Source of the DNA: Bacteroidales bacterium
GTDB lineage: Bacteria > Bacteroidota > Bacteroidia > Bacteroidales > VadinHA17
DNA length: 63,175 bases
Assembly (NCBI GenBank): GCA_029974835.1
Contig: JARKQN010000038.1
Location: 1-63,175, forward strand
Direction: 5' to 3'
Shown here: one piece after another, positions 1 to 63,175 of the stretch
Layout: each line of letters begins with the position of its first letter
How positions within the stretch are numbered: the first letter of the stretch is position 1
Made by a program: the position numbers and the translations under genes
The notes under the pieces: generated by a model
Seen by the model: only the letters and a program-made list of their open reading frames with translations
Told to the model about the DNA's origin: nothing
Database searches by the model: none

Positions 1-5
1 TGCGA

Positions 6-105
6 GTTTCAATCCACGCACCCGCGCGGGGTGCGACAGACTTCTTTTAACCTCCCTGCCCGGTCATTTGTGTGTTTCAATCCACGCACCCGCGCGGGGT
101 GCGAC
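6..105 (-). CRISPR. End of a type I-C CRISPR array (2 repeats, 1 full spacer)
   Basis: Two identical 32-bp repeats are visible at 6-37 and 74-105, separated by one 36-bp spacer (38-73). Bases 1-5 are the end of another spacer, so the array continues off the left edge. Read on the minus strand the repeat starts GTCGCACCCC and ends ATTGAAAC. It holds a 7-bp stem (CGCACCC/GGGTGCG) around CGCGC, the classic type I-C repeat that Cas5c cuts. It has the same orientation as the cas operon, which lies on the leader side. No match to the spacer was noticed in the window. Confidence 0.97.
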
Positions 106-292
106 TGTATCTATGCTAATAGACTATATATCAATCTATTACTTTTTATTTTGCGCGATCTTAATATTACCAACAAAAAAGAAACTCAAAAAGCATATAC
201 TTTTATTGCAAAAACCATAATGTCAAAGAACGCGACTCCTCTGGTATTTTTACGATCACTTATTGTTCGCACCTACCAATATCCTATAACTA
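106..292 (-). promoter_or_regulatory. CRISPR leader
   Basis: An AT-rich 187-bp stretch without a credible gene between cas2 and the first repeat. In type I-C loci the leader sits here, with the array promoter and the Cas1-Cas2 integration site at the leader-repeat junction (about 105/106). The plus-strand open frame crossing it runs through the array itself and is not a gene. Assigned from position and composition only. Confidence 0.75.
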
Positions 293-586
293 CTATATTA
301 TGAAAGTATCCTCTTCCGGATTAAAGGATGGTTTTATACCTATATGATCAACTTTGTTATTCCATTTGCTGCCTAAATAATAAAACCTTAAGCTGTCTTT
401 TTCAGGGTCAATAGTTTCCTCAAGCCTGTGTCTTAATATGGCAAATTGGGCCGGGTCCACAACACACTCAAAAACAGAATTCTGGACTCTTTGACCATAA
501 TTCAAACACTGCTTGGCTACTTTTCTTAATCTTCGACGCCCGGCAGAGGTCATAGTTTCAACATCATATGTAATCAGTACCATCAT
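293..586 (-). CDS. cas2: CRISPR-associated endoribonuclease Cas2 (type I-C)
   Basis: 97 aa, the usual Cas2 length. The N-terminus VLITYDVET carries the conserved Asp of the first beta strand of the ferredoxin fold. NSVFECVVDP and the RFYYLG strand near residue 70 are typical of Cas2 from I-C loci. With Cas1 it forms the spacer-integration complex, in which Cas2 bridges two Cas1 dimers. It is the last gene of the operon, 2 bp after cas1 and next to the leader. Two adjacent ATG codons are possible starts; the longer is used. Confidence 0.97.
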   Translation of the reverse strand: MMVLITYDVETMTSAGRRRLRKVAKQCLNYGQRVQNSVFECVVDPAQFAILRHRLEETIDPEKDSLRFYYLGSKWNNKVDHIGIKPSFNPEEDTFII

Positions 587-588
587 AA

Positions 589-1620
589 CTATTTCATTAA
601 AAAGACCGGATAATTATCTAGATCACCCCTAATAAACCTTGCAAAGAGCAATGCCTGAACATATGGCAACAATCCCACCTGTATTCTTTCCTGAAGAAAC
701 GGATGAAGGATTTCTTCCTGCTTCCTTTTCTGCCATGCAGAAATTACCTCCTTTCTTGTTTCCTCATTCATTATCACCCCTGATTCATTTCTGTTTATAA
801 AGCCTTTACCATTTACCTGCTTCCTGTTAATTAGGGTTAAAACAAGTCTATCAGCCAGATAAGGCCTGAATTCTTCCATCAAATCTAGAGCCAGGCTGGG
901 TCTTCCGGGCCTGTCGGTGTGAAGAAACCCAACATAGGGATCTAGTCCCGTAACCTCAAGTGCTGACTGTACCTCATTAGCAAGTATTGTGTACATAAAA
1001 GAAAGCAGTGTATTAACATTATCTTTAGGAGGCCTTCTGGTTCGGCCATTAATACTGAAGTCCTCTTTCTGGGCAATAATTAATTCATTTAAAACACCAA
1101 AATATATATTTGCTGCATCGCCTTCAATTCCCCTCAAGGTATCAAGACTTTTTGCGGTTAAAGCTTGTTTTTGACGGGCATAGAGAAGATCTGCAGCCTC
1201 TTCCAATGTACTGACCGTAACACACGTTCCATGATCACGAATCGCTCTCTGCAGCACATTCCTGCAGTTTGCAATTTTACCTGCCACAAATAGGCAGCTG
1301 AGGTCAAGTGCGATCTTTTCATTATCAGCCATCCTGTATTGTTTTCTTCTCAGCAATACATTTCCTCTTACAGGTCCGGCAAGCCTTCCCCAGTATCTGC
1401 CATGCTCAGTCAGGAAGCAGATGCTTACATTTCTTTCGGCGCAAAGACCAAATAATGCTGGACTTGCCCCACAATAGCCGAATGTCACAATACCTTCGAT
1501 ATTATGGACAGGTATCCTGAACTTTTCTTTATTTTCAACTAAAACAACTACATTCTCACCGTCCCGGGAAAGATATGAATCAGGTGATGTTATGTATAAT
1601 GTATTCAGTAATTTACGCAT
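589..1620 (-). CDS. cas1: CRISPR-associated integrase Cas1 (type I-C)
   Basis: 343 aa, full length. The C-terminal catalytic domain shows the metal-binding set: Glu in RGIEGDAANIYFG (about 165-177), His in FLHTDRPGRPSLALDL (about 233-248), and acidic residues in DLMEEFRPYLADRLV. Cas1 joins prespacers to the leader-proximal repeat. Its neighbours are cas4 upstream (11-bp gap), which in I-C trims prespacers and selects PAM-containing ends, and cas2 downstream. No truncation is seen, so adaptation is probably functional. Confidence 0.98.
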   Translation of the reverse strand: MRKLLNTLYITSPDSYLSRDGENVVVLVENKEKFRIPVHNIEGIVTFGYCGASPALFGLCAERNVSICFLTEHGRYWGRLAGPVRGNVLLRRKQYRMADNEKIALDLSCLFVAGKIANCRNVLQRAIRDHGTCVTVSTLEEAADLLYARQKQALTAKSLDTLRGIEGDAANIYFGVLNELIIAQKEDFSINGRTRRPPKDNVNTLLSFMYTILANEVQSALEVTGLDPYVGFLHTDRPGRPSLALDLMEEFRPYLADRLVLTLINRKQVNGKGFINRNESGVIMNEETRKEVISAWQKRKQEEILHPFLQERIQVGLLPYVQALLFARFIRGDLDNYPVFLMK

Positions 1621-1631
1621 TCCAGGGAATA

Positions 1632-2363
1632 TTAACAGAGTTGTTTAAGATAATCCGACACTGATTGGGCTCGGCTTAAGGAATCCGGCATACACAAATC
1701 TACCATTGAGCATGATCTGCATCCTTTTCTTACAACCGGAAGAGGTGTATTCCCTTCCCGGTACAGTTCATGCATCCGAGAAGCATAATTCTCTACTGAT
1801 TTTCTTAGTTCCCTGGTTAACCTTACTTCCTGGCGGTGTCTGGTTTCTCCGTAATAAATATATCCAACATTAATTAAAATATTGTACATTTCCTCCAAAC
1901 ACATTGCCTGCGCACAAAGTTGAACCTCATCACGGTCGTCAGGTTTGGGTTTTCCTCTTTTGTATTCTACGGGCACAGGATACCACCAGCCATCTCTTTC
2001 TTCGATTTTAATAACAGTACCCTTTTCATATTTTCCTGTTTTTATTAACTCAATAACATCTGCTCTGCCATATAACCCCAGTTTAAAAGAAACGACAGGT
2101 AATGATCTGAGAATAACCCTGTCGTTTCTTATTTCACTTTCAAATGGGTCATCTACCCGTTCATGCATAAAATGCCCCTCAACTGTCAGAAGGTTCTCAA
2201 CCCATTGTTGTTCAATATAAATCAGAGCAAATTGTCTTTCACAAAAGGCGATATGCTGAATGCCTGATAACATCAGAAGATCATTATCAGTCCAGGAGCT
2301 ACTTTGATTCGTATATTCGCAAATATTCTTTGAGTCGGTACTGGTCTTTCTAAAATCCATCAA
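1632..2363 (-). CDS. cas4: CRISPR-associated exonuclease Cas4
   Basis: 243 aa. A RecB-like nuclease with an Fe-S cluster. The first cluster Cys lies in HIAFCERQFALIYIEQQW (about 36-53) and the C-terminal group in CRSCSMVDLCMPD (about residues 214-226). PVEYKRGKPK with the following DEVQLCAQA (about 131-152) is the E-x-K and Q-motif nuclease core. It processes prespacers for Cas1-Cas2. The gene overlaps cas7 by 14 bp, a sign of translational coupling. The first about 27 residues are weakly conserved, and a start close to LMLSGIQHI is possible. Confidence 0.95.
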   Translation of the reverse strand: MMDFRKTSTDSKNICEYTNQSSSWTDNDLLMLSGIQHIAFCERQFALIYIEQQWVENLLTVEGHFMHERVDDPFESEIRNDRVILRSLPVVSFKLGLYGRADVIELIKTGKYEKGTVIKIEERDGWWYPVPVEYKRGKPKPDDRDEVQLCAQAMCLEEMYNILINVGYIYYGETRHRQEVRLTRELRKSVENYASRMHELYREGNTPLPVVRKGCRSCSMVDLCMPDSLSRAQSVSDYLKQLC

Positions 2364-3219
2364 TAATTTCAGGTTTCAATCCGGTTAATTCAGTCAACGT
2401 AAAAGAACCATCTGGATTTACTTTCAGACTTCTATGTACCTTTGCTGAAGAGAATTTCCCTGATTTACATCCATGGTTCCACCAGAAAACTTTGAGCACT
2501 TCCATGCTTCCCGCAGGACGTGCTGAGGATTCATCATTTTCAAAAAGTTTAGGAAGGATTTTTTTAATAGCTTCGGCGTCTTCATTTGAAAACCCTGTTT
2601 TTTCAGCTAGTTGAGGGTTCATGCTGCCATAGAATACATATACAGCCTTATCTACACGATGTTTCATTCCCATTGTATCAGAACTTTTCTTTCCACTCTC
2701 AGTTGCTTCACTGCCTACACTCTTTGTAATTTGTATACTTTCTGGCCTAATTGGTTCAATACTAAAAGCTGAGTGAACCGAAACAGGTCCCCGAACTGGA
2801 ATTGAGACACCGGTATCCCCTATACTTTCTTCATCAGTCTTTTCTTCTTTCTTCTTTTTGTTTTTATCTGATTTAAAAGCTAATACTTGACCAAAAGCTC
2901 TAACATCGAACCATCTTTGACAAACAGATTCATAAAACTTCTTATTGTCTTTTTGGGTCTCTGAAGAAATAGCCTTATCGATTCTATCCTTTATACTTTT
3001 AGCATCATCAGTCTTATAATCATCTGACTGTACAAGAATTGGATATCCAGCATCCAGTAATCTATTACGCATTTTCCTTTTGATGCATACATCGCTCATC
3101 TCACCAAAGCCATCATAATCCATACGTGGACGGTTGCCATTTAATGGATCACCATTGGGATTAGCCTTGGTAGTACGCAGAATTACTGCAAAATCAATTT
3201 TATTTTCTAAAGTTGCCAT
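2350..3219 (-). CDS. cas7: Type I-C Cascade backbone Cas7 (Csd2)
   Basis: 289 aa, normal for Csd2. The N-terminus IDFAVILRTTKANPNGDPLNGNRPR is the Cas7/Csd2 signature of an RRM-like fold. The Gly-rich GVSIPVRGPVSVHSAFS and SMEVLKVFWWNHGCKSGKFS segments are also family-typical. Several copies coat the crRNA guide. A Lys/Glu-rich low-complexity stretch (DKNKKKKEEKTDEE, about 120-133) is probably a flexible surface loop. It lies between cas8c (18-bp gap) and cas4. Confidence 0.96.
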   Translation of the reverse strand: MATLENKIDFAVILRTTKANPNGDPLNGNRPRMDYDGFGEMSDVCIKRKMRNRLLDAGYPILVQSDDYKTDDAKSIKDRIDKAISSETQKDNKKFYESVCQRWFDVRAFGQVLAFKSDKNKKKKEEKTDEESIGDTGVSIPVRGPVSVHSAFSIEPIRPESIQITKSVGSEATESGKKSSDTMGMKHRVDKAVYVFYGSMNPQLAEKTGFSNEDAEAIKKILPKLFENDESSARPAGSMEVLKVFWWNHGCKSGKFSSAKVHRSLKVNPDGSFTLTELTGLKPEIIDGF

Positions 3220-3237
3220 AATTTAATTTTTAAAATG

Positions 3238-5136
3238 TTAAATATTGTCATTATTATAAATTTCATCTTCTGGTTTCCTTGTTTTAAGCTCAAGACGTTG
3301 ACAATGATACCCTAACAAATAAGTTCCCGAAAGCCGACTATCATTTTCAAATTCGCCAGGTTGGAATTTTGCATGTATTTCATCCAACAAGTGTTTCATA
3401 TTGACAAGAAATCCTCGACGATTAGCATTTAGTCGTGATTTATAAGGTACAAGTGCCGACTCAATAGTTTTCCAGGTAGAGAATGGAAAATCGGCAAAAC
3501 GTTGCATCAGGCGGGCAGCCGTAGTTTCACGTGATTCTTTTGCCACATTCAGGGCAATTTCTTCGAGATGCTCTGCCACAGCGAGCAATCTTCCGTATAG
3601 GTAATCCCTGTCGTTACGATCATGTTCTAAAGCCATAATTTTATCATTTAGGTTAATATTTTTTTGTTCTCTGATTACATAGCAGCTATAAAGTGCACAG
3701 GCAACACTCAAGGTTCTTTCCCATTCCCAATGATCCATTCCAACTTTATTTGATGCTCTTTTTACTGCTATGCTTACTAAATCATAAGGTAATTGTCTTC
3801 CTTCAATTATACAGGGCAATAATCTTTCAATAGTTGCCTTTTTTAATTTATCATCAAGGCGCCTTCCGTAGCAAGCTTCTGCAATAACTCTTGGAGCAGG
3901 AGCATACACAATATTACCTGAGATTTTTTTCTTTTTGCTGTTTGGGTCTTCGACGAATTCATGAAAATGCCATGCCATATGTTTATGCCAATTTTCAAGC
4001 CTTTCTAAGAAATCTGAACCCTTAAGCTCTCTATAATATGTAACGGCTATTCGCCCCGGACCCGCTGAATCAAGTCCCATGACTATAATTTTTTCAGCAT
4101 TAACCAATTCAACCCTGTAGCCAGCAATTTTTTTGGTGAGTTTACGTCCAAATGTCTGTCCAGCATCGTAATAACTGATCGTGGTAATTTCCCGGATTTG
4201 TTCTTCCGCACTATCATTAAAAAGTGATATGGAATCAGCAAAAATATCGGGAGTATTTTCTCCGGTAACCGACCATGCAACAATTACCTGATCTCCATTT
4301 CTAAAGCCTTGTCTGTCAATTAACCACCGCAAAGCACTATGAGCCTTCTGAGATACATCGAAACTTACTGAGGCTGCCTGATTAGGAAGTTTTTCTTTAC
4401 CAAATTGATTAATCTGGAAACGACCTAAAAATGTAAAACCCTCTTTATCGTTTGCAGATATTAATTTAGCATTATCACCACTATTTCTTATTCTTTTAGG
4501 GTGATTGATAGTGATACTTTTTATATCACCAGTTATAAAGCAGACATCGTCAACACTTTCCTGAGCTTCACAATATTTTTGCCAACTTTCAAATAATTCC
4601 TTTCGTTTCCAGCATCGGGTTTCTAATTCGCCTGGGATTTCAACAATCCATCTTACAAATAAATCTCCTATATCCTGATTATTCTTAACAAATGATTTTC
4701 CAGTATTTTGTAAATCTGAGCAAATTGTTCCTTTTTCTACATAAATATAGATAGCATTTAAGAATTTATTAGAACTATCAAAATTCTTCCAAGATTCAAG
4801 TAGTTTAAAATATGTCTTAAAATACTGCTTCTTATTACCTGAGTAGTCCTTTGCACAATATTGGATTTTATCACATAAAGGGTGCGGTTCTTCACCGCTT
4901 GTTCTGGAGGCAGACTTTTCAGTGCATGGTATAATGATTTCCCGATCTTTTTTTTCGATAACAGGATTAGCATCTAAAAAATTGCCATATCCATCAATTT
5001 TAATTTCTAAATGAGAATTTTGTAATGAATGAAAGGGCGGCAATAAAGGTTTTTCTGCTTTTTCGGGGTTAGCTTCAAGATCAACCTTATTTATGCAATT
5101 TTCATACGTTTTATATAATTCTTTCATCCAGCTCAT
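3238..5136 (-). CDS. cas8c: Type I-C Cascade large subunit Cas8c (Csd1)
   Basis: 632 aa, within the Csd1 range. N-terminal SWMKELYKTYENC and the segments NQFGKEKLPNQAASVSFD and ALRWLIDRQGF (about residues 238-275) are typical. Family-typical blocks near the C-terminus include VACALYSCYVIREQ, DRDYLYGRLLAVAEHLE and YHCQRLELKTRK. The protein recognises the PAM and recruits Cas3. In many I-C loci an internal start inside this gene also yields the Cas11c small subunit; I did not locate that start with confidence. The stop overlaps the cas5 start region by 4 bp. The gene is markedly more AT-rich than the hydrogenase genes. Confidence 0.95.
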   Translation of the reverse strand: MSWMKELYKTYENCINKVDLEANPEKAEKPLLPPFHSLQNSHLEIKIDGYGNFLDANPVIEKKDREIIIPCTEKSASRTSGEEPHPLCDKIQYCAKDYSGNKKQYFKTYFKLLESWKNFDSSNKFLNAIYIYVEKGTICSDLQNTGKSFVKNNQDIGDLFVRWIVEIPGELETRCWKRKELFESWQKYCEAQESVDDVCFITGDIKSITINHPKRIRNSGDNAKLISANDKEGFTFLGRFQINQFGKEKLPNQAASVSFDVSQKAHSALRWLIDRQGFRNGDQVIVAWSVTGENTPDIFADSISLFNDSAEEQIREITTISYYDAGQTFGRKLTKKIAGYRVELVNAEKIIVMGLDSAGPGRIAVTYYRELKGSDFLERLENWHKHMAWHFHEFVEDPNSKKKKISGNIVYAPAPRVIAEACYGRRLDDKLKKATIERLLPCIIEGRQLPYDLVSIAVKRASNKVGMDHWEWERTLSVACALYSCYVIREQKNINLNDKIMALEHDRNDRDYLYGRLLAVAEHLEEIALNVAKESRETTAARLMQRFADFPFSTWKTIESALVPYKSRLNANRRGFLVNMKHLLDEIHAKFQPGEFENDSRLSGTYLLGYHCQRLELKTRKPEDEIYNNDNI

Positions 5137-5879
5137 AATATGCCGTCCTCCTTTCCGGCGTTAAAAATGATTTCGTTATATTCAGTTTCTACATCTTTTA
5201 GATTTGTATCTAAGCCAAATCTTTTGGCTTGCATTTGGCGAACAAATTTCCTGATAGTACACGCTTCCGGCCTGTAAAATTCAATGATTCCATGTTTCAT
5301 TACCGGGTTCCATAATCGGGTTACAAGTTCATTCTGGCCTGTCTCATCAGGGTAGTCGAATCCATGGAACATAAGGCCAAAAGCTACTTCGTCAATATCA
5401 TCATAAAAACCTTCCCCCTCTCCAAATTCACAAGGTTCAACGTAACCCTGACAATCTCTTGTACCAAGGAAAATATCCTGTCGGCCACCACGTTCGAGCA
5501 TTCGATGAGCAATCTGGTAATGCTTGCCATCTATCCGATCCTTTGCAAGTCCAGTTTGATATTCGTTCCATTCAAAATGAGCCAAAACCTGGTATTCAAC
5601 GTCTACAAGATATGTGTATATAGCAAGGTCATTCCCACCTGTCATTTTTATTGGCTTCATTCCTTTTGTTTGAGTTCTAACTGGTTTCATCACCCTGACT
5701 TTATCAATATACCAAATAAAGGTGGGCTTCCAATATATCGATTTGGCAATTCCCTTCAGTGCTTCGTAAGTTGGTACATGGTAAGAGCAACGTTCCCCTC
5801 CTATTTTGGTTATGGGATCGGTAAATAGAGCATATTTACCCCAAACCTTGAACTGAATTGAATTTTTTGGTGTTTCCAT
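5133..5879 (-). CDS. cas5: Type I-C crRNA endoribonuclease Cas5c (Cas5d)
   Basis: 248 aa. In type I-C there is no Cas6, and Cas5c itself cuts pre-crRNA within the repeat and caps the 5' end of the complex. The DGKHYQIAHRML segment (about residue 118 onward) holds the Lys-His pair that matches the known catalytic Lys/His of Cas5d, and WYIDKVRVM (about 56-64) may supply the Tyr. The next protein segment (RQDIFLGTRDCQGYVEP) is family-typical. It has 4-bp overlap with cas8c and a 2-bp gap from cas3. Confidence 0.95.
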   Translation of the reverse strand: METPKNSIQFKVWGKYALFTDPITKIGGERCSYHVPTYEALKGIAKSIYWKPTFIWYIDKVRVMKPVRTQTKGMKPIKMTGGNDLAIYTYLVDVEYQVLAHFEWNEYQTGLAKDRIDGKHYQIAHRMLERGGRQDIFLGTRDCQGYVEPCEFGEGEGFYDDIDEVAFGLMFHGFDYPDETGQNELVTRLWNPVMKHGIIEFYRPEACTIRKFVRQMQAKRFGLDTNLKDVETEYNEIIFNAGKEDGIL

Positions 5880-5881
5880 AT

Positions 5882-8335
5882 TTATTGAATTAAAGTGTCA
5901 TAATCTTGGCATATTTCAGTATTTAAACCAAATTTAGGATGGTAATATCTTTCATCACTTAAGACATATACTCCTATTTCGGGCACTTCTTTTATGAGTT
6001 TATCTTTCACCAATTTTAAAAAAACATTCTGGAAAACATTCACTGTAAAACGCTGAGCTTTGCGTAATAATTCATACTGCTTTTCGAAAGCAAATTGAGA
6101 GAAAAGATCTGAAATTATTTTTTTGCCTTCATCATGATAAGGTACAACTATTCCAATTGTTGGTGCGTCGATAGATTTAAACTTTTCAGCTGCAGTCTGG
6201 AACGATTGCCGAAAAAAGATTTCAGGTACAGAACCTAACATTCTTACATGTTCGCTTACAGCATTATCATTTGTGCTTAAAATTCTGAGCAGGTTATCAT
6301 CACGTCCAATATCCACTGGGTAACTCATTTGAGATGCCCTTTGATAAAAGTAATATTGAAAATAACGTTCAATTGTTTTAGGATGAATTAATTCAGTTGG
6401 GAGTCCGGCTTCCGGATTTTTCATTTCATTTAGAATTCGCAGGCACACTTCTTTCCCTACTTTAATATCTTCCAAAGAATCAATTATTTCATCCTTTGGG
6501 TTTACAACAAAAACTTTGCTTATTTCCCTTATACCGTTTCTGTTGCATCGGCCTGCTGCCTGAGCGATAGAATCAAGGCCTGCCACAAATCGTATTACCG
6601 CTCCAAAGTCAATATCTACTCCAGCCTCAATTAACTGGGTACTTACACAAATAAACATCTCACATGAATGGAGCTTTCTTTTTATTTCTTCTAAAACTTC
6701 TAGCCTGTGAGCAGGGCACATACTTGTACTTAAATGATAGACTGGCAAAGTTGACTCATTTATTTCTATAGTTTCAAATAAAACCTTTGCACTTTTCTTT
6801 GTATTTACAACCACAAGACAATTATTGGATTTTTGCGCCTGCTCAATAGATAAATCTGCTATTTCATCAAAACTCCAGCCTTCTGGCTTGTATTTATTGA
6901 TTACCTGCACACGTTTTAAATCATTAAACAAGGCTTCAATATTAGGTACTATTTCATCTTTATCTGTGAAGTTAAGCTGTCCTTTATTTTTATCAGTTTT
7001 ATTTAACAGAGGCTGTGTTGCTGTGCATAGTAATACCGTTGTGTTGCAGCAGTTAATCAGGAAATTTATAGTATTGTTAAATAAATGGACTGTTTTAATG
7101 GGGAGAGTTTGAATTTCATCAAAAATAATCACAGCTTTGGCCAACTGGTGCAGACGTCGGGCACTGCGAGTACCCGCGCCAAAAATAGTTTCTAAAAACT
7201 GAACACTTGTTGTAAAAACAACAGGTGCGTCCCAATTTTCAGTTAGAATTTTTGTTTTCCAATTTTGTCTTTCCGGAAGCAAGTTTGAATGATGTTCAAG
7301 AACGACTCTCCCTTTTTCATTATCATCTATTTCCAGAATATTTCTCACTACCTGTGCATTCTGGTCAATAATAGAAGTGTAAGGAATCACATATATTATT
7401 CTTTCGAGTTTATGTTTATCGGCATGATGCAATGCAAATCGCAAACTGGCTAGTGTTTTTCCGCCTCCTGTTGGTACAGATAAGGTATAAATACCCTGTT
7501 TATCTTTAGCTCTGTTTTTACAAGCATCTGAAATATTCTTTCTTATTTCATCAATTCTTTTTTTATCTGGCTTTTCCTCAAAGCTTAAAAGATGCTTTTC
7601 AAGACGATCTATTAAGATGCCCCATTCTAAATAACTACCATATTGTCTGTTTTTAGCATTTCTGGGATTTTCAAAATCTGCTGTATCTGTTCTATCAGCA
7701 TCAATCAGGCAGCTATAAAGCATCTTTACTAAAAGACCAGCCTGAAATCGATTTATTATTTCATTTTTATTTTCTGTTACAATTCTTTTTAACAACTTTA
7801 TAATAGCATAATAAGTTTCGGAATCTGAGATTAACTTATTTATTCTTTCAAGTAATTCTTTATCTGCATTTTGTAATACCTCTTCCAAATATGTTTTATT
7901 AGAGGTCTTGGCCATTCTTTTTGAAAACTCATTTTCACCTTCGGGACTAATGCAATCAATTAATCCTGAATGATGTGATGCAATACACAATGCCATTGTT
8001 TGTATGGCAACTTGCAGTTTTTTATCTTCTCCCTTGGCACAGTTCCAAATATATTGAGCGCCAGCAGTAGAATGATCTATTTTACCTTTTAACTTACCAG
8101 AATCAACATATTCATCTTCATCTTGGTCAATTATTCCGGTTGCAGATTGCAGATAATTTTGAAATGCACTACTATATTTACCCAAATCGTGCAACAACCC
8201 AAGTAATTCACATGATTTATTAAGTCCAAATTTTGAGGCAAGTAATGAAGAAAGTCTTGCAACATTTCTTAAATGTTCTTCCACCGTTTGATTAATTTCT
8301 TTGCCTTCCCCTTTTTTTATATGTGCCAGATACAT
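5882..8335 (-). CDS. cas3: CRISPR-associated nuclease-helicase Cas3
   Basis: 817 aa with the HD nuclease domain first and an SF2 helicase after it. HD: EHLRNVARL (about 20-28), LLGLLHDLGKYSSAF (HD pair near residue 49) and SHHSG near 118. Helicase: Walker A SVPTGGGKTLASLRFAL, DEIQ box (VIIFDEIQTLP), motif III LLCTATQP and motif VI QAAGRCNRNG. It unwinds and degrades DNA marked by Cascade. First gene of the operon, with all catalytic motifs present, so interference should be active. Compared with the neighbouring hydrogenase region the whole cas operon is AT-rich, consistent with transfer. Confidence 0.98.
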   Translation of the reverse strand: MYLAHIKKGEGKEINQTVEEHLRNVARLSSLLASKFGLNKSCELLGLLHDLGKYSSAFQNYLQSATGIIDQDEDEYVDSGKLKGKIDHSTAGAQYIWNCAKGEDKKLQVAIQTMALCIASHHSGLIDCISPEGENEFSKRMAKTSNKTYLEEVLQNADKELLERINKLISDSETYYAIIKLLKRIVTENKNEIINRFQAGLLVKMLYSCLIDADRTDTADFENPRNAKNRQYGSYLEWGILIDRLEKHLLSFEEKPDKKRIDEIRKNISDACKNRAKDKQGIYTLSVPTGGGKTLASLRFALHHADKHKLERIIYVIPYTSIIDQNAQVVRNILEIDDNEKGRVVLEHHSNLLPERQNWKTKILTENWDAPVVFTTSVQFLETIFGAGTRSARRLHQLAKAVIIFDEIQTLPIKTVHLFNNTINFLINCCNTTVLLCTATQPLLNKTDKNKGQLNFTDKDEIVPNIEALFNDLKRVQVINKYKPEGWSFDEIADLSIEQAQKSNNCLVVVNTKKSAKVLFETIEINESTLPVYHLSTSMCPAHRLEVLEEIKRKLHSCEMFICVSTQLIEAGVDIDFGAVIRFVAGLDSIAQAAGRCNRNGIREISKVFVVNPKDEIIDSLEDIKVGKEVCLRILNEMKNPEAGLPTELIHPKTIERYFQYYFYQRASQMSYPVDIGRDDNLLRILSTNDNAVSEHVRMLGSVPEIFFRQSFQTAAEKFKSIDAPTIGIVVPYHDEGKKIISDLFSQFAFEKQYELLRKAQRFTVNVFQNVFLKLVKDKLIKEVPEIGVYVLSDERYYHPKFGLNTEICQDYDTLIQ

Positions 8336-8747
8336 ATCCTTTTTTTAACAATTACGCCGCCCTCGTCCACCGATACGGGGGCTTTTTATTTCCATACTCC
8401 CTTTTTACCACCATAAATTTAAGAATTTTTATTCAATCAACTGACTGTTAACCCATAACAAAAAAAATCAGCATAACCAATGTTCTTTCGCACCCGGTAT
8501 TTATATGGCTCAGAATTACCTGTCCTGATTCAAAACCCAAACCAAAATCCTTTCCCATGCCATAAGGCCAGGGAACCCGTTGAAGCGATGAAAGAAAACT
8601 ATTGATAAATTTACACCGGCAAATTATATGATGAAGGAGAAAGCTGAGCCCCGCTTTGCGGGATTAACTCCGCGAAAATCCGGATTCTTCGGTCTGGACA
8701 GACCTTATTAAAGTGTCAGGGAAAAAAATTATTGAACTTATTATAAT
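8336..8747. other. Gene-free stretch between cas3 and the flavoprotein gene
   Basis: 412 bp between divergent genes. It must hold the cas operon promoter (minus) and the promoter of the flavoprotein gene (plus), but no clear TAnnTTTG element was found. Between about 8650 and 8706 there are short hairpins (CCCGC/GCGGG, GGTCT-GGAC-AGACC) that do not match an RNA family I recognise. No tRNA, repeat or credible ORF is seen. Confidence 0.5.
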
Positions 8748-9323
8748 ATGAAAGCAGTGGCATTTAACGGCAGCCCGAGAAAGGGAAGCAATACTGAAAT
8801 ACTTCTTAACGAGGTGCTGGGGGTTCTGAAACAGAAAGGTAGCGATACTTCACTGGTCCAGGTGGGCGGGCAGGACGTGCATGGCTGCATCGCCTGCATG
8901 AAATGCCGAAGGGAGAAAGACGGCCGCTGCCACCAGAATAACGACTTCCTGAATTCATGCATAAGGCAGATTGAAGAGGCCGGCATTATCCTTATCGGAT
9001 CACCGGTATATTTCTCCGATATAACATCCGAAACCAAAGCACTGATAGATGTTGCAGGATATGCCCTGAGGGGAACCGGCTCACCCCTGAAAAGAAAAAT
9101 CGGGGCTGCCGTGATTTCCGTGAGACGCGCGGGCGCAATACACGCATTCGACTCAATAAATCACTTCTTCCTTATAAATGAGATGATCATTCCCGGCTCC
9201 TCCTACTGGAATATCGGCGTGGGCAGAGAGAAAGGCGAAGTGCTCAACGACGAGGAGGGCATCAGAACAATGAGAACCCTCGGCGAAAACATAGCATGGC
9301 TGGCCGAAAAAATAAAGATTTAA
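8748..9323 (+). CDS. Iron-sulfur flavoprotein (NADPH-dependent FMN reductase family)
   Basis: 191 aa. The flavodoxin-like fold starts with KAVAFNGSPRKGSNTE, the FMN-phosphate loop. Cys47, Cys50, Cys53 and Cys61 (C-x2-C-x2-C-x7-C) match the compact cluster motif of archaeal-type iron-sulfur flavoproteins that bind one [4Fe-4S]. GSPVYFSDITSETKALIDVAGY (about 84-105) is the second FMN-binding loop. Such proteins move electrons between ferredoxin and FMN in anaerobes, and some act against oxygen stress. It is monocistronic, ends before a strong terminator, and converges with hydA. The physiological partner is unknown. Confidence 0.85.
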   Translation: MKAVAFNGSPRKGSNTEILLNEVLGVLKQKGSDTSLVQVGGQDVHGCIACMKCRREKDGRCHQNNDFLNSCIRQIEEAGIILIGSPVYFSDITSETKALIDVAGYALRGTGSPLKRKIGAAVISVRRAGAIHAFDSINHFFLINEMIIPGSSYWNIGVGREKGEVLNDEEGIRTMRTLGENIAWLAEKIKI

Positions 9324-9373
9324 ATAAATATCCCAACCACCGGACGACTATTGAATAACTACCGTATGATATT

Positions 9374-9399
9374 AAAAAAGCCGGTCGCCCGGCTTTTTT
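9374..9399. terminator. Bidirectional intrinsic terminator between converging genes
   Basis: Perfect 11-bp stem AAAAAAGCCGG / CCGGCTTTTTT with a TCGC loop. The A-run and T-run give a U-tract on either strand, so it can end the flavoprotein transcript and the hydCBA transcript. Confidence 0.93.
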
Positions 9400-9401
9400 C
9401 T

Positions 9402-11183
9402 TTAGTAACTTTCTCTTTCGGTATAGTGTGTGTGAAGCAATTCATGCGCCTTATGGCTGTTGGGCTTCCCGAGGAACTCCTTGTACACTCCGATAACCTC
9501 AGGGTTTTCGTGCGACTTGCGCAGCAGCATCTGTTCATCCTCAGAGTAGATGGCTTTCACACGTTTCTGCCGTATTTCCTTATTGGTGGGTATCGGCTGG
9601 CCTCCGCCGCCAATGCAGCCACCCGGACAAGCCATTATCTCGATAAAATGATATGACGCCTTCCCTTTCCTAATCAGGCTCATCAGCTTGTTGGCGTTGG
9701 AAAGACCGTGTGCAACGGCCACCTTAAGCTCTGCTCCCTCGAGGAACTTCCAGTCTGCCGTACACCCCTCAATCTTCACGGTAGCCTCCTTAACCCCTTC
9801 CAGTCCGCGAACCGGGGTAATATTCAGATTATTAAAAGGCACCTCACGTCCCGTAACAATTTCATAGGCGGTTCTGAGTGCGGCCTCCATAACGCCACCG
9901 GTGGCTCCGAATATTACTGCGGCTCCCGTCGATTCACCCATCACCGAGTCGTAATGTGAAGGTTCGAGCGCCCTGAAGTCTATACCGGCCTGCTTGATCA
10001 TCACTGCCAGCTCGCGGGTGGTGAGGACAAAGTCCACATCCTTAAAGCCGCTGGCCCTCATCTCCGGTCTGTCGGCTTCATATTTCTTTGCAGTGCAGGG
10101 CATTATCGAAACCGAGACAATCTTCGCCGGGTCAAGCTTGCGCTTCTGGGCATAGAATGTCTTTGCCAGTGCTCCGAACATCTGCTGCGGCGATTTGCAG
10201 GTTGAAAGATTAGGAAGCATCTCGGGGTACTTATGCTCAATAAACTTGATCCATCCGGGTGAGCAGGATGTGAACATCGGGAGAGCAGTCTTCCTGTCGC
10301 CGTCAACCAGGGCTTTCTTAAGCCTTGTAAGAAGCTCCGTTCCCTCTTCCATAATGGTCAGGTCGGCTGTGAAGTCGGTGTCAAGAACCGAATCGAAACC
10401 AAGCTGCCGGAGCGCCGTCACGAGCTTTCCGGTAACCCTCTCTCCGGGGTCGTATCCGAGATCCTCACCCAGAGCCACTCTTACCGCAGGGGCTGTCTGT
10501 ACGACCACATGCTTGTCAGGATCATAAATGGCATCCCACACGTAGTCAATGTATGTTTTCTCCACAAGCGCGCCGGTGGGGCAGCGGTTAACACACTGTC
10601 CGCAGTTGGTGCACACGACGTGGCTCATTGGCCTGTCGTGGAATGATGAAATCTTCTGGTGTGCGCCCTTGTTGGCCACGGCTATAGCAGATATGTACTG
10701 AAGTTCCGAGCATGTTCTCACGCAGCGCTGGCAGCGTATGCACTTGCTGTCGTCCTTGATAAATGAGGGCGAAGAGCGGTCGATGGTATAAGGATGATCC
10801 TCAACCAGGTCGAGGAAGATTGTATCGCCGAAAGCGAACTCGTTGGCAAGAGCCTGCAGTTCACATTTCTGGTTCTTGTAGCATTTTGTACAGTCGCTTC
10901 TGTGTTCCGACAGCAGCAGTTCAACGATATGCTTCCTCGCATTCCTCACCTTAAGGCTGTTTGTTTGTATTTTCATTCCTTCGGAGGCGGGTGTGGCGCA
11001 GGATGCGATAAGTGTCCTGGCACCTTCCTGTTCCACAACGCATACCCTGCAGTTTCCTGCCACGCAGAGGTCGGGATGGTTGCAGAGCGTGGGAATGTTT
11101 ACATTGAGTTTTTTTGCCGCTTCAAGCACAGTGGTGCCTGGTTCAACTGATACTTTCTGTCCGTTTATTGTAAGATTAACCAT
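9402..11183 (-). CDS. hydA: [FeFe]-hydrogenase catalytic subunit HydA (group A3 type)
   Basis: 593 aa. Order of domains: [2Fe-2S] ferredoxin domain (about 1-78, CNHPDLCVAGNCRVC); His/Cys [4Fe-4S] site (HRSDCTKCYKNQKC, about 94-107); two [4Fe-4S] clusters (CIRCQRCVRTC and CTNCGQCVNRCP, about 145-200); H-cluster domain with L1 FTSCSPGWIKF, L2 IMPCTAKK and L3 MACPGGCIGGGGQP; small-subunit-like tail. All H-cluster Cys are present. With HydB and HydC it forms the soluble trimeric NAD-linked hydrogenase. Last gene of the operon, 16 bp after hydB. The HydEFG maturases needed for the H-cluster are not in the window. Confidence 0.97.
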   Translation of the reverse strand: MVNLTINGQKVSVEPGTTVLEAAKKLNVNIPTLCNHPDLCVAGNCRVCVVEQEGARTLIASCATPASEGMKIQTNSLKVRNARKHIVELLLSEHRSDCTKCYKNQKCELQALANEFAFGDTIFLDLVEDHPYTIDRSSPSFIKDDSKCIRCQRCVRTCSELQYISAIAVANKGAHQKISSFHDRPMSHVVCTNCGQCVNRCPTGALVEKTYIDYVWDAIYDPDKHVVVQTAPAVRVALGEDLGYDPGERVTGKLVTALRQLGFDSVLDTDFTADLTIMEEGTELLTRLKKALVDGDRKTALPMFTSCSPGWIKFIEHKYPEMLPNLSTCKSPQQMFGALAKTFYAQKRKLDPAKIVSVSIMPCTAKKYEADRPEMRASGFKDVDFVLTTRELAVMIKQAGIDFRALEPSHYDSVMGESTGAAVIFGATGGVMEAALRTAYEIVTGREVPFNNLNITPVRGLEGVKEATVKIEGCTADWKFLEGAELKVAVAHGLSNANKLMSLIRKGKASYHFIEIMACPGGCIGGGGQPIPTNKEIRQKRVKAIYSEDEQMLLRKSHENPEVIGVYKEFLGKPNSHKAHELLHTHYTERESY

Positions 11184-11199
11184 AGTAGTTTTCTTTCTG

Positions 11200-12360
11200 T
11201 TAGTAAATTATTTCCTCCCTGAAATTTTCGACTATCGATTTAAAGGCATTTCCCACCGACTGGCCCAGACCGCATTTTGAAGCCATCTTCATGGTATCGG
11301 CCAGCTTAACGAGTTCGTTAAGGTATGTCGATTTCACCTCGCCTTTTTTAACCTTTTCAATTCCTTTCAGAAGCTGCTGGCAGCCCACTCTGCAGGGTGT
11401 GCACTGTCCGCACGATTCTTCTGCAAAGAAATCGAGGTAATTGTGAAGCACGTTGTACATCGATCGGGAACTGTTGAAGAGTTTCATCGAGCCTCCGGTA
11501 GGCACGCCTTCGAAGCCGATTATTGTTTCGGTGAATTTTTTTCTTGGAACGCAGAACCCTGAAGCGCCTCCCACCTGGACAGCCTTGGTGTCGCCGTCGC
11601 CGAATTCGTTCACGAACTGCTGGACTGTCATTCCAAGCTCCAGTTCAAAAATCCCGGGAGTAGGCGTGTCGCCCGACACCGAGAAGACTTTCGAACCCCT
11701 TGAGTCCTTGGTTCCCAGCTGGTTATAAACTTCGGCTCCGTGATGTATAATCATCACGGCCGTTACGAGGGTTTCCACGTTATTAATTGATGTGGGTTTG
11801 AAGAAAACGCCGGATGATGTCGGGTAAGGAGGTTTGTTTCTGGGTTCGCCTCTTTCGCCCTGAATGGATTCGAAAAGTGCGCTCTCCTCGCCGCATATAT
11901 ATGCTCCGCTTCCAAGGCGGTATGAAATTGTGAAGTCGAGACCCAGCTCCTTCAGAAGCTTGTGAAAGGCATCGAGCTCCTTCAGAAGTTTCGGCAGCAG
12001 GAATTTATATTCACCGCGGAGGTAAACTATTCCCTGTCTGGCACCGATAGCCATTCCGGCTATAGCCATACCGGCATACACCTTGTATGAAACACGGTCG
12101 AGAATCTCCCTGTCCTTGAATGTCCCAGGTTCACCTTCATCGGCATTGCAAACGATATATTTCTCGGGGTCTTTTTCAGCGGCCGTGTATTTCCATTTTA
12201 GTCCGGTCGGGAAACCTGCGCCGCCGCGTCCCTTAAGACCTGATTCGAGGATCTGTTTAATAATCTCCTCGCCGGTCATCTCATTGGCTTTTTTCAGCAC
12301 TTCTTTTGCATCAACCTGTTCAAAGATCAGGTCAACTTTATTCAGTCCTTGTTTTGTCAT
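11200..12360 (-). CDS. hydB: [FeFe]-hydrogenase flavin subunit HydB (NuoF-like, short form)
   Basis: 386 aa. FMN/NAD(H) site LKGRGGAGFPTGLKW (about 38-52) and GSGAYICGEESALFESIQGERGEPR. The [4Fe-4S] site is SCGQCTPCRVGC with the fourth Cys in SKCGLGQ near the C-terminus. The protein stops right after this cluster. Bifurcating HydB proteins, such as the Thermotoga form, have an N-terminal thioredoxin-like [2Fe-2S] domain and a C-terminal 2x[4Fe-4S] ferredoxin domain; both are missing here. This resembles the short NuoF-type beta subunits of NADH-dependent, ferredoxin-independent enzymes (inference). Gap of 13 bp to hydC. Confidence 0.95.
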   Translation of the reverse strand: MTKQGLNKVDLIFEQVDAKEVLKKANEMTGEEIIKQILESGLKGRGGAGFPTGLKWKYTAAEKDPEKYIVCNADEGEPGTFKDREILDRVSYKVYAGMAIAGMAIGARQGIVYLRGEYKFLLPKLLKELDAFHKLLKELGLDFTISYRLGSGAYICGEESALFESIQGERGEPRNKPPYPTSSGVFFKPTSINNVETLVTAVMIIHHGAEVYNQLGTKDSRGSKVFSVSGDTPTPGIFELELGMTVQQFVNEFGDGDTKAVQVGGASGFCVPRKKFTETIIGFEGVPTGGSMKLFNSSRSMYNVLHNYLDFFAEESCGQCTPCRVGCQQLLKGIEKVKKGEVKSTYLNELVKLADTMKMASKCGLGQSVGNAFKSIVENFREEIIY

Positions 12361-12373
12361 GGTTTTAATCTGT

Positions 12374-12838
12374 TTATTTCTTCAGATAACTTTTAAGAAT
12401 CTCAACCACCTTTTCCGGAGTTAATTCGGTGTAGGGTATTTCGTTAATAAGCATTGCCGGGGCCTTATGGCACCATCCGATGCAGTTTGTCTCGAGCAGT
12501 GTGAACATCCTGTCGGATGTGGTTTCCCCCACCCTTATCTTCAGCATATCCTCGATTGTATGGACGATATCATTCTTGCCCTTCATAGAGCAGGTTATCG
12601 TCTTGCATACCCTGATCACATATTTACCCCTTGGCTGCGTGTCGAGAAATGTGTAGAATGAGGCAGTTCCGTAAACTTCGGCCGCGGAGATCTCAAGTTC
12701 CTTCGCTACCTCAACCATTGCCTCGTCGGTGAGGTAATTGTGCTTTTCAACTATGCCCTGGAGGATCGGGATAAGACTCTCCCTCTTCCTTCCATGCTTC
12801 TGCGTAAGCTCTTTTACCAGGTTTCCTGTATTGTACAT
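12374..12838 (-). CDS. hydC: [FeFe]-hydrogenase thioredoxin-like [2Fe-2S] subunit HydC (NuoE-like)
   Basis: 154 aa, full NuoE-type length. A helical N-terminus precedes a thioredoxin-like [2Fe-2S] domain with ligands in VCKTITCSMKG (C-x4-C) and TNCIGWCHKAPA (C-x3-C). It passes electrons between the HydB flavin and HydA clusters. First gene of hydCBA. A Rex-like operator lies about 110 bp upstream, and a 13-bp palindrome (12854-12866) sits just before the start codon. Confidence 0.95.
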   Translation of the reverse strand: MYNTGNLVKELTQKHGRKRESLIPILQGIVEKHNYLTDEAMVEVAKELEISAAEVYGTASFYTFLDTQPRGKYVIRVCKTITCSMKGKNDIVHTIEDMLKIRVGETTSDRMFTLLETNCIGWCHKAPAMLINEIPYTELTPEKVVEILKSYLKK

Positions 12839-12949
12839 TAGTGTAATTTTTTTTGTTGATTCAACAGAAATTAGTTATTTGTTTATTGAAGGCCGAAAAT
12901 AACGACAATCTGTATAAAAAAAAACTGGCAATTGTCATGATTTAATAAA

Positions 12950-12967
12950 TTGTGAAAAAATTAACAA
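12950..12967 (-). promoter_or_regulatory. Putative Rex operator of hydCBA
   Basis: TTGTGAA-AAAA-TTAACAA. It fits 13 of 14 positions of either known Rex consensus (TTGTGAA-N4-TTCACAA, or the clostridial TTGTTAA-N4-TTAACAA). It lies in the 215-bp gap before hydC, about 112 bp upstream of its start. The rex gene is in the next operon. Promoter elements for hydC are not clear; CGAAAATA at 12894-12901 (TATTTTCG on the minus strand) is a weak -7 candidate. Confidence 0.72.
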
Positions 12968-13053
12968 TAGTTAACCTTGCTGCCAAAGAAAAGCATTAAA
13001 CTGCCATCCCAAAAGAGACAGGCTTAAGTTAATCTTAAGTAAATGAATGACTT

Positions 13054-13704
13054 TCAGGAATTTATTATCTGCTCCTCGAGCCACCTGGCGAATTCATTTA
13101 TTCCGTCTCCCTTTGTGGCTGACACTTTGAAAAGAGGCAATGAAGCGTTGAGTTTTTTAAGATCGTTCCTGAAACTTTCAATATTAAAGTTCGTATACGG
13201 AATGAGGTCGGTTTTGTTCAGTACCAATGCCTTTGCCTGTCTGAATATCATCGGGTATTTAGCCGGTTTATCGTCTCCTTCGGTTGTGCTCACCACAGCC
13301 AGCCTGAATGATTCTCCAAGGTCGAACGAGGTGGGGCAGATAAGGTTCCCCACATTCTCGACAAAAAGAATATCGAGGTTTTTAAGGTCAAAATGGGTCA
13401 GTGCTTTTGATATGCTGTGTGAATCGAGATGACATCCTCCCCCGGTATTTATTACCACAATCGGAATGTTGAACCGCTGCAGCCGCCGTGCATCCCTGTC
13501 GGTTGTAACATCTCCTTCAATCACTCCTGTTCTGTACCTGCCGGCAAGCTTTTCGCATAAACGTTCAAGCAGCGTGGTTTTTCCTGCGCCCGGGGAGCTG
13601 ATAAGGTTGATCATGCATACTTTGTTTTCCCTCATCAGTTCCCTGATCTCCCCGGCCTTGTTCTGGTTCCGGTCGAGGATGTTTTTCATGATCTTTATTT
13701 CCAT
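13054..13704 (-). CDS. hypB: Hydrogenase nickel-insertion GTPase HypB
   Basis: 216 aa. P-loop SSPGAGKTTLLERLCEKL (about 36-53), GVIEGDVTTDRDARRL, the metal-site region NTGGGCHLDSHSI with Cys and His, switch ENVGNLICPTSFDLGE, and the guanine base motif NKTDLIPY. It uses GTP to drive nickel insertion into the [NiFe] large subunit, working with HypA. It lacks the His-rich nickel-storage N-terminus found in some HypB proteins. Last gene of the rex-hyp operon; 3-bp gap from hypA. Confidence 0.96.
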   Translation of the reverse strand: MEIKIMKNILDRNQNKAGEIRELMRENKVCMINLISSPGAGKTTLLERLCEKLAGRYRTGVIEGDVTTDRDARRLQRFNIPIVVINTGGGCHLDSHSISKALTHFDLKNLDILFVENVGNLICPTSFDLGESFRLAVVSTTEGDDKPAKYPMIFRQAKALVLNKTDLIPYTNFNIESFRNDLKKLNASLPLFKVSATKGDGINEFARWLEEQIINS

Positions 13705-13707
13705 AAT

Positions 13708-14049
13708 CTATTCTCCCTCAATGCTTTTTACATATAATTCCCTGCCTGACTCTATTTCGATGTCGGACGACCCGCAGGCACTGCACACGAAGCAGTAATC
13801 TTCCGGTCCGGTAACGGTGTTGCAGGTGTTGCATCTGATTTTAAGTGGTAACACCTCAATGTCGAGTTCTGCATCACCGGCGACCGTATCTGCAACAGCG
13901 GCTCTGAAAGCTGTTTCGAAGAGATCGGGCACCACCTGCACCATTTTGCCGAAACATACCGTCACCTTCGTTACCTTCGAAAGCTTCTCGCCGGCTGCGA
14001 CATCCTTTACAATATTCACGAGGTTCTCTGCAATTGCCAGTTCGTGCAT
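13708..14049 (-). CDS. hypA: Hydrogenase nickel chaperone HypA
   Basis: 113 aa. It starts with MHELAIAENL, whose His2 is the nickel ligand. The zinc ribbon CNTC...CFVCSACGSSDIEI (about 74-98) is complete. It delivers nickel to the hydrogenase large subunit with HypB. It lies 10 bp after hypE in the same direction. Confidence 0.96.
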   Translation of the reverse strand: MHELAIAENLVNIVKDVAAGEKLSKVTKVTVCFGKMVQVVPDLFETAFRAAVADTVAGDAELDIEVLPLKIRCNTCNTVTGPEDYCFVCSACGSSDIEIESGRELYVKSIEGE

Positions 14050-14059
14050 ATTCGTTTTA

Positions 14060-15067
14060 TTAACATATCCTTGGCAGCTGGACTCCGGAAAGCTGGTTAA
14101 GAATCCTTGTTCCGCCCGCTGCCGTTTTCATTTCCACGGTTTTACCGCGCGTATCCTTTATGTGTCCCGCCACTGATGCATTTTTCCCGTAAGGATCCGA
14201 CCTGAGAATTCCGATCGCTCCCGTTGCATCAGTCTGACTGACAACTAAAAGTATCTTTCCTTCATTTGCCAGGTAGAGCGGGTCGAAGCCGAGCATCTCG
14301 CAGACTCCTTTTACAGGCTCGTCAACAGGTATCTTCGGCTCTTCCAGATATATGTCGAAGCCGGTCATCTCTGCCAGTTCGTTCAGTACCGTTGCCAGCC
14401 CGCCTCTTGTAAGGTCGCGCATAAAACGGATACCCGCACCTGCATCGAGTAGCCGGCCAATCATTTTATTCAACGGTGCGCAGTCGGATACGATATCGGT
14501 GACAAATGAAAGTTGTTTTCTGGCAGCCGTCACTGCAATGCTGTGGTTTCCGAGAGGGCCGCTCACAATCAGGATATCTCCGGGAGCGACCATCCTTCCT
14601 GTTCCTATATCGCGGTATTCAGGGCGTACAAGGCCTATACCCGTCGTTGTAATGAATACTTCGTCGCATTTTCCTTTTTCCACCACCTTTGTATCGCCGG
14701 TAACTATTTTAACACCTGCTTCGAGGCAGGCTGCGGCCATTGAGCCGGCTATGGTTTCCAGTTTCCCGGTTTCGAAACCTTCTTCAATAATAAAAGAAGC
14801 AGCGAGGCTCAGAGGGACGGCACCGGCCACTGCAAGGTCGTTTACAGTGCCGCATACTGCCAGTTTGCCGATGTCGCCGCCCGGGAAGAATATCGGGTCC
14901 ACAACATACGAGTCGGTCGTAAAAGCAACCTCCTCCCCCCTCGCGCCGGTAATAGCAGAGTCGGTAAGAGGACCGTTCATCCCGAATGCGGATGCAAAGA
15001 TACCCTTAACAAGATCGGAGGTAAGTTTTCCTCCGCTGCCGTGGCCGAGTGTGATATGCTTATGCAT
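14060..15067 (-). CDS. hypE: Carbamoyl dehydratase HypE
   Basis: 335 aa from the ATG at 15067, which gives the family N-terminus MHKHITLGHGSGGK. The frame stays open to 15301, but that extension overlaps hypD and has no family similarity. The AIR-synthase-like fold shows GDTKVVEKGKCDEVFI and RDLTRGGLATVLNE. It ends with PRIC, the conserved C-terminal Cys that is thiocarbamoylated by HypF and dehydrated to the thiocyanate, the source of the cyanide ligands. Start and hypD stop overlap by 8 bp. Confidence 0.96.
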   Translation of the reverse strand: MHKHITLGHGSGGKLTSDLVKGIFASAFGMNGPLTDSAITGARGEEVAFTTDSYVVDPIFFPGGDIGKLAVCGTVNDLAVAGAVPLSLAASFIIEEGFETGKLETIAGSMAAACLEAGVKIVTGDTKVVEKGKCDEVFITTTGIGLVRPEYRDIGTGRMVAPGDILIVSGPLGNHSIAVTAARKQLSFVTDIVSDCAPLNKMIGRLLDAGAGIRFMRDLTRGGLATVLNELAEMTGFDIYLEEPKIPVDEPVKGVCEMLGFDPLYLANEGKILLVVSQTDATGAIGILRSDPYGKNASVAGHIKDTRGKTVEMKTAAGGTRILNQLSGVQLPRIC

Positions 15068-16151
15068 CTTTTTTAAATCTGTAAAAAGCGTTGCAGGCGC
15101 CTTCCGATGAGACCATGCATGCCCCTGCAGGGTTCTCCGGTGTGCACGATTTCGCAAAAAGCCTGCAGTCGGATGGTCTCTTTCTTCCTCTGAGAACCTC
15201 GCCGCAGAGGCAGGACGGGTTCTCCTCCCCTTCCTCCTCCCCCGTGAGGCCGTCGAAAAGAACCGACGCATCGTAATACCTGAAGGCGTCATGAATGCCA
15301 AGCCCGCTGAGGCTAATGTTTCCGAGGCCTCTCCATTCAGAGTCTTCCGGCTGAAACACTTTATTCATTAAAGCCTTGGCCTTAAGGTTGCCCTCTGCTG
15401 TAACGACTCTCGAATACTCAATCTCACATGCCGGGGCCGAGCTGTTCACCTGCCTTACAAGCATCAGTATGGAAAGCAGAATGTCGGCGGGTTCAAAGCC
15501 CGAGACCACACACCCCAGACCATATTTCCGGGGGATAAAATCAAAAACCGATGACCCTGTTATTGTGGCCACATGTCCCGGGCATATAAAACCGTCTATG
15601 GCGGTGCCTTCGCGAATTACCGCCTCCATGGCCGGAGGCATGATTTTATGACCGCTCAGCACGCAGAAATTTTTCAGATCTTCTCCGGCTGCCCTGTTTA
15701 TGGCGGCTGCAGTACCCGGCGCCGTGGTTTCGAAACCGATGCCCATAAAAACCACTTTTTTATCCGGGTTTGCTGCAGCGAGGTCAACTGCATCGAGTGC
15801 AGAGATAACTATTCTGACATCGGCTCCGGAGGCTTTGGCATCCCAAAGGGATGAAGAAGATCCGGGGACTCTGATCAGGTCGCCGAAAGATGTAATAATA
15901 ACGTCTCTCTCCAGCGAGAGTGCCACAGCCTTGTTGACGTAGCCTAAGGGAGTAACGCATACGGGGCAGCCAGGTCCCGAAAGAAGCTTTATTTCCGGCG
16001 GAAGAATTGATGGTATCCCGAAGCGGTGGATGGCAGCGGTATGACCTCCGCACACTTCCATGAATGTGTAGTTGCGTCTGGCTTCGTGCCGGATGGCATT
16101 CGCAACGGCCTCTGCCGACCTTGAATCCCTGTATTCCGAAATGAATTTCAT
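15060..16151 (-). CDS. hypD: Hydrogenase Fe(CN)2CO assembly protein HypD
   Basis: 363 aa. The conserved motifs are all visible: FMEVCGGHTAAIHRFG (about 30-45), LLSGPGCPVCVTP (about 57-69, redox Cys pair), ITSFGDLIRVPGSSSSL, FMGIGFETTAPGTAA, and the C-terminal [4Fe-4S] Cys group (PSCLCGEVLRG, CRLFAKSCTPENPAGACMVSSEGAC). It forms the scaffold with HypC on which the Fe(CN)2CO group is built. It overlaps hypC by 4 bp and hypE by 8 bp. Confidence 0.97.
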   Translation of the reverse strand: MKFISEYRDSRSAEAVANAIRHEARRNYTFMEVCGGHTAAIHRFGIPSILPPEIKLLSGPGCPVCVTPLGYVNKAVALSLERDVIITSFGDLIRVPGSSSSLWDAKASGADVRIVISALDAVDLAAANPDKKVVFMGIGFETTAPGTAAAINRAAGEDLKNFCVLSGHKIMPPAMEAVIREGTAIDGFICPGHVATITGSSVFDFIPRKYGLGCVVSGFEPADILLSILMLVRQVNSSAPACEIEYSRVVTAEGNLKAKALMNKVFQPEDSEWRGLGNISLSGLGIHDAFRYYDASVLFDGLTGEEEGEENPSCLCGEVLRGRKRPSDCRLFAKSCTPENPAGACMVSSEGACNAFYRFKKDA

Positions 16152-16378
16152 AATTCGCCGCTCCCCGCCTGTTGTATTTCCCCAAGCAGCCGGATGGTTT
16201 CCAGGGCCTCCTCTTCGTCAATTTTCTGAATGGCAAAGCCGGCATGGAGAAGGACATAATCGCCCGGCTTCACATCGTCAAGCATCTGCAGTCCGGCCCT
16301 GAAGATGGCGCCTCCGGCCGAAACATCGGCCATGTCGCCTTCGACTTTTATTACTTTTACAGGTATACTCAGGCACAT
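16148..16378 (-). CDS. hypC: Hydrogenase assembly chaperone HypC
   Basis: 76 aa. It begins MCLSIPVKVI with the essential Cys2. The rest is the small OB-like fold (DYVLLHAGFAIQKIDEEEA). It binds HypD during Fe(CN)2CO assembly and escorts the group to the large subunit. Only one HypC-type chaperone is present, fitting one [NiFe] enzyme in the region. Overlaps hypF by 10 bp and hypD by 4 bp. Confidence 0.96.
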   Translation of the reverse strand: MCLSIPVKVIKVEGDMADVSAGGAIFRAGLQMLDDVKPGDYVLLHAGFAIQKIDEEEALETIRLLGEIQQAGSGEL

Positions 16379-18633
16379 ATCTTGTTTTTTTCCGATGCCA
16401 CATACAGCTGGCCGAGTGCAATGCCTCCGTCGTTGGCGGGTACCAGCCTGTTTGAAAAAACACCGAAGCCATCAGCTGAGAGCAGTTCAGTAAGTTTCTC
16501 AAGGAGGTACCTGTTCTGAAATACGCCTCCCGACAGCACAACCCTGTTGATGCCCTCTTCCTCCCTTATCCTGCGCGCAATTTCCAGGGATGCTTTAGCC
16601 ACGGTGTTATGAAACATTCCCGAAATATAGGAAATCTCTTTCAGAGATATATCATTGATTATTGCATCAATTGCCGGACTGAAATCCACCACATCTGATA
16701 TTCTGAAGGGATAATGGTCTTTAATGTTTTTTGCGGCTGCAGCTTCGAGGCGCATCGGGGCTTCCGAATCGAAAGAAGCGTTAATGCAGAGGCCAAGCAT
16801 TGCAGAAACGGCGTCGAAAAGACGGCCGGCGGCAGAGGTCAGGGGTGAGTTGATACCTTTGGCAATCATTTCGCCGGCAATGTCGAGGTTCCGGGCAGGA
16901 ATGCCGATAAAGGCTTTGGTTTCTGAAGGGGAAAAATTTCCGCCCCTGTATTTATAAAGGTATGAGAAAGCCATTCTCCATGGCTCTCCTGCGGCCTTGT
17001 CGCCACCGGGCATGGGCACATAGTCAAAATGAGAATATCTCACGAATTCGTTTTCGTCCGCTACCAGAAATTCTCCACCCCAGATATTTCCGTCGGTTCC
17101 GTACCCTGTGCCGTCGAAGCTGATACCGATAACTTTACCCTTAAGGTTATATTCGGCCATGCATGATGCAATATGAGCGTGGTGGTGCTGCACTTTTACA
17201 AGGGGAATTTTTTTCTGCCCGCTTAGTGATGCGGCATACTGCGAAGAGAGGTAATCGGGGTGCATATCGCAAGCCACCAGGGAAGGTTCGAAAAGGAAAA
17301 GTTTTCTGAACCTCTCCGCCGTTTCCCTGAAGAAGTTGTAAGCGGAGATGTTTTTCAGGTCTCCGATATGCTGGCTCATGATTGCCTGTTGTCCTTTTCC
17401 GATGCAGAAACAGTTTTTCAGTTCCGCTCCCGTGGCGAGGATGCCTTCGGCACTGAAAGAGAGGTCAACCGGGGACGGCACATATCCGCGGGCGCGTCGT
17501 ATGAAACGGTGTGTTCCGGCTATCTCCCTTATAACGGAGTCATCAGCCCTGTTGACTATATCCCTGTTGTATGAGATGAGATTACCTGTAACAGGCATGA
17601 GTATTTTCCTGGCCGCCTCATCGTCTTTTATTACCGGTTCTTCCGAGATGTTTCCGCTGGTAAAAACAAGTGCAGGCGTATGCACTACCCTGAAGATCAG
17701 GTAATGAACAGGCATATATGGAAGTATTGCCCCGATGGTGCCAAGCCGGCTGTTTATTTCGCCGGGCATCGTTTTCTTCTGGTCGAGGATTACCACGGGC
17801 CTTCTCCATGAAGCAAGTTCCTTTTTATCATTATCTGAGACGTGGCAGTATTCCTCAATGGTGTCCATATCCCTGAACATTACCGCAAAAGGTTTCTGAT
17901 CGCGGCGTTTCCTGATCCGGAGTTGCCGGACTGCGGCCGGGTCGAGTGCATTGCACAGAAGGTGATAACCGCCCTGCCCTTTAAGAGCCACGGAGCCTCC
18001 GCTGTCAATAATCCCGCTCAGTTCATTGAGGATATTTCTGATGCCTGTTATAATGCCATCGCCCGATTCAAGAGAATACAGAGGTCCGCAGTTGTTGCAG
18101 GCCACCGGCTGGGCATGGAATCTTCTGTCGGTAATGTCGTGGTATTCCCTGCTGCATTTGGGGCACATGCTGAATCCTCTCATGGAGGTGGAGGATCTGT
18201 CGTAAGGCAGGTTTTCAATTATGGTAAAGCGGGGTCCGCAGTTTGTGCAGTTTACGAGAGGGTAATCAATACGGGAAGGATCGGAATCCATATCGGCAAG
18301 GCATTCGCTGCATACGGCAATATCGGGGCTTATCTCGGTTATCAGGCTGCCCTCCGTTGTGCTTGGCGCAATTGTAAACTCCCTGTATCCCCTTACAGGT
18401 ATTTCGCTTAATGTCAGATCCTTGATATTTGATGCAGGCGGTGCCTGTCTGATTATTTCATCCCTAAAGCGGAGGATTGCCTCTTCGGGTCCTTCAGCGG
18501 TTATCAGTACGCCGTTGATCCTGTTATCCACGAAACCGCCGAGGCCGAACGATCTTGCGAGGCGGAGGATAAAAGGGCGGAACCCGACACCCTGTACGAG
18601 CCCCTTAACCGTTATTTCATATCCCCGTATAAT
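16369..18633 (-). CDS. hypF: Carbamoyltransferase HypF; start codon unusual
   Basis: About 754 aa if it starts at ATT 18633. Domains: acylphosphatase with VQGVGFRPFILRLA near residues 14-27; two zinc fingers (CSECLADMD...CTNCG and CPKCSREYH...CNNCG); YrdC-like domain (KGQGGYHLLCNA); Kae1-like C-terminal domain (VQHHHAHIASCM, SFDGTGYGTDGNIWGGE). It makes the carbamoyl group for HypE. The first ATG/GTG/TTG in frame is GTG 18531, which would delete the acylphosphatase motif. Upstream of it the frame is open only to a TGA at 18637-18639 and overlaps the 3' end of rex. Candidate starts are therefore ATT (18633) or ATA (18630). Confidence 0.93.
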   Translation of the reverse strand: MIRGYEITVKGLVQGVGFRPFILRLARSFGLGGFVDNRINGVLITAEGPEEAILRFRDEIIRQAPPASNIKDLTLSEIPVRGYREFTIAPSTTEGSLITEISPDIAVCSECLADMDSDPSRIDYPLVNCTNCGPRFTIIENLPYDRSSTSMRGFSMCPKCSREYHDITDRRFHAQPVACNNCGPLYSLESGDGIITGIRNILNELSGIIDSGGSVALKGQGGYHLLCNALDPAAVRQLRIRKRRDQKPFAVMFRDMDTIEEYCHVSDNDKKELASWRRPVVILDQKKTMPGEINSRLGTIGAILPYMPVHYLIFRVVHTPALVFTSGNISEEPVIKDDEAARKILMPVTGNLISYNRDIVNRADDSVIREIAGTHRFIRRARGYVPSPVDLSFSAEGILATGAELKNCFCIGKGQQAIMSQHIGDLKNISAYNFFRETAERFRKLFLFEPSLVACDMHPDYLSSQYAASLSGQKKIPLVKVQHHHAHIASCMAEYNLKGKVIGISFDGTGYGTDGNIWGGEFLVADENEFVRYSHFDYVPMPGGDKAAGEPWRMAFSYLYKYRGGNFSPSETKAFIGIPARNLDIAGEMIAKGINSPLTSAAGRLFDAVSAMLGLCINASFDSEAPMRLEAAAAKNIKDHYPFRISDVVDFSPAIDAIINDISLKEISYISGMFHNTVAKASLEIARRIREEEGINRVVLSGGVFQNRYLLEKLTELLSADGFGVFSNRLVPANDGGIALGQLYVASEKNKICA

Positions 18634-19292
18634 AGCTCAATGTTCTTAAGGCCTTCGTTACGTATCTGGTTATGAACGTAATAGATAACGCTCTCCAGTT
18701 CGTCGCAGAGATTTATGTTATTTATTACCACATCTTCAGGCACCTTCAGCAGTACAGGTGCAAAGTTTATTATTCCCTTAATGCCGTTACGCACCAGTTC
18801 ATCGCAGACCTGTTGTGCAGAGATCTCAGGAACAGCTATAATAGCGACTTTAACCTTAAACCTGTGTATTATTTCCTTAAGCCTGTCCATGCCATAAACC
18901 GGAATATCATATCTTGCCTTCTGTTTATACGGATCGATGTCGAACGCAGCAACAACGTTCATATTCCTCTGCACGAACCGGCTGTATTTTGAGAGGGCAA
19001 GGCCCAGGTTTCCCATGCCCATGAGAATTATGTTGTGCTCCTTGTTCCTGTAAAATAAGGCTTCCATTTTTTCGAGCAGGTCGGAAAGTACGTATCCCCC
19101 TCTCTTATTACCCCGTATGTTAAACTCCGAAAAGTCTTTCCGTACCTGGTCGGGGGTTACGCCGGCCTCCTCTGCAAGTGTATAGGAAAAGACTTTTTCC
19201 ACTCCCATCATCTTCAGCCTGTACAGACATGCGCGGTAAAGGAAGATCCTTTTCAGGCTGTTTTTTAAAACGTTTTTTGTGACTGTTTTCAC
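18612..19292 (-). CDS. rex: Redox-sensing repressor Rex
   Basis: 226 aa from the GTG at 19292. A longer TTG start at 19334 overlaps the -7 promoter element and is unlikely. N-terminal winged helix: LKRIFLYRACLYRLKMM, FSYTLAEEAGVTPDQVRKDFSEF and the wing NKRGGY. Rossmann domain: ILMGMGNLGLALSKYSRF (NAD(H) loop) and VVAAFDIDPYK. Rex leaves DNA when the NADH/NAD+ ratio is high and so derepresses redox-balancing genes. Here it leads the hyp operon and sits back-to-back with the [NiFe] operon, with likely operators around it. Its stop overlaps the hypF frame. Confidence 0.95.
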   Translation of the reverse strand: MKTVTKNVLKNSLKRIFLYRACLYRLKMMGVEKVFSYTLAEEAGVTPDQVRKDFSEFNIRGNKRGGYVLSDLLEKMEALFYRNKEHNIILMGMGNLGLALSKYSRFVQRNMNVVAAFDIDPYKQKARYDIPVYGMDRLKEIIHRFKVKVAIIAVPEISAQQVCDELVRNGIKGIINFAPVLLKVPEDVVINNINLCDELESVIYYVHNQIRNEGLKNIELLYGDMK

Positions 19293-19323
19293 TTTAAAAC
19301 AATAATAAGTTAGATTAACTCTG

Positions 19324-19353
19324 CAAATGTACAAATATTTTTGTTTTCGCCAA
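19324..19353 (-). promoter_or_regulatory. Bacteroidota-type promoter of rex-hyp
   Basis: On the minus strand, TTG (19353-19351), a 19-bp spacer, then TACATTTG (19331-19324), a full match to the -7 consensus TAnnTTTG. Transcription should begin near 19318. This places the rex start downstream, at GTG 19292. Confidence 0.75.
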
Positions 19354-19389
19354 TTTTTTATTATACTGATTATAAGTTTTTTAATGTTA

Positions 19390-19407
19390 TTGTGACTTTT
19401 TTCACGT
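19390..19407. promoter_or_regulatory. Putative Rex operator 1 in the rex/[NiFe] intergenic region
   Basis: TTGTGAC-TTTT-TTCACGT fits 11 of 14 positions of the Rex consensus TTGTGAA-N4-TTCACAA. It lies between the divergent promoters, about 70 bp upstream of the rex transcription start. Confidence 0.6.
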
Positions 19408-19458
19408 AAATTTATAAGAAATTTTAATTAATAATTTCTTCATATAATATATTTTTAG

Positions 19459-19476
19459 ATGTGAATATTATCACAT
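19459..19476. promoter_or_regulatory. Putative Rex operator 2, just before the [NiFe] operon
   Basis: ATGTGAA-TATT-ATCACAT has perfect 6-bp arms (ATGTGA/TCACAT) and fits 11 of 14 Rex consensus positions. It ends 2 bp before the start codon at 19479. A -7-like TATATTTT at 19448-19455 would put the transcription start on this site, a position suited to repression. No good -33 element is seen. Confidence 0.6.
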
Positions 19477-19478
19477 AA

Positions 19479-20471
19479 ATGGAATATTTATACACAAAAA
19501 AAACCGCCTGGGATGAATTGCTTGGGAGGCTTCTTGTCTCTCACGATATTTTCGGCCCGGTTGCCGGCGAACATTTCCAGGAATATGAACATCTTTCTTC
19601 CGCAACAGTTCCTGAGGTAATTTATAACAGGCCCAAGCCTGCCTCTCCCCTTAAGATCTTTTTCCTGCCCGTCCGGGAAAATGTCACTTCCCCCCGTAAG
19701 CAGGAAAAACAAAGGATAATAATCGGTGCTCCTGCCTGTGACACTGAGGCTCTCGGACTTCTTGATGAGATATACCTCGATTCGGATTTCGAAGATGTTT
19801 TCTACAGGAGCCGGAGGCAGAACACAATTATTATCAGCTCCGACTGCTTTGACGTGATGGAACATTGCCATTGTACATCGTATGGCATAAGACCATGGGA
19901 TGAGAAGAAAGCTGATGCGGCTGTTGCAGTAAAAGGCGATACTTTATTTATAAGAATAATCTCCGAAAAGGGCCGTAAGTTCATCAGTGATACCGGGGTT
20001 TTTACCCCTGTAACCGACAGCAGCATGGTTTCCTTTATTGATTCGCGTCACCGGGAAACCGAGAGCATGCTTGAGAGGGCAAACAGATTACTGCCGGATT
20101 ACGCCCGGACAGGCAGTCTTGTTAAGGAATCAGGACAGGCCGTATGGGTTAAGCATTCCGCCACCTGCGTTTCATGCGGAGCCTGCACGACTATTTGTCC
20201 CACCTGTACGTGCTTCCTCCTGATCGACAAGCCCGGCTTTCACAAGGTTAAGCAGATGGATGCCTGCCAGTATCCGGGTTTTGAACGCACCGCCGGCGGT
20301 GAGGACCCACTGGGGGAACTCCATGAACGCTTCAGAAACAGATATATGTGCAAGTATGTGTGGAAACCTGAAAAGTTTCATTCCACAGCCTGCACCGGAT
20401 GCGGCAGGTGCATAGAGGCCTGCATAGGCAAAATTGACAAGAACAAATTATTCATGGAACTGGCAAAATAG
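19479..20471 (+). CDS. AsrA / sulfhydrogenase beta-like iron-sulfur subunit
   Basis: 330 aa. An N-terminal AsrA/HydB-type domain is followed by a two-cluster ferredoxin domain: CVSCGACTTICPTCTCF (about residues 229-245) and CTGCGRCIEACIGKI (about 306-320). This family pairs with an FAD subunit in anaerobic sulfite reductase and in group-3b [NiFe]-hydrogenases, where it relays electrons between FAD and the catalytic part. No siroheme AsrC subunit follows, so a sulfite reductase is unlikely. First gene of the [NiFe] operon, directly after a Rex-like site and 6 bp before its FAD partner. Confidence 0.85.
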   Translation: MEYLYTKKTAWDELLGRLLVSHDIFGPVAGEHFQEYEHLSSATVPEVIYNRPKPASPLKIFFLPVRENVTSPRKQEKQRIIIGAPACDTEALGLLDEIYLDSDFEDVFYRSRRQNTIIISSDCFDVMEHCHCTSYGIRPWDEKKADAAVAVKGDTLFIRIISEKGRKFISDTGVFTPVTDSSMVSFIDSRHRETESMLERANRLLPDYARTGSLVKESGQAVWVKHSATCVSCGACTTICPTCTCFLLIDKPGFHKVKQMDACQYPGFERTAGGEDPLGELHERFRNRYMCKYVWKPEKFHSTACTGCGRCIEACIGKIDKNKLFMELAK

Positions 20472-20477
20472 AACATT

Positions 20478-21302
20478 ATGCCAACCGAAAAAAATATCTA
20501 CAGACCCATCAGGGCAAAACTCACCGATGTAATCGTTGAGTCGCCCACAATCAAGACATTCGTGCTCATACCCGAGGAGGATTTTTCTTTTAAAACAGGT
20601 CAGTTCATCGAACTTTCGGTCGACGGCATAGGAGAGGCACCCTTCACTCCCTCCTCGTCGCCCCTTGTTAAGGAAAAAATTGAAGTGACCATAATGAAAA
20701 CCGGGTATGTGACAGAATACATGCACAACATGAAGCCAGGCTCATACATGGGTATCAGGGGACCTTACGGCAGGGGCTACCCGGTTGAAAAGTTTTTCGA
20801 CAAGGAGGTTCTGATACTTGGAGGCGGCTGCGGATTCGCACCTATCCGGTCATTATTGTATAACCTTGCGGCAATTACCGACAAGCTCCGGAAAGTGACT
20901 CTGTGCTACGGGTCGAAGACTCCCGAGGATTGCATCTACAAGCCCTACATAAGCGAGCTGAGAAAGATTCCCAAATTCGAAGTGTACCGCAGCGTCGACA
21001 AAGGCGACAGCAACTGGACCGAGAGGGTGGGAGTTGTAACAGTGCTGCTCGACGACGTGAAAGTGGATATCAGTAATTCAGTTGCAGTCGTATGCGGCCC
21101 TCCGGTTATGATGAAATTCGGAACCCTGAAGCTTCTTCAGATGGGATACCCCGAACATGACATTTACCTCTCAATGGAGAAAAACATGTCGTGCGGACTC
21201 GGAAAATGCGGACACTGCATGATGGGAAAGTATTTTGTCTGCAAGGACGGACCTGTATTTACCTACGATGAAATTAAGGATCAACCCAATATCTGGAACT
21301 GA
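20478..21302 (+). CDS. AsrB / sulfhydrogenase gamma-like FAD-NAD(P)H subunit
   Basis: 274 aa, ferredoxin-NADP reductase superfamily. FAD-binding barrel with GQFIELSVDG and APFTPSSS (about 42-61), nucleotide-binding loop LGGGCGFAPIRSLLYNL (about 114-130), VVCGPPVMM (about 203-211). A C-terminal Cys-rich [2Fe-2S] site CGLGKCGHCMMG...VCKDGP follows. It would oxidise or reduce NAD(P)(H) at FAD and pass single electrons to the AsrA-like partner. Whether NADH or NADPH is used cannot be told. The stop overlaps no gene; the next ATG follows after 1 bp. Confidence 0.87.
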   Translation: MPTEKNIYRPIRAKLTDVIVESPTIKTFVLIPEEDFSFKTGQFIELSVDGIGEAPFTPSSSPLVKEKIEVTIMKTGYVTEYMHNMKPGSYMGIRGPYGRGYPVEKFFDKEVLILGGGCGFAPIRSLLYNLAAITDKLRKVTLCYGSKTPEDCIYKPYISELRKIPKFEVYRSVDKGDSNWTERVGVVTVLLDDVKVDISNSVAVVCGPPVMMKFGTLKLLQMGYPEHDIYLSMEKNMSCGLGKCGHCMMGKYFVCKDGPVFTYDEIKDQPNIWN

Positions 21303-21303
21303 T

Positions 21304-21798
21304 ATGGCTCAGAGGATACTCCTTGACATGACAAAACTAAGGGCTGCACTGGCTGAAAAGCACGACCTGCAGGTACCTGAAGCAGTCTTCTACCCGGCGC
21401 CCAACAGGGAGGGGCTGAGAACAATACGTGAACTCGCGGTATTCAGATATGCATGCCGGAGGTGCGAGGATGCCCCGTGCATCGCCTCCTGCCCCGCCGA
21501 AGCTCTCGAAAAGGACGAAGAAGGGATAATAAACAGGCATCTTAACCTTTGTGTTTCGTGTAAATCGTGCGTCACAATCTGCCCGTTCGGCACGATGATG
21601 ACAGATTTCTTCAAACATCACAGGAACAAGGACCTGTATTACGATCTTACCGACATGGAAGAGATGGCAAAGTTTGTGGCCGCATGCCCGCCCGGTACAG
21701 CCGAAATAACCGACAGGAAAGAATCTCCCGAAGAAAATATCTTCAGACTTAACGACAGGATTCTGATAAAGGACATAAAATACATAAACGAGAAATAA
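21304..21798 (+). CDS. Polyferredoxin subunit (HycB/HydN-like)
   Basis: 164 aa from the ATG at 21304, one base after the previous stop; a longer in-frame reading overlaps the FAD subunit gene and is not needed. Ferredoxin motifs CRRCEDAPCIASCP (about 59-72) and CVSCKSCVTICP (about 86-97), with a further Cys in ACPPGTAE. It is similar to the electron-transfer ferredoxin subunits of formate hydrogenlyase. It probably links the AsrAB-like module to the membrane-bound hydrogenase. Followed by the nuoH-like gene after 3 bp. Confidence 0.85.
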   Translation: MAQRILLDMTKLRAALAEKHDLQVPEAVFYPAPNREGLRTIRELAVFRYACRRCEDAPCIASCPAEALEKDEEGIINRHLNLCVSCKSCVTICPFGTMMTDFFKHHRNKDLYYDLTDMEEMAKFVAACPPGTAEITDRKESPEENIFRLNDRILIKDIKYINEK

Positions 21799-21801
21799 AC
21801 A

Positions 21802-22734
21802 ATGGCAGTTTACCTGTTCTATCTGATAGTGTTTCCCGGGCTGCTGTTTTCGGCAGTGACAGGGGCTTTTCTTTCCTGGTTCGACAGGAAAATTACAGCC
21901 AGGGTTCAGTTCCGCAAAGGTCCTCCCCTGCTTCAGCCTTTTTATGATTTTTTCAAACTTCTGCTCGTCAAGGAAACTATTCTGCCGAAGAAGGGATCGC
22001 CGATGATGTTTCTTCTCGCCCCGGTCCTTGCAGTGGCCGGAGCCGCACTGGCCTCGGTATTTATCCTTCTTCCGCTGTTTAACATATCCTCAGGCTTTAA
22101 GGGCGATCTGATTGTAATTTTCTATCTGCTCACCATACCGTCATTCTCGTATATTATAGGTTCGCTGGCTTCGGGCAATCCTCTTGCAGCGGTAGGAGGT
22201 TCGAGGGAGATGAAACTGATTATGAGTTATGAATCAACTTTCCTGCTGTTCCTTGCAGGAATTATCGTAAAAGCTTCCGGTAATTTCAATTTATATTCAG
22301 TCATTAGCATACAGCAGAACACAACCCCATTCATAGGAAGCGTTTCGGGCATACTGCTCTTTATTGTCGGAATCTTCTGCATACAGGCAAAGCTCGGACT
22401 GGTGCCTTTTGATATGGCGGAGGCCGAGACGGAAATCACCGAAGGAACATTTATCGAATATTCCGGTCCGCCCTATGCGATGATAAAGCTTGCCAAATAT
22501 ATAATGCTTTTCATACTGCCATCATTTCTTGCCGCCCTTCTCCTTAACGGGTTTACTCTGAAAGGAATAAATATTCTCTGGGCTGTGCTGAAGATTGCCG
22601 GTGTGGTTCTTTTGCTTACACTGATAAGGAACACAAACCCCCGGCTGAAAATAAAACAGGCCGTCAGCTTCTTCATGATATGGATGAACCTGCTGGCCGT
22701 AATTGCAATAGTTCTTGCTTACCTGGGATATTAA
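21802..22734 (+). CDS. Membrane subunit NuoH/MbhM-like
   Basis: 310 aa, about eight hydrophobic helices. Conserved NuoH-family segments: FDRKITARVQFRKGPPLLQPFYDFFKLL (residues about 26-53; a Q-site-like loop), SREMKLIMSYE, and the acidic loop PFDMAEAETEITEGTFIEYSGP (about 201-222). In group-4 hydrogenases this subunit anchors the peripheral arm and couples it to the ion-pumping arm. The gene order (H then B, C, D) is Ech/Mbh-like. Confidence 0.92.
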   Translation: MAVYLFYLIVFPGLLFSAVTGAFLSWFDRKITARVQFRKGPPLLQPFYDFFKLLLVKETILPKKGSPMMFLLAPVLAVAGAALASVFILLPLFNISSGFKGDLIVIFYLLTIPSFSYIIGSLASGNPLAAVGGSREMKLIMSYESTFLLFLAGIIVKASGNFNLYSVISIQQNTTPFIGSVSGILLFIVGIFCIQAKLGLVPFDMAEAETEITEGTFIEYSGPPYAMIKLAKYIMLFILPSFLAALLLNGFTLKGINILWAVLKIAGVVLLLTLIRNTNPRLKIKQAVSFFMIWMNLLAVIAIVLAYLGY

Positions 22735-22745
22735 ATTCATATAAA

Positions 22746-23159
22746 GTGAGTTTCAAAAATTTCTGCTTCAAAAAATCGCTTTGGGTGTTCCACTTCGGTG
22801 GAGCATCATGTAACAACTGCGATATAGAGATACTCGATTGCCTTACCCCACGCTATGACCTTGAGCGGTTCGGAATACTCCTCGTGGGCAGCATCAGGCA
22901 TGCCGATGTTCTGCTGGTAAACGGGTCAATAAACATGCGCGACAGGGACAGGCTTCTCGAAATTTATGAACAGGCCCCAAAACCCATACTGGTTGTCGCC
23001 ATCGGTGCCTGCGGATGCACGGGCGGAATATTCGCGGAAGGAAACACTTTTGCCGGTCCGGTCGATAAAATCATCCCGGTAAATGCATATATACCCGGCT
23101 GTCCGCCCAAGCCGGAGGCTATCATTGCGGGAATTGTGAAACTGGTGAAAAGCGTGTAG
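22746..23159 (+). CDS. [NiFe]-hydrogenase small subunit, NuoB/MbhJ-like
   Basis: 137 aa from GTG 22746, 11 bp after the nuoH-like stop. The proximal [4Fe-4S] ligands are visible: GGASCNNCDIEILD (Cys22, Cys25), GACGCTGGIF, and PGCPPKPEAI. This subunit carries the single cluster next to the NiFe site in group-4 enzymes. It is short, as in Ech/Mbh. A 161-bp purine-rich repeat region separates it from the next gene. An upstream extension would overlap the nuoH-like gene and is not supported. Confidence 0.9.
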   Translation: MSFKNFCFKKSLWVFHFGGASCNNCDIEILDCLTPRYDLERFGILLVGSIRHADVLLVNGSINMRDRDRLLEIYEQAPKPILVVAIGACGCTGGIFAEGNTFAGPVDKIIPVNAYIPGCPPKPEAIIAGIVKLVKSV

Positions 23160-23300
23160 GAACGAAGGGGCGAGGGAACGAGGGAGCGAGGGAGCGAGAG
23201 AGCGATGGGGAGATGAGGCGATGAGGCGATGAGGCGAAGAGGCGAGGGAGCGAGGGAGCGAGGGAGCGAGAGGGCGAGAGGGCGAGGGGGTGAAAGGTGG
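23160..23300 (+). repeat. Purine-rich tandem repeat with 8-bp period inside the [NiFe] operon
   Basis: The tract is almost pure G/A with C once per unit. Octamers CGAGGGAG and CGATGAGG alternate in blocks: CGAGGGAG repeats, then GATGAGGC three times, then CGAGGGAG again. It lies between the nuoB-like and nuoC-like genes; other gaps in this operon are mostly under 15 bp. No start codon with a credible product. It may form an unusual structure in mRNA or DNA and may vary in copy number. Confidence 0.9.
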
Positions 23301-23320
23301 ATTTTAAAAAATAAGGTTTA

Positions 23321-23761
23321 ATGATGAATACGGATGCAATTTTAAACGGTTTGAAAGAGAAGTTTGGTCCGCTGGTTACCGAAACGGTGAAGAGAAACGG
23401 GAAACGGTACGTGGTGACAATCAATCCTTCCGCGATCCTGAATGTCTCTGAATATCTGTACAGGGAAGCCGGATGCAGGTTTATTATAGCTTCTGCCCTC
23501 CATACAAAAAGGGGGTTCGAGATTCATTATCACTTCAGCAAAGATGACTGCGGACTGGTTCTCAACATCCATGTGATTCTTGACCATAATAAGCCGTCCA
23601 TCGAATCGCTTTCAAACATGTTCAATGCATCAAACTGGATCGAAAGGGAAATGCATGAGCTTTTCGGCATTGATTTCATTAACCACCCGAACCAGGAGAA
23701 GCTGATCTCCGAAGGCAACTGGGCCGAGGGCGTATATCCTTACAGGAAAGAGTTCAAATAA
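23321..23761 (+). CDS. NuoC/MbhK-like subunit of the [NiFe]-hydrogenase
   Basis: 146 aa, complex I 30-kDa family. It shows the family core FEIHYHFSKDDCGLVLNIHVILDH (about 67-90) and NWIEREMHELFGIDFINHPNQEKLI (about 105-129), ending EGVYPYRKEFK. It contacts the large subunit in the peripheral arm. Two ATG codons lie at the start (MMNTD); either may be used. It follows the purine repeat and precedes the large subunit gene by 7 bp. Confidence 0.92.
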   Translation: MMNTDAILNGLKEKFGPLVTETVKRNGKRYVVTINPSAILNVSEYLYREAGCRFIIASALHTKRGFEIHYHFSKDDCGLVLNIHVILDHNKPSIESLSNMFNASNWIEREMHELFGIDFINHPNQEKLISEGNWAEGVYPYRKEFK

Positions 23762-23768
23762 ATAATAT

Positions 23769-24974
23769 ATGAGTAATAAATTTCTCATACCCATAGGTCC
23801 TTACCACCCCCTGCAGGAGGAGCCGGAGCTCTTCAAACTATACTGTGAGGGCGAGATAGTTAAGGACATAAAATGGGAAACAGGGTACAACCACAGGGGT
23901 ATCGAAAAGCTCGCTGAATCGAAAACCTACGACCAGGTGTTTTTTCTGGTGGAAAGAATCTGCGGTATATGCTCAACCTCCCATCCCTTCGCTTTTGCAA
24001 ATGCCGTGGAGGAGATATGCAATATTGAAATCACCAACAGGGCCAGGTACATAAGAAGCATCATCGGGGAGCTCGAGAGAATACACAGCCACCTGCTCTG
24101 GGTAGGCCTGGCAGGCCATTTTCTCGGTTACAACACTGTCTTCATGTGGGCATGGAAATACCGCGAACCCGTGCTTGACCTATTTGAGATGATTACCGGC
24201 AACCGTAACAGCTACGCAATGTTTAAGGTGGGCGGGGTAAGGAGAGATATTGAAGGACATAAGATCAGGGAAATAAGAAAGGTTCTTGATGAAGTGAAGA
24301 AAAAGACCGATCTGCTTACCGGCGCCGTCATGGATGATCCGGTAATACATGCCAGGACAAAGGGAGTCGGAATACTTACGAAGGAGGATATTATTGACTA
24401 TGGAGCTGTTGGTCCTACAGCAAGAGCCTCAGGCGTGGCAATAGACGTAAGGAAAGATGATCCCTATGCCGCATACCCGCTGGTAAACTGGAAAGTTATA
24501 ACCGCAACGGCCGGCGACGTCTTTGCAAAAGCAGAGGTCCGCCTTCTGGAGATGTACGAATCAATCTCAATAATTGAACAGTGCCTCGACGGCCTGGAGA
24601 AGGAGAAAGAAGGAGATATAAATATAAAGGTAAAGAACATACCCGAGGGAATAGGTACCGGGAGGGCCGAAGCGCCCAGGGGTGAGGTGTTTCACTGTGT
24701 CTTCTCCGACGGGTCGAACTCTCCCGCACGCCACAAGATAAGGGCTCCGAGCTATGTTAACATAGCCACTTTTAAAAAGTCCTGCATCGGGCAGAGCATA
24801 TCCGATGCCACCATTTCCCTTGCCGCTGTCGATCCATGCTATTGCTGCACCGAAAGGCTTGCCGTGGCGTACGACATGCATACAGGCGAAAAGATTATGA
24901 ACGGGGCCGATATTATCCGTGCTTCAGCCGGACAGACCAGGCTTATTATGAAAAATCTTAAAATGAAGGTATGA
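23769..24974 (+). CDS. Group-4 [NiFe]-hydrogenase large subunit (MbhL/EchE-like)
   Basis: 401 aa. Both NiFe ligand pairs are intact: ERICGICSTSH (Cys65, Cys68) and DPCYCCTER (Cys357, Cys360). Complex I NuoD lacks these, so this is a hydrogenase and not a respiratory NADH dehydrogenase. It carries 38 residues after Arg363 of CTER, where HycI-type proteases cut; a protease gene is found at the end of the operon. The remaining body (GYNHRGIEKLAE, GELERIHSHLLWVGLAGH) is typical of the 49-kDa family. The ATGA of the next gene overlaps the stop. Confidence 0.95.
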   Translation: MSNKFLIPIGPYHPLQEEPELFKLYCEGEIVKDIKWETGYNHRGIEKLAESKTYDQVFFLVERICGICSTSHPFAFANAVEEICNIEITNRARYIRSIIGELERIHSHLLWVGLAGHFLGYNTVFMWAWKYREPVLDLFEMITGNRNSYAMFKVGGVRRDIEGHKIREIRKVLDEVKKKTDLLTGAVMDDPVIHARTKGVGILTKEDIIDYGAVGPTARASGVAIDVRKDDPYAAYPLVNWKVITATAGDVFAKAEVRLLEMYESISIIEQCLDGLEKEKEGDINIKVKNIPEGIGTGRAEAPRGEVFHCVFSDGSNSPARHKIRAPSYVNIATFKKSCIGQSISDATISLAAVDPCYCCTERLAVAYDMHTGEKIMNGADIIRASAGQTRLIMKNLKMKV

Positions 24975-26821
24975 ACGAATATTTCTTATTAATATTTCTA
25001 CCTGTCGTCGCCGGTATCCTTCTGTTTATTGTTCCCGACAGGCTGAAACCGGTAAAAGGCATCTTTACAGTGCTTGTGACTGCCGTTACCCTGATACTGG
25101 CAATAATTGTCTATTCATATAAATCGTCGAAATTCGGACCGGGCAATCTGCTCCCCGGGTTTCTGCTTCCATCAACACTTAACCCTTCAATTGAATCATT
25201 TTTCACCTTTCAGTCCGATGCCCTTGCAAGGCTGATAGTACTTTTCATAAGCCTGTTCGGATTTCTTATTGCGGTTTATTCTCTGGCTTTCAGGGGTACG
25301 GGCAGCGTAAGACATTACTTTCCGTGGTTTCTTATTACCCTGGGATGTTCCTACGGTGCCGTTCTTGCCGACAACCTGCTGGTATTCATAGCCTTCTGGG
25401 GCGCACTTGGCATTACGCTTTACAAACTTGTGCAGGGAGAGAGCGAGGCCGGTTCGGCCACTGCGAAAAAGACACTTATACTGATTGGTGCTTCCGACAG
25501 TATTATGATAGTGGGGATTGCCATTTTATGGAAGCTGACCGGGACACTTAACATGAGTGAAATACAGGTTTCGACAGGGAATGCCATTGCATGCACTGCC
25601 TTTATTGCCCTGCTCATCGGCAGTTTCACCAAGGCCGGTGCTTTTCCTTTTCACAGCTGGGTGCCCGACTATGCAAAGGATGCGCCGGCTTCGTCATCGG
25701 CATTTCTGCCCGCGTCACTCGACAAGCTGCTAGGCATTTATTTCCTGGCAAGAATCCTTACAGGACTCTTCTTCCCGGGAGAATTGATGACTCTTCTGCT
25801 CCTTGTAACCGGAACCGCAACCATAATTACAGCCGTAATGATGGCGCTTGTACAGCACAATTACAAGAGACTTCTCGGCTACCATGCAGTGTCTCAGGTA
25901 GGCTACATGATACTTGGCCTGAGTCTCGGGTCTTTCATAGGAATTGCGGCGGGTCTGTTTCATATGGTAAACCATGCCCTCTACAAGAGCGGATTGTTCC
26001 TTTCTGCAGGCGCAATTGAGCAGAACACGGGAAAAACTGAAATTGAGGATCTTGGCGGACTGTCGAAAGCGATGCCTGTCACCTTCGCTGCAGCACTGAT
26101 CTTCGCCATGTCCATCTCCGGTATTCCGCCTCTCAACGGCTTCGCCTCAAAATGGATGATTTACCAGGCAATCATCGATTTCGGCGCAGGTGCGGGGCCG
26201 GCAAACAAACTCTGGTTTATATGGCTTGCCCTGGCGGTTCTGGGTTCTGCACTTACCCTTGCAAGTTTCATAAAGTTCCTCGGAGGCATCTTCATGGGCA
26301 GAAGGAAGGATGAATTTGAGGGGATCAGGGAAGTACCGGTTCTCATGTGGCTGCCGCTGTCGGTTATAGCACTCTTCTGTGTCGGATTCGGCATCCTGGC
26401 AACGGGAGTGATAGTGCCGCGTATTTTCATGCCGGTGACGGGTACTTTTGAATTTTCGGGTTTATGGAGCGCAGGCACTGCCTCCCTGATGATACTAATC
26501 TCCATTATTGCCGGAGTTCTTGTGTATCTGGCAACCGGCATAAAGAGATTCAGAACATCCGACAGTTTTATAGGCGGGGAAAAATTCTACGACAAGGCTG
26601 CCTATCCTGCTCCGGAATTTTATAAAACCTTTTCGGAATTCCGTTTTTTCAGAGTGCTGTATAAAAAGGCCGAAGAGAAATGGTTCGATATCTACGATCT
26701 GTCAAGAAATGCAGTGCTCTGGTTCAGCCACCTCCTGAGCGACACCCATAACGGCATACTCTCCTCCTATGTTTTATGGGTTTTTGCCGGGCTAATTATC
26801 ATGCTAATTATTATGTTGTAA
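24971..26821 (+). CDS. Antiporter-like proton/sodium channel subunit (MrpA N-part / NuoL-like)
   Basis: 616 aa, about 14-16 hydrophobic helices. The proton-antiporter core is visible: SFTKAGAFPFHSWVPDYAKDAPASSSAFLPASLDKLLG (about 216-253), HNYKRLLGYHAVSQVGYMILGLSLG and FHMVNHALYKSGLFLSAGAIEQ. It is shorter than MrpA (about 800 aa); the missing C-terminal part is encoded by the next gene. Together with the MrpD-like subunit it makes a second antiporter unit in the complex. Overlaps the large subunit gene by 4 bp. Confidence 0.92.
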   Translation: MNEYFLLIFLPVVAGILLFIVPDRLKPVKGIFTVLVTAVTLILAIIVYSYKSSKFGPGNLLPGFLLPSTLNPSIESFFTFQSDALARLIVLFISLFGFLIAVYSLAFRGTGSVRHYFPWFLITLGCSYGAVLADNLLVFIAFWGALGITLYKLVQGESEAGSATAKKTLILIGASDSIMIVGIAILWKLTGTLNMSEIQVSTGNAIACTAFIALLIGSFTKAGAFPFHSWVPDYAKDAPASSSAFLPASLDKLLGIYFLARILTGLFFPGELMTLLLLVTGTATIITAVMMALVQHNYKRLLGYHAVSQVGYMILGLSLGSFIGIAAGLFHMVNHALYKSGLFLSAGAIEQNTGKTEIEDLGGLSKAMPVTFAAALIFAMSISGIPPLNGFASKWMIYQAIIDFGAGAGPANKLWFIWLALAVLGSALTLASFIKFLGGIFMGRRKDEFEGIREVPVLMWLPLSVIALFCVGFGILATGVIVPRIFMPVTGTFEFSGLWSAGTASLMILISIIAGVLVYLATGIKRFRTSDSFIGGEKFYDKAAYPAPEFYKTFSEFRFFRVLYKKAEEKWFDIYDLSRNAVLWFSHLLSDTHNGILSSYVLWVFAGLIIMLIIML

Positions 26822-26832
26822 TCTGACAAAAT

Positions 26833-27360
26833 ATGGAACTGGCTCTTTCGGTTATACTTGTTTTGATGATACTCGGGGCTCTGTTTGCCATCCATGCGAA
26901 GGACCTGCTTTCTGCTGTTATTTCATGCAGCATTGTCGGGTATGGTCTGGTAATTTGCTTTCTTCTTCTGAAAGCTCCCGACCTTGCCATTGTACAGATT
27001 GTTGTCGAAACAATCACGCTGGTAATAATGGTGGCTGTTGTTCTTGACAGCACCAGGCAGGAACCCTTCACCAGACCCGATCCTCAGGGGTGGGTGAATA
27101 TCGCTGCTGCAATTATCATTGTTGTGGTTCTGTTTTTCTTCCTGAAGGTGGCATCGGGTTCGCTCGATCATTTTGGCAGGGGAACACTGAGAATGGCTCA
27201 GCATTATATTGAAGGAGCGGCTGCAAAAACCGGCAGCGCAAATCTTGTTACGGGAGTGATCTTCGACTTCAGGGGGTATGATACCCTGGGCGAGGCAACG
27301 GTGCTGGTGACAGCGGTACTCGGTACCCTGGCCATATTGAGGATTAAAGGAAAAAAATGA
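26833..27360 (+). CDS. MbhD-MbhE-like subunit (MrpA C-terminal part, DUF4040)
   Basis: 175 aa. The first half is the DUF4040/MbhD domain with three helices and the conserved [20 protein letters not shown] segment (about residues 48-67). The second half is MbhE-like, with [20 protein letters not shown] (about 139-158). In Pyrococcus Mbh these are two proteins; in MrpA they form the C-terminal end. Here they form one separate protein. It probably links the antiporter units to the rest of the membrane arm. Confidence 0.88.
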
Positions 27361-27406
27361 AACAGAATTTGCCATTCGTTATCCGATATTCAAAATACAG
27401 CACACT

Positions 27407-27844
27407 ATGAAAGGCATGACACTTATAGTAAAGGAAACAACCCGGCTTCTGGCAGGATTGATTTTCCTTTACGGCATTTACATAATTATACACGGGCATC
27501 TCACTCCCGGCGGCGGCTTTGCAGGAGGTGTTGTTGTTGCGGGTTCCTTTATACTGCTGATCCTCGCATACGGAAGCGATTACATGCACCTGACGAGGGA
27601 GGAGACCGGCACCACCATAACTGAGAACCTTGCAATACTGATAGCACTGCTGATAGCTCTCGGCGGGATGGCGTTCGGGGTGAAGATATTCTTTTCGAAC
27701 TGGCTTCCCCGGGGTACAGTCGGCGAGCTTGTAAGCGCCGGAGTCATACCGCTGTACAACATATTTATTGGTATGGAGGTGGCTGCTTCGATACTTACCA
27801 TATTTCTTGCATTGTTAATTTTTAAAGAGGAGCTTACAAAATGA
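27407..27844 (+). CDS. MrpB/MbhF-like antiporter subunit
   Basis: 145 aa with four hydrophobic helices. The family signature HLTPGGGFAGGVVVAGSFILL (about 31-51) is clear. LPRGTVGELVSAGVIPLYNIFIGMEV lies in the second half. Small structural subunit of Mrp antiporters and Mbh-type hydrogenases. A second ATG three codons in is an alternative start. 46-bp gap before it; the stop overlaps mrpC by 4 bp. Confidence 0.9.
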   Translation: MKGMTLIVKETTRLLAGLIFLYGIYIIIHGHLTPGGGFAGGVVVAGSFILLILAYGSDYMHLTREETGTTITENLAILIALLIALGGMAFGVKIFFSNWLPRGTVGELVSAGVIPLYNIFIGMEVAASILTIFLALLIFKEELTK

Positions 27845-28179
27845 TTGTCTACCTGCTTTGCTTCGTTTTGTTCCTGACAGGTCTTTATGGCGTTATTACC
27901 AGGAGAAACCTGGTGAAGATAGTCATTTCACTTTCCATCATGGAATTCAGCCTTTTTCTTTTTCTTGCCCTTATCGGGTATGTTGAAGGAGGCACTGTGC
28001 CCATTGTTGACCCGGCTGATACCGGGGCGGTTTACGTGGATCCGCTTCCCCAGGCAATGGTACTTACCGCCATCGTTATCGGACTTGCCACCACCGCAAT
28101 GCTGATGGCGGTGATAATCCGTGTTTACAGGAAGTACAAGACGATGGATATACGAGAGATTAAAAACCTAAGAGGATAA
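27841..28179 (+). CDS. MrpC/MbhG-like (NuoK-like) subunit
   Basis: 112 aa, three hydrophobic helices. NuoK/MrpC features: GLYGVITRRNLVKIVISLSIMEFSLFLFLAL (about 14-44, with the membrane Glu in MEFS) and DPLPQAMVLTAIVIGLATTAMLMAVIIRVY (about 67-96). It takes part in ion translocation in the membrane arm. Confidence 0.92.
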   Translation: MIVYLLCFVLFLTGLYGVITRRNLVKIVISLSIMEFSLFLFLALIGYVEGGTVPIVDPADTGAVYVDPLPQAMVLTAIVIGLATTAMLMAVIIRVYRKYKTMDIREIKNLRG

Positions 28180-28185
28180 AATAAA

Positions 28186-29724
28186 ATGAATCCGTTAATA
28201 CCGCTGTTCATAGCCATTCCGCTTGCAGGAGCATTCCTGACAATGATACTGGGAAAGTTTCTCCCCCGGTTAAATAAGTACCTTGGCATAACTGTGCTGC
28301 TCCTTCTGGCCATGATGAGCCTGATATCGGTTGCAACAATTTCGGGCGGAACCGATATATATAAGGTAGGAGGATGGGAACCTGTCGGCGGCATCCCGAT
28401 CGGCATCTACATGGTACTCGACAACCTGTCGGCTCTCCTTCTATGTGTCATTAATATCGTCGGATTGCTGGCAGTAATTTATTCTTTCACATATATCAGT
28501 CAGTACACTTCCGAAAATTACTTCTATTCACTTTTCTGTCTCATGATTGCCGGAATGAACGGCGTGGTGCTGAGCGGCGATCTGTTCAATATTTTCGTGT
28601 TTCTTGAGATTTCAGCTATTTCATCCTACGCGCTCGTCGCCTTCGGCGTCGAAAGGGAACAGCTTGAGGCAACTTTTAAGTACCAGGTGCTGGGCGGACT
28701 GGCATCGCTGGTTATTCTGCTGGGAACGGGTTTCATTTACTGGAAAGCAAAGACACTTAATATAGCGGATGCAAGGGAAGTATTGTGGGCAGGTTCGGAG
28801 AAGCCTTTTTATCTTCTTGCCCAGCTTCTCCTTCTGAGCGGGTTTGGTCTTAAGGCAGCCATCATACCCTTCCACGCCTGGCTTCCCGATGCACACTCCT
28901 CAGCCCCCTCGCCCATCTCTGCAATGCTTTCGGGAGTGCTGATAAAGGCCGTAGGTATTTATGTGATATTCAGGCTGTTCTTTAACATGTTCGTACTCAG
29001 TGAAGAGATTGCGGTGCTGATTACCGTGCTGGGAACCCTCTCGATGGCAGTTGGCGTATTTCTTGCCATAGGGCAGTGGGACATAAAAAGGCTCCTGGCA
29101 TATCACAGCATCAGCCAGATGGGTTATGTTGTGATGTCGGCCGGGATAGGTATGATACTTGTTTCAAGGGGCACAAAGCCTGAAGTTGCAGCACTGGCAC
29201 TTGCGGGAGCGCTTTTCCACCTGATAAACCATGCCGCATTCAAAAGCCTTCTCTTTCTGAATGCCGGGGCCATAGAATACCGTACAGGCACCAGGAATCT
29301 CAGGGAGATGGGAGGACTTGCCGCCTGTATGCCGGCAACCTCTTCGACCTCTTTTGCAGCTTCAATGGCCATATCAGGGCTTCCTCCTTTCAACGGTTTC
29401 TTCAGCAAGCTGATTATAATCATAGCCGCCGTTATGGCAAGATTCTATCTGCTTGCCGCCATCGCCGTGATTGTGAGCATTGTCACACTTGCGTCTTTCC
29501 TGAAATTCCAGCGTTATGCCTTTTACAACGGCAAAAGGGAAGCAGGCAAAGAGAATCTGAGGGAAGTTCCTTTTCCCATGGTGCTCAGCATGGTCACACT
29601 GGCTCTCTTCTGCCTCCTGCTGAGCCTGGCTGCACTGCCGCACTTCAGGGATATTATTTTCACGCCGGCAATAAGAATTTTGACCGACGCACAACAATAC
29701 ACCGCACCAATACTAGGATTTTGA
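28186..29724 (+). CDS. MrpD/MbhH-like antiporter subunit
   Basis: 512 aa, about 14 helices. Core motifs: FVFLEISAISSYALVAFG (with the key Glu), GFGLKAAIIPFHAWLPDAHSSAPSPISAMLSGVLIKAVGIY (Lys in GLKAA and PISAMLSG), KRLLAYHSISQMGYV, and FHLINHAAFKSLLFLNAGAIEY. It is a second antiporter-like channel next to the NuoL-like subunit at 24971. Pyrococcus Mbh has one such subunit; Mrp, Mbx and Mbs have two. Confidence 0.93.
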   Translation: MNPLIPLFIAIPLAGAFLTMILGKFLPRLNKYLGITVLLLLAMMSLISVATISGGTDIYKVGGWEPVGGIPIGIYMVLDNLSALLLCVINIVGLLAVIYSFTYISQYTSENYFYSLFCLMIAGMNGVVLSGDLFNIFVFLEISAISSYALVAFGVEREQLEATFKYQVLGGLASLVILLGTGFIYWKAKTLNIADAREVLWAGSEKPFYLLAQLLLLSGFGLKAAIIPFHAWLPDAHSSAPSPISAMLSGVLIKAVGIYVIFRLFFNMFVLSEEIAVLITVLGTLSMAVGVFLAIGQWDIKRLLAYHSISQMGYVVMSAGIGMILVSRGTKPEVAALALAGALFHLINHAAFKSLLFLNAGAIEYRTGTRNLREMGGLAACMPATSSTSFAASMAISGLPPFNGFFSKLIIIIAAVMARFYLLAAIAVIVSIVTLASFLKFQRYAFYNGKREAGKENLREVPFPMVLSMVTLALFCLLLSLAALPHFRDIIFTPAIRILTDAQQYTAPILGF

Positions 29725-29725
29725 T

Positions 29726-30211
29726 ATGAGATACGTTTCAGTTTTTATCCTCGGACTTGTGTTCTGGCTGCTGATAACCTTCAGGTTTACAGTACCCAAT
29801 ATTATAGTTGGGGCTGCAGCATCGCTGCTGTGTGCAGCCATCTTTGCCGGATATTCGATGACCGGCACACTTCAGATGCTGAACCCGGTAAGATGGTTCT
29901 GGTTTCTGGTTTACCTGGTCACCTTCATATTCTCATGCATAAAGGCCAACCTCGACGTGGCTTACAGGGTTCTTCATCCGCGCATGCCGATTAAACCCGG
30001 CATTGTAAAAATTAAGACCAGTCTGAAGAGCGACTTTGCCAAAACTCTTCTCGCCAACTCGATCACCATGACTCCCGGCACACTTACCGTGGATGTAAAA
30101 AATGAATACCTGTATATCCACTGGATATACATCAGATCTGAAGATCCGGAGGAAACTGCAAGGATAATAATCGGTCCTTTTGAAAAGTACATTAAAAAAT
30201 TTGCGGAATGA
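29726..30211 (+). CDS. MrpE/MbhA-like subunit
   Basis: 161 aa. Two N-terminal hydrophobic segments, then the MrpE family block ANLDVAYRVLHPRMPIKPGIVKIKT (about 73-97) and LLANSITMTPGTLTVDVKNEYLYIHWI (about 109-135). Structural subunit of the sodium-translocating part. The start follows the mrpD-like stop by one base and the end overlaps mrpF by 4 bp. Confidence 0.92.
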   Translation: MRYVSVFILGLVFWLLITFRFTVPNIIVGAAASLLCAAIFAGYSMTGTLQMLNPVRWFWFLVYLVTFIFSCIKANLDVAYRVLHPRMPIKPGIVKIKTSLKSDFAKTLLANSITMTPGTLTVDVKNEYLYIHWIYIRSEDPEETARIIIGPFEKYIKKFAE

Positions 30212-30474
30212 ACATGTGGCTTGAAATACTGCTTTATACACAGATCGCGCTGAGCGGTGTGTGTCTTTACAGGATTATCCGGGGGCCAACCATTCCGGAC
30301 AGGATGGTTGCCATCGATATTTTCGGCATCCTTGTGGTGGGTGTCTGTGCTATCATTGCCATCCAGACAGGCAAAAAGTTTATTATCGACATAGGAATAG
30401 CATGGGTAATACTAAGCTTTATCGGCACACTGACCCTTGCCAAATACCTGAGTGGTAAAAAATTAAACGAGTAA
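30208..30474 (+). CDS. MrpF/MbhB-like subunit
   Basis: 88 aa, three helices. IIRGPTIPDRMVAIDIFGILVVGV (about 23-46) is the MrpF signature with conserved Pro-Asp-Arg. It forms part of the proposed sodium path of Mrp-type complexes. Overlaps mrpE by 4 bp. Confidence 0.92.
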   Translation: MNMWLEILLYTQIALSGVCLYRIIRGPTIPDRMVAIDIFGILVVGVCAIIAIQTGKKFIIDIGIAWVILSFIGTLTLAKYLSGKKLNE

Positions 30475-30475
30475 T

Positions 30476-30793
30476 ATGGCTGCAATCGTATTAATAAGCG
30501 TGGGAGTCCTTTTCAATATCTTCGGCTGTATCGGCCTTCTGAGGCTTCCTGATGTTTACAACAGGCTTCAGGCCGCAACAAAATGTGTCACCCTGGGTTG
30601 CTGCAGCATTCTGCTGGGAGTCTTTATTCACTTCGGCTTAACCGATGCAGGAATAAAGGGACTTATCGCCATTCCGCTCCTGTTCTTCAGCGCTACGGTG
30701 GCTGCTCATGCTCTTGTCAGGGGTACATATCATTTCGGGGTGAAAATGACCGAAAAAAGTGTAAAAGACGAATATAAAAGTGATGTAATATGA
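30476..30793 (+). CDS. MrpG/MbhC-like subunit
   Basis: 105 aa, three helices. IGLLRLPDVYNRLQAATKCVTLGCCSILLGVFIHFG (about 19-54) is the MrpG signature (RLPDxYxRxxAATK). Small subunit of the sodium-translocation module with MrpE and MrpF. Overlaps the NuoI-like gene by 4 bp. Confidence 0.92.
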   Translation: MAAIVLISVGVLFNIFGCIGLLRLPDVYNRLQAATKCVTLGCCSILLGVFIHFGLTDAGIKGLIAIPLLFFSATVAAHALVRGTYHFGVKMTEKSVKDEYKSDVI

Positions 30794-31398
30794 AATATCC
30801 AAAGTTAAGGGAACTCAGGGAGGCGGTAATATCACTTTTTACACCGGCATACACGACAAAATTTCCGTACGCCGGGCACACCCCGTTTGAAGGATTCAGG
30901 GGACGGCCGGTGGTGGATGATCTGAACTGCGTGGGATGCGAAACCTGTGCAAATGTATGCCCGCCTCACGCAATAACATTTTCTGACGATCCTGAGAAAA
31001 AGGTCAGGACCATCAGGAGAGATTACGGAAAATGTATCTTCTGCGGTCAGTGTGAGGAACACTGCATTACCCGGAAGGGAGTGAAACTTTCGGATAAAAT
31101 CTTTGATATAGCCGACACAGACCGTTCCCGGAATGTCGACATCCAGCAGAAAGAACTGCTTGTATGCAATAACTGCGGTGCAGTAATAACCACAAAGGAA
31201 CATCTTAAGTTCATCCACAGGAAACTCGGGCCAAAAGCCTATTCATCAGTCCTGAACCTTAATGTGCTGAACGAAAAGCTTCGCCTTGCCGAAGGCCAGG
31301 ATATTCAAGTGGAAGTGGTTGATCATCTCAAAAGAAAAGATATGTTCAACATACTTTGCCCCAACTGCCTGAGGCTGGTCCTTATAAAATATCTCTGA
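30790..31398 (+). CDS. NuoI/MbhN-like ferredoxin subunit with C-terminal zinc ribbon
   Basis: 202 aa. Two [4Fe-4S] motifs: CVGCETCANVCPP (about 47-59) and CIFCGQCEEHC (about 81-91), as in NuoI and MbhN. It adds a C-terminal part with CNNC (about 125-128) and CPNC (about 192-195), which looks like a split zinc ribbon, as in some formate-hydrogenlyase homologues. It should carry electrons from the polyferredoxin/AsrAB side to the small subunit. Confidence 0.88.
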   Translation: MKYPKLRELREAVISLFTPAYTTKFPYAGHTPFEGFRGRPVVDDLNCVGCETCANVCPPHAITFSDDPEKKVRTIRRDYGKCIFCGQCEEHCITRKGVKLSDKIFDIADTDRSRNVDIQQKELLVCNNCGAVITTKEHLKFIHRKLGPKAYSSVLNLNVLNEKLRLAEGQDIQVEVVDHLKRKDMFNILCPNCLRLVLIKYL

Positions 31399-31400
31399 AC

Positions 31401-31868
31401 GTGCTCCCTCAACTCGGTGAAATATTATCCGGAAAGGACAGGAAAATTGTTTTTGCCGGAATCGGGAATGTATTGAAAAAGGACGACGGGGTCGGTGTTT
31501 ACATAAGCAGCCGTATCAGGGAGAGAGAAAACCTTAAAGCCCTTACGGTAGAGGTGAGCATTGAAAACTATATCGGAAAAATTAACTCGCTTAATCCTGA
31601 TATTCTTATACTTATCGACTGTGTTGACATGAACTGCCCGCCCGGAACCAGCAGGCTCATGAGGATAGACGAGATACGGGATTTTACCTTTAACACTCAT
31701 AATATTTCCCTCAAAAGAATCACCGAGTTTTTCACCGCCGAAGTTTTTATCCTGGGAATTCAGCCCCTGAATGTTGATTTTGGAGAAAAAATTTCGTACC
31801 TTGTTGCGACAGAAGCAAACAAAATTATTGAACAAATTAATAAAGAGGAGGTAAGCCATGGCAGTTGA
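31401..31868 (+). CDS. Hydrogenase maturation protease (HycI-like)
   Basis: 155 aa from GTG 31401, 2 bp after the NuoI-like stop. A longer reading would overlap that gene. FAGIGNVLKKDDGVGVYI (about 18-35) is the nickel-recognition motif of HycI/HoxM proteases; the Asp in DDGVG and the Asp in ILIDCVDM (about 75-81) are the expected metal ligands, with a His in FNTHNISL. It should remove the 38-residue tail of the large subunit after nickel insertion. It overlaps the next gene by 11 bp. Confidence 0.9.
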   Translation: MLPQLGEILSGKDRKIVFAGIGNVLKKDDGVGVYISSRIRERENLKALTVEVSIENYIGKINSLNPDILILIDCVDMNCPPGTSRLMRIDEIRDFTFNTHNISLKRITEFFTAEVFILGIQPLNVDFGEKISYLVATEANKIIEQINKEEVSHGS

Positions 31869-32274
31869 ATATTTATGCAAAGCCTGCAGGGGACATCTGA
31901 ACGTAAAAACTTCGATTATCCTTGCAGCACAGAAAATGAACAGCTCACAGAGAGGCCTTGTCTATCTTAATCCCGAGCTGGGCAACTATACGGTTACCAC
32001 GCACCCGTCTTTCCAGATCAGGGAAGGAGAAGAGTACCTTTACACCTGTCCTATCTGTCACTCCCTGCTGAACAGCGCCAAGTATGATCACCTTGTAAGA
32101 ATCATAATGGTTGACGAGGACAAGAAGGAATATGACATTTACTTTTCCGATATTGCCGGAGAAAAATGTACCTATAAGATCAGGGGATCTGAACTCGAAG
32201 GTAAAGTTGGTCCTGACGCAGACAGGTATTCAAAATATTTCGATATGCCCGAAGAGGATAGAAAATACCTCTGA
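31858..32274 (+). CDS. Unknown zinc-ribbon-like protein, last gene of the [NiFe] operon
   Basis: 138 aa; family not recognised. CKAC (residues 7-10) and CPIC (about 64-67) could bind one zinc in a split ribbon. The rest looks soluble and mixed alpha/beta, with a charged C-terminal end (PDADRYSKYFDMPEEDRKYL). No signal peptide or membrane segment. It overlaps the protease gene by 11 bp and is followed by a strong terminator, so it belongs to the operon. It may be an accessory or assembly protein. No function is assigned. Confidence 0.8.
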   Translation: MAVEYLCKACRGHLNVKTSIILAAQKMNSSQRGLVYLNPELGNYTVTTHPSFQIREGEEYLYTCPICHSLLNSAKYDHLVRIIMVDEDKKEYDIYFSDIAGEKCTYKIRGSELEGKVGPDADRYSKYFDMPEEDRKYL

Positions 32275-32303
32275 TTCTGTTCAAACCCGGAACTTTTTTA
32301 ATG

Positions 32304-32340
32304 CTCCCGGCTGATGATTCAGCGCGGGAGTTATTTTTTG
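32304..32340 (+). terminator. Intrinsic terminator of the [NiFe] operon
   Basis: Stem CTCCCG-GCTGA, loop TGAT, TCAGC-(G)-CGGGAG, one bulged base, followed by TTATTTTTTG. It lies 29 bp after the last stop codon. Confidence 0.92.
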
Positions 32341-32364
32341 ATTTTTTCTGTCTGCAAATAATTT

Positions 32365-32372
32365 TAATTTTG
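32365..32372 (+). promoter_or_regulatory. -7 promoter element of the transketolase gene
   Basis: TAATTTTG fits TAnnTTTG exactly and lies 21 bp before the ATG at 32394. No well-spaced -33 TTTG is seen. It supports the start at 32394 and not the longer frame from 32301. Confidence 0.55.
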
Positions 32373-32393
32373 CCGGAACGTAAAAACAACAAA

Positions 32394-34430
32394 ATGGACA
32401 AGAACATAAGCAACAGGTGCGCCGATAATATCAGGATACTTGCCATGTCGATGGTCGAGAAAGCAAAGTCGGGCCATCCGGGCGGTGCAATGGGCGGAGC
32501 AGATTTTATTCACATTCTTTTTTCCGAATACCTGAATTTTGATCCGGAGAATCCGGATTGGATGAACCGCGACAGGTTCTTTCTCGATCCGGGACACATG
32601 TCGCCGATGCTCTATTCAATACTCACACTTACCGGATTTTTTACCGTTGACGATATAAAAAATTTCCGCCAGTGGGGAAGTCCCACTCCCGGTCATCCCG
32701 AACTTGACAGGAAGAGGATGGTGGAAAACACATCGGGCCCTCTCGGACAGGGCCATACAATGGCAGTGGGAGCAGCAATAGCCGAACGTTTCCTTGCCAC
32801 ACGGTTCGGCGAACTGTTTGCCCATAAAATTTATGCATTTATCTCCGACGGAGGCATACAGGAAGAGATCTCGCAGGGTGCAGGAAGGCTGGCCGGTTTC
32901 CTTGGGCTACACAACCTTGTGATGTTTTACGATTCGAACGACATCCAGCTCTCTACCGAAACAAAAGCTGTTACAAAAGAGGATACGGCAATGAAATACA
33001 GGGCATGGGGGTGGAACGTCATCGAAATTAACGGCAACGACCACAATCAGATAAGAAAGGCTCTCGACAATGCTCTCTCCGAAAAAGAAAGACCCACATT
33101 AATTATAGGTAAAACAATCATGGGTAAAGGCCTTCTCGATGAGCAGGGAAACAGCTTCGAGAGAAAGACCTCCACCCACGGGATGCCCGTCGGCGAGGCC
33201 GGCGGTTCATTTGCCAGATCGCTGGTAAATCTCGGAGGTAACCCTGATGATCCTTTTGCAATATTTCCTGACGTGAAGGATTACTACGCAAAAGTGCTGG
33301 CCGGCAAGAAAGAAGCTGCCAGGAACTGGAATCTGAAGTACAGGGAGTGGGAAAAAGCCAATCCGGGTCCCGCTTCAAAGATTAAGGATTTCTATGCCGG
33401 CAAAATTCCATCACTCGATTTTGCAGGTATCAGGCAGAAGGAAGGAGCTGCCACAAGAGCCGCTTCAGCCGCCGTACTGGAATATCTCGCCGTTAATGTG
33501 GAAAACATGATTGTAGCTTCGGCCGATCTATCCAACTCTGACAAGACCGACGGCTTCCTGAAAAAGACCAAGGCTTTCACCAAAGGCGATTTCACAGGCT
33601 CATTTCTCCAGGCCGGCGTATCGGAACTTACAATGGCAGCCGTTATGAACGGAATGGCGCTCCACGGAGGCGTAATCCCCGCATGCGGAACATTCTTTGT
33701 CTTTTCCGACTATATGAAACCCGCCGTAAGGCTTTCATGTCTTATGAGCCTGCCCGTTATATTCATCTGGACACACGACGCTTTCAGGGTCGGCGAAGAC
33801 GGTCCGACTCACCAGCCTGTTGAACACGAAGCACAGATAAGGCTTATGGAACACCTTAAAAACCATCACGGAGAAAACAGTATGCTGGTTCTGAGGCCTG
33901 CCGATGCAAATGAGACCACCGTGGCGTGGAAGATGGCGCTTGAAAACAGGAAAACACCCACAGCACTGCTGCTTTCCAGACAAAATATTAAAGACCTGCC
34001 CTCCCCGACCGGCAACAGGTATTCTGACGCCCTTAAATCGGACAGGGGTGCATACATAGTTACAGACTGCCAGGGCAAACCGGATGTTATCCTCCTGGCA
34101 AGCGGTTCTGAAGTGTCAACGCTTGCAGAGGGAGCCGCATTGCTTGAAAAAGAAGGAATCAAAATCAGAATTGTCTCCGTTCCCTCGGAAGGTCTCTTCA
34201 GAAAACAGCCTGAAGAATACAGGAAAAGCGTCCTTCCCGGAGAAATACCCGTTTTCGGACTCACTGCAGGACTATCGGTTACGCTTCTCGGACTGGTCGG
34301 CCGGAATGGAAAAATATGGGGATTTGATTCGTTCGGATATTCGGCACCTTACAAGGTTCTGGATGAGAAGTTCGGATTCACGGCTGAAAATGTTTACAGG
34401 CAGGTGAAAGAACTTCTTTCCGGTAAATAA
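32394..34430 (+). CDS. tkt: Transketolase
   Basis: 678 aa from the ATG at 32394, which gives the usual start ISNRCADNIRILAMSMVEKA. Thiamine-diphosphate-binding and catalytic motifs: SGHPGGAMGGADF, PGHMSPMLYS, GPLGQGHTMAVGAAIAE, SDGGIQEEISQGA (about 149-161); in the pyrimidine domain THDAFRVGEDGPTHQPVEHEAQIR (about 461-484). Full length, with the C-terminal domain ending at KELLSGK. It moves two-carbon units in the non-oxidative pentose phosphate pathway. It is a single gene between a terminator and the CotH-like gene. Confidence 0.96.
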   Translation: MDKNISNRCADNIRILAMSMVEKAKSGHPGGAMGGADFIHILFSEYLNFDPENPDWMNRDRFFLDPGHMSPMLYSILTLTGFFTVDDIKNFRQWGSPTPGHPELDRKRMVENTSGPLGQGHTMAVGAAIAERFLATRFGELFAHKIYAFISDGGIQEEISQGAGRLAGFLGLHNLVMFYDSNDIQLSTETKAVTKEDTAMKYRAWGWNVIEINGNDHNQIRKALDNALSEKERPTLIIGKTIMGKGLLDEQGNSFERKTSTHGMPVGEAGGSFARSLVNLGGNPDDPFAIFPDVKDYYAKVLAGKKEAARNWNLKYREWEKANPGPASKIKDFYAGKIPSLDFAGIRQKEGAATRAASAAVLEYLAVNVENMIVASADLSNSDKTDGFLKKTKAFTKGDFTGSFLQAGVSELTMAAVMNGMALHGGVIPACGTFFVFSDYMKPAVRLSCLMSLPVIFIWTHDAFRVGEDGPTHQPVEHEAQIRLMEHLKNHHGENSMLVLRPADANETTVAWKMALENRKTPTALLLSRQNIKDLPSPTGNRYSDALKSDRGAYIVTDCQGKPDVILLASGSEVSTLAEGAALLEKEGIKIRIVSVPSEGLFRKQPEEYRKSVLPGEIPVFGLTAGLSVTLLGLVGRNGKIWGFDSFGYSAPYKVLDEKFGFTAENVYRQVKELLSGK

Positions 34431-34497
34431 CCCGGAAGAACGGCAATTCAGGCCAGACTTTTCCGAACATAAACACCTCTTCCCTGTTTATTAGGGT

Positions 34498-35580
34498 ATG
34501 AGAAAACTCATACTTTCTGTTTTAGTGCTGTTTGCGGCCATAGTCCCGGAAACTGCATCCCAGCAGGTCCTTTCTGCAGGCCAGGGAAGTATTGACATTG
34601 ACAAGACACTTACTACCAGACTCTTCAATACTGACGAGGTTCTTGAAATAACACTCAGTTTTGACATAACAACGCTAAGGAGGAAAAGATCCGACACTGA
34701 ATACCTCGATGCAGTCATCTCGTATCTTTCCGACCGCAATGACACCATAAGGCAGAATATAAAAGTCAGGGCAAGAGGTAATTACCGGAGATCATACTGC
34801 GACTTTCCGCCAATTCACCTGAACTTTAAATTAAAAGATACCATCGACGGCGAATTTGCGGGTATTGATAAAATAAAGCTGGTTCCATACTGCAATCCCG
34901 GAAATGAGGATTATGTCCTGAGAGAATACCTTGTTTACAAATTATACAATGTTCTTACCGATTTCAGTCTGAAGGTAAGACTTCTGAGAATTAATTTCGT
35001 TAATACCTCCCGGCCCGGCAAACCGATGACTCAGTACGGATTCGTAATTGAGCCGGTTAAGGTTTTTGAGAAAAGAACAGGAACCAGAGAGGTTGAGAGC
35101 GGAAAGTTGACGCAGAATAATATTATTCCCGGGTATATGGACCGCTACGCAATCTTCAGCTACATGATCGGCAACCCCGACTGGTCGGTGGCTTCAAGAC
35201 ATAATGTTCTGATATTCTACAGGCCGGGAAAAGAATCGTCCGATAAGGGCATGATAGTTGGTTATGATTTCGATTTTGCCGGAATCGTAAATACCGATTA
35301 CGCAGTACCTGCAGCCGACATGCCCATTAAATCGGTAAGAGAGAGAGTCTACATGGGAATGTGCCGTACTGAGGCTGAGTACAGGAAGGCTCTGGAGGAA
35401 TTTATTCAGAAGAAAGATGAGTTTTACAGCGTCATTGATAATTTCCCTTACCTCCGGGAGAGGTCAAAAAAAGATATGAAAATGTTTCTGGAGTCTTTTT
35501 ATTCCGGTATAGATAAAAGAAATACCATTATCTTTAAGATGTCAGGCGATTGCGAATATTTTTTTGTAAAAAGACGATAA
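34498..35580 (+). CDS. CotH-kinase-like exported protein
   Basis: 360 aa. Signal peptide (RKLILSVLVLFAAIVPETAS). Segments resemble the CotH family: KVRARGNYRRSYCDFPPIHLNFK (about 91-113), DKIKLVPYCN, and the catalytic-like GNPDWSVASRHNVLIFYRPG (about 224-243) with MIVGYDFDFAGIV (about 251-263). CotH proteins are atypical kinases; in bacteria they often stand next to DUF4956 and VTC-domain genes. Here DUF4956 follows after one base, and no VTC gene is present. Substrate unknown. Confidence 0.75.
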   Translation: MRKLILSVLVLFAAIVPETASQQVLSAGQGSIDIDKTLTTRLFNTDEVLEITLSFDITTLRRKRSDTEYLDAVISYLSDRNDTIRQNIKVRARGNYRRSYCDFPPIHLNFKLKDTIDGEFAGIDKIKLVPYCNPGNEDYVLREYLVYKLYNVLTDFSLKVRLLRINFVNTSRPGKPMTQYGFVIEPVKVFEKRTGTREVESGKLTQNNIIPGYMDRYAIFSYMIGNPDWSVASRHNVLIFYRPGKESSDKGMIVGYDFDFAGIVNTDYAVPAADMPIKSVRERVYMGMCRTEAEYRKALEEFIQKKDEFYSVIDNFPYLRERSKKDMKMFLESFYSGIDKRNTIIFKMSGDCEYFFVKRR

Positions 35581-35581
35581 T

Positions 35582-36175
35582 ATGTTTTTTAATAACCTTG
35601 CCACGGAAGTCTCACTGCTCAGCATACTTGTAAGGTTTACATTTAATCTGGCAGTGCTCTTTATTCTGATCTTTCTGATTTATTACAGGTATTCAAAAAA
35701 AGAGGAATATTTGTTTTCATATATGCTTATAGGAGTTGTGATCTTCCTGATAACCTCGTTGCTGAACACCGTCAATATACAGCTTGGACTGGCTCTGGGA
35801 TTGTTTGCCGTTTTTGCAATTCTGCGTTTCAGAACTGTAAACTATTCAGTAAAAGACATGACTTATGTTTTTACCGTTATAGGTATTTCTGTCATAAACT
35901 CGCAGGCCAACATCCCGCCTCCTCTTGTAGGGGCAATAATTGTAAATTCACTGATTCTTGCAACCACCTTTGGTCTGGAAATATTTCTTCAAAAAAAATC
36001 ACTCTCTTCCTTCACGATAAACTACAGGAAAACAGAACTCCTGAAACCGGCCATGAAGACGGAGCTGCTTCGCGACCTTTCCGATATAACAGGGAGGAGC
36101 ATAGTCAGGGTTACAATAAAGGAGATTGACACCGGCAAAGGAAGTGCCGAACTTGAGGTATTCTTCAGGGAATAA
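35582..36175 (+). CDS. DUF4956 membrane protein
   Basis: 197 aa. About four hydrophobic helices up to residue 140, with the family motif GLFAVFAILRFRTVNYSVKDMTYVFTVIGISVINSQ (about 77-112), then a cytoplasmic ferredoxin-like tail (LLRDLSDITGRSIVRVTIKEIDTGKG). Linked in many genomes to CotH and polyphosphate-polymerase (VTC) proteins. Function unknown. Co-transcribed with the CotH-like gene. Confidence 0.88.
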   Translation: MFFNNLATEVSLLSILVRFTFNLAVLFILIFLIYYRYSKKEEYLFSYMLIGVVIFLITSLLNTVNIQLGLALGLFAVFAILRFRTVNYSVKDMTYVFTVIGISVINSQANIPPPLVGAIIVNSLILATTFGLEIFLQKKSLSSFTINYRKTELLKPAMKTELLRDLSDITGRSIVRVTIKEIDTGKGSAELEVFFRE

Positions 36176-36179
36176 ATGT

Positions 36180-36235
36180 AAATCACCGTGATGTTTTTAC
36201 ACCGGTCCCGTTTAGCTTTATTTTTCCGGTGATTT
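36180..36235. repeat. 9-bp inverted repeat with long loop
   Basis: AAATCACCG (36180-36188) and CGGTGATTT (36227-36235) enclose a 38-nt loop with a T-rich segment. It follows the DUF4956 stop and precedes the next promoter, so it may end transcription. Confidence 0.5.
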
Positions 36236-36238
36236 GAT

Positions 36239-36246
36239 TACCTTTG
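36239..36246 (+). promoter_or_regulatory. -7 promoter element of the HAD gene
   Basis: TACCTTTG, exact match to TAnnTTTG. It includes the TTG at 36244, so that codon cannot be the start; ATG 36265 is used. Confidence 0.6.
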
Positions 36247-36264
36247 CGCCTCAAATATTTTTCA

Positions 36265-36864
36265 ATGGTTTATAAGACAAAGCCCGGTATCAGAGGCCTT
36301 ATTTTTGATCTTGACGGAACACTGGTTGATTCGATGCCTTACCATTATGCTTGCTGGGAAAAGGCATGCCGTAAATTCGGCGCCCATATCGACAAGGATT
36401 TCCTAAGGCTTCATACAGGCAGCCCGGGATGGATAATTGCCAGGGAAATCATTAAAACCAACAATCTGAACGGAAATGTCCGGCCCGAGGAAATTATGAA
36501 TTACAAAATGGAAGAATTCTTCAGGGTACAGCATAACATCAGGATAATTGAACCCGTTGCGGATATTGTAAAAAGATACCATGGCATTCTGCCTATGGCT
36601 GTCGGCACCGGCGGGCACAGGGAGGCTGTAGAACGGACTCTGGAAATGACAGGGCTTGACAAGTATTTTGAAATAGTTGTAACGGCAAACGATGTGGAGA
36701 ATTACAAGCCTCATCCCGAAACTTTCCTGAAATGTGCCGAACTGATGAAGATTGAACCACGTTATATTGAGGTATTTGAAGACGGTGAACTGGGCATTCA
36801 GGCCGCCCGGCAGGCCGGCATGACTGTCACCGACGTAAGGCCATGGTACCCGCCGACGTGGTAA
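36265..36864 (+). CDS. HAD-superfamily hydrolase, beta-phosphoglucomutase-like
   Basis: 199 aa from ATG 36265. Motif I FDLDGTLVDSMPYHYACWEKA (about 13-33) with the nucleophile Asp and the acid Asp two residues later; motif II VGTGGH (about 113-118, Thr in place of the usual Ser); motif III Lys in NYKPHPETF; motif IV FEDGELGIQAARQAGM (about 172-187). The helical cap (SPGWIIAREI) is of the PGM-like type. It is probably a sugar-phosphate phosphatase or mutase; exact substrate not evident. The gene is alone. Confidence 0.9.
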   Translation: MVYKTKPGIRGLIFDLDGTLVDSMPYHYACWEKACRKFGAHIDKDFLRLHTGSPGWIIAREIIKTNNLNGNVRPEEIMNYKMEEFFRVQHNIRIIEPVADIVKRYHGILPMAVGTGGHREAVERTLEMTGLDKYFEIVVTANDVENYKPHPETFLKCAELMKIEPRYIEVFEDGELGIQAARQAGMTVTDVRPWYPPTW

Positions 36865-37000
36865 AAAGCTCAGAGCGCAGGGCGGAGAGCGCAGGGTGCA
36901 GACCACCGGGTGACGGACGGAGAGCTCACAGCGGCACAATAAATGAACTGCAACCGACCGGAGACCTGCAAGACTGAAGACCTGCAGGACTTTCTGAGAA
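36865..37000. repeat. Degenerate purine-rich intergenic repeat
   Basis: Imperfect repeats of GAGCGCAGGG-type units (two clear copies, AGAGCGCAGGG at about 36872 and 36887) and later a near-duplicate GACCTGCA(A/G)GAC. The style resembles the octamer tract at 23160-23300. No gene is visible. Confidence 0.6.
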
Positions 37001-37006
37001 ATTAAT

Positions 37007-37014
37007 TACCTTTG
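37007..37014 (+). promoter_or_regulatory. -7 promoter element of the metal efflux operon
   Basis: TACCTTTG, exact match to TAnnTTTG, 20 bp before the GTG at 37035. Confidence 0.6.
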
Positions 37015-37034
37015 TTTGATTTTTTAATAAAAAG

Positions 37035-37427
37035 GTGACCCGGCTCTTAAAGATAAAGGCTTACACTCTGTTCCTGGCATGGGGATTGATTTTCCTTCAT
37101 AACATAATTCCCCACACCCACATCGAAGAGCAACCCCATTACTGTCACAGCCTCTTCCATAAAATTACAGCTGTTCACCATCATCACGGTCATGAAACCG
37201 AGGTGTCGGGCGAAGGTGAACACCAGGATCACGGTACGGTATGCCACTACACGGCGCTGTTTACCTCTTCACATGCCGCAGCAGATTTTGTTGCCGCGGT
37301 ACCATCATCAGACAATACCGTAACAATCCCTGAATATTCGGAATCACTTTACATACCCGGTACAGGGAATCATTCAGACCCGCCCGGAAAAGGGTCTCTT
37401 CACCTGAGAGCCCCGCCTCTCTCCTGA
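37035..37427 (+). CDS. Histidine-rich exported protein preceding an RND efflux system
   Basis: 130 aa from GTG 37035. One hydrophobic signal or anchor segment (YTLFLAWGLIFLHNII, about 10-25), then a His-rich region with HTHIEEQPHYCHSLFHK and HHHHGH (about 27-55) and EHQDHGTVCHY. About one residue in eight is His, with two Cys, so metal binding in the periplasm is likely. No known family recognised. It is the first gene of a putative operon with the efflux adaptor, pump and outer membrane factor, so a metal-binding or sensing role is reasonable (inference). Confidence 0.75.
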   Translation: MTRLLKIKAYTLFLAWGLIFLHNIIPHTHIEEQPHYCHSLFHKITAVHHHHGHETEVSGEGEHQDHGTVCHYTALFTSSHAAADFVAAVPSSDNTVTIPEYSESLYIPGTGNHSDPPGKGSLHLRAPPLS

Positions 37428-37500
37428 CTTTCATATCTTTTTGTTAATTCCTAAGGCAGAGGGCTATCTGCCCGATTATTTCATTTTAATCTAACGGAAA

Positions 37501-38640
37501 ATGAAAAACATACACATTATATTATTGCTGATTGTTAACTTATTTATCCCTTATTCCTGCAACCATACAACAGGTGACGGCCACCTGCACGAAAGTTCCG
37601 CTTCAGGCCGCAACGAAGATGCCATCCATGATGAGGGCGGCGAAAATGGCATCGTAACAGACACTGTAAAACGGGGTCGCTTCCATTCAATATTCAAAAC
37701 CGGAGGAATATTAATGGCCGGCAACGAAAACATTATACTCATAACCGCCAAGTCGGCGGGGATAATCAGGTTCAACAAGCCTGCCGTTTACCCGGGAACA
37801 AATGTTAAAAAGGGGCAGATCCTTTTCGTTATTTCAGGAGGGAGCCTTACCGAAGACAATCCCGGTCTCAGAGTGGAACAGCTAAGATCCGATCTTGCAA
37901 GGGCTAAGGAAAACTATGAGAGGGCTCAGAAACTGCTGCCCGACCGGATAATTACCCGCGAAAATTATCTCGCAGCCAGAAATGAATATGAAAAATTACA
38001 GCTGGAATATGAAAACATCAGCCGCACCTTATCAGACAATGAAGTGTTGTCGGTTGCGCCGGCGGATGGATTTATAAGGGAAATATTTATCAGGGACGGT
38101 CAGAAAGTTGGCACCGGAGAAACGGTTGCATCTATACTAACCCCCGGTTCCATGGTGCTCAAAGCACTGGTCCCGCCCGACAAACTGAACATCATCTCCT
38201 CCGTCCGTGGGGCATGGTTCAGGGTGCCGGGTTCAGAAATGCTTTACAAAACCGGTGAACTTAACGGCAGGGTGATATCTTACGGAAAAAGCACGGGTGA
38301 AAGTACATTGCAGATACCGCTGCTCTTCGCAATAAATTATATACCGGAGGTGCCCGAAGGATCATATGCAGAGGTTTATCTCCTGGGAGAAGAAACGGAT
38401 GGCGTAATATCCGTGCCCGACAGTGCCATAATGGAGGAGTTTGGACGATATTACGTGTTCATCAGGGATGAGGATGGCGATTTCCTGAAGAGATATATCA
38501 GGAAAGGACCCGGCAACGGCGAAAGGACACTTGTTACAGAAGGCCTTGCAGAGGGTGATATTTTTGTCTCCGGCGGAGCATACCAGGTTAAGCTGAAGCA
38601 GATGCAGGGCTCGGTGCCGGCACATGTTCATAACCACTAA
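37501..38640 (+). CDS. RND efflux membrane fusion protein (CzcB/CusB-like lipoprotein)
   Basis: 379 aa. Lipoprotein signal with lipobox IPYSC (Cys20), followed by a His/Asp-rich stretch. Then barrel-sandwich hybrid domain (LITAKSAGIIRFNKPAVYPGTNVKKGQILFVISGG, about 80-114), an alpha-hairpin with coiled coil (about 122-178), the second half of the lipoyl-like domain (ADGFIREIFIRDGQKVGTGE) and a beta-barrel. It ends HVHNH. It links the inner membrane pump to TolC. A hairpin (GGCAGA-GGGCTA-TCTGCC, 37455-37472) lies before the gene. Confidence 0.9.
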   Translation: MKNIHIILLLIVNLFIPYSCNHTTGDGHLHESSASGRNEDAIHDEGGENGIVTDTVKRGRFHSIFKTGGILMAGNENIILITAKSAGIIRFNKPAVYPGTNVKKGQILFVISGGSLTEDNPGLRVEQLRSDLARAKENYERAQKLLPDRIITRENYLAARNEYEKLQLEYENISRTLSDNEVLSVAPADGFIREIFIRDGQKVGTGETVASILTPGSMVLKALVPPDKLNIISSVRGAWFRVPGSEMLYKTGELNGRVISYGKSTGESTLQIPLLFAINYIPEVPEGSYAEVYLLGEETDGVISVPDSAIMEEFGRYYVFIRDEDGDFLKRYIRKGPGNGERTLVTEGLAEGDIFVSGGAYQVKLKQMQGSVPAHVHNH

Positions 38641-38650
38641 AACAGGCAAA

Positions 38651-41600
38651 ATGCTGAACAGAATAATTGAATCTTCATTGCGGAACAGGATAACTGTTCT
38701 CGCAGGGGCTTTGCTGGTACTGCTTACCGGTTTATGGACAACCCTCAGGATGGATATAGATATCTTTCCCGAACTGACGGCACCAACGGTTGTAATCATG
38801 ACCGAAGCAAAGGGAATGGCACCGGAAGAGGTGGAGAGGCTGGTAACTTTCCCTATAGAAACCGCCATTAACGGTTCTGCAAATATCAGGAGGGTGAGGT
38901 CGAATTCATCAATGGGCTTCTCAATAGTATGGGCTGAGTTTGAATGGGGTACGGACGCATACAGGGCAAGGCAGACAGTGACGGAAAGGCTTTACCAGGT
39001 ATCGGAACAGCTGCCGCAGGAGACAGGCAAACCGGTACTTGCACCACAGGCTTCACTGCTTGGGGAGATGATGATAATTGCAGCCACATCAGACTCTCTG
39101 AGCCTTATGGACCTCAGAACGGAAGCCGACTGGAATATTGCCCCGCGTCTACTGGCTGTGCCGGGTGTTGCACAGGTGCATATTATCGGAGGAGATGTTA
39201 AAGAGTACCAGGTACTGGCCGACCCGCTCAGAATGAACCACTACGGAGTGTCGATGGATGAACTTCTGACCGCATGCAGCGGTTCAAATGAAAACAGGTC
39301 GGGCGGGTTCATGAACCAGTACGGAAATAAATATATTATCAGGGCGGTTGGAAGGACCAACGACCCTTCGGAAATAAAAAATTGCGTGATAAAAACCGTT
39401 AACGGTCAGCCTCTTACGATTGGCCATGTTGCTGAAGTAGTTATAGGGAAAGCTCCCGCCATCGGAAACGGATCATACAACGGAAAAAACGCCGTGCTTT
39501 TAACAATTACCAGGCAGCCGCACGCAAACTCCGTGAAACTTTCGCGTGAAATAGAAACGGTTATCTCCGGCATTCAGAAGAGCACAGGCAACAGGATAAA
39601 CTTTAACACCGGGGCTTATAACCAGGCAAGCTTCATAGAAACCGCCGTCAATAACGTTCTTCAGGCTCTCATTGAAGGAGGCATTTTTGTAATTCTTGTA
39701 CTTTTTGTATTTCTCTTCAACTTCCGGACAACCTTCATATCAGTGCTTGCAATACCACTCTCCCTGCTGGTATCGGTACTCACACTCAGGCTGCTGGGTT
39801 ATACCATCAACACAATGAGTCTCGGCGGAATGGCCATTGCCATCGGATCGCTGGTTGATGATGCAATAATTGACGTTGAGAATTCGTGGAAACAGCTGAG
39901 GCTTAACGCTTCACTCCCTCCCGGTGAGAGAGAAGCCTTATCAAAGGTGGTGTTAAGGGCATCTGTGGAAATGAGATCATCAATTGTCAATGCAACAGCA
40001 ATAATCATTATAACCTTCCTTCCTCTTTTTCTTCTGGAGGGTTTCGAGGGGAGAATGCTTAAACCTCTCGGGATTTCCTTTATTGTTTCCCTTTTCGCAT
40101 CGATGATAGTTGCCATTACGGTAACTCCGGTGCTCTGCAACACTCTTCTGACCGGCGAAAAAGGCCTTCTGAAGATGGCCCGCGGTTCCCTTGTTGAAAG
40201 AACCCTCACCTCTGCTTACAGGAGAGTACTTCGGCCCGCCCTTGACAAATCAGGATTAATCATTGCCGGTGCCATACTGCTGTTTCTCGCTTCCCTTGCA
40301 ATTCTTCTTACCTCCGGCAGTTCCTTCCTCCCTCCCTTTAACGAAGGAGCTGTTACGGTAAACCTTGGTCTTATGCCCGGAACCTCGCTGGAGGAGTCTG
40401 ACAGGATAGGCAGGATGGCTGAAAAAATATTGCTTGAAATTCCCGAAGTGAAAGCAGTGGCCCGCAAAACCGGAAGAGCCGAGCTTGCAGAACATTCTTT
40501 TGGAGAGAACTTCTCTGAGATTGATGTGCCTTTCAGACCCGGTAAAAGGAGCAGAGAGGAATTTTTTGCCGACGTAAGGGAGAGACTCCGGGAACTTCCG
40601 GGGGCAAACGTGGAAGTCGGTCAGCCCATAACACACCGTATCGACAACATGCTCTCGGGATCCAAGGCAAATATTGCAATAAAGGTCTTCGGAGATGACC
40701 TGAACGAGCTCTACAGGATTGCACAGAAGATAAGGAATGAAATATCTGATATAAAAGGGATTGGCGACCTTAATGTTGAACAGCTTGTTGAGACTCCGCA
40801 GCTTAAGATAAAACCCCGGCGTGAAATGCTTGCCATGTACGGAATCCCGGCCGGCAGGTTTACCTCATGGGTCAGCACAATGTTCGGAGGAGAAGAGGTA
40901 TCGGAAGTTTATGAAGGAGAGAAACGTTTCCCTATGGTACTGAGGATAAATGATGAAACCAGGGGATCGGCGGAAGGCATCAGGGGAGCACTGATCGACA
41001 CCGGCGACGGCAATAAAATCCCGCTGTCTTATGTGTCGGAAATTGAATCCTCATCGGGCCCGTACAGCATCAACAGGGAAAATGTGCAGCGCAGGATTGA
41101 AATATCCGTCAACGTGTCGGGCGGCGACCTTGGTTCGGTGGCAAAAAGAATAAGGAACAGGATTGAGAGTCATGTTGTCCTTCCCGTAAATTACAGGATT
41201 GAATACGGCGGACAGTTTGTAAACGCATCAAGGGCTGCAATGAGGCTTCTGCTGGCATCCCTCGGGGCACTTATCGCAGTTTTTCTGGTCCTCTACAATG
41301 AATTCAGGAAGAGCACACCTGCATGGATTATTATGCTGAACCTTCCCCTTGCACTTACGGGAGGCTTCATTGCCCTGAAGATTTCTTCAGGCGTTATCAG
41401 CATCCCGGCAATAATAGGTTTCATAACCCTTGCAGGAATAGCGACAAGGAACGGAATACTGCTGGTATCGAGGTACACTCACCTCGGCGAAGAGGGGATG
41501 CCGCTGAAGGAAAGGATAATAAAAGGGTCGGCCGACCGGCTCAATCCCATACTGATGACAGCTCTTACCGCAGCCTTTGCACTTATACCCCTTGCTTTAG

Positions 41601-41746
41601 GCGGCGACAAGGCGGGCAACGAGATACAGAGCCCTATGGCAGTTGTCATACTTGGCGGTCTGCTGAGTTCCACAATACTTAACCTGTTTGTTGTTCCTGC
41701 CGTTTACATGGAGGTAGAAAAGAAAAATTCAGAACCTAAAAATTAA
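38651..41746 (+). CDS. Heavy-metal efflux RND pump (CzcA/CusA family)
   Basis: 1031 aa from ATG 38651, 10 bp after the adaptor stop; an ATG at 38624 overlaps the adaptor gene and adds nine residues of no family similarity. Twelve helices and two large periplasmic loops. RND motifs: first helix followed by DIFPELTAPTVVIMTEAKGMAPEEVERLVTFPIE; TM4 motif GGMAIAIGSLVDDAIIDVEN (about 391-410, Asp-Asp pair in the proton-relay helix); GIATRNGILLVSRYTH near 925. It expels divalent or monovalent metal ions with proton uptake; the metal cannot be deduced. Confidence 0.93.
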   Translation: MLNRIIESSLRNRITVLAGALLVLLTGLWTTLRMDIDIFPELTAPTVVIMTEAKGMAPEEVERLVTFPIETAINGSANIRRVRSNSSMGFSIVWAEFEWGTDAYRARQTVTERLYQVSEQLPQETGKPVLAPQASLLGEMMIIAATSDSLSLMDLRTEADWNIAPRLLAVPGVAQVHIIGGDVKEYQVLADPLRMNHYGVSMDELLTACSGSNENRSGGFMNQYGNKYIIRAVGRTNDPSEIKNCVIKTVNGQPLTIGHVAEVVIGKAPAIGNGSYNGKNAVLLTITRQPHANSVKLSREIETVISGIQKSTGNRINFNTGAYNQASFIETAVNNVLQALIEGGIFVILVLFVFLFNFRTTFISVLAIPLSLLVSVLTLRLLGYTINTMSLGGMAIAIGSLVDDAIIDVENSWKQLRLNASLPPGEREALSKVVLRASVEMRSSIVNATAIIIITFLPLFLLEGFEGRMLKPLGISFIVSLFASMIVAITVTPVLCNTLLTGEKGLLKMARGSLVERTLTSAYRRVLRPALDKSGLIIAGAILLFLASLAILLTSGSSFLPPFNEGAVTVNLGLMPGTSLEESDRIGRMAEKILLEIPEVKAVARKTGRAELAEHSFGENFSEIDVPFRPGKRSREEFFADVRERLRELPGANVEVGQPITHRIDNMLSGSKANIAIKVFGDDLNELYRIAQKIRNEISDIKGIGDLNVEQLVETPQLKIKPRREMLAMYGIPAGRFTSWVSTMFGGEEVSEVYEGEKRFPMVLRINDETRGSAEGIRGALIDTGDGNKIPLSYVSEIESSSGPYSINRENVQRRIEISVNVSGGDLGSVAKRIRNRIESHVVLPVNYRIEYGGQFVNASRAAMRLLLASLGALIAVFLVLYNEFRKSTPAWIIMLNLPLALTGGFIALKISSGVISIPAIIGFITLAGIATRNGILLVSRYTHLGEEGMPLKERIIKGSADRLNPILMTALTAAFALIPLALGGDKAGNEIQSPMAVVILGGLLSSTILNLFVVPAVYMEVEKKNSEPKN

Positions 41747-41750
41747 AGCA

Positions 41751-42941
41751 ATGTCATCCAGATTCATAGTATCATTACTTATAATGCTTGGGTTTCTAAG
41801 GTCTGAAGCCCAGGATATTAAGCAATTCCTCAGACAGGTTTCGGAAAACAACCCTGAAATTCTCTCCTATGCCTCGATGCTTGAGGCACGGCGTGCAGAG
41901 GCACGCACAAACATCTATCCTCCGGGCCCCGAAGCTTCGTTTGGTTATATGCCCGGCAACAACTCCGCTTCGGGAGTGAAAAAGACATGGTCGGTAAGCC
42001 AGCGGTTTGATTTTCCATCGAGATACCTTGCAATGAAGAACATAAACAGGTATTCGGTAAGGCTGGCCGAACTGGAATTTGACCTTGGCCGGCTAAACGT
42101 GATACTTGATGCACTTATGACGATTGACGATTACTATACGGCCGGGAAGAAGCTTTCCCTGATAAAAAAACGAATCGGGGAATATGAAACCCTGCGTGAT
42201 GCATGGAAGAGAAAGCTGGAGGAAGGTGCTGCCACATTGCCGGAATACAACAGAATTCTGCTGGAACTTTCAGCAATAAGCTTAGAAAAAGCGAATACCG
42301 AGGCTGAGTTAACATCACTCAGGCAGAGGCTTGATTATCTGTCGGGAGGAAGGGGAACCATTCCTGAAGGTCAGGTAAACCCTGAAGAAGTAATCCTTCC
42401 TGTCGACTCCCTGATAAAGCAAAAACTTAATATTCATCCGGCGTTTCTGATCCCGCAGGCTGAATACAGGTTAAGTACAGGAGAAGTTTCGCTGGCGCGT
42501 TCATCATCATTGCCTGAATTAATGGCGGGATACTCTTCGGAGATACTGCCGTCGGAGGCATACACCGGGCCTATGGTGGGTATATCTGTTCCCCTGTGGT
42601 CAAACGCCGGGAAACTCAAAAGCGCAAAGGCAAAATCATCAATGGCCGAAGCGGCAATGAAAGCGGAAACTGAAAGACTGAAAACGGAAGTAAGGCGTGA
42701 ATACACCGGCATGATCTATCTGAAATCGGCGGTTGACGATTTGCGGAACATTCTTAAATCTTCCGGCAGCACGTCGGAAATTACAACAGCCCTGGAGGAG
42801 GGCGGGATAACACTCACGGAGTATTTCTCGATGACAGGAGTAATTTTTGATGCAGAGCTGCGGCTGATTGAAACCGAAAACAGATACCGCAAGTCGCTGG
42901 CTCTGCTGAATGACCATCTTCTTACCGTCCCGGCAAAATAA
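41751..42941 (+). CDS. TolC-family outer membrane efflux protein
   Basis: 396 aa with signal peptide (cut near RSEAQ, about residue 21). Coiled-coil repeats of the outer membrane efflux protein family: NNPEILSYASMLEARRAEAR at the start and the second repeat HPAFLIPQAEYRLSTGEVSLARSSSLPELMAGYS (about 226-259). It forms the trimeric exit duct of the pump. 4 bp after the pump gene; last gene of the operon. Confidence 0.9.
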   Translation: MSSRFIVSLLIMLGFLRSEAQDIKQFLRQVSENNPEILSYASMLEARRAEARTNIYPPGPEASFGYMPGNNSASGVKKTWSVSQRFDFPSRYLAMKNINRYSVRLAELEFDLGRLNVILDALMTIDDYYTAGKKLSLIKKRIGEYETLRDAWKRKLEEGAATLPEYNRILLELSAISLEKANTEAELTSLRQRLDYLSGGRGTIPEGQVNPEEVILPVDSLIKQKLNIHPAFLIPQAEYRLSTGEVSLARSSSLPELMAGYSSEILPSEAYTGPMVGISVPLWSNAGKLKSAKAKSSMAEAAMKAETERLKTEVRREYTGMIYLKSAVDDLRNILKSSGSTSEITTALEEGGITLTEYFSMTGVIFDAELRLIETENRYRKSLALLNDHLLTVPAK

Positions 42942-42965
42942 TTCTACGGCCGGTGTGAAAATGAA

Positions 42966-43020
42966 CCGCAGGGAGTGCAGAATACGGTTGTCATATTAGT
43001 TTCTCCTGCAGCCCCTGCGG
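42966..43020. repeat. Imperfect inverted repeat between converging genes
   Basis: CCGCAGGGAGTGCAG (42966-42980) and CTGCAGCCCCTGCGG (43006-43020) pair with two mismatches around a 25-nt loop. It lies between the tolC-like gene and the converging TIM-barrel gene and could end both transcripts, though no U-tract follows. Confidence 0.6.
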
Positions 43021-43062
43021 ATAATTTCGCATGTCCCTGAAAGGAACTTTTAAATACCTGAT

Positions 43063-44007
43063 TTACACCAGAATCTTAGTAGTCAGGTTGGTGATGCTTT
43101 TCTGTATTGCACCGAAACAATCACCATCTTTGGTAAGGTCCTGTTCCACAATCATGTATTTCATTCCTGCCGTTTCCTTTGCGGCAATGATCGGACCGAA
43201 ATCAATCAGGCCCTCTCCCACCGGCGCTAAGTCAGCCACACCTTCGGTGGTGAAGAACGGATCCTGCCTTGTGAACATATCTTTCAGATGAAAAAGTTCG
43301 AACCGGCCCGGGTATTTATTTATTATTTCAACCGGATCCTGCCCGGCCTTTGTGACCCAGAAAACATCTATTTCCAGGGTAACATATTCCCTGTCCAGTT
43401 CCGCCATCATCACATCGAAATACGGGATCTTTCCTTCCACGTTGGCAAACTCGAAATTATGATTGTGGTAACCGAAGAGAATCCCGTAATCCTTCATTAT
43501 CTTACCTACCTGGTTCCAGTCGGCAGCCATTTTCTGGTAACTCGCAATAGTTGTCCTTGCTTCCGGCACAATCCACGGTTGTATACAGTATTTAACCCCG
43601 AGTTTGGCATGGTCTTCGGCCATCTTTGTTGCATTTTCGAGGGTGATACCCTGAGCCTCAACCTGTGTGTGGCTGCTGAGGATTTCCATTCCGAGATCCT
43701 CAACCAGTTTTCTGAATTCGGCGGGCTCATAGCCGTAGAACTTACCGTTCTCGTAACCTGCCAGTTCCACATATTTGTACCCCATGTCTGACACCTTTTT
43801 AAGGGAGCCGGGGACATCCCTGAATATCTCGTCGCGGATTGTGTACAACTGCAATCCTATCCCGAAGCTTTTCGGGTCAGGCGCTGCTGCGGCCTTTTTC
43901 GCCTTCGAACCCGTTCCTATACAACCCGACTGTGCCAGCAGAAATGCACCTGCGGCACCTGAGGCAGCAAGCCTGATAAAATCGCGTCTTGAATGTCCTT
44001 TTTTCAT
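43063..44007 (-). CDS. Tat-exported sugar phosphate isomerase/epimerase-like protein
   Basis: 314 aa. Tat signal SRRDFIRLAASGAAGAFLLAQSGC (about 6-29), which also contains a possible lipobox Cys. The rest is a xylose-isomerase-like TIM barrel: GIGLQLYTIRDEI (about 49-61), YVELAGYENGKF, GYHNHNFEF (about 176-184, metal-ligand region), VTLEIDVFWVTKAGQDP, and HLKDM. Exported members of this family are common in Bacteroidota and often process sugars (for example 3-keto sugars). The exact substrate is unknown. Confidence 0.88.
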   Translation of the reverse strand: MKKGHSRRDFIRLAASGAAGAFLLAQSGCIGTGSKAKKAAAAPDPKSFGIGLQLYTIRDEIFRDVPGSLKKVSDMGYKYVELAGYENGKFYGYEPAEFRKLVEDLGMEILSSHTQVEAQGITLENATKMAEDHAKLGVKYCIQPWIVPEARTTIASYQKMAADWNQVGKIMKDYGILFGYHNHNFEFANVEGKIPYFDVMMAELDREYVTLEIDVFWVTKAGQDPVEIINKYPGRFELFHLKDMFTRQDPFFTTEGVADLAPVGEGLIDFGPIIAAKETAGMKYMIVEQDLTKDGDCFGAIQKSITNLTTKILV

Positions 44008-44046
44008 TGCGTAAATACTTTTTTAAGTTGTTATCGGTTTGGTATA

Positions 44047-44064
44047 TTGTTATTTAAATAACAC
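44047..44064. promoter_or_regulatory. 16-bp palindrome, possible weak Rex-type operator
   Basis: TGTTATTTAAATAACA (44048-44063) is a perfect palindrome in the 250-bp divergent region between the TIM-barrel gene and the TonB receptor gene. In its 18-bp frame it fits 11 of 14 positions of TTGTTAA-N4-TTAACAA. Its arms equal those of the palindrome at 59909-59924 (TGTTA-N6-TAACA). Confidence 0.4.
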
Positions 44065-44210
44065 TGTAATAAATCTCATCGGTTGAATTCAAGCCAATCA
44101 GGGCCGTTTCTGGGCTAAATTTAAAACTTTAATATTTATTAACGAAATAAAAAGAGAACCATTTGTAAAAGTTTTGTTTAAGCAATAAAAAACCATGAAG
44201 CGGAAGTAAT

Positions 44211-44230
44211 AAAATGATGTAAATCATTTT
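44211..44230. promoter_or_regulatory. 20-bp dyad before the TonB receptor gene
   Basis: AAAATGAT-GTAA-ATCATTTT, perfect 8-bp arms. The core TGAT-N4-ATCA resembles FNR/CRP-family sites. A near -7 element TAACTTTA follows at 44234-44241, so a protein bound here would touch the promoter. Confidence 0.5.
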
Positions 44231-44257
44231 TGGTAACTTTACATTCAAATCAGAATA

Positions 44258-46621
44258 ATGAGAAAACTTGCACTGGTCTCATTTCTTTTTATTTACTGCT
44301 TATCCGTTGCAGGTCAGCAGCAGGAAATACTGCCTGTTGAGAAACTTGGCACCGGCGACCTTTATCTGCCTGTGGATACGGTGGAAATGAGTGTGATTTC
44401 GGCCAGCCGCAGTTCGAAGAAAATAAGCGAGCTTCCCATAACAATACACGTCGTTACAAGGGACGAAATAATACGGAACCATTACTACACCCTTATCGAT
44501 GTCATTAAAACCCTGCCCGGTGTTCGTGTTTCCCAGCCTGGATCGGGTGAACTCGGGGAGTCCTTTCAGTTAAGGGGTCTCACAGGCAACCTCTACACCA
44601 TGATTCTGATCAACGGACTGCCCGTCAAGCCCGGCGTCGTTACCGGCATGCCTGTGCTTGCCCAGCTTCCGGTCAGGCAGGCGGAAAGAATAGAAATCAT
44701 ATACGGCCCGGCTGCAGCCATATACGGTGCCGATGCAGTATCGGGAGTCATAAACATTATAACGCGGGAAGCCGATAAGGGGACCTTCGCACTTGCAGAT
44801 GTCAGCATTGGTCAGGATAACTTCAGAAACGGCGATTTTATGGTCGGCGGCAAAGCCGGCAAAAACAAGAATATTCTCCAGTACACCTTTTACGGCGGAC
44901 TGAATGAAATCGGTGACCTGAGGATCAAAAAAGGATACGAGGAGATATATAACCCGATGCAGTACCTTCAGGAAAAAGGAAAGGAGTTTATCATAGGCGG
45001 AACATCATACAAGCCTCTTGAAGTAACTGAAAAACTGTTGCAGAACAAAGGCGTAAACCCCGCCGATTTCATGAGAGAACACTATTGCAGAAATTACGAA
45101 GGGACTCTAAACAACCCCTCCATGGAAGATTTGCCGGCTTTGAGCAACCTTCTGGGATTTAATCTCAGGTTCCGGGGTGTGAATATTTCACATAATAACA
45201 TGTATCGCCGATCGCACAGTTCACTTGGTCAGACTCCCTACCTTTATAAATACAACAATCCCCAGAATTTCTGGGGCGACAATATAAGAACAACATCGCT
45301 AAGCTACAGCCATGAATGGACTTCCAGGCTTGCCACCACCACCAATATTTCGAATGTAACCTACAGGATGGATAACAATTCCAATATGGGTGTAACCTTT
45401 ATCGGTAATACCGACAAGGTCTACAGATATTCGGCAGGCCGTGATCTGCTTTTTGAGCAATTATTCACCTTCATGCCTGCAAACAGACTTGAGATAATGT
45501 CGGGATTAACCTACCAGCTATCAGGCAACCTGCCTCTTACAAACTTTCTGTATTCACCCTTCAAACCAACTGATTATAAATATTTCAGCACCTCTGTCAG
45601 CTTCACCGACACTGTGTCGGCCAATTTCGGCATAAATCCGCTTAACTACCATAATTTCTCGGCCTTCGCCCAGTCTTATCTCTCCCTGGCTGCTTTCAGA
45701 TTTATGGGAGGAGTAAGAGTTGACAGAAATTCTATTTACGGATTTTCATTCAGCCCGCGACTGGCAGGACTCTTTATACTTAACAACAACACAAAATTCA
45801 GGGGCTCCGTGGGATTTGCCTACAAAGCTCCTCCCTCATCCCTGGCGTACCAGTCGCTTGCCTACAGGGCAGGCATAAACATGGACAGCCTGGTTTACAT
45901 TTCAATTCCTAATCCGGGACTTGAACCCGAGAAATATATGTCGGTTGAACTGGGTATGGCGAGAAAGGGCAGGAAAAGAATCAGTTATGATATTTCCGTT
46001 TATTATAATGCCATCCGGAACCTTATTCTTGACAGATACACAAGGTTAAGCGATCTTAACCTGCCGCGTGCAATAATCAACTCCGATACCGCCACCGTTC
46101 TTAAAAGGGTTAACGAGAAGGATGCCGTTTCACGACTGTACGGACTGCAGGCCAACATACTCATTGATGACATTGTGAAATCCATAAACCTCGATGCAGA
46201 AATCAGCCTCACATTCGGCAAATCGAGCCAGAAATTTCCCGACATTCTTGAACTTGCGACAAACTTTCTCGGCAATTTCAAGCTGGTTCCCAATCATTTC
46301 GGTCAGCTGAAGGTTTCGATGGAGCCGGCAAAAAACCTGTTTATCCAGGTTACAAGCATCTGGGAATCGAGCTGGCTGAGGGTTGTTCTGCCCTTTAAGG
46401 AAATATACAATGAGCTATTCCGCGACTATGACGGATTTTACAGCATGGACGTAGTAGCAGATTACGGCATCGGAAGCAATCTGAGTGTTTTTATGAAGGT
46501 GACTAACCTGCTGAATGAACGGTACGGAGGTCCGGTATATTCCGGAATGAATACTCCTCTCCCATATAATCCACAGGCAGGCAGGAGTTTCCAGTTTGGT
46601 TTAACCTATAAACTTAACTGA
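44258..46621 (+). CDS. TonB-dependent outer membrane receptor
   Basis: 787 aa. Signal peptide (MRKLALVSFLFIYCLSVAGQ). Plug domain: ISASRSSKKISELPITIHVVTRDEI, IDVIKTLPGVRVSQPGSGELGESFQLRGL (about 81-109), MILINGLPVKPG and VRQAERIEIIYGPAAAIYGADAVSGVINIIT (about 139-170). A beta-barrel follows, ending GRSFQFGLTYKLN with the usual aromatic-rich last strand. No SusD partner is present, so it is more likely a siderophore, cobalamin or metal receptor than a glycan receptor. The TGA stop overlaps the ATG of the phosphatase gene by one base. Confidence 0.92.
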   Translation: MRKLALVSFLFIYCLSVAGQQQEILPVEKLGTGDLYLPVDTVEMSVISASRSSKKISELPITIHVVTRDEIIRNHYYTLIDVIKTLPGVRVSQPGSGELGESFQLRGLTGNLYTMILINGLPVKPGVVTGMPVLAQLPVRQAERIEIIYGPAAAIYGADAVSGVINIITREADKGTFALADVSIGQDNFRNGDFMVGGKAGKNKNILQYTFYGGLNEIGDLRIKKGYEEIYNPMQYLQEKGKEFIIGGTSYKPLEVTEKLLQNKGVNPADFMREHYCRNYEGTLNNPSMEDLPALSNLLGFNLRFRGVNISHNNMYRRSHSSLGQTPYLYKYNNPQNFWGDNIRTTSLSYSHEWTSRLATTTNISNVTYRMDNNSNMGVTFIGNTDKVYRYSAGRDLLFEQLFTFMPANRLEIMSGLTYQLSGNLPLTNFLYSPFKPTDYKYFSTSVSFTDTVSANFGINPLNYHNFSAFAQSYLSLAAFRFMGGVRVDRNSIYGFSFSPRLAGLFILNNNTKFRGSVGFAYKAPPSSLAYQSLAYRAGINMDSLVYISIPNPGLEPEKYMSVELGMARKGRKRISYDISVYYNAIRNLILDRYTRLSDLNLPRAIINSDTATVLKRVNEKDAVSRLYGLQANILIDDIVKSINLDAEISLTFGKSSQKFPDILELATNFLGNFKLVPNHFGQLKVSMEPAKNLFIQVTSIWESSWLRVVLPFKEIYNELFRDYDGFYSMDVVADYGIGSNLSVFMKVTNLLNERYGGPVYSGMNTPLPYNPQAGRSFQFGLTYKLN

Positions 46622-49167
46622 TGAAAACGGGTAAAATAATAACTTTCCTGCTGCTGTCTGTTTTTCCGGTAATTACAACAGGCCAGGAACCCGCCGTGAC
46701 CGATTCGCTTCAGATTCTTGCCAGAAAAGCTGATTCAGCCAGGGCTGTTCTGATGCTTGAACATGGAAGGGCACAGATGGTTTCCGGCAAAACCGACAGT
46801 GCCATAATCACCGTCACCTCGGCACTTGATATAATATCCGGACTAAACCTTTATAAGCCGGAAGCGGAAGGGTACAGACTGCTTGGCGATATTTACAGCA
46901 GCCGCTCATCGTGGCAGGAGCTTCTGACCAGCTACCTTAAGTCTCTCTCGGCATTTAACCGCGGCCGGATGAAAGATGATGAAGCTGACGTAATGAAAAC
47001 CATCGGCGAAGCATATTTCAGGGCAGGCCTCTACGCAAAAGCATCCTCCTGGTTCGGGGAAGCGTTTAATACGATTACCCTTAAGAATTCACTGCAGGCT
47101 GCAGAGTACGCCGAGGCAACCGCCAGATCATGGTTTTACCAATCGTCCGATTCACTCGCACTGAAGTGGTACCGGGAAGCCGGGCTTATTTATGAAAATT
47201 TGCACAACAATGAAGGCCTGACGAGATGCCTGCTAAATGAAGCTTTCCTTCATTCTCAAATGGGTGAATACGACAGGGCAGAAGCAATATACCTCAGACT
47301 GCTTGAATACTACGCCCAAGCAGGAAACACTAAACAGAGGGTCCAGATTCTTAATAACACCGGGTTTGTCAAATTCAGACAAAAAGATTTTCAGTCGGCT
47401 CTTGAAAAATTCAGGGAAGCTGAAACGATTTCGCTTTCCGCGGGAAATGATCCTCACTTTCTGACAGACCTATATTCAAACATGGCCATTACATGGCAAA
47501 CCATGGGTAACCAGAGGGAAATGCTGAGGAGTTTTAACCAGGCAATTGAAAATGCCAGAGCCTCGGGAAGGAAGGACGAAGAGGCAAGAATAGCGCATCT
47601 GCTGGCTCTGATTTATTTCAACAGGCAGGACAATTACCATGCCGACCTTTACTGCAGGGAATGCGTGGAATCGGCTTCGAGATCAGCCTCCATGAGAACG
47701 ATGCAGGATTGTTATAAAACATGGTCGGATGTTATGGAGAAATCGAATGATTTCATAAAGGCTCTCGAATATTATGAAAAATATCTGAGCATCAGGGATT
47801 CACTGAACTTCGAGGAAAGAATCGGCGAACAGAAGGAAGCGGCACGCCAGCAGGAGTTTGACCGGATCGAGCAGCAGATCAGGCTCGGGATAGCAGGCGA
47901 AGAGATAAGCTCGCTGGAGATGAAAACGCTGAAGGCTGAAGCTGCCAGGAGAGAAAACGAACTTAAACTGCTGGTAAAACAGCAGGAACTCGACAGGTCA
48001 GAAAAAGAGCGTCTGGCTCAGTCTCTCGTCCTGGAAAGAGAGAGATTCCAACTGACCAAAAGGGAACAGGAGGTCGTGTCGCTGCGGCAGCAGCAGAGGA
48101 TTGACAGCCTCGAACTCGACCGCAAAAGGAATGAAGCCCTTGTCCTTGAACAGGCAAACAGGCTGCTTGAATCCGAAAAGAGGCAGCAGGAAATAAACCT
48201 CGAACGGGAAAAACAGGTCAGAAGGTATACCACCGGAATAGGAATCCTCATTACCCTTGTAGCCGTGATGATTCTCGCAGGCCTTATTTCAACCCGTAAA
48301 AAAAATCAGCGCCTTGCCGAAAGTAAAAGAGAGATAGAAAAAATCAATTCCGACCTCGAATCCAAAAACGCTGAGATACTGAAACAGAAAGAAATAATCG
48401 AACAGAAAAATCAGGCAATCACCGACAGTATCCAGTATGCAAGCAGAATACAGACAGCCGTGCTCCCTCCCGCCGACTTCTTAAGTGAATGGTGGCCCGA
48501 CAGTTTTATTCTTTTCAGACCACGGGATATCGTAAGCGGCGATTTCTACTGGGGGAGGCAGAAAGGAAGCCGTGTAATTGCTGCGGTTGCAGACTGCACC
48601 GGGCATGGCGTACCGGGCGCCTTCATGAGTATGCTGGGCAATGCATTCCTCGATGAAATCTACAACACAACTGAAATAACAGATGCTGCTGCAATTCTTA
48701 ATATGCTCCGTGATGAAGTAATAAATGCACTTAAGCAGAAAGGACTTACGGGAGAGGCAAGAGACGGAATGGATATTTCACTCTGCATAATAGACCTTGA
48801 ATCGCTGAGGCTTGACTACGCAGGCGCCAATAACCCGCTTTATATTGTCAGGGAGGGCCGGCTGATAAAAAAACCTGCCGATAAAATGCCGATCGGTATT
48901 CATGTAACAGAATTCGCACCATTCAATAACCACAGCGATATCCTGAGAAAGGGTGACATGTTATATCTCTTCACCGACGGCTACGCCGACCAGTTCGGCG
49001 GACCCAAAGGAAAAAAATTTATGTACAAACCCCTCCAGAACCTCCTCCTGAAAATCCATGACCGGCCGGCCGCCGAACAGAAGGAAGAACTTGTCAGAAC
49101 CTTCGACGAATGGATGAATGGCTACGAACAGGTTGACGATGTTCTGATCGCGGGAATTAGAATATGA
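46621..49167 (+). CDS. TPR sensor with SpoIIE-type serine phosphatase
   Basis: 848 aa. Signal peptide; six or more TPR-like repeats (about 40-400, for example GEYDRAEAIYLRLLEYYAQAG); a long coiled coil (about 400-535); a transmembrane helix (TGIGILITLVAVMILAGLIS, about 539-558); a second coiled coil; then a SpoIIE/PP2C-like phosphatase (about 600-845) with RPRDIVSGDFYWG, VADCTGHGVPGAFMSMLG, AGANNPLYIVR and LFTDGYADQFGG. This layout is common in Bacteroidota and probably controls an anti-sigma-factor antagonist. Coupling with the upstream TonB receptor gene (1-bp overlap) is unusual. Confidence 0.9.
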   Translation: MKTGKIITFLLLSVFPVITTGQEPAVTDSLQILARKADSARAVLMLEHGRAQMVSGKTDSAIITVTSALDIISGLNLYKPEAEGYRLLGDIYSSRSSWQELLTSYLKSLSAFNRGRMKDDEADVMKTIGEAYFRAGLYAKASSWFGEAFNTITLKNSLQAAEYAEATARSWFYQSSDSLALKWYREAGLIYENLHNNEGLTRCLLNEAFLHSQMGEYDRAEAIYLRLLEYYAQAGNTKQRVQILNNTGFVKFRQKDFQSALEKFREAETISLSAGNDPHFLTDLYSNMAITWQTMGNQREMLRSFNQAIENARASGRKDEEARIAHLLALIYFNRQDNYHADLYCRECVESASRSASMRTMQDCYKTWSDVMEKSNDFIKALEYYEKYLSIRDSLNFEERIGEQKEAARQQEFDRIEQQIRLGIAGEEISSLEMKTLKAEAARRENELKLLVKQQELDRSEKERLAQSLVLERERFQLTKREQEVVSLRQQQRIDSLELDRKRNEALVLEQANRLLESEKRQQEINLEREKQVRRYTTGIGILITLVAVMILAGLISTRKKNQRLAESKREIEKINSDLESKNAEILKQKEIIEQKNQAITDSIQYASRIQTAVLPPADFLSEWWPDSFILFRPRDIVSGDFYWGRQKGSRVIAAVADCTGHGVPGAFMSMLGNAFLDEIYNTTEITDAAAILNMLRDEVINALKQKGLTGEARDGMDISLCIIDLESLRLDYAGANNPLYIVREGRLIKKPADKMPIGIHVTEFAPFNNHSDILRKGDMLYLFTDGYADQFGGPKGKKFMYKPLQNLLLKIHDRPAAEQKEELVRTFDEWMNGYEQVDDVLIAGIRI

Positions 49168-49235
49168 AACTCCGGAGTCTGACCTGAAAAGAAAAATTTA
49201 ATTACCCGGTAAATAGGTTGCTGTCGGTAAAATAT

Positions 49236-49243
49236 TATCTTTG
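49236..49243 (+). promoter_or_regulatory. -7 promoter element of the FKBP gene
   Basis: TATCTTTG, exact match to TAnnTTTG, 25 bp before the ATG at 49269. It lies after the TTG at 49218, so that longer start is rejected. Confidence 0.6.
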
Positions 49244-49268
49244 TGAAAATTCGAAAAACAAATATATC

Positions 49269-49988
49269 ATGAAAATCAAACAGTTAACAATTATGATTGC
49301 CGTCCTGGCAATAATTATGGCATCCTGCGGGAAGAAAGCCGTAACGGGCATGAAGCTGAAAAACAACTCAGATACGCTTTCATATGCATTCGGCATTAAT
49401 ATTTATTATTCCCTTAAGAATGACAGCATTGACCTTAATCCTGCTCTGATTGCCAAAGCCATGTACGAGGCGGCAGAGAACAAGCAGCTGATGGATGACA
49501 ACATGGCAAGAACATTTATAATGTCCTTTCTTAACGAAAAAGAAGCAGAACGAATAGCAAAACAGGAAGAAATGAACAAGGAAATTTACAAAGGAAACAT
49601 TGCAAGGGGAGATTCATTTCTCCAGGCAAACCGTACCAAAGAAGGCGTAATTGTTACTGAAAGCGGATTGCAATATAAAATCCTCAAACTCGGAACAGGC
49701 CAGAAACCTAACGAGAATGACATCGTTAAAGTAAATTACAAGGGAACTTTTATTAACGGGACACAGTTTGATTCATCTTACGACAGGGGCCAGCCCGCCG
49801 AATTTCAGCTAAATTCAGTTATTAAAGGATGGTCGGAAGGTCTTCAGCTTATGCCTCAGGGCTCAAAGTTTATGCTTTATGTTCCTGAAAACCTCGCATA
49901 CGGAGCCAATGGCGCCGGCGGTGTTATAGAACCTTTTACCACTCTTATCTTTGAAGTCGAACTGCTTGAAGTGAAGAAACAACAATAA
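49269..49988 (+). CDS. FKBP-type peptidyl-prolyl isomerase (lipoprotein)
   Basis: 239 aa from ATG 49269. Lipoprotein signal with MASC (Cys about residue 19). An FkpA/Mip-like N-terminal helical dimerisation part with DTLSYAFGINI, then the FKBP domain (about 125-235): VKVNYKGTFINGTQFDSSYDRGQPAEFQLNSVIKGWSEGLQLMPQGSKFMLYVPENLAYGANGAGG. Active-site Tyr, Asp, Phe and Trp are present. It helps fold exported proteins in the periplasm. Confidence 0.94.
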   Translation: MKIKQLTIMIAVLAIIMASCGKKAVTGMKLKNNSDTLSYAFGINIYYSLKNDSIDLNPALIAKAMYEAAENKQLMDDNMARTFIMSFLNEKEAERIAKQEEMNKEIYKGNIARGDSFLQANRTKEGVIVTESGLQYKILKLGTGQKPNENDIVKVNYKGTFINGTQFDSSYDRGQPAEFQLNSVIKGWSEGLQLMPQGSKFMLYVPENLAYGANGAGGVIEPFTTLIFEVELLEVKKQQ

Positions 49989-50003
49989 AAGTATAAACCT
50001 CCG

Positions 50004-50384
50004 ATGGCTTTCGAGATAACCGGCAAGGTAATTGAAATAATGCCGGTGATTAATGTAAGTGACAAATTCCGCAAACGGGAGTTCGTTATTGAACGGAAAG
50101 AATCCGGTACCGGAGGAGTTTTCTTCGATTTTATAAAATTCCAGCTTACTCAGGATAAGTGCGATATTATAAACGAGTCTTTCCTTAACGAGGAAGTAAG
50201 AATCCTTTTTAACATCAAGGGTAATAAATGGGTTAAGGAAGGAAAGGTGTCTTATTTCACAAATCTCGATGCATGGAAGGTTGAAAGGGTGAGGGCCGGA
50301 CAGCCTCCTGATACTGACGGTCAGGAATCCGTCCCTGATGAACCTCCTCCTCCGGAGGATGAGTTCAACGACCTTCCATTCTGA
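50004..50384 (+). CDS. DUF3127 protein (OB-fold-like)
   Basis: 126 aa. The DUF3127 pattern is clear: FEITGKVIEIMPVINVSDKFRKREFVIE (about 3-30), the segment FIKFQLTQDKCDIINESFLNEEVRILFNIKGNKW and YFTNLDAWKVERV. The acidic Pro-rich tail (PDEPPPPEDEFNDLPF) looks like the C-terminal tip of single-strand DNA-binding proteins, so a link to DNA metabolism is possible. 15 bp after the FKBP gene. Confidence 0.9.
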   Translation: MAFEITGKVIEIMPVINVSDKFRKREFVIERKESGTGGVFFDFIKFQLTQDKCDIINESFLNEEVRILFNIKGNKWVKEGKVSYFTNLDAWKVERVRAGQPPDTDGQESVPDEPPPPEDEFNDLPF

Positions 50385-50462
50385 GCAGCCGTGCCTTTAA
50401 GGCCCGGTTTATGATCTCTGTTTAATCAGAAATCTGCCCGGGAAATACTTTTAAATGAATAA

Positions 50463-53400
50463 ATGATTACCTTTTTTAAAACTGCCGGAAAAAAGATAAT
50501 TGCCGTCGGGTCGCAGTCCAGACCTGGTAAAAAGGATGTCGAAAAACTCTTGTGGCTTTTTGGCAGCAAGGAAATAACCGGCGAAAAATCTGTCGCAGGC
50601 TGGTTCGTCGGACCCAGGAAGGAAATGGTAACTCCATGGAGTACAAATGCCGTCGAAATTACCCGTAACATGGGTATAGCCGGCATAACCCGCATCGAAG
50701 AGTTCACAAAAGTTGCCAAATCCGAAGCAGAATACGATCCGATGCTGCAGGCACTTTACCATGGGCTCGGCCAGGACATATTCACAATCGAAAGAAAACC
50801 CGACCCCGTCATCCTCATTGACGATATCAGGGAATACAACCAAAGAGAGGGCCTGGCCCTTAGTGACGAGGAGATATCATATCTGGAAGAACTGTCGGCC
50901 CGCCTGAAACGCAAACTGACCGACAGCGAAGTATTCGGTTTCTCACAGGTTAACTCGGAACATTGCAGACATAAAATCTTCAACGGAATCTTTGTCATTG
51001 ACGGAAAAGAGATGGATTCCACCCTCTTCCAGATGATAAAGAATACAACCCATCTCAACAGGAACCTTGTTGTTTCAGCATACAGGGATAACTGTGCATT
51101 TCTAAGGGGACCCGTTATAGAGCAGTTTGCACCGGCAAGGCAGGATATACCGGATTATTTCATCATCAGAAATGTGGAATCAGTCCTTTCGCTGAAAGCT
51201 GAGACCCATAACTTCCCGACAACCGTTGAACCTTTCAACGGGGCTTCGACAGGTACCGGAGGCGAGATAAGGGACCGTATGGCCGGTGGCAAAGGATCTT
51301 TCCCTGTTGCCGGTACAGCAGTCTATATGACCTCTTATCCCCGCCCCGACGGCGGCAGACCCTGGGAAAAGACAATACCCGAAAGAGCCTGGCTTTACCA
51401 GACCCCTTCCGATATCCTTATCAAAGCATCAAACGGGGCCAGTGACTTCGGAAATAAATTCGGACAGCCTCTCATCTGCGGCTCCCTGCTGACTTTTGAA
51501 CACCAGGAGAACGGCAGGATGCTCGGCTACGACAAGGTTATTATGCTGGCGGGGGGTATAGGTACAGGAAAAAAGAACAGCAGCAAAAAGGGGAAACCGG
51601 AAAAGGGAGACCTGATAATCCTGCTGGGCGGAGATAACTACAGGATAGGCATGGGCGGAGGTGCCGTCTCTTCGGTTGACACCGGCCAATACGACACTTC
51701 AATCGAACTTAATGCCGTACAGAGGGCTAATCCGGAAATGCAGAAAAGAGTCTACAACGCCATCAGAGCCCTGGCCGAGATGGACAACAACCCCGTTGTC
51801 TCAATACACGACCATGGTGCCGGAGGTCACCTGAACTGCCTGTCCGAACTTGTCGAGGAAACAGGCGGTACAATTGACATCAGCAAGCTTCCTGTGGGCG
51901 ACCCAACCCTCTCGGCCAAAGAGATAATTGGCAACGAGTCGCAGGAAAGAATGGGCCTTATTCTCCGGAAAAAAGACACTCCCCTGCTCGAAAAGATTGC
52001 AGCCCGCGAAAGGGCGCCTTTCTATATCATCGGAACCGTTACCGGAGATCAGTACCTGACTTTTCACAACCCTGAAACAGGAGAGAAACCAATCAGCCTC
52101 GACCTCGACTCATTATTCGGCAAACCTCCCAGAACAGTCATCAGCGACATAAAGACATCTGAATCATTTAAGAAGATAGATTATAAACCCTCCGGACTGC
52201 ATAAATACCTTGAAATGGTGCTTCAGCTGGAAGAGGTTGCCTGCAAGGACTGGCTTACAAACAAGGTCGACAGATCGGTAACGGGAAGGATAGCCAGGCA
52301 ACAATGCGCCGGGCCTCTGCAGCTTCCCCTGAACAACGTGGGCGTTGTAGCCCTCGATTACAGGGGCAGGTCAGGAATGGCAACATCTATCGGTCACGCC
52401 CCTGCTGCCGGCCTCATTAACCCCGCTGCAGGTTCCGTCCTCTCAATTGCGGAAGCCCTGACAAACATAATATGGGCACCCCTGAGAAACGGACTGAAGG
52501 GTGTCTCTCTCTCTGCCAACTGGATGTGGCCATGTAAAAACAAAGGCGAAGATGCGCGCCTTTATGAAGCCGTCGAGGCTGCAAGCGGATTTGCCATCGA
52601 ACTGGGCATCAATATACCGACAGGGAAAGATTCCCTCTCGATGACTCAGAAATACCCCGACGGCACCGTGGTCTATTCTCCGGGTACGGTTATAATATCC
52701 GCTGCAGCAGAGGTAACAGATATAAGATCTGTCGTTGAACCTGTCATTGTCCCGGAACCGTATACCAGCCTCCTTTATATAGACATGAGCAGTTATAAAG
52801 CCAGCCTCGGAGGAAGCTGCCTGGCCCAGGTTCTGAATTTTGTCGGCGACGACGTGCCTCAGATAAAGAATTTCTCCTACTTCAGGGAGGTATTTAACAC
52901 AGTGCAGGACCTTGTAAAGGAAGGAAAAATTCTGTCGGGCCATGACATCTCCGCCGGGGGGATGATTGTTACACTCCTCGAAATGTGCTTCTCCAACATA
53001 TCTGGTGGTCTTTCTCTCGATTTTACCGCCGTTGGCGAGAAAGATATTATCAGACTTCTGTTCAGCCAGAACCCGGGCATTATAATCCAGGTCAAAGATG
53101 AAATTGAAGTTACCGAGATACTTTCCGAACGCGGGATATCTTATTTTTCAATAGGCCACCCCGTCTCTGAAAGGAAGATTTCGGTGAAGAACCTCGGCCA
53201 GGTTTATGAATTTGACATTGACCATCTGAGGAATATATGGTTCCGGACCTCCTATCTGCTCGACCGCAGGCAATCAGGTGAAAGGCATGCTGCAGAAAGA
53301 TACAGGAATTACATTAAGCACCCGTTAAATTTCAGAACCGGCGGTTTTAAAGGAACCTTCAAATCACTTGGAATAACCCCTGCACGACGAAGGAAAAGCG

Positions 53401-54197
53401 GGATCAGTGCTGCCATAATCAGGGAGAAAGGGGTTAACGGCGACCGCGAAATGGCATACGCCCTCTGGCTGGCGGGTTTTGATGTCAGGGATGTACACAT
53501 GACCGATCTGATTTCGGGAAGGGAGACTCTGGAGGATATTAACATGATAGTTTTCGTAGGAGGATTTTCCAACTCTGACGTACTTGGATCAGCCAAAGGA
53601 TGGGCGGGAGCTTTCCTTTACAACGAAAAGGCGAAAAAATCACTCGAAAACTTCTACCGCAGAAGGGATACCCTTTCGCTCGGCGTATGTAACGGCTGCC
53701 AGCTGATGGCGGAGCTCGATCTAATCTGTCCGGACCATAACAAAAAACCGCGCCTTGAACGTAACGGATCAGGGAAATTCGAGTCTTCCTTCCTTGGAGT
53801 GATTATCCCCGAAAACAATTCCGTTATGCTTGGAAGCCTCTCAGGCATGGAACTCGGCATATGGGTGGCTCACGGTGAAGGGCGGTTTGTTTTACCGGGC
53901 AATGAGGAAAATTACAGGATTGCCATGAAATACAGCCATCACACCTATCCGGCGAACCCGAACGACTCGGATTATGATGTGGCGGGGATAGTATCGGATG
54001 ACGGGCGGCACCTTGCCATTATGCCACATCTCGAAAGGGCATTCTTCCCATGGCAATGCGGTTATTACCCTGAACAAAGAAGAAATGATGAAGTCACTCC
54101 CTGGATGGAGGCTTTTGTCAATGCGCGAAGGTGGATTGAGAAAAATGTAACGGCCAGAGTAAAGTCACCTGGTCACGGGAGTAAGAAACACGGATAA
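50463..54197 (+). CDS. purL: Phosphoribosylformylglycinamidine synthase PurL (long, single chain)
   Basis: 1244 aa. N-terminal PurS-like region; linker; two AIR-synthase-like halves with SQVNSEHCRHKIFNG (about 160-174), ETHNFPTTVEPFNGASTGTGGEIRDR (about 252-277) and SIHDHGAGGHLNCLSELV; C-terminal glutamine amidotransferase with nucleophile LGVCNGCQLM (about 1076-1085) and PHLERAFFPWQ near 1190. It makes FGAM from FGAR in purine synthesis. The 3' end overlaps the converging lipoprotein gene by 33 bp. Confidence 0.96.
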   Translation: MITFFKTAGKKIIAVGSQSRPGKKDVEKLLWLFGSKEITGEKSVAGWFVGPRKEMVTPWSTNAVEITRNMGIAGITRIEEFTKVAKSEAEYDPMLQALYHGLGQDIFTIERKPDPVILIDDIREYNQREGLALSDEEISYLEELSARLKRKLTDSEVFGFSQVNSEHCRHKIFNGIFVIDGKEMDSTLFQMIKNTTHLNRNLVVSAYRDNCAFLRGPVIEQFAPARQDIPDYFIIRNVESVLSLKAETHNFPTTVEPFNGASTGTGGEIRDRMAGGKGSFPVAGTAVYMTSYPRPDGGRPWEKTIPERAWLYQTPSDILIKASNGASDFGNKFGQPLICGSLLTFEHQENGRMLGYDKVIMLAGGIGTGKKNSSKKGKPEKGDLIILLGGDNYRIGMGGGAVSSVDTGQYDTSIELNAVQRANPEMQKRVYNAIRALAEMDNNPVVSIHDHGAGGHLNCLSELVEETGGTIDISKLPVGDPTLSAKEIIGNESQERMGLILRKKDTPLLEKIAARERAPFYIIGTVTGDQYLTFHNPETGEKPISLDLDSLFGKPPRTVISDIKTSESFKKIDYKPSGLHKYLEMVLQLEEVACKDWLTNKVDRSVTGRIARQQCAGPLQLPLNNVGVVALDYRGRSGMATSIGHAPAAGLINPAAGSVLSIAEALTNIIWAPLRNGLKGVSLSANWMWPCKNKGEDARLYEAVEAASGFAIELGINIPTGKDSLSMTQKYPDGTVVYSPGTVIISAAAEVTDIRSVVEPVIVPEPYTSLLYIDMSSYKASLGGSCLAQVLNFVGDDVPQIKNFSYFREVFNTVQDLVKEGKILSGHDISAGGMIVTLLEMCFSNISGGLSLDFTAVGEKDIIRLLFSQNPGIIIQVKDEIEVTEILSERGISYFSIGHPVSERKISVKNLGQVYEFDIDHLRNIWFRTSYLLDRRQSGERHAAERYRNYIKHPLNFRTGGFKGTFKSLGITPARRRKSGISAAIIREKGVNGDREMAYALWLAGFDVRDVHMTDLISGRETLEDINMIVFVGGFSNSDVLGSAKGWAGAFLYNEKAKKSLENFYRRRDTLSLGVCNGCQLMAELDLICPDHNKKPRLERNGSGKFESSFLGVIIPENNSVMLGSLSGMELGIWVAHGEGRFVLPGNEENYRIAMKYSHHTYPANPNDSDYDVAGIVSDDGRHLAIMPHLERAFFPWQCGYYPEQRRNDEVTPWMEAFVNARRWIEKNVTARVKSPGHGSKKHG

Positions 54198-54701
54198 AAG
54201 CATTGTTCCCGGCATCTCCGAATGATGCAGTCCTGATCTGACTGAGTTTATAATCTTTTCACTGATTACCTGAATACTGTATTCTCCGGGCGACTGGATG
54301 TAAAAAGAGCCCATATATGAATCGGCCCTGTAATAGGGTTTCTGAATACCCGCGGCATCTGCAATAATCTTGTCTCCTACGGGTTTTGCCTCCAGCCTTT
54401 CGTCATTATTAAGATCTATCCTTACCTTGTTGTGGTACCCTAGGTTCATCGTATCGCGGGTTGCACTCGAAAGCCACACACCGTATCTCCCCGGCTTCAG
54501 GACCACGAAATTCCATTCTGCGGTATTCAGGGAGGGGTCATTATTATTCTGGTAGAAAGCTGCTGATTCAATGTTCAGAGCAATTGTTCCATCCTCGCGC
54601 TGGGTGATCTTACCGGAATTGTCCGCCGAAGCGTTTCTTCCCGAATTACCGCAGGACCACAGGAAAATGAATAAAAATAATACAATTGCCGACTTTCTCA
54701 T
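54165..54701 (-). CDS. Hypothetical lipoprotein
   Basis: 178 aa. Signal peptide with lipobox LWSC (Cys17). The mature part is predicted beta-rich (WNFVVLKPGRYGVWLSSATRDTMNLG, YRADSYMGSFYIQSPGEYSIQVIS), which suggests a beta-sandwich of the carbohydrate-binding type; this is only a guess. No known family recognised. Its 3' end overlaps purL by 33 bp on the opposite strand. Confidence 0.75.
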   Translation of the reverse strand: MRKSAIVLFLFIFLWSCGNSGRNASADNSGKITQREDGTIALNIESAAFYQNNNDPSLNTAEWNFVVLKPGRYGVWLSSATRDTMNLGYHNKVRIDLNNDERLEAKPVGDKIIADAAGIQKPYYRADSYMGSFYIQSPGEYSIQVISEKIINSVRSGLHHSEMPGTMLLSVFLTPVTR

Positions 54702-54824
54702 TGCTGAAACTCCTCTTAAACCTTTTTACCTTAACTCTACCTGAAAATTTAACGGCAAAGTAAGCTTAAAATTTCCAATAAATGTAAAAAAAAAATCAGC
54801 AGAGGTAAAAAACGGAATTATGAA

Positions 54825-56735
54825 TTACTCGAGGAGTTGTTTTACCATTACCTTCAGGCTAACTGACGCCGGGCGTCTGGGTTTTCTTACCTGCACTGCA
54901 GCAATCTCATCTGCAGTCACTTCCGCTATATCTGAAACCTTAACATGCGATACCTGGGAGAATGTTTTCTTGCACAGCGGACATGAAGTTACAATCATTT
55001 CCGGGTTATTCCTGGTAAGTCTTTTCACGGCATCGGAGGCTATTGCTGCCTTTTTCGACGGATTGAGTATCAGGTTGCCGAGGCTCCCCCCGCAGCAGAG
55101 TCCCTTTTCCTCCCTCTCGGGTATTTCGTGAAGATCTGCGACCCACGACAATACTTCTCTTGGTGCATCGTATATTCCCGCTATTCTGCCCAGTTCGCAT
55201 GGATCGTGGTAAACCACCTTTCTGCCGGAATAATTAAACCTCAGGTTACCGTCATCTATCAGGTGCTTAAGGTATTCCGTGTGATGCATCACCTCAGCCT
55301 CGAGGTAATAACTATCCCTGAAAACATTGTAGCAAATCGGACAGGAAGTCACAAGAGTTTTTGCCCCCGATTTCCGGATAATTTCAGAGTTATAATTAAT
55401 AAGCTCGCGTGCCTCCCTGTCGTTGCCGGCCAGCATCAGAGGTCTTCCGCAGCAGGCTCCGCCTTCCTCATCCATAAACCAGACTTTCTCTCCTGATGCC
55501 CTGAATATCTTCATCATGGCCTCTTTTATCCCGGGAGTAAGATGAGTCATGCATCCTGCAAAATAGATCACATCTGCCTGTTTCACCTCCCTGCCGTTTC
55601 TCAGATTATAGACCTGACCGGTATCACTCTTTTCAGAACCAACGTTATTTCTGTTTCTGAAATATCCCATCCAGTTGTTTTTCACCAGGGGCTCTCCCGT
55701 TTTATTTCTTCGCTGAATCATTCTTACGGCCGAAATCTCAATTCCGACCGGGCATACCTCTTCACACCTGCCGCACATCAGGCAGTCGTGAGCAATTTCG
55801 GTAATGTCCTCATCATTTCTGATCGAACGGTGCAGGTAAACGGGCTGCATATATCTTATGCCGGTAACGAAGTTCATCTGGCAGGCGTCGATGCACATAC
55901 CGCATGATGAACATGAGTGTATCTGAACTTCGGAGAAAGTTCCTGTCTTATCCCCTGTAGATATGCCCGAATTTCGCATGAAAATCAGGAACAGTTCTGT
56001 AGGGATATGCATATAACGGGTGACAGGTAGAAGTATGAAAAAAACTCCCAGGGATAAGGAATAGAGCCACCAGAATGGGTAGGCAAGGGTTTCGGCAGGG
56101 AGGAATGAAGCGAGCCATGCACCTGTTGTTCCGGTCAGGAAGCTGCCCGAACCATGCGCGCCGCAGGTAAAACTCTCGGCCAATAGCCTGCTCGGAAAAA
56201 TGAGCCAGAGAGCTGTGAGGGCAATCCTGTCGGCAGGTTTGTGCCGGGTGGTTTTCTTCATTCCGACTACCCCCGGAATAAATCTTTTTATTACCGCCAG
56301 CAGAAGGCCCGACAGTATAAAGGCAAGAAGCAGATCCATCCAGAATGACCAGATTCTTGTAAGACCTGTTGTTCCGTGGTCGGGATTGAAGAACCGGAAG
56401 AATATTGCCCTGTATGGCGGATTAAGATGTTTTGCTCCGAAAATGTCGGCCTCAATGGTTCCGAAGAGTATAAGCAGAAACCATCCGAATGCAAGAGACA
56501 TGTGCATATAACCCAGAACGGGTTTTGATTTTAGAATCCTGCGGTGGATGAGGCTTTCCATGAATATTTCCTTCAGGCTTTGCCCGAATGCCCTGCCAAA
56601 GAAGCCTCTCTGGAGTCTTAACTTGTCGGCCCTTGAAAGCTGCCTGAACCAGATGACACACCTTACAACACAGTAAATAAGAATGAAATAGAGACCGGTG
56701 TTAAATGGCAGCACAAAAATGTCAAAGTCTTTCAT
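54825..56735 (-). CDS. Membrane HdrE-HdrD-like fusion (heme b/quinone plus CCG domains)
   Basis: 636 aa. N-terminal NarI-like membrane part (about 1-250, five or six helices, several His that could bind heme b). Then two [4Fe-4S] motifs, CSSCGMCIDACQM (about 274-286) and CLMCGRCEEVCPVG (about 315-328). Then two complete CCG motifs: AGCMTHL...GACCGRP...SCPICYN and HDPCELG...LCCGGSL...SCPLCKK. This is the DsrM-DsrK or HdrE-HdrD arrangement in one chain. It would exchange electrons with menaquinone. Last gene of the hdr operon, 14-bp overlap with the preceding gene. Confidence 0.88.
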   Translation of the reverse strand: MKDFDIFVLPFNTGLYFILIYCVVRCVIWFRQLSRADKLRLQRGFFGRAFGQSLKEIFMESLIHRRILKSKPVLGYMHMSLAFGWFLLILFGTIEADIFGAKHLNPPYRAIFFRFFNPDHGTTGLTRIWSFWMDLLLAFILSGLLLAVIKRFIPGVVGMKKTTRHKPADRIALTALWLIFPSRLLAESFTCGAHGSGSFLTGTTGAWLASFLPAETLAYPFWWLYSLSLGVFFILLPVTRYMHIPTELFLIFMRNSGISTGDKTGTFSEVQIHSCSSCGMCIDACQMNFVTGIRYMQPVYLHRSIRNDEDITEIAHDCLMCGRCEEVCPVGIEISAVRMIQRRNKTGEPLVKNNWMGYFRNRNNVGSEKSDTGQVYNLRNGREVKQADVIYFAGCMTHLTPGIKEAMMKIFRASGEKVWFMDEEGGACCGRPLMLAGNDREARELINYNSEIIRKSGAKTLVTSCPICYNVFRDSYYLEAEVMHHTEYLKHLIDDGNLRFNYSGRKVVYHDPCELGRIAGIYDAPREVLSWVADLHEIPEREEKGLCCGGSLGNLILNPSKKAAIASDAVKRLTRNNPEMIVTSCPLCKKTFSQVSHVKVSDIAEVTADEIAAVQVRKPRRPASVSLKVMVKQLLE

Positions 56736-57069
56736 GGCCGTTTGTTTTACTCAGAGTCTCCCTTGCAATAAACAGCACGTTGCGCGTATTAACCCCTCGC
56801 GGACAAACAAGAATGCATTTACCGCAGAGCATGCATCTGTTTATTTTTTCGGCTGCGGCTTCATTCTCTCCGCGGCGCAGCAGAACATTTATTTCCCTGA
56901 GGCTGAAATCAGTGAAGTTTCCGGCGGTACATGTTGCAGCACATGTGCCGCATTCTATACACAGTCTGAATGTCGGTTCTTTTGCAGCAATGAGATCTGC
57001 CACACTCCGGTCATTCTTGTCGTAATCGATGACCCTTGGAACCGATAAAGTGAATCCGAACTTATTCAT
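56722..57069 (-). CDS. HdrC-like ferredoxin subunit (short)
   Basis: 115 aa. Two [4Fe-4S] motifs: CIECGTCAATCTAG (about 37-50) and CMLCGKCILVCPRG (about 79-92). It is HdrC-like; the first motif ends with CTA in place of CP. Electron transfer between the HdrA-like flavoprotein and the membrane subunit is likely. Overlaps the HdrA-like gene by 8 bp and the membrane gene by 14 bp. Confidence 0.87.
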   Translation of the reverse strand: MNKFGFTLSVPRVIDYDKNDRSVADLIAAKEPTFRLCIECGTCAATCTAGNFTDFSLREINVLLRRGENEAAAEKINRCMLCGKCILVCPRGVNTRNVLFIARETLSKTNGHERL

Positions 57070-58105
57070 CCCTCTGTTTCTTTTCCCTCAGGTAACTGAC
57101 AACTTCTGTAACTGCTGCTCTGGCGTGCGAAATCGATTCGGTGATGTTCATCGGAGCTGTGCATGTACCTGCATAGAATACACCTTTCATATTACTCCTG
57201 TTCGATGCCGTGTGGTTGTCGGCAGTGGAAAAGAACCTGTTTTCGCCGCGTCTGAGTGATGACTTGCCTGCAAGAATTTCTCCGGCGTCCGACATTTCCA
57301 TTCCGGCCATAAGCACAACCATATCGAGTTCCATTCTCAGCGGTCTGCCGGCAAGAGTATCCTCAGCCTTAATTACGAGTCTGCCATTATAACCCTGCGA
57401 CACTTCCGACACCTTACCCCTTATAAAGGATACACCGTACTTTTCCTGTGCCTCCCTGTAAATCTCCTCATAATATGCCCCTCCCATTCTCATGTCCATA
57501 TAGAAGCAGAAGGTTTTTACTCCGCTTATCTTTTCATGAACCTCCATGGCCTGTTTCACCGCGGTGATACAGCAAAGCTTGGAGCAGTAGAGGTTCCCGA
57601 CCTTTTCGTCGCGTGAACCGACACAATGAATAAAGCCTATTCTGGCGGGGACACCACCGTCTGCCAGTTTCACCGACCCGTTCCTGAACATCTTTTCCAG
57701 ATCGGCAGAGGTAATTACATTCGGATAGATTCCGTAACCATATTCCTCTTTCCGTCTGCTGTCGAAGAGGTCGAATCCTGTTGCAACGATAACCGCTTCG
57801 GCTTCAACAACCTGCCCGTCGGAAGCTGTTGCTGTAAATTTCCCTTTCCGGCCTGTTATTCCGGTGATGCAGGTATTATTCCGTATCTCGATATTTTTGT
57901 TTTTTACCAGGTTGTCGAGGTATTCACCGACTTCATTTCCATCGCGCCTGTCGGGGAAAAGGTGGTACCAGTTCTTAAGATGTCCTCCGGTAAGAGGCTC
58001 TTTTTCAGCTAAAATAACGCTGTATCCCGATCTGGCAAGTTGTCCAGCGGCCTCCATTCCGGCAACTCCTCCACCAATAACCAGGACGTCAACCATACTG
58101 TTCAT
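57062..58105 (-). CDS. HdrA/QmoA-like FAD oxidoreductase (short form)
   Basis: 347 aa. FAD site DVLVIGGGVAGMEAAGQLARSGYSVILAEKEPLTGGHL (about 5-42). HdrA-type motif FIHCVGSRDEKVGNLYCSKLCCITAVKQA (about 173-201) with three Cys, and a C-terminal FAD loop GVFYAGTCTAPMNITESISHARAA. It has no N- or C-terminal ferredoxin domains and is close to QmoA in size, about half of a methanogen HdrA. It may accept electrons from the HdrBC-like subunits. Overlaps its neighbours by 4 and 8 bp. Confidence 0.88.
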   Translation of the reverse strand: MNSMVDVLVIGGGVAGMEAAGQLARSGYSVILAEKEPLTGGHLKNWYHLFPDRRDGNEVGEYLDNLVKNKNIEIRNNTCITGITGRKGKFTATASDGQVVEAEAVIVATGFDLFDSRRKEEYGYGIYPNVITSADLEKMFRNGSVKLADGGVPARIGFIHCVGSRDEKVGNLYCSKLCCITAVKQAMEVHEKISGVKTFCFYMDMRMGGAYYEEIYREAQEKYGVSFIRGKVSEVSQGYNGRLVIKAEDTLAGRPLRMELDMVVLMAGMEMSDAGEILAGKSSLRRGENRFFSTADNHTASNRSNMKGVFYAGTCTAPMNITESISHARAAVTEVVSYLREKKQRDE

Positions 58106-59163
58106 ACGTTGATAAGCTTTTCAGGTGCAGGCAACGGCTTGCCGTCTTTGGTAATGAATTTATCCGATTTTGAGTATTCGACACCCATTTTATCTAAAAG
58201 TGGTTCGGGCTGTACCATATGGTACTGAAGGCCGAGTTCCCATGGGTTCATACCAAGAACCAGGCCGGCAACCTCCTCGTATGTCAGAACCGGTATTGAA
58301 AGGCCGTTCTCACCGTAGGTTCTGCCCTCCATCTCCCTTATTGTATATTGCCATTTATCCATGAACATATTGCAGCCCGGGCAGTTGGTAATGATAAAGT
58401 CGGGTTTAAATGGTTTCATTGATTCGAACTTCTTTACCGAGTTGCTGAGAGAGTATCCCCTGTTTGCCTGGACAATGTATTGCCTGAAGCCGAAACCGCA
58501 GCAGTGTCTTCTTTCGGGGTAATCAATAACCTCACCGCCCCATGCCTCAATCATACCCGAAAGTACTTTTGGAAATTCAGCCCCGCCTACTCCGTATTTG
58601 GGAAACATTTTGGAGTAGTGACAACCTATATGTTCAACAACTTTCAGCGGTTCTCCGGTTTTTTTGTTAACAAGCCTGAATTTTGCCTTTGATGCGATTT
58701 CATTACGGAATTTGTAAACAATGTCACTGGTATGTGCCATGTTTTCGGGGATATCGAACTCCCTGCCTGTGGCCTTTAGAAGATATTCGCGGGTTTTTTC
58801 CAGTTCTTCGGGAAAGTGCTTCCAGGTTTCGATTATCTCTGTATAAATCCCGAAAGATGTGACACATGAAATGGCAATGTTTTTGTAACCCGATTCCTTC
58901 ATCAGGGCGAAATGTCTGGCCACGACGGTCATTATTGTCTGAAAGGGAACTATATCGGTGTGGTAACCGATTCCGGTACATGTTGTATGTGAGGGGTTCT
59001 CATAAATATCCTTTCCGAGAATATCTCTTATCAGGTGAAGGAAGAACTGTTCGGAACCGGGGAAGAATGATTGTCTAATGCATGACCTTACGTAGAAATA
59101 ATGGTCATCGGCAATTTCTTTCTGGTATTCCGACCAGATTCTTTTTTTATCGGGTTCATTCAT
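58102..59163 (-). CDS. HdrB-like CCG-domain protein with a degenerate first motif
   Basis: 353 aa, two CCG domains. The second is canonical: Cys181, Cys221-Cys222 (HCCGFG), Cys261-x2-Cys264. The first keeps Cys28, Cys62 and Cys100, but the CC pair is Thr61-Cys62 (TTCTGIG) and the CxxC is CVTS. In HdrB each CCG motif holds a noncubane [4Fe-4S] cluster, so the first site here would be changed or lost. Part of the Hdr-like complex; 2 bp after the HdrC-like gene. Confidence 0.87.
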   Translation of the reverse strand: MNEPDKKRIWSEYQKEIADDHYFYVRSCIRQSFFPGSEQFFLHLIRDILGKDIYENPSHTTCTGIGYHTDIVPFQTIMTVVARHFALMKESGYKNIAISCVTSFGIYTEIIETWKHFPEELEKTREYLLKATGREFDIPENMAHTSDIVYKFRNEIASKAKFRLVNKKTGEPLKVVEHIGCHYSKMFPKYGVGGAEFPKVLSGMIEAWGGEVIDYPERRHCCGFGFRQYIVQANRGYSLSNSVKKFESMKPFKPDFIITNCPGCNMFMDKWQYTIREMEGRTYGENGLSIPVLTYEEVAGLVLGMNPWELGLQYHMVQPEPLLDKMGVEYSKSDKFITKDGKPLPAPEKLINV

Positions 59164-59165
59164 GG

Positions 59166-59885
59166 TTATTCTGTTTTCTTTTGGTTGTGGGTTCCGCTGT
59201 TATCCGTGTAAACGCGTGCGAAGTATTCATCATCAGTTCCCTTTCCTATCTGGATGCCCAGTTCACGGGCTTTTCGTCTGGAATGCTCTTCGATATTCTC
59301 CATAAATTCTGTACCTCCGGTAACATCAAAAATACGTTTCAGTTCTTCTTTTGCCCCGGCCGGTATTTTTCTGAGCGGTCCTTCCCCTTCCTCATTAATC
59401 CTGGCACCCAGCCTCTCATAAATCTCTTTTGAATGGTCAATTATGAATTCCCACACCGGCCCCTGTTCGGGGTGCCTGGCAGGATCTACGGCATAGGAAG
59501 CCACACAGTAACCGTAATTAAAGATGTTCTCACCTACGCTCCTCTTGATTGCAAGCTGCTGCCTCCCCTTCTCACTTTCGGTAAAATAGCCAAGCTTCTG
59601 GGAAAGGGTTCTGAGAGCCATGATTATCAGTCCGGGAGTATTGCCTCTCGGACACCTGGTTTTACACGACATGCATTCGCCGCAGTACCATATTGTATCT
59701 GATTTAAGAAGAGCTTCGATAACATCGTCGTTTCTCTCCTGCACCTCATCCACTATTCTGCGCGGATCGTAGTTGTAGAATTCTGCAGCCGGGCAGATAG
59801 CGGTACAAACCCCGCAGTTCATGCAGGCATTCAGTCCCTCAACAAACCTGATATCCTTTAACAACTGATTGTAAAGGCTTTCCAT
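59166..59885 (-). CDS. HdrC-like ferredoxin subunit (first gene of hdr operon)
   Basis: 239 aa. Two [4Fe-4S] motifs: CMNCGVCTAICPA (about 21-33) and CGECMSCKTRCPRG (about 69-82; starts with CGEC-type spacing). Then a helical region (ALRTLSQKLGYFTESEKGRQ) and a C-terminal charged part. It pairs with the HdrB-like protein and carries electrons to it. The ATG at 59885 is about 33 bp after the predicted transcription start. Confidence 0.88.
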   Translation of the reverse strand: MESLYNQLLKDIRFVEGLNACMNCGVCTAICPAAEFYNYDPRRIVDEVQERNDDVIEALLKSDTIWYCGECMSCKTRCPRGNTPGLIIMALRTLSQKLGYFTESEKGRQQLAIKRSVGENIFNYGYCVASYAVDPARHPEQGPVWEFIIDHSKEIYERLGARINEEGEGPLRKIPAGAKEELKRIFDVTGGTEFMENIEEHSRRKARELGIQIGKGTDDEYFARVYTDNSGTHNQKKTE

Positions 59886-59907
59886 CGATTAAAGTAAAAG
59901 GTAACAA

Positions 59908-59932
59908 CTGTTAATTAATTAACACAAAATTA
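59908..59932 (-). promoter_or_regulatory. hdr operon promoter with overlapping putative Rex operator
   Basis: On the minus strand TAATTTTG (59932-59925) is an exact -7 element. Directly after it lies the 16-bp palindrome TGTTAATTAATTAACA (59909-59924). In its 18-bp frame it fits 12 of 14 positions of the clostridial-type Rex consensus TTGTTAA-N4-TTAACAA. It would cover the transcription start, a typical repressor position. The -33 element is weak. Confidence 0.65.
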
Positions 59933-60018
59933 CCCAAACCCCTTGCGTGTATAAAGGGGAATTAAACCTATTTTTAATAAGTATTTATGCTTACTGCAGG
60001 AAGATCAGCGAACCGGCA

Positions 60019-60954
60019 CTATGATTTTTTTCTTGCATAACGGTATATTACATTGCCATTTATGTCGACAAAATAAATTGCCAGGCTGTTAACCGTTGCT
60101 GATATTATACTGAATCCAGGAGATGAGTCTGCGAAAACTGTCATTTTGTTTCTGGCAACATTACGGACTGAAGAACCTGCTGTATTGACAAAATAGTCGA
60201 TAGTGCCTGTGGAATCCTTCAGGTGCTGGAAGATATGATCATGCGATCCGATATAAAAGTCAACATTGTATTTGTTCATTACAGGATAAAGGTATTCAAG
60301 CAGTTCTTCCGTATTCTGCCTGGTCGGATGGGCGCTAAAGACAGGATGGTGCCCGATGACTATTACCCAGTCTTCTTTTACGGCAGCCAGTACGCTGTCA
60401 GTCCAGTTGATTTGTCTCAACGCATTTTCTCTTGTATACTTCCTGCCGGGATTTCCGAGACCATAAACAAGAGATTGCGTGTCAAGTATTACCAGTCTGA
60501 TACTTACACTGTCTCTGCTTTTCACCAGAGTATAATAGGGAGCCGGCATTTTCCACCTGCGGCTCACTTTTGAATAGTCAACCTGTGCCTGGATATTTCC
60601 GCCATGATCGTGATTGCCAAGGGCCGGGTACCATTCAACGTGGAGAGACGGATTTGTGTAAATGTTTTCGAAACTTGTCATCCACAGGGGATCTGCAACA
60701 CTTTCCACACCGTTAATCTGAAAGTTGTCGCCGCCTGTTACGATAAACCTGGCGCTGATTTTTTCAGCCACATTGCCCATTATCTCCGCCACCTCCTTCT
60801 GGTTGTGATAACCATTTCGTCCATAGTCGCTTATAATAATAAAATTAAAGGCATTGTCTTCCGGCAGTTCAGTCGTGGTTGATTGCTGTACGGTATTACA
60901 GCTGGCTGCAAACAGTATGAGAATAAAAAACAATAAATATTTCAACTTTTTCAT
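60019..60954 (-). CDS. Calcineurin-like metallophosphoesterase (purple acid phosphatase-like lipoprotein)
   Basis: 311 aa. Lipoprotein signal with AASC (Cys19). Metal-site motifs in order: IISDYGRNGY (about 40-49), VTGGDNFQINGV (about 71-82), ALGNHDHGGN (about 111-120), VIGHHPVFSAHP (about 197-208), GSHDHIFQHL (about 235-244). The Tyr in SDYG fits the purple acid phosphatase (ACP5-like) pattern. It acts outside the cytoplasm on phosphate esters; substrate unknown. 39 bp after the peptidase gene. Confidence 0.88.
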   Translation of the reverse strand: MKKLKYLLFFILILFAASCNTVQQSTTTELPEDNAFNFIIISDYGRNGYHNQKEVAEIMGNVAEKISARFIVTGGDNFQINGVESVADPLWMTSFENIYTNPSLHVEWYPALGNHDHGGNIQAQVDYSKVSRRWKMPAPYYTLVKSRDSVSIRLVILDTQSLVYGLGNPGRKYTRENALRQINWTDSVLAAVKEDWVIVIGHHPVFSAHPTRQNTEELLEYLYPVMNKYNVDFYIGSHDHIFQHLKDSTGTIDYFVNTAGSSVRNVARNKMTVFADSSPGFSIISATVNSLAIYFVDINGNVIYRYARKKS

Positions 60955-60993
60955 TTATAAACACTTATAAGGTTAAACTCTGGAAAGACTCTT

Positions 60994-63096
60994 TTAGTAT
61001 TTCATTAAACCAGCCTCTTTAAGAACCATGAAATAATTAATTATATCCTGCAGAGGTGATTCTGTTTCGAACTGTGCATCGACCATTTTCTTTATGTCGA
61101 GCAGGTTTCTTTTACCGTTGGCCAAACCTGCCGTTTCGCTCGTGTTTACAATTCTGTTATACCTGTACTTTGAAAGAAAATCCTGCGGAAGCGAGGCAAT
61201 GATTCTGCGATCTCCGCCATATCCCATGGTTGCAGCTTTCTGAGTCGGCATCGGGACAATTTTCATAGCTGACTTCTCGGTATTATCGGGGGTAAGATTA
61301 ACAGCAGGCACATTCAGGTAAGATGATTTCTTAATCATAATTTCCTTCAGTGCTGAAAGATGTTCCTTAAGAATGTTATCAACCGCCGTTTTACGGGTCT
61401 CGATCATGTTCGTGATTTCCGGATTTTCCGAAATCTGCCTTATTTTTTCCATGGCTGACTTTTCGGCCATTGCCACGCCTTCAAGGTTGTAACAGGCACG
61501 TTTGTAAACAGAGGCAAGATCATTTCTGCCGGCGTTGTAAACCATATCAGCCGATTTGGCCATTTGTATGCCCATTCTTACAGAGGCTCCCGAATACTGT
61601 TCTGAAAGTATCCGGCCTGCCATCCTGTCATCGGCCGAGGCGATGGTGTAGGCGCCGGTTGCCGATATAAAAACAGCTCGTCTCAGCTGGGTCGGGTCGC
61701 ATTTATCGGGATTGTCTTCGGAGGAATGATAATAATTGTCTGGCCATGTTATCATTTTCATTCCGGGCACATTGACGCTCCAGTCGTTGAAGACCGCATT
61801 GTCCGACGAACCATGAAGGGAGAGTATCCTGTACCAGAAAGGATCGTCGGTGCCGGTGGGGGCTACTATTCTTCCCGAAAAACCTCTTCTGCCCAGGTTA
61901 TCCGTTATCCCTTCAACATTGGTTTCGCCCACAAATCTGAAATAACTTTCCATCACGTCATTGACAAATGAGGCAGTCGAGAACCCTGACCGGTGAAAAC
62001 AGAAGAAGCTGTTGTTTTCACGGAGGTTTAGCCCCACCATGTCAAGATTTATATCGCATAATGCCTTTCTTGTTCTCTCAAGGTTCTGGTTTACCCAGGG
62101 AATTGTGCCGCTGAATTCCGGCACCCACAGGAATCTTATTGACCGCACGGGGGGAGGTATCCGGCCCGCCCTGATGAGGTCGCTGAGGATGCGTGCAACT
62201 TCAAGGATAACGGCCGATCCCGACATGTTGTCATTGGCGCCCATTTTAACATACCCTTCAAAAAGGTGGGCGGTAAATATTATTTCACCCGCTGCCGGGT
62301 CACTTCCTTTTATCACACACTGGGGAACCTGAAGTTCCACCTGTTCGGTACGGGTTTCAATATTCACCTCGACAGTTATCTTTTCACCCCTTAAAAGCCT
62401 GTCGCGCAATATAATGCCTTCACGAGGAGGCAGGAGGAACGCGAAACCTCTGCCCTGGATGCTTGTATTTGGTATCTGCAACGGGTCGGTAAGGGGCCTT
62501 GGAGAATAGAAAGATATGATGCCGGCCGCACCCGAATTTAAAGCCCTGGCATTGACATTACCGGGGCTTGACGATGTTACTATTATTTTGCCTTTAATTT
62601 TATCCCTGTTTTCTTCAAAAAAAGAAACGGAACCCTCTCCTGCCCATATGAGCTCTGCCTTCATGGAAGCCGGCTGGCTGCCCTCAACAAGCATTTCAGG
62701 CACTTCAAGGAAATCGGCAAGCTTCTGATTCCCCGGGCTGATTTCTCTGAGAGTTCCCTTTATCCCTCTCCATGTTGTTGTTTTTCCGACCCTGTCCAGT
62801 GAAAATTCAAGCCCGTACTCCTTCAGTTTGCCGGTTATATAATCACTCTCCCTGAGGTTTCCCGTAAATTCATAGTCATATCTCGGCTGTGTGTAAGGAG
62901 CAAGCATTACTATATGGTGCCATGCAAGCTCACCGGATGAGGCGGCGATCAGTTCATCAATTATTTCGGAAGGTAACAGAGTGTACTGATAGTTAACCGG
63001 GTATTGGGATTTTAAGGACCCGGTACCTGATATAATAACTGATAAAATTACCAGCAGGCCCCTGAAAGCGCTACGTTTAACAGGATTTGTATTCAT
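60994..63096 (-). CDS. M28-family metallopeptidase with PA domain
   Basis: 700 aa. Signal peptide (RGLLVILSVIISGTGSLKSQ). PA-type insertion (about 140-250) with the segment ALNSGAAGIISFYSPR. Then the M28 core: FTAHLFEGYVKMGANDNMSGSAVILEVARIL (about 273-303; His and Asp ligands), FLWVPEFSGTIPW (about 322-334; acidic catalytic residue), INLDMVG (about 350), and YYHSSEDNPD (about 440-449; last His). A helical C-terminal region (about 480-700) has no domain I recognise. Probably an exported aminopeptidase. Confidence 0.87.
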   Translation of the reverse strand: MNTNPVKRSAFRGLLVILSVIISGTGSLKSQYPVNYQYTLLPSEIIDELIAASSGELAWHHIVMLAPYTQPRYDYEFTGNLRESDYITGKLKEYGLEFSLDRVGKTTTWRGIKGTLREISPGNQKLADFLEVPEMLVEGSQPASMKAELIWAGEGSVSFFEENRDKIKGKIIVTSSSPGNVNARALNSGAAGIISFYSPRPLTDPLQIPNTSIQGRGFAFLLPPREGIILRDRLLRGEKITVEVNIETRTEQVELQVPQCVIKGSDPAAGEIIFTAHLFEGYVKMGANDNMSGSAVILEVARILSDLIRAGRIPPPVRSIRFLWVPEFSGTIPWVNQNLERTRKALCDINLDMVGLNLRENNSFFCFHRSGFSTASFVNDVMESYFRFVGETNVEGITDNLGRRGFSGRIVAPTGTDDPFWYRILSLHGSSDNAVFNDWSVNVPGMKMITWPDNYYHSSEDNPDKCDPTQLRRAVFISATGAYTIASADDRMAGRILSEQYSGASVRMGIQMAKSADMVYNAGRNDLASVYKRACYNLEGVAMAEKSAMEKIRQISENPEITNMIETRKTAVDNILKEHLSALKEIMIKKSSYLNVPAVNLTPDNTEKSAMKIVPMPTQKAATMGYGGDRRIIASLPQDFLSKYRYNRIVNTSETAGLANGKRNLLDIKKMVDAQFETESPLQDIINYFMVLKEAGLMKY

Positions 63097-63175
63097 TTTT
63101 CAGGACATTAGGTTATTGATCAGACTTTAGTAAAACAATTATAGTAAAAAGAATTGAAAAAAGAAGAGATTTTAA

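Follow-up and report, generated by a model that had tools for sequence, protein, structure and literature searches.

A predicted Rex-controlled group 4 [NiFe]-hydrogenase of Bacteroidales with an AsrAB-like NAD(P)H module and an Mrp-type membrane arm

Introduction

How does a membrane-bound [NiFe]-hydrogenase receive its electrons when its genes are preceded by an AsrA/AsrB-like pair, and in which direction does it work? This question is raised by an operon on contig JARKQN010000038.1 of a Bacteroidales bacterium (assembly GCA_029974835.1), which was analyzed within a window of 63,175 nucleotides, the whole stretch of DNA under study. An earlier sequence-only reading had proposed an 18-gene operon, and 18 intact reading frames of the same direction were indeed found between positions 19479 and 32274, the longest gap among them being the 161 bp mbhJ-mbhK spacer.

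Results and discussion

Gene content

Seventeen of the 18 genes could be placed by Pfam and/or NCBIfam, many of them with scores below the NCBIfam equivalog cut-offs. The operon encodes the AsrA/AsrB pair, a HycB-like ferredoxin, a complete [NiFe] core and a full Mrp-type arm; of the other three genes, two code for a HycF-like subunit and a maturation protease, and the last is without assignment. The operon is flanked by a divergent rex gene and a set of hyp genes, both absent from the earlier description. The features are as follows.

13054..18531, minus strand: maturation genes hypF, hypC, hypD, hypE, hypA and hypB (HypC by Pfam; HypA, B, D, E and F assigned by eye on the basis of their reading frames)
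18612..19334, minus strand: Rex redox repressor, divergent (NF003996, 219.6 bits against a cut-off of 138)
19278-19293 and 19391-19406, no strand: copies of the Rex-type operator with one mismatch (sequence match)
19460..19475, no strand: exact Rex-type operator TGTGA-N6-TCACA just ahead of asrA (sequence match)
19479..20471, plus strand: AsrA/sulfhydrogenase-beta-like iron-sulfur subunit, 330 aa (NCBIfam ShyB 3e-38, HydB and AsrA, all below cut-off)
20478..21302, plus strand: AsrB/sulfhydrogenase-gamma-like FAD, NAD(P)H and [2Fe-2S] subunit, 274 aa (Pfam FAD_binding_6, NAD_binding_1, DHODB_Fe-S_bind)
21304..21798, plus strand: HycB-like two-cluster ferredoxin linker (NCBIfam DmsB/HydN/NrfC-like, below cut-off)
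21802..22734, plus strand: MbhM/HycD/NuoH-like membrane anchor (PF00146, 4e-62)
22746..23159, plus strand: MbhJ/HycG/NuoB-like small subunit (PF01058, 2e-31; GTG start picked by eye)
23321..23761, plus strand: MbhK/NuoC-like subunit (PF00329, 7e-22)
23769..24974, plus strand: MbhL, [NiFe] catalytic large subunit, 401 aa, with a C-terminal extension past DPCYCC (PF00346, PF00374)
24971..26821, plus strand: NuoL/MbxH'-like antiporter subunit, 616 aa, Gly at the expected TM5 Glu (PF00361)
26833..27360, plus strand: fused MbhD and MbhE, the MrpA C-terminal part (PF13244, PF20501)
27407..27844, plus strand: MrpB-like (PF04039, 2e-25)
27841..28179, plus strand: MrpC/NuoK-like (PF00420, 2e-28)
28186..29724, plus strand: MrpD-like antiporter subunit with TM5 Glu and aligned Lys residues (PF00361, 7e-62; residue alignment)
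29726..30211, plus strand: MrpE-like (PF01899)
30208..30474, plus strand: MrpF-like (PF04066)
30476..30793, plus strand: MrpG-like (PF03334)
30790..31398, plus strand: HycF-like iron-sulfur subunit whose C-terminal part carries the cysteine quartet C126/C129/C190/C193 (NCBIfam HycF-type, 3e-24, below cut-off)
31401..31868, plus strand: HycI-type hydrogenase maturation protease (PF01750, 5e-10; TIGR00142, 2e-25, below cut-off; TIGR00072 above cut-off; GTG start picked by eye)
31858..32274, plus strand: Orf18, 138 aa, two CxxC pairs

Orf18 gave no match in Pfam or NCBIfam. Its structure model (pLDDT 74, mostly beta) yielded no fold match either, the top hit having an E-value of 0.73.

Catalytic core and membrane arm

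The intact CGIC and DPCxxC ligands reported earlier were confirmed: MbhL possesses both cysteine pairs (C65-GI-C68 and DP-C357-YC-C360), which are kept in all 89 distinct relatives longer than 380 aa. The loss of [NiFe] cysteines of the Mbx/MBS type was not seen in any of these 89 sequences, whereas in MbxL a CxxC pair is missing from the first ligand site of the alignment. With two CxxC ligand pairs, a NuoD-like large subunit and NuoB-, NuoC-, NuoH- and NuoI-like partners, the enzyme belongs to the group 4 [NiFe]-hydrogenases. Its best PDB match is 6cfw_L (1e-83), while 7z0s_E gave 4e-76. The alpha families of sulfhydrogenases matched MbhL weakly and partially, MbhL itself being NuoD/HycE-like, and neither a group 3 large subunit nor AsrC was detected among the 18 genes by Pfam and NCBIfam. 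In a tree of 31 rows, which contains few references and long branches and does not fix the position relative to Pyrococcus furiosus Mbh, MbhL groups with the hydrogenases, apart from Nuo and Mbx (split 100/98). The AsrAB-linked MbhL proteins form a single clade (support 100/99) separate from a second group 4 enzyme of the same genus, the paralogue L144, which is devoid of AsrAB, of the linker and of the HycF-like tail.

The Mrp-type subunits of the sequence-only reading could all be assigned by Pfam, i.e. the MbhD-MbhE fusion, MrpB to MrpG and the antiporter subunits, and thus the membrane subunits typical of HydDB group 4d are present. Group 4d is further marked by ferredoxin as donor and by the lack of a dedicated oxidoreductase module; in the operon, AsrAB plus linker form a dedicated module that is present and conserved. 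Two antiporter-like subunits occur in the arm, MrpD and the 616-aa NuoL/MbxH'-like protein. The latter aligns over residues 1-613 with chain X of P. furiosus Mbx/MBS (6u8y_X), which we take to be MbxH'. In 83 of 84 rows it has glycine at position 144, and serine in the remaining one. Since the TM5 glutamate is missing from this subunit, one of the pump modules may deviate from the usual mode of action.

The AsrAB module and its junction with the hydrogenase

The AsrA/AsrB pair placed at the operon head by the earlier reading was recovered through the ShyB, HydB and AsrA families and through chains B and C of 9nez, the beta and gamma subunits of P. furiosus group 3b sulfhydrogenase I (AsrA 9e-33, AsrB 5e-48). 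Sixteen cysteines of AsrA are kept across 76 rows, and the GGGCG and CxxxxCxxC motifs of AsrB occur in 76 of 76 distinct rows. Both subunits are thus of the group 3b/AsrABC type, with every equivalog score below cut-off. Sulfhydrogenase I is a soluble enzyme; unlike its large subunit, that of the Bacteroidales operon is NuoD/HycE-like. The AsrB sequence, inspected by eye beside 9nez_C and L143, does not discriminate between NADH and NADPH. A second AsrB of the operon type was not found in the genome to which the window belongs.

The third gene does not encode the polyferredoxin that had been claimed but a HycB/DmsB-like protein, whose PDB matches include HycB of formate hydrogenlyase (7z0s_B, 1e-8). 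Its eight invariant cysteines argue for two [4Fe-4S] sites. The structure model is poor (pLDDT 73; top match E 0.002, TM 0.27), and therefore the HycB-like assignment is based on sequence. A gene encoding a cyclic-nucleotide-binding-domain-like protein separates asrB from the linker gene in 23 of 70 loci, so that AsrAB and linker are not neighbors in every case.

A cysteine-quartet tail is present in 66 of the 68 HycF-like rows longer than 150 aa (69 rows in all), and the other two are cut or out of frame. In Escherichia coli formate hydrogenlyase, the corresponding HycF tail touches HycB. Six group 4 operons besides the AsrAB clade were compared: four have a HycB-like linker and also the tail, while the two that lack such a linker lack the tail as well. 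The operon thus has the combination of HycB-like linker and HycF tail that marks formate hydrogenlyase (group 4a). The tail may serve as docking element for the linker/AsrAB module, but by analogy only, because the linker has two clusters, HycB having four, and because the structure model of the linker is poor.

It is conceivable that the enzyme, like Mbh, has ferredoxin for its main donor, and that AsrAB forms a side arm to NAD(P)+ in a three-way hub of ferredoxin, NAD(P)H and H2. The genome carries Rnf and HydABC, both of which work with ferredoxin, and H2 formation from ferredoxin at -480 mV was exergonic at every H2 level computed. Passages of PMC9474812 likewise have Mbh taking electrons via ferredoxin. 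On the other hand, by analogy with formate hydrogenlyase, the entry side would be covered by the linker together with the HycF-like tail. The enzyme with no dedicated input module is the paralogue L144, in which AsrAB, linker and tail are lacking together. We regard ferredoxin as main donor as unlikely, though worth keeping in mind.

Linkage in relatives

The best 80 of 250 matches from an MbhL scan of genome contigs were all titled Bacteroidota or below. Of 80 relative loci, 65 have enough upstream DNA, and in 64 of these AsrA, AsrB and the linker come ahead of MbhL; among the 71 loci in which the contig extends to the position of AsrB, 70 show AsrB or its cut end. Two candidate counter-examples were dismissed: L081 is a scaffold piece flanked on both sides by N gaps, and the contig of L071/G408 evidently begins inside asrB, the last 47 codons being present. 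Among 393 genomes of the order, 20 contain the AsrB clade (at least 68% identity), each of them together with MbhL; L071/G408 is the one further genome with MbhL, and the next AsrB relatives show 42% identity or less. The gene order is also kept in G267, a Bacteroidota genome of another class (MbhL identity 59%). The proposed union of hydrogenase, NAD(P)H module and Mrp arm has thus gained genomic linkage, AsrAB, apart from one scaffold artefact, not being separated from the operon. The parts, their intact sites and conserved linkage, the putative docking tail and the predicted Rex sites are all read from sequence.

These data bear on the notion that AsrAB is a separate soluble enzyme for sulfur, sulfite or polysulfide reduction that is merely co-transcribed. 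Judging by family names, AsrAB-like pairs work as parts of sulfite reductase and of sulfhydrogenases, and in three other genomes of the order such pairs adjoin HdrA/MvhD-like genes. However, there is no AsrC-type gene among the 18, AsrB and MbhL co-occur strictly, and linker and HycF tail account for a contact, which makes a separate enzyme highly improbable. Distance correlations were unspecific as proof of complex formation: the value for MbhL-AsrB (0.82) is no higher than those for MbhL-Rex (0.81) and MbhL-HypD (0.84) and therefore shows shared inheritance only. The MbhL-MrpD value (0.24) was probably spoiled by a wrong antiporter paralogue in some loci.

Control by Rex

Eighty exact Rex sites were predicted in 70 distinct upstream regions, while shuffling of the 73 uncollapsed regions gave a mean of 0.02 sites and at most one. 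Eight of 58 regions with adjacent rex contained no site even when one mismatch was allowed. The clostridial-type site TTGTTAAN6TTAACAA gave one weak match versus 4.5 expected, and TGTGA-N6-TCACA was adopted instead. The Rex protein is thus accompanied by predicted operators of the known TTGTGAAN4TTCACAA type (PMC5317091, PMC13077300). Hydrogenases linked to CO dehydrogenase are also predicted to be under Rex (PMC13077300), and hence Rex does not identify the donor. The neighboring HydABC is an NADH-dependent A6-type [FeFe] hydrogenase with a Rex-like site. Because of the Rex operators and this adjacent enzyme, an H2-evolving electron sink is favored, and the direction, left open by the earlier reading, is tilted to H2 production.

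Uptake, with electrons passing from H2 to NAD(P)+ and an export of ions, appears improbable. At 0.1-1 bar H2, the computed energy is 3-9 kJ to NADP+ (-370 mV) and 20-26 kJ to NAD+ (-280 mV), and HydDB describes NADP-coupled group 3b enzymes as physiologically reversible. By contrast, Rex control predicts expression at NADH excess, HydABC next to the operon is of the NADH-dependent type, and the record titles of relatives (fen, SlDig, Sed) suggest habitats of a kind low in H2.

Relation to known systems

The combination of AsrAB, group 4 and Mrp genes is not unprecedented. For Saganbacteria RX5A, passages of a 2019 report describe asrA, asrB and cooF together with such genes and suggest an oxidoreductase module (Matheus Carnevali et al., PMC6349859). 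As described there, RX5A adds a molybdopterin oxidoreductase, which sets it apart from the 18 genes, where none occurs; inspection by eye of the operon's surroundings in G267 did not show one either. A published account of the Bacteroidales operon was not found among the open-licence papers listed.

With its HycB-like and HycF-like parts, the operon has a better parallel in formate hydrogenlyase than in Mbx, which had been named before. The E. coli enzyme (Hyc, group 4a; 7z0s/7z0t) shares with the operon the linker, the tailed HycF-like subunit, counterparts of HycE, HycG, HycD and HycC, and a HycI-type protease. It differs in that AsrAB replaces FdhF, the arm is of the Mrp type with MrpB to MrpG, and the linker has two clusters. 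No HycH-like gene was recognized by Pfam and no FdhF-type formate dehydrogenase was found among the 18 genes; the latter weighs little alone because the E. coli hyc operon lacks fdhF, too. With P. furiosus Mbh (group 4d; 6cfw), the operon has the Mrp-type arm and the closest MbhL structure in common, but it adds the HycF tail and a second antiporter-like subunit, Mbh having one fewer. We know of no NAD(P)H module in P. furiosus Mbh.

Proposed function

On balance, it is somewhat more likely than not that the operon encodes one Rex-controlled, ion-coupled membrane NAD(P)H:H+ oxidoreductase, with H2 evolution as its main role and AsrAB in the place of formate dehydrogenase. Assembly as one complex, the donor (NADH or NADPH), the direction and the ion are what we infer. 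NAD(P)H would be oxidized at the FAD of AsrB, and single electrons would pass via its [2Fe-2S] cluster to the AsrA clusters and then to the two linker clusters. From there, two clusters in the HycF-like subunit and the proximal one in MbhJ would lead to MbhL, whose [NiFe] site would reduce protons to H2. On this path, AsrAB would hold the position of formate dehydrogenase in formate hydrogenlyase. MbhM may couple electron transfer to the Mrp-type arm, which would move Na+ or H+. The complex would be made at a high NADH/NAD+ ratio, when Rex is released, and electrons would be disposed of mainly as H2. For NADH at -280 mV, H2 evolution was computed to be uphill down to about 10 Pa; ions might be gained when donor potential and low H2 allow, and otherwise the gradient would be spent.

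Whether the enzyme can be called an H2-evolving counterpart of complex I, Rex-switched, with NAD(P)H input from the unrelated flavoprotein AsrAB rather than NuoEFG and a HycB/HycF-type joint, is an evenly balanced matter. In such a cell, protons would be the acceptor in NAD(P)H respiration, and H2 yield could be set off against an ion gradient. Disposal of NAD(P)H electrons in uncultured anaerobic Bacteroidales is relevant to how H2 is transferred in digesters and sediments: if the proposal holds, a fermenter could draw on its gradient to force H2 formation uphill, or gain ions where H2 is scavenged. The enzyme would also represent an independent route for adding a pyridine-nucleotide module to the complex I superfamily, which is useful in the debate on modular evolution. 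The operon is present in Labilibacter sediminis CG51 and Marinilabiliaceae bacterium JC017, records named as strains and not as metagenome bins, and should therefore be testable.

The operon and its catalytic site

The sequence-only reading had described a single 18-gene operon joining a group-4 [NiFe]-hydrogenase, a Mrp antiporter and an AsrAB-like module. This description was borne out, the 18 co-directional genes being complete:

19479-32274 (+), genes 1-9: AsrA-like, AsrB-like, small ferredoxin, MbhM/NuoH, MbhJ/NuoB, MbhK/NuoC, MbhL/NuoD, NuoL-like antiporter subunit, MbhD+E
19479-32274 (+), genes 10-18: MrpB, C, D, E, F, G, iron-sulphur subunit, HycI-type protease, gene of unknown kind

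The [NiFe] ligands are intact as well. The large subunit MbhL possesses both cysteine pairs, which are kept in all 89 distinct relatives longer than 380 aa (from 93 loci that yielded MbhL, with some genomes represented twice, after merging identical proteins and excluding L144, an AsrAB-less paralogue). A tail of MbhL beyond DPCYCC, the protease gene and the hyp genes of the opposite strand (13054-18531, -) are consistent with an enzyme that actually receives Ni and Fe during maturation. By contrast, the third gene product proved not to be the proposed polyferredoxin, since its eight invariant cysteines make up two [4Fe-4S] sites and its relatives are linkers of the HycB/DmsB type.

Residues 1-613 of the NuoL-like subunit (616 aa, window 24971-26821) align with chain X (618 aa) of 6u8y, the Mbx structure of P. 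furiosus; the subunit's top PDB score goes to Mbh chain H, not to chain X. The subunit has a glycine at the position of the TM5 glutamate, which the other twelve antiporter-like subunits in the alignment all have (HycC, HyfB, HyfD, HyfF, NuoL, NuoM, NuoN, three of L144 and two MrpD). Among NuoL-like relatives, 83 of 84 distinct rows have glycine and one has serine.

The final gene, orf18 (31858-32274, +), is conserved, encodes two CxxC pairs and has no assigned function. It is present in many loci, while tblastn gave no match in several more distant ones (e.g. L061, L070, L073). Between mbhJ and mbhK, a minisatellite (window 23159-23290) comprises about 16 copies of GGAGCGAG. Five near-matches of this unit were detected in the genome, four in the minisatellite and one, with two mismatches, on contig C17; the closest relative, L004, lacks the array. 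At L155 (G642:C87, about 6360-11500), several kb, with a 1197-codon open reading frame and a short stretch similar to mbhJ, separate mbhM from mbhJ, which is either an insertion or an assembly artefact.

Phylogeny and linkage of AsrAB to the hydrogenase

In a 31-row tree, the large subunit fell with the hydrogenases, which are split from Nuo and Mbx with support 100/98. The AsrAB-linked large subunits constitute one clade (18 rows, 100/99) with L144 outside. No HydDB subgroup was given, because several branches are long and the tree did not resolve how the clade is placed towards P. furiosus Mbh and HycE. As defined in the HydDB description, both 4d (ferredoxin-coupled) and 4b (formate/CO-respiring) are Mrp-linked (PMC5037454).

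To survey relatives, one genome per species was used and the best 80 of 250 loci were examined. At least 4.4 kb precede MbhL in 65 of these 80, and AsrA, AsrB and the linker were found in 64. The sole exception, L081, was rejected as a counter-example, as it is a scaffold piece flanked by unknown bases. In the 15 loci with less room, all three genes occurred in four, the linker together with a truncated AsrB end, where the contig begins, in two, a cut linker alone in two and none of the three in seven. AsrAB genes lying apart from the operon, which would speak against a joint complex, were not the pattern encountered: among the best 80 of 250, there are 71 loci with a contig that extends to the position of AsrB, and 70 of them show it. 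The gene order from AsrA to the protease is even retained in G267, a member of another class of Bacteroidota (MbhL 59% identity), where no molybdopterin gene was seen adjoining the operon.

Within 393 genomes of the order, 21 gave an MbhL match (E 1e-100) and 20 a matching AsrB (68-100% identity), all 20 being among the 21. The remaining genome, G408, has its MbhL match at 2965-4155, coordinates identical to those of locus L071, and the two are taken as the same contig; the first 146 bases of L071 are the end of an asrB. Another 29 genomes of the order contain AsrB relatives at 38-42%. Four were inspected: in three (L186, L188, L189; labels by eye), AsrA- and AsrB-like genes, the latter about 40% identical to the operon's AsrB, lie beside HdrA- or MvhD-like genes, and in the fourth no genes of this sort flank the AsrB-like gene. 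This suggests that the pair is a module for NAD(P)H that is portable. The window's own genome revealed no further AsrB of this type, the next matches being at most 33%.

In 23 of the 70 loci having both asrB and the linker gene, a gene of about 160 codons lies between them (L071 174-662 and 22 other loci), which is absent from the window operon. The example tested encodes a cyclic-nucleotide-binding domain (PF00027, 2e-11), and the product may have a regulatory role where AsrAB meets the linker.

Among the open-licence papers listed by literature searches, none was seen to deal with this operon of Bacteroidales. Group 4 [NiFe] hydrogenases are described as common in strictly anaerobic fermentative genomes, including many Bacteroidota, in a 2024 reactor study whose pertinent section does not dissect them (PMC10867827). 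The nearest precedent is the Saganbacteria RX5A region, for which group 4 and Mrp subunits, cooF, asrA, asrB and an unclassified molybdopterin oxidoreductase are listed and which its authors called 'enigmatic' (PMC6349859). The joining of AsrAB to a Mrp-linked group 4 hydrogenase is therefore already in print in that description; its molybdopterin oxidoreductase is extra relative to the Bacteroidales form. The present analysis adds the form that lacks this enzyme, the finding that this form is conserved in Bacteroidales, the argument from the docking tail, the footprint of Rex and the NuoL-like subunit's glycine.

A possible docking site for AsrAB

The operon's last iron-sulphur subunit has a C-terminal tail with a cysteine quartet (C126, C129, C190, C193), of the same kind as the tail with which HycF touches HycB in E. 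coli formate hydrogenlyase. This tail is present in 66 of 68 relatives longer than 150 aa; one of the others ends early and one was read out of frame. Six other group-4 operons were compared. HycB-like linker and tail occur together in the cases of HycF, HyfH, HycF of Azospirillum argentinense and the Azospirillum thermophilum enzyme beside aldehyde ferredoxin oxidoreductase; neither was found in the Butyrivibrio plasmid enzyme and L144. This is the pattern expected if linker and tail form a socket for a dedicated oxidoreductase, although six operons are few. By analogy at the sequence level, AsrAB would then occupy the place of FdhF. The structure model of the linker was poor.

L144 (G504:C10) is a second group-4 hydrogenase of the same genus with a large subunit 46% identical; its listed ORFs include neither AsrAB nor a HycB-like gene, and its NuoI-like subunit has no tail. 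In L158 (A. thermophilum plasmid, 5706-15074), the hydrogenase operon has a HycB-like linker and aldehyde ferredoxin oxidoreductase as the apparent input module.

Predicted Rex control and energetics

The divergent gene encodes Rex (219.6 bits, cut-off 138). An exact TGTGA-N6-TCACA occupies 19460-19475, with three bases between it and the ATG of asrA, and further copies with one mismatch each occur at 19391 and 19278; the published consensus is TTGTGAAN4TTCACAA (PMC5317091, PMC13077300). Across 73 upstream regions, 84 exact sites were counted (80 in 70 regions after collapsing identical ones), compared to an average of 0.02 and a maximum of 1 in shuffled sets, a figure that overstates independence since the regions are related by descent. 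Where rex is adjacent (58 regions), 42 have an exact site, eight a one-mismatch site and eight none; without adjacent rex (12 regions), the numbers are one, one and ten. Two positions account for most of the sites: about -200, close to where rex starts, and about -20, directly before asrA. As Rex is released at high NADH/NAD+, these predicted operators suggest that the operon should switch on when electrons have no sink. Since Rex control is also predicted for CO-dehydrogenase-linked hydrogenases (PMC13077300), it informs about direction, not about the donor.

The computed cost of moving one ion across 150-180 mV is 14.5-17.4 kJ. The donor potentials are textbook values, -370 mV for NADPH and -280 mV for NADH, and the following energies were calculated at pH 7.

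Computed energy of H2 formation (kJ)
NADPH: +2.8 at 10 kPa H2, -2.9 at 1 kPa, -14.3 at 10 Pa, -20.0 at 1 Pa
NADH: +3.0 at 10 Pa H2, -2.7 at 1 Pa

Thus, where H2 is scavenged, electrons from NADPH could cover the cost of one ion, while those from NADH would require ions to flow in at usual H2 levels. Both cases fit a reversible, gradient-coupled enzyme.

Neighbouring and other redox genes

Following the hyp genes, an [FeFe]-hydrogenase cluster was identified:

9402-12838 (-): HydCBA, after the hyp genes on the same strand
12950-12967: candidate Rex site, one mismatch to consensus, about 110 bp upstream of hydC

HydA scored 891.9 (cut-off 765) for the NCBIfam 'NADH-dependent [FeFe] hydrogenase, group A6', and HydB, with 386 aa, is short. 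When up to three mismatches to the Rex consensus are allowed, the window contains ten sites compared to 4.4 expected; three of 100 shuffles reach ten, and the excess over chance is only modest. Of nine stretches read, two from the same genus (G504, G684) have a close HydABC (83-88%) adjoining hyp, and more distant [FeFe] genes lie beside hyp in G589 and G550. Elsewhere in the genome, Rnf, a second HydABC and the following sets were labelled by eye:

L166 (G000:C42): group 3c-like Mvh with HdrA
L163 (G000:C83): Hyf-like complex, no CGIC in the large-subunit part read
L165 (G000:C12): HydABC and single [FeFe] proteins with their own Rex-like gene

At the window start, two CRISPR repeat copies, 68 bp apart, lie beside apparent type I-C cas genes:

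1-8335: cas1, cas4, cas7, cas8c, cas5, cas3 (named by eye)
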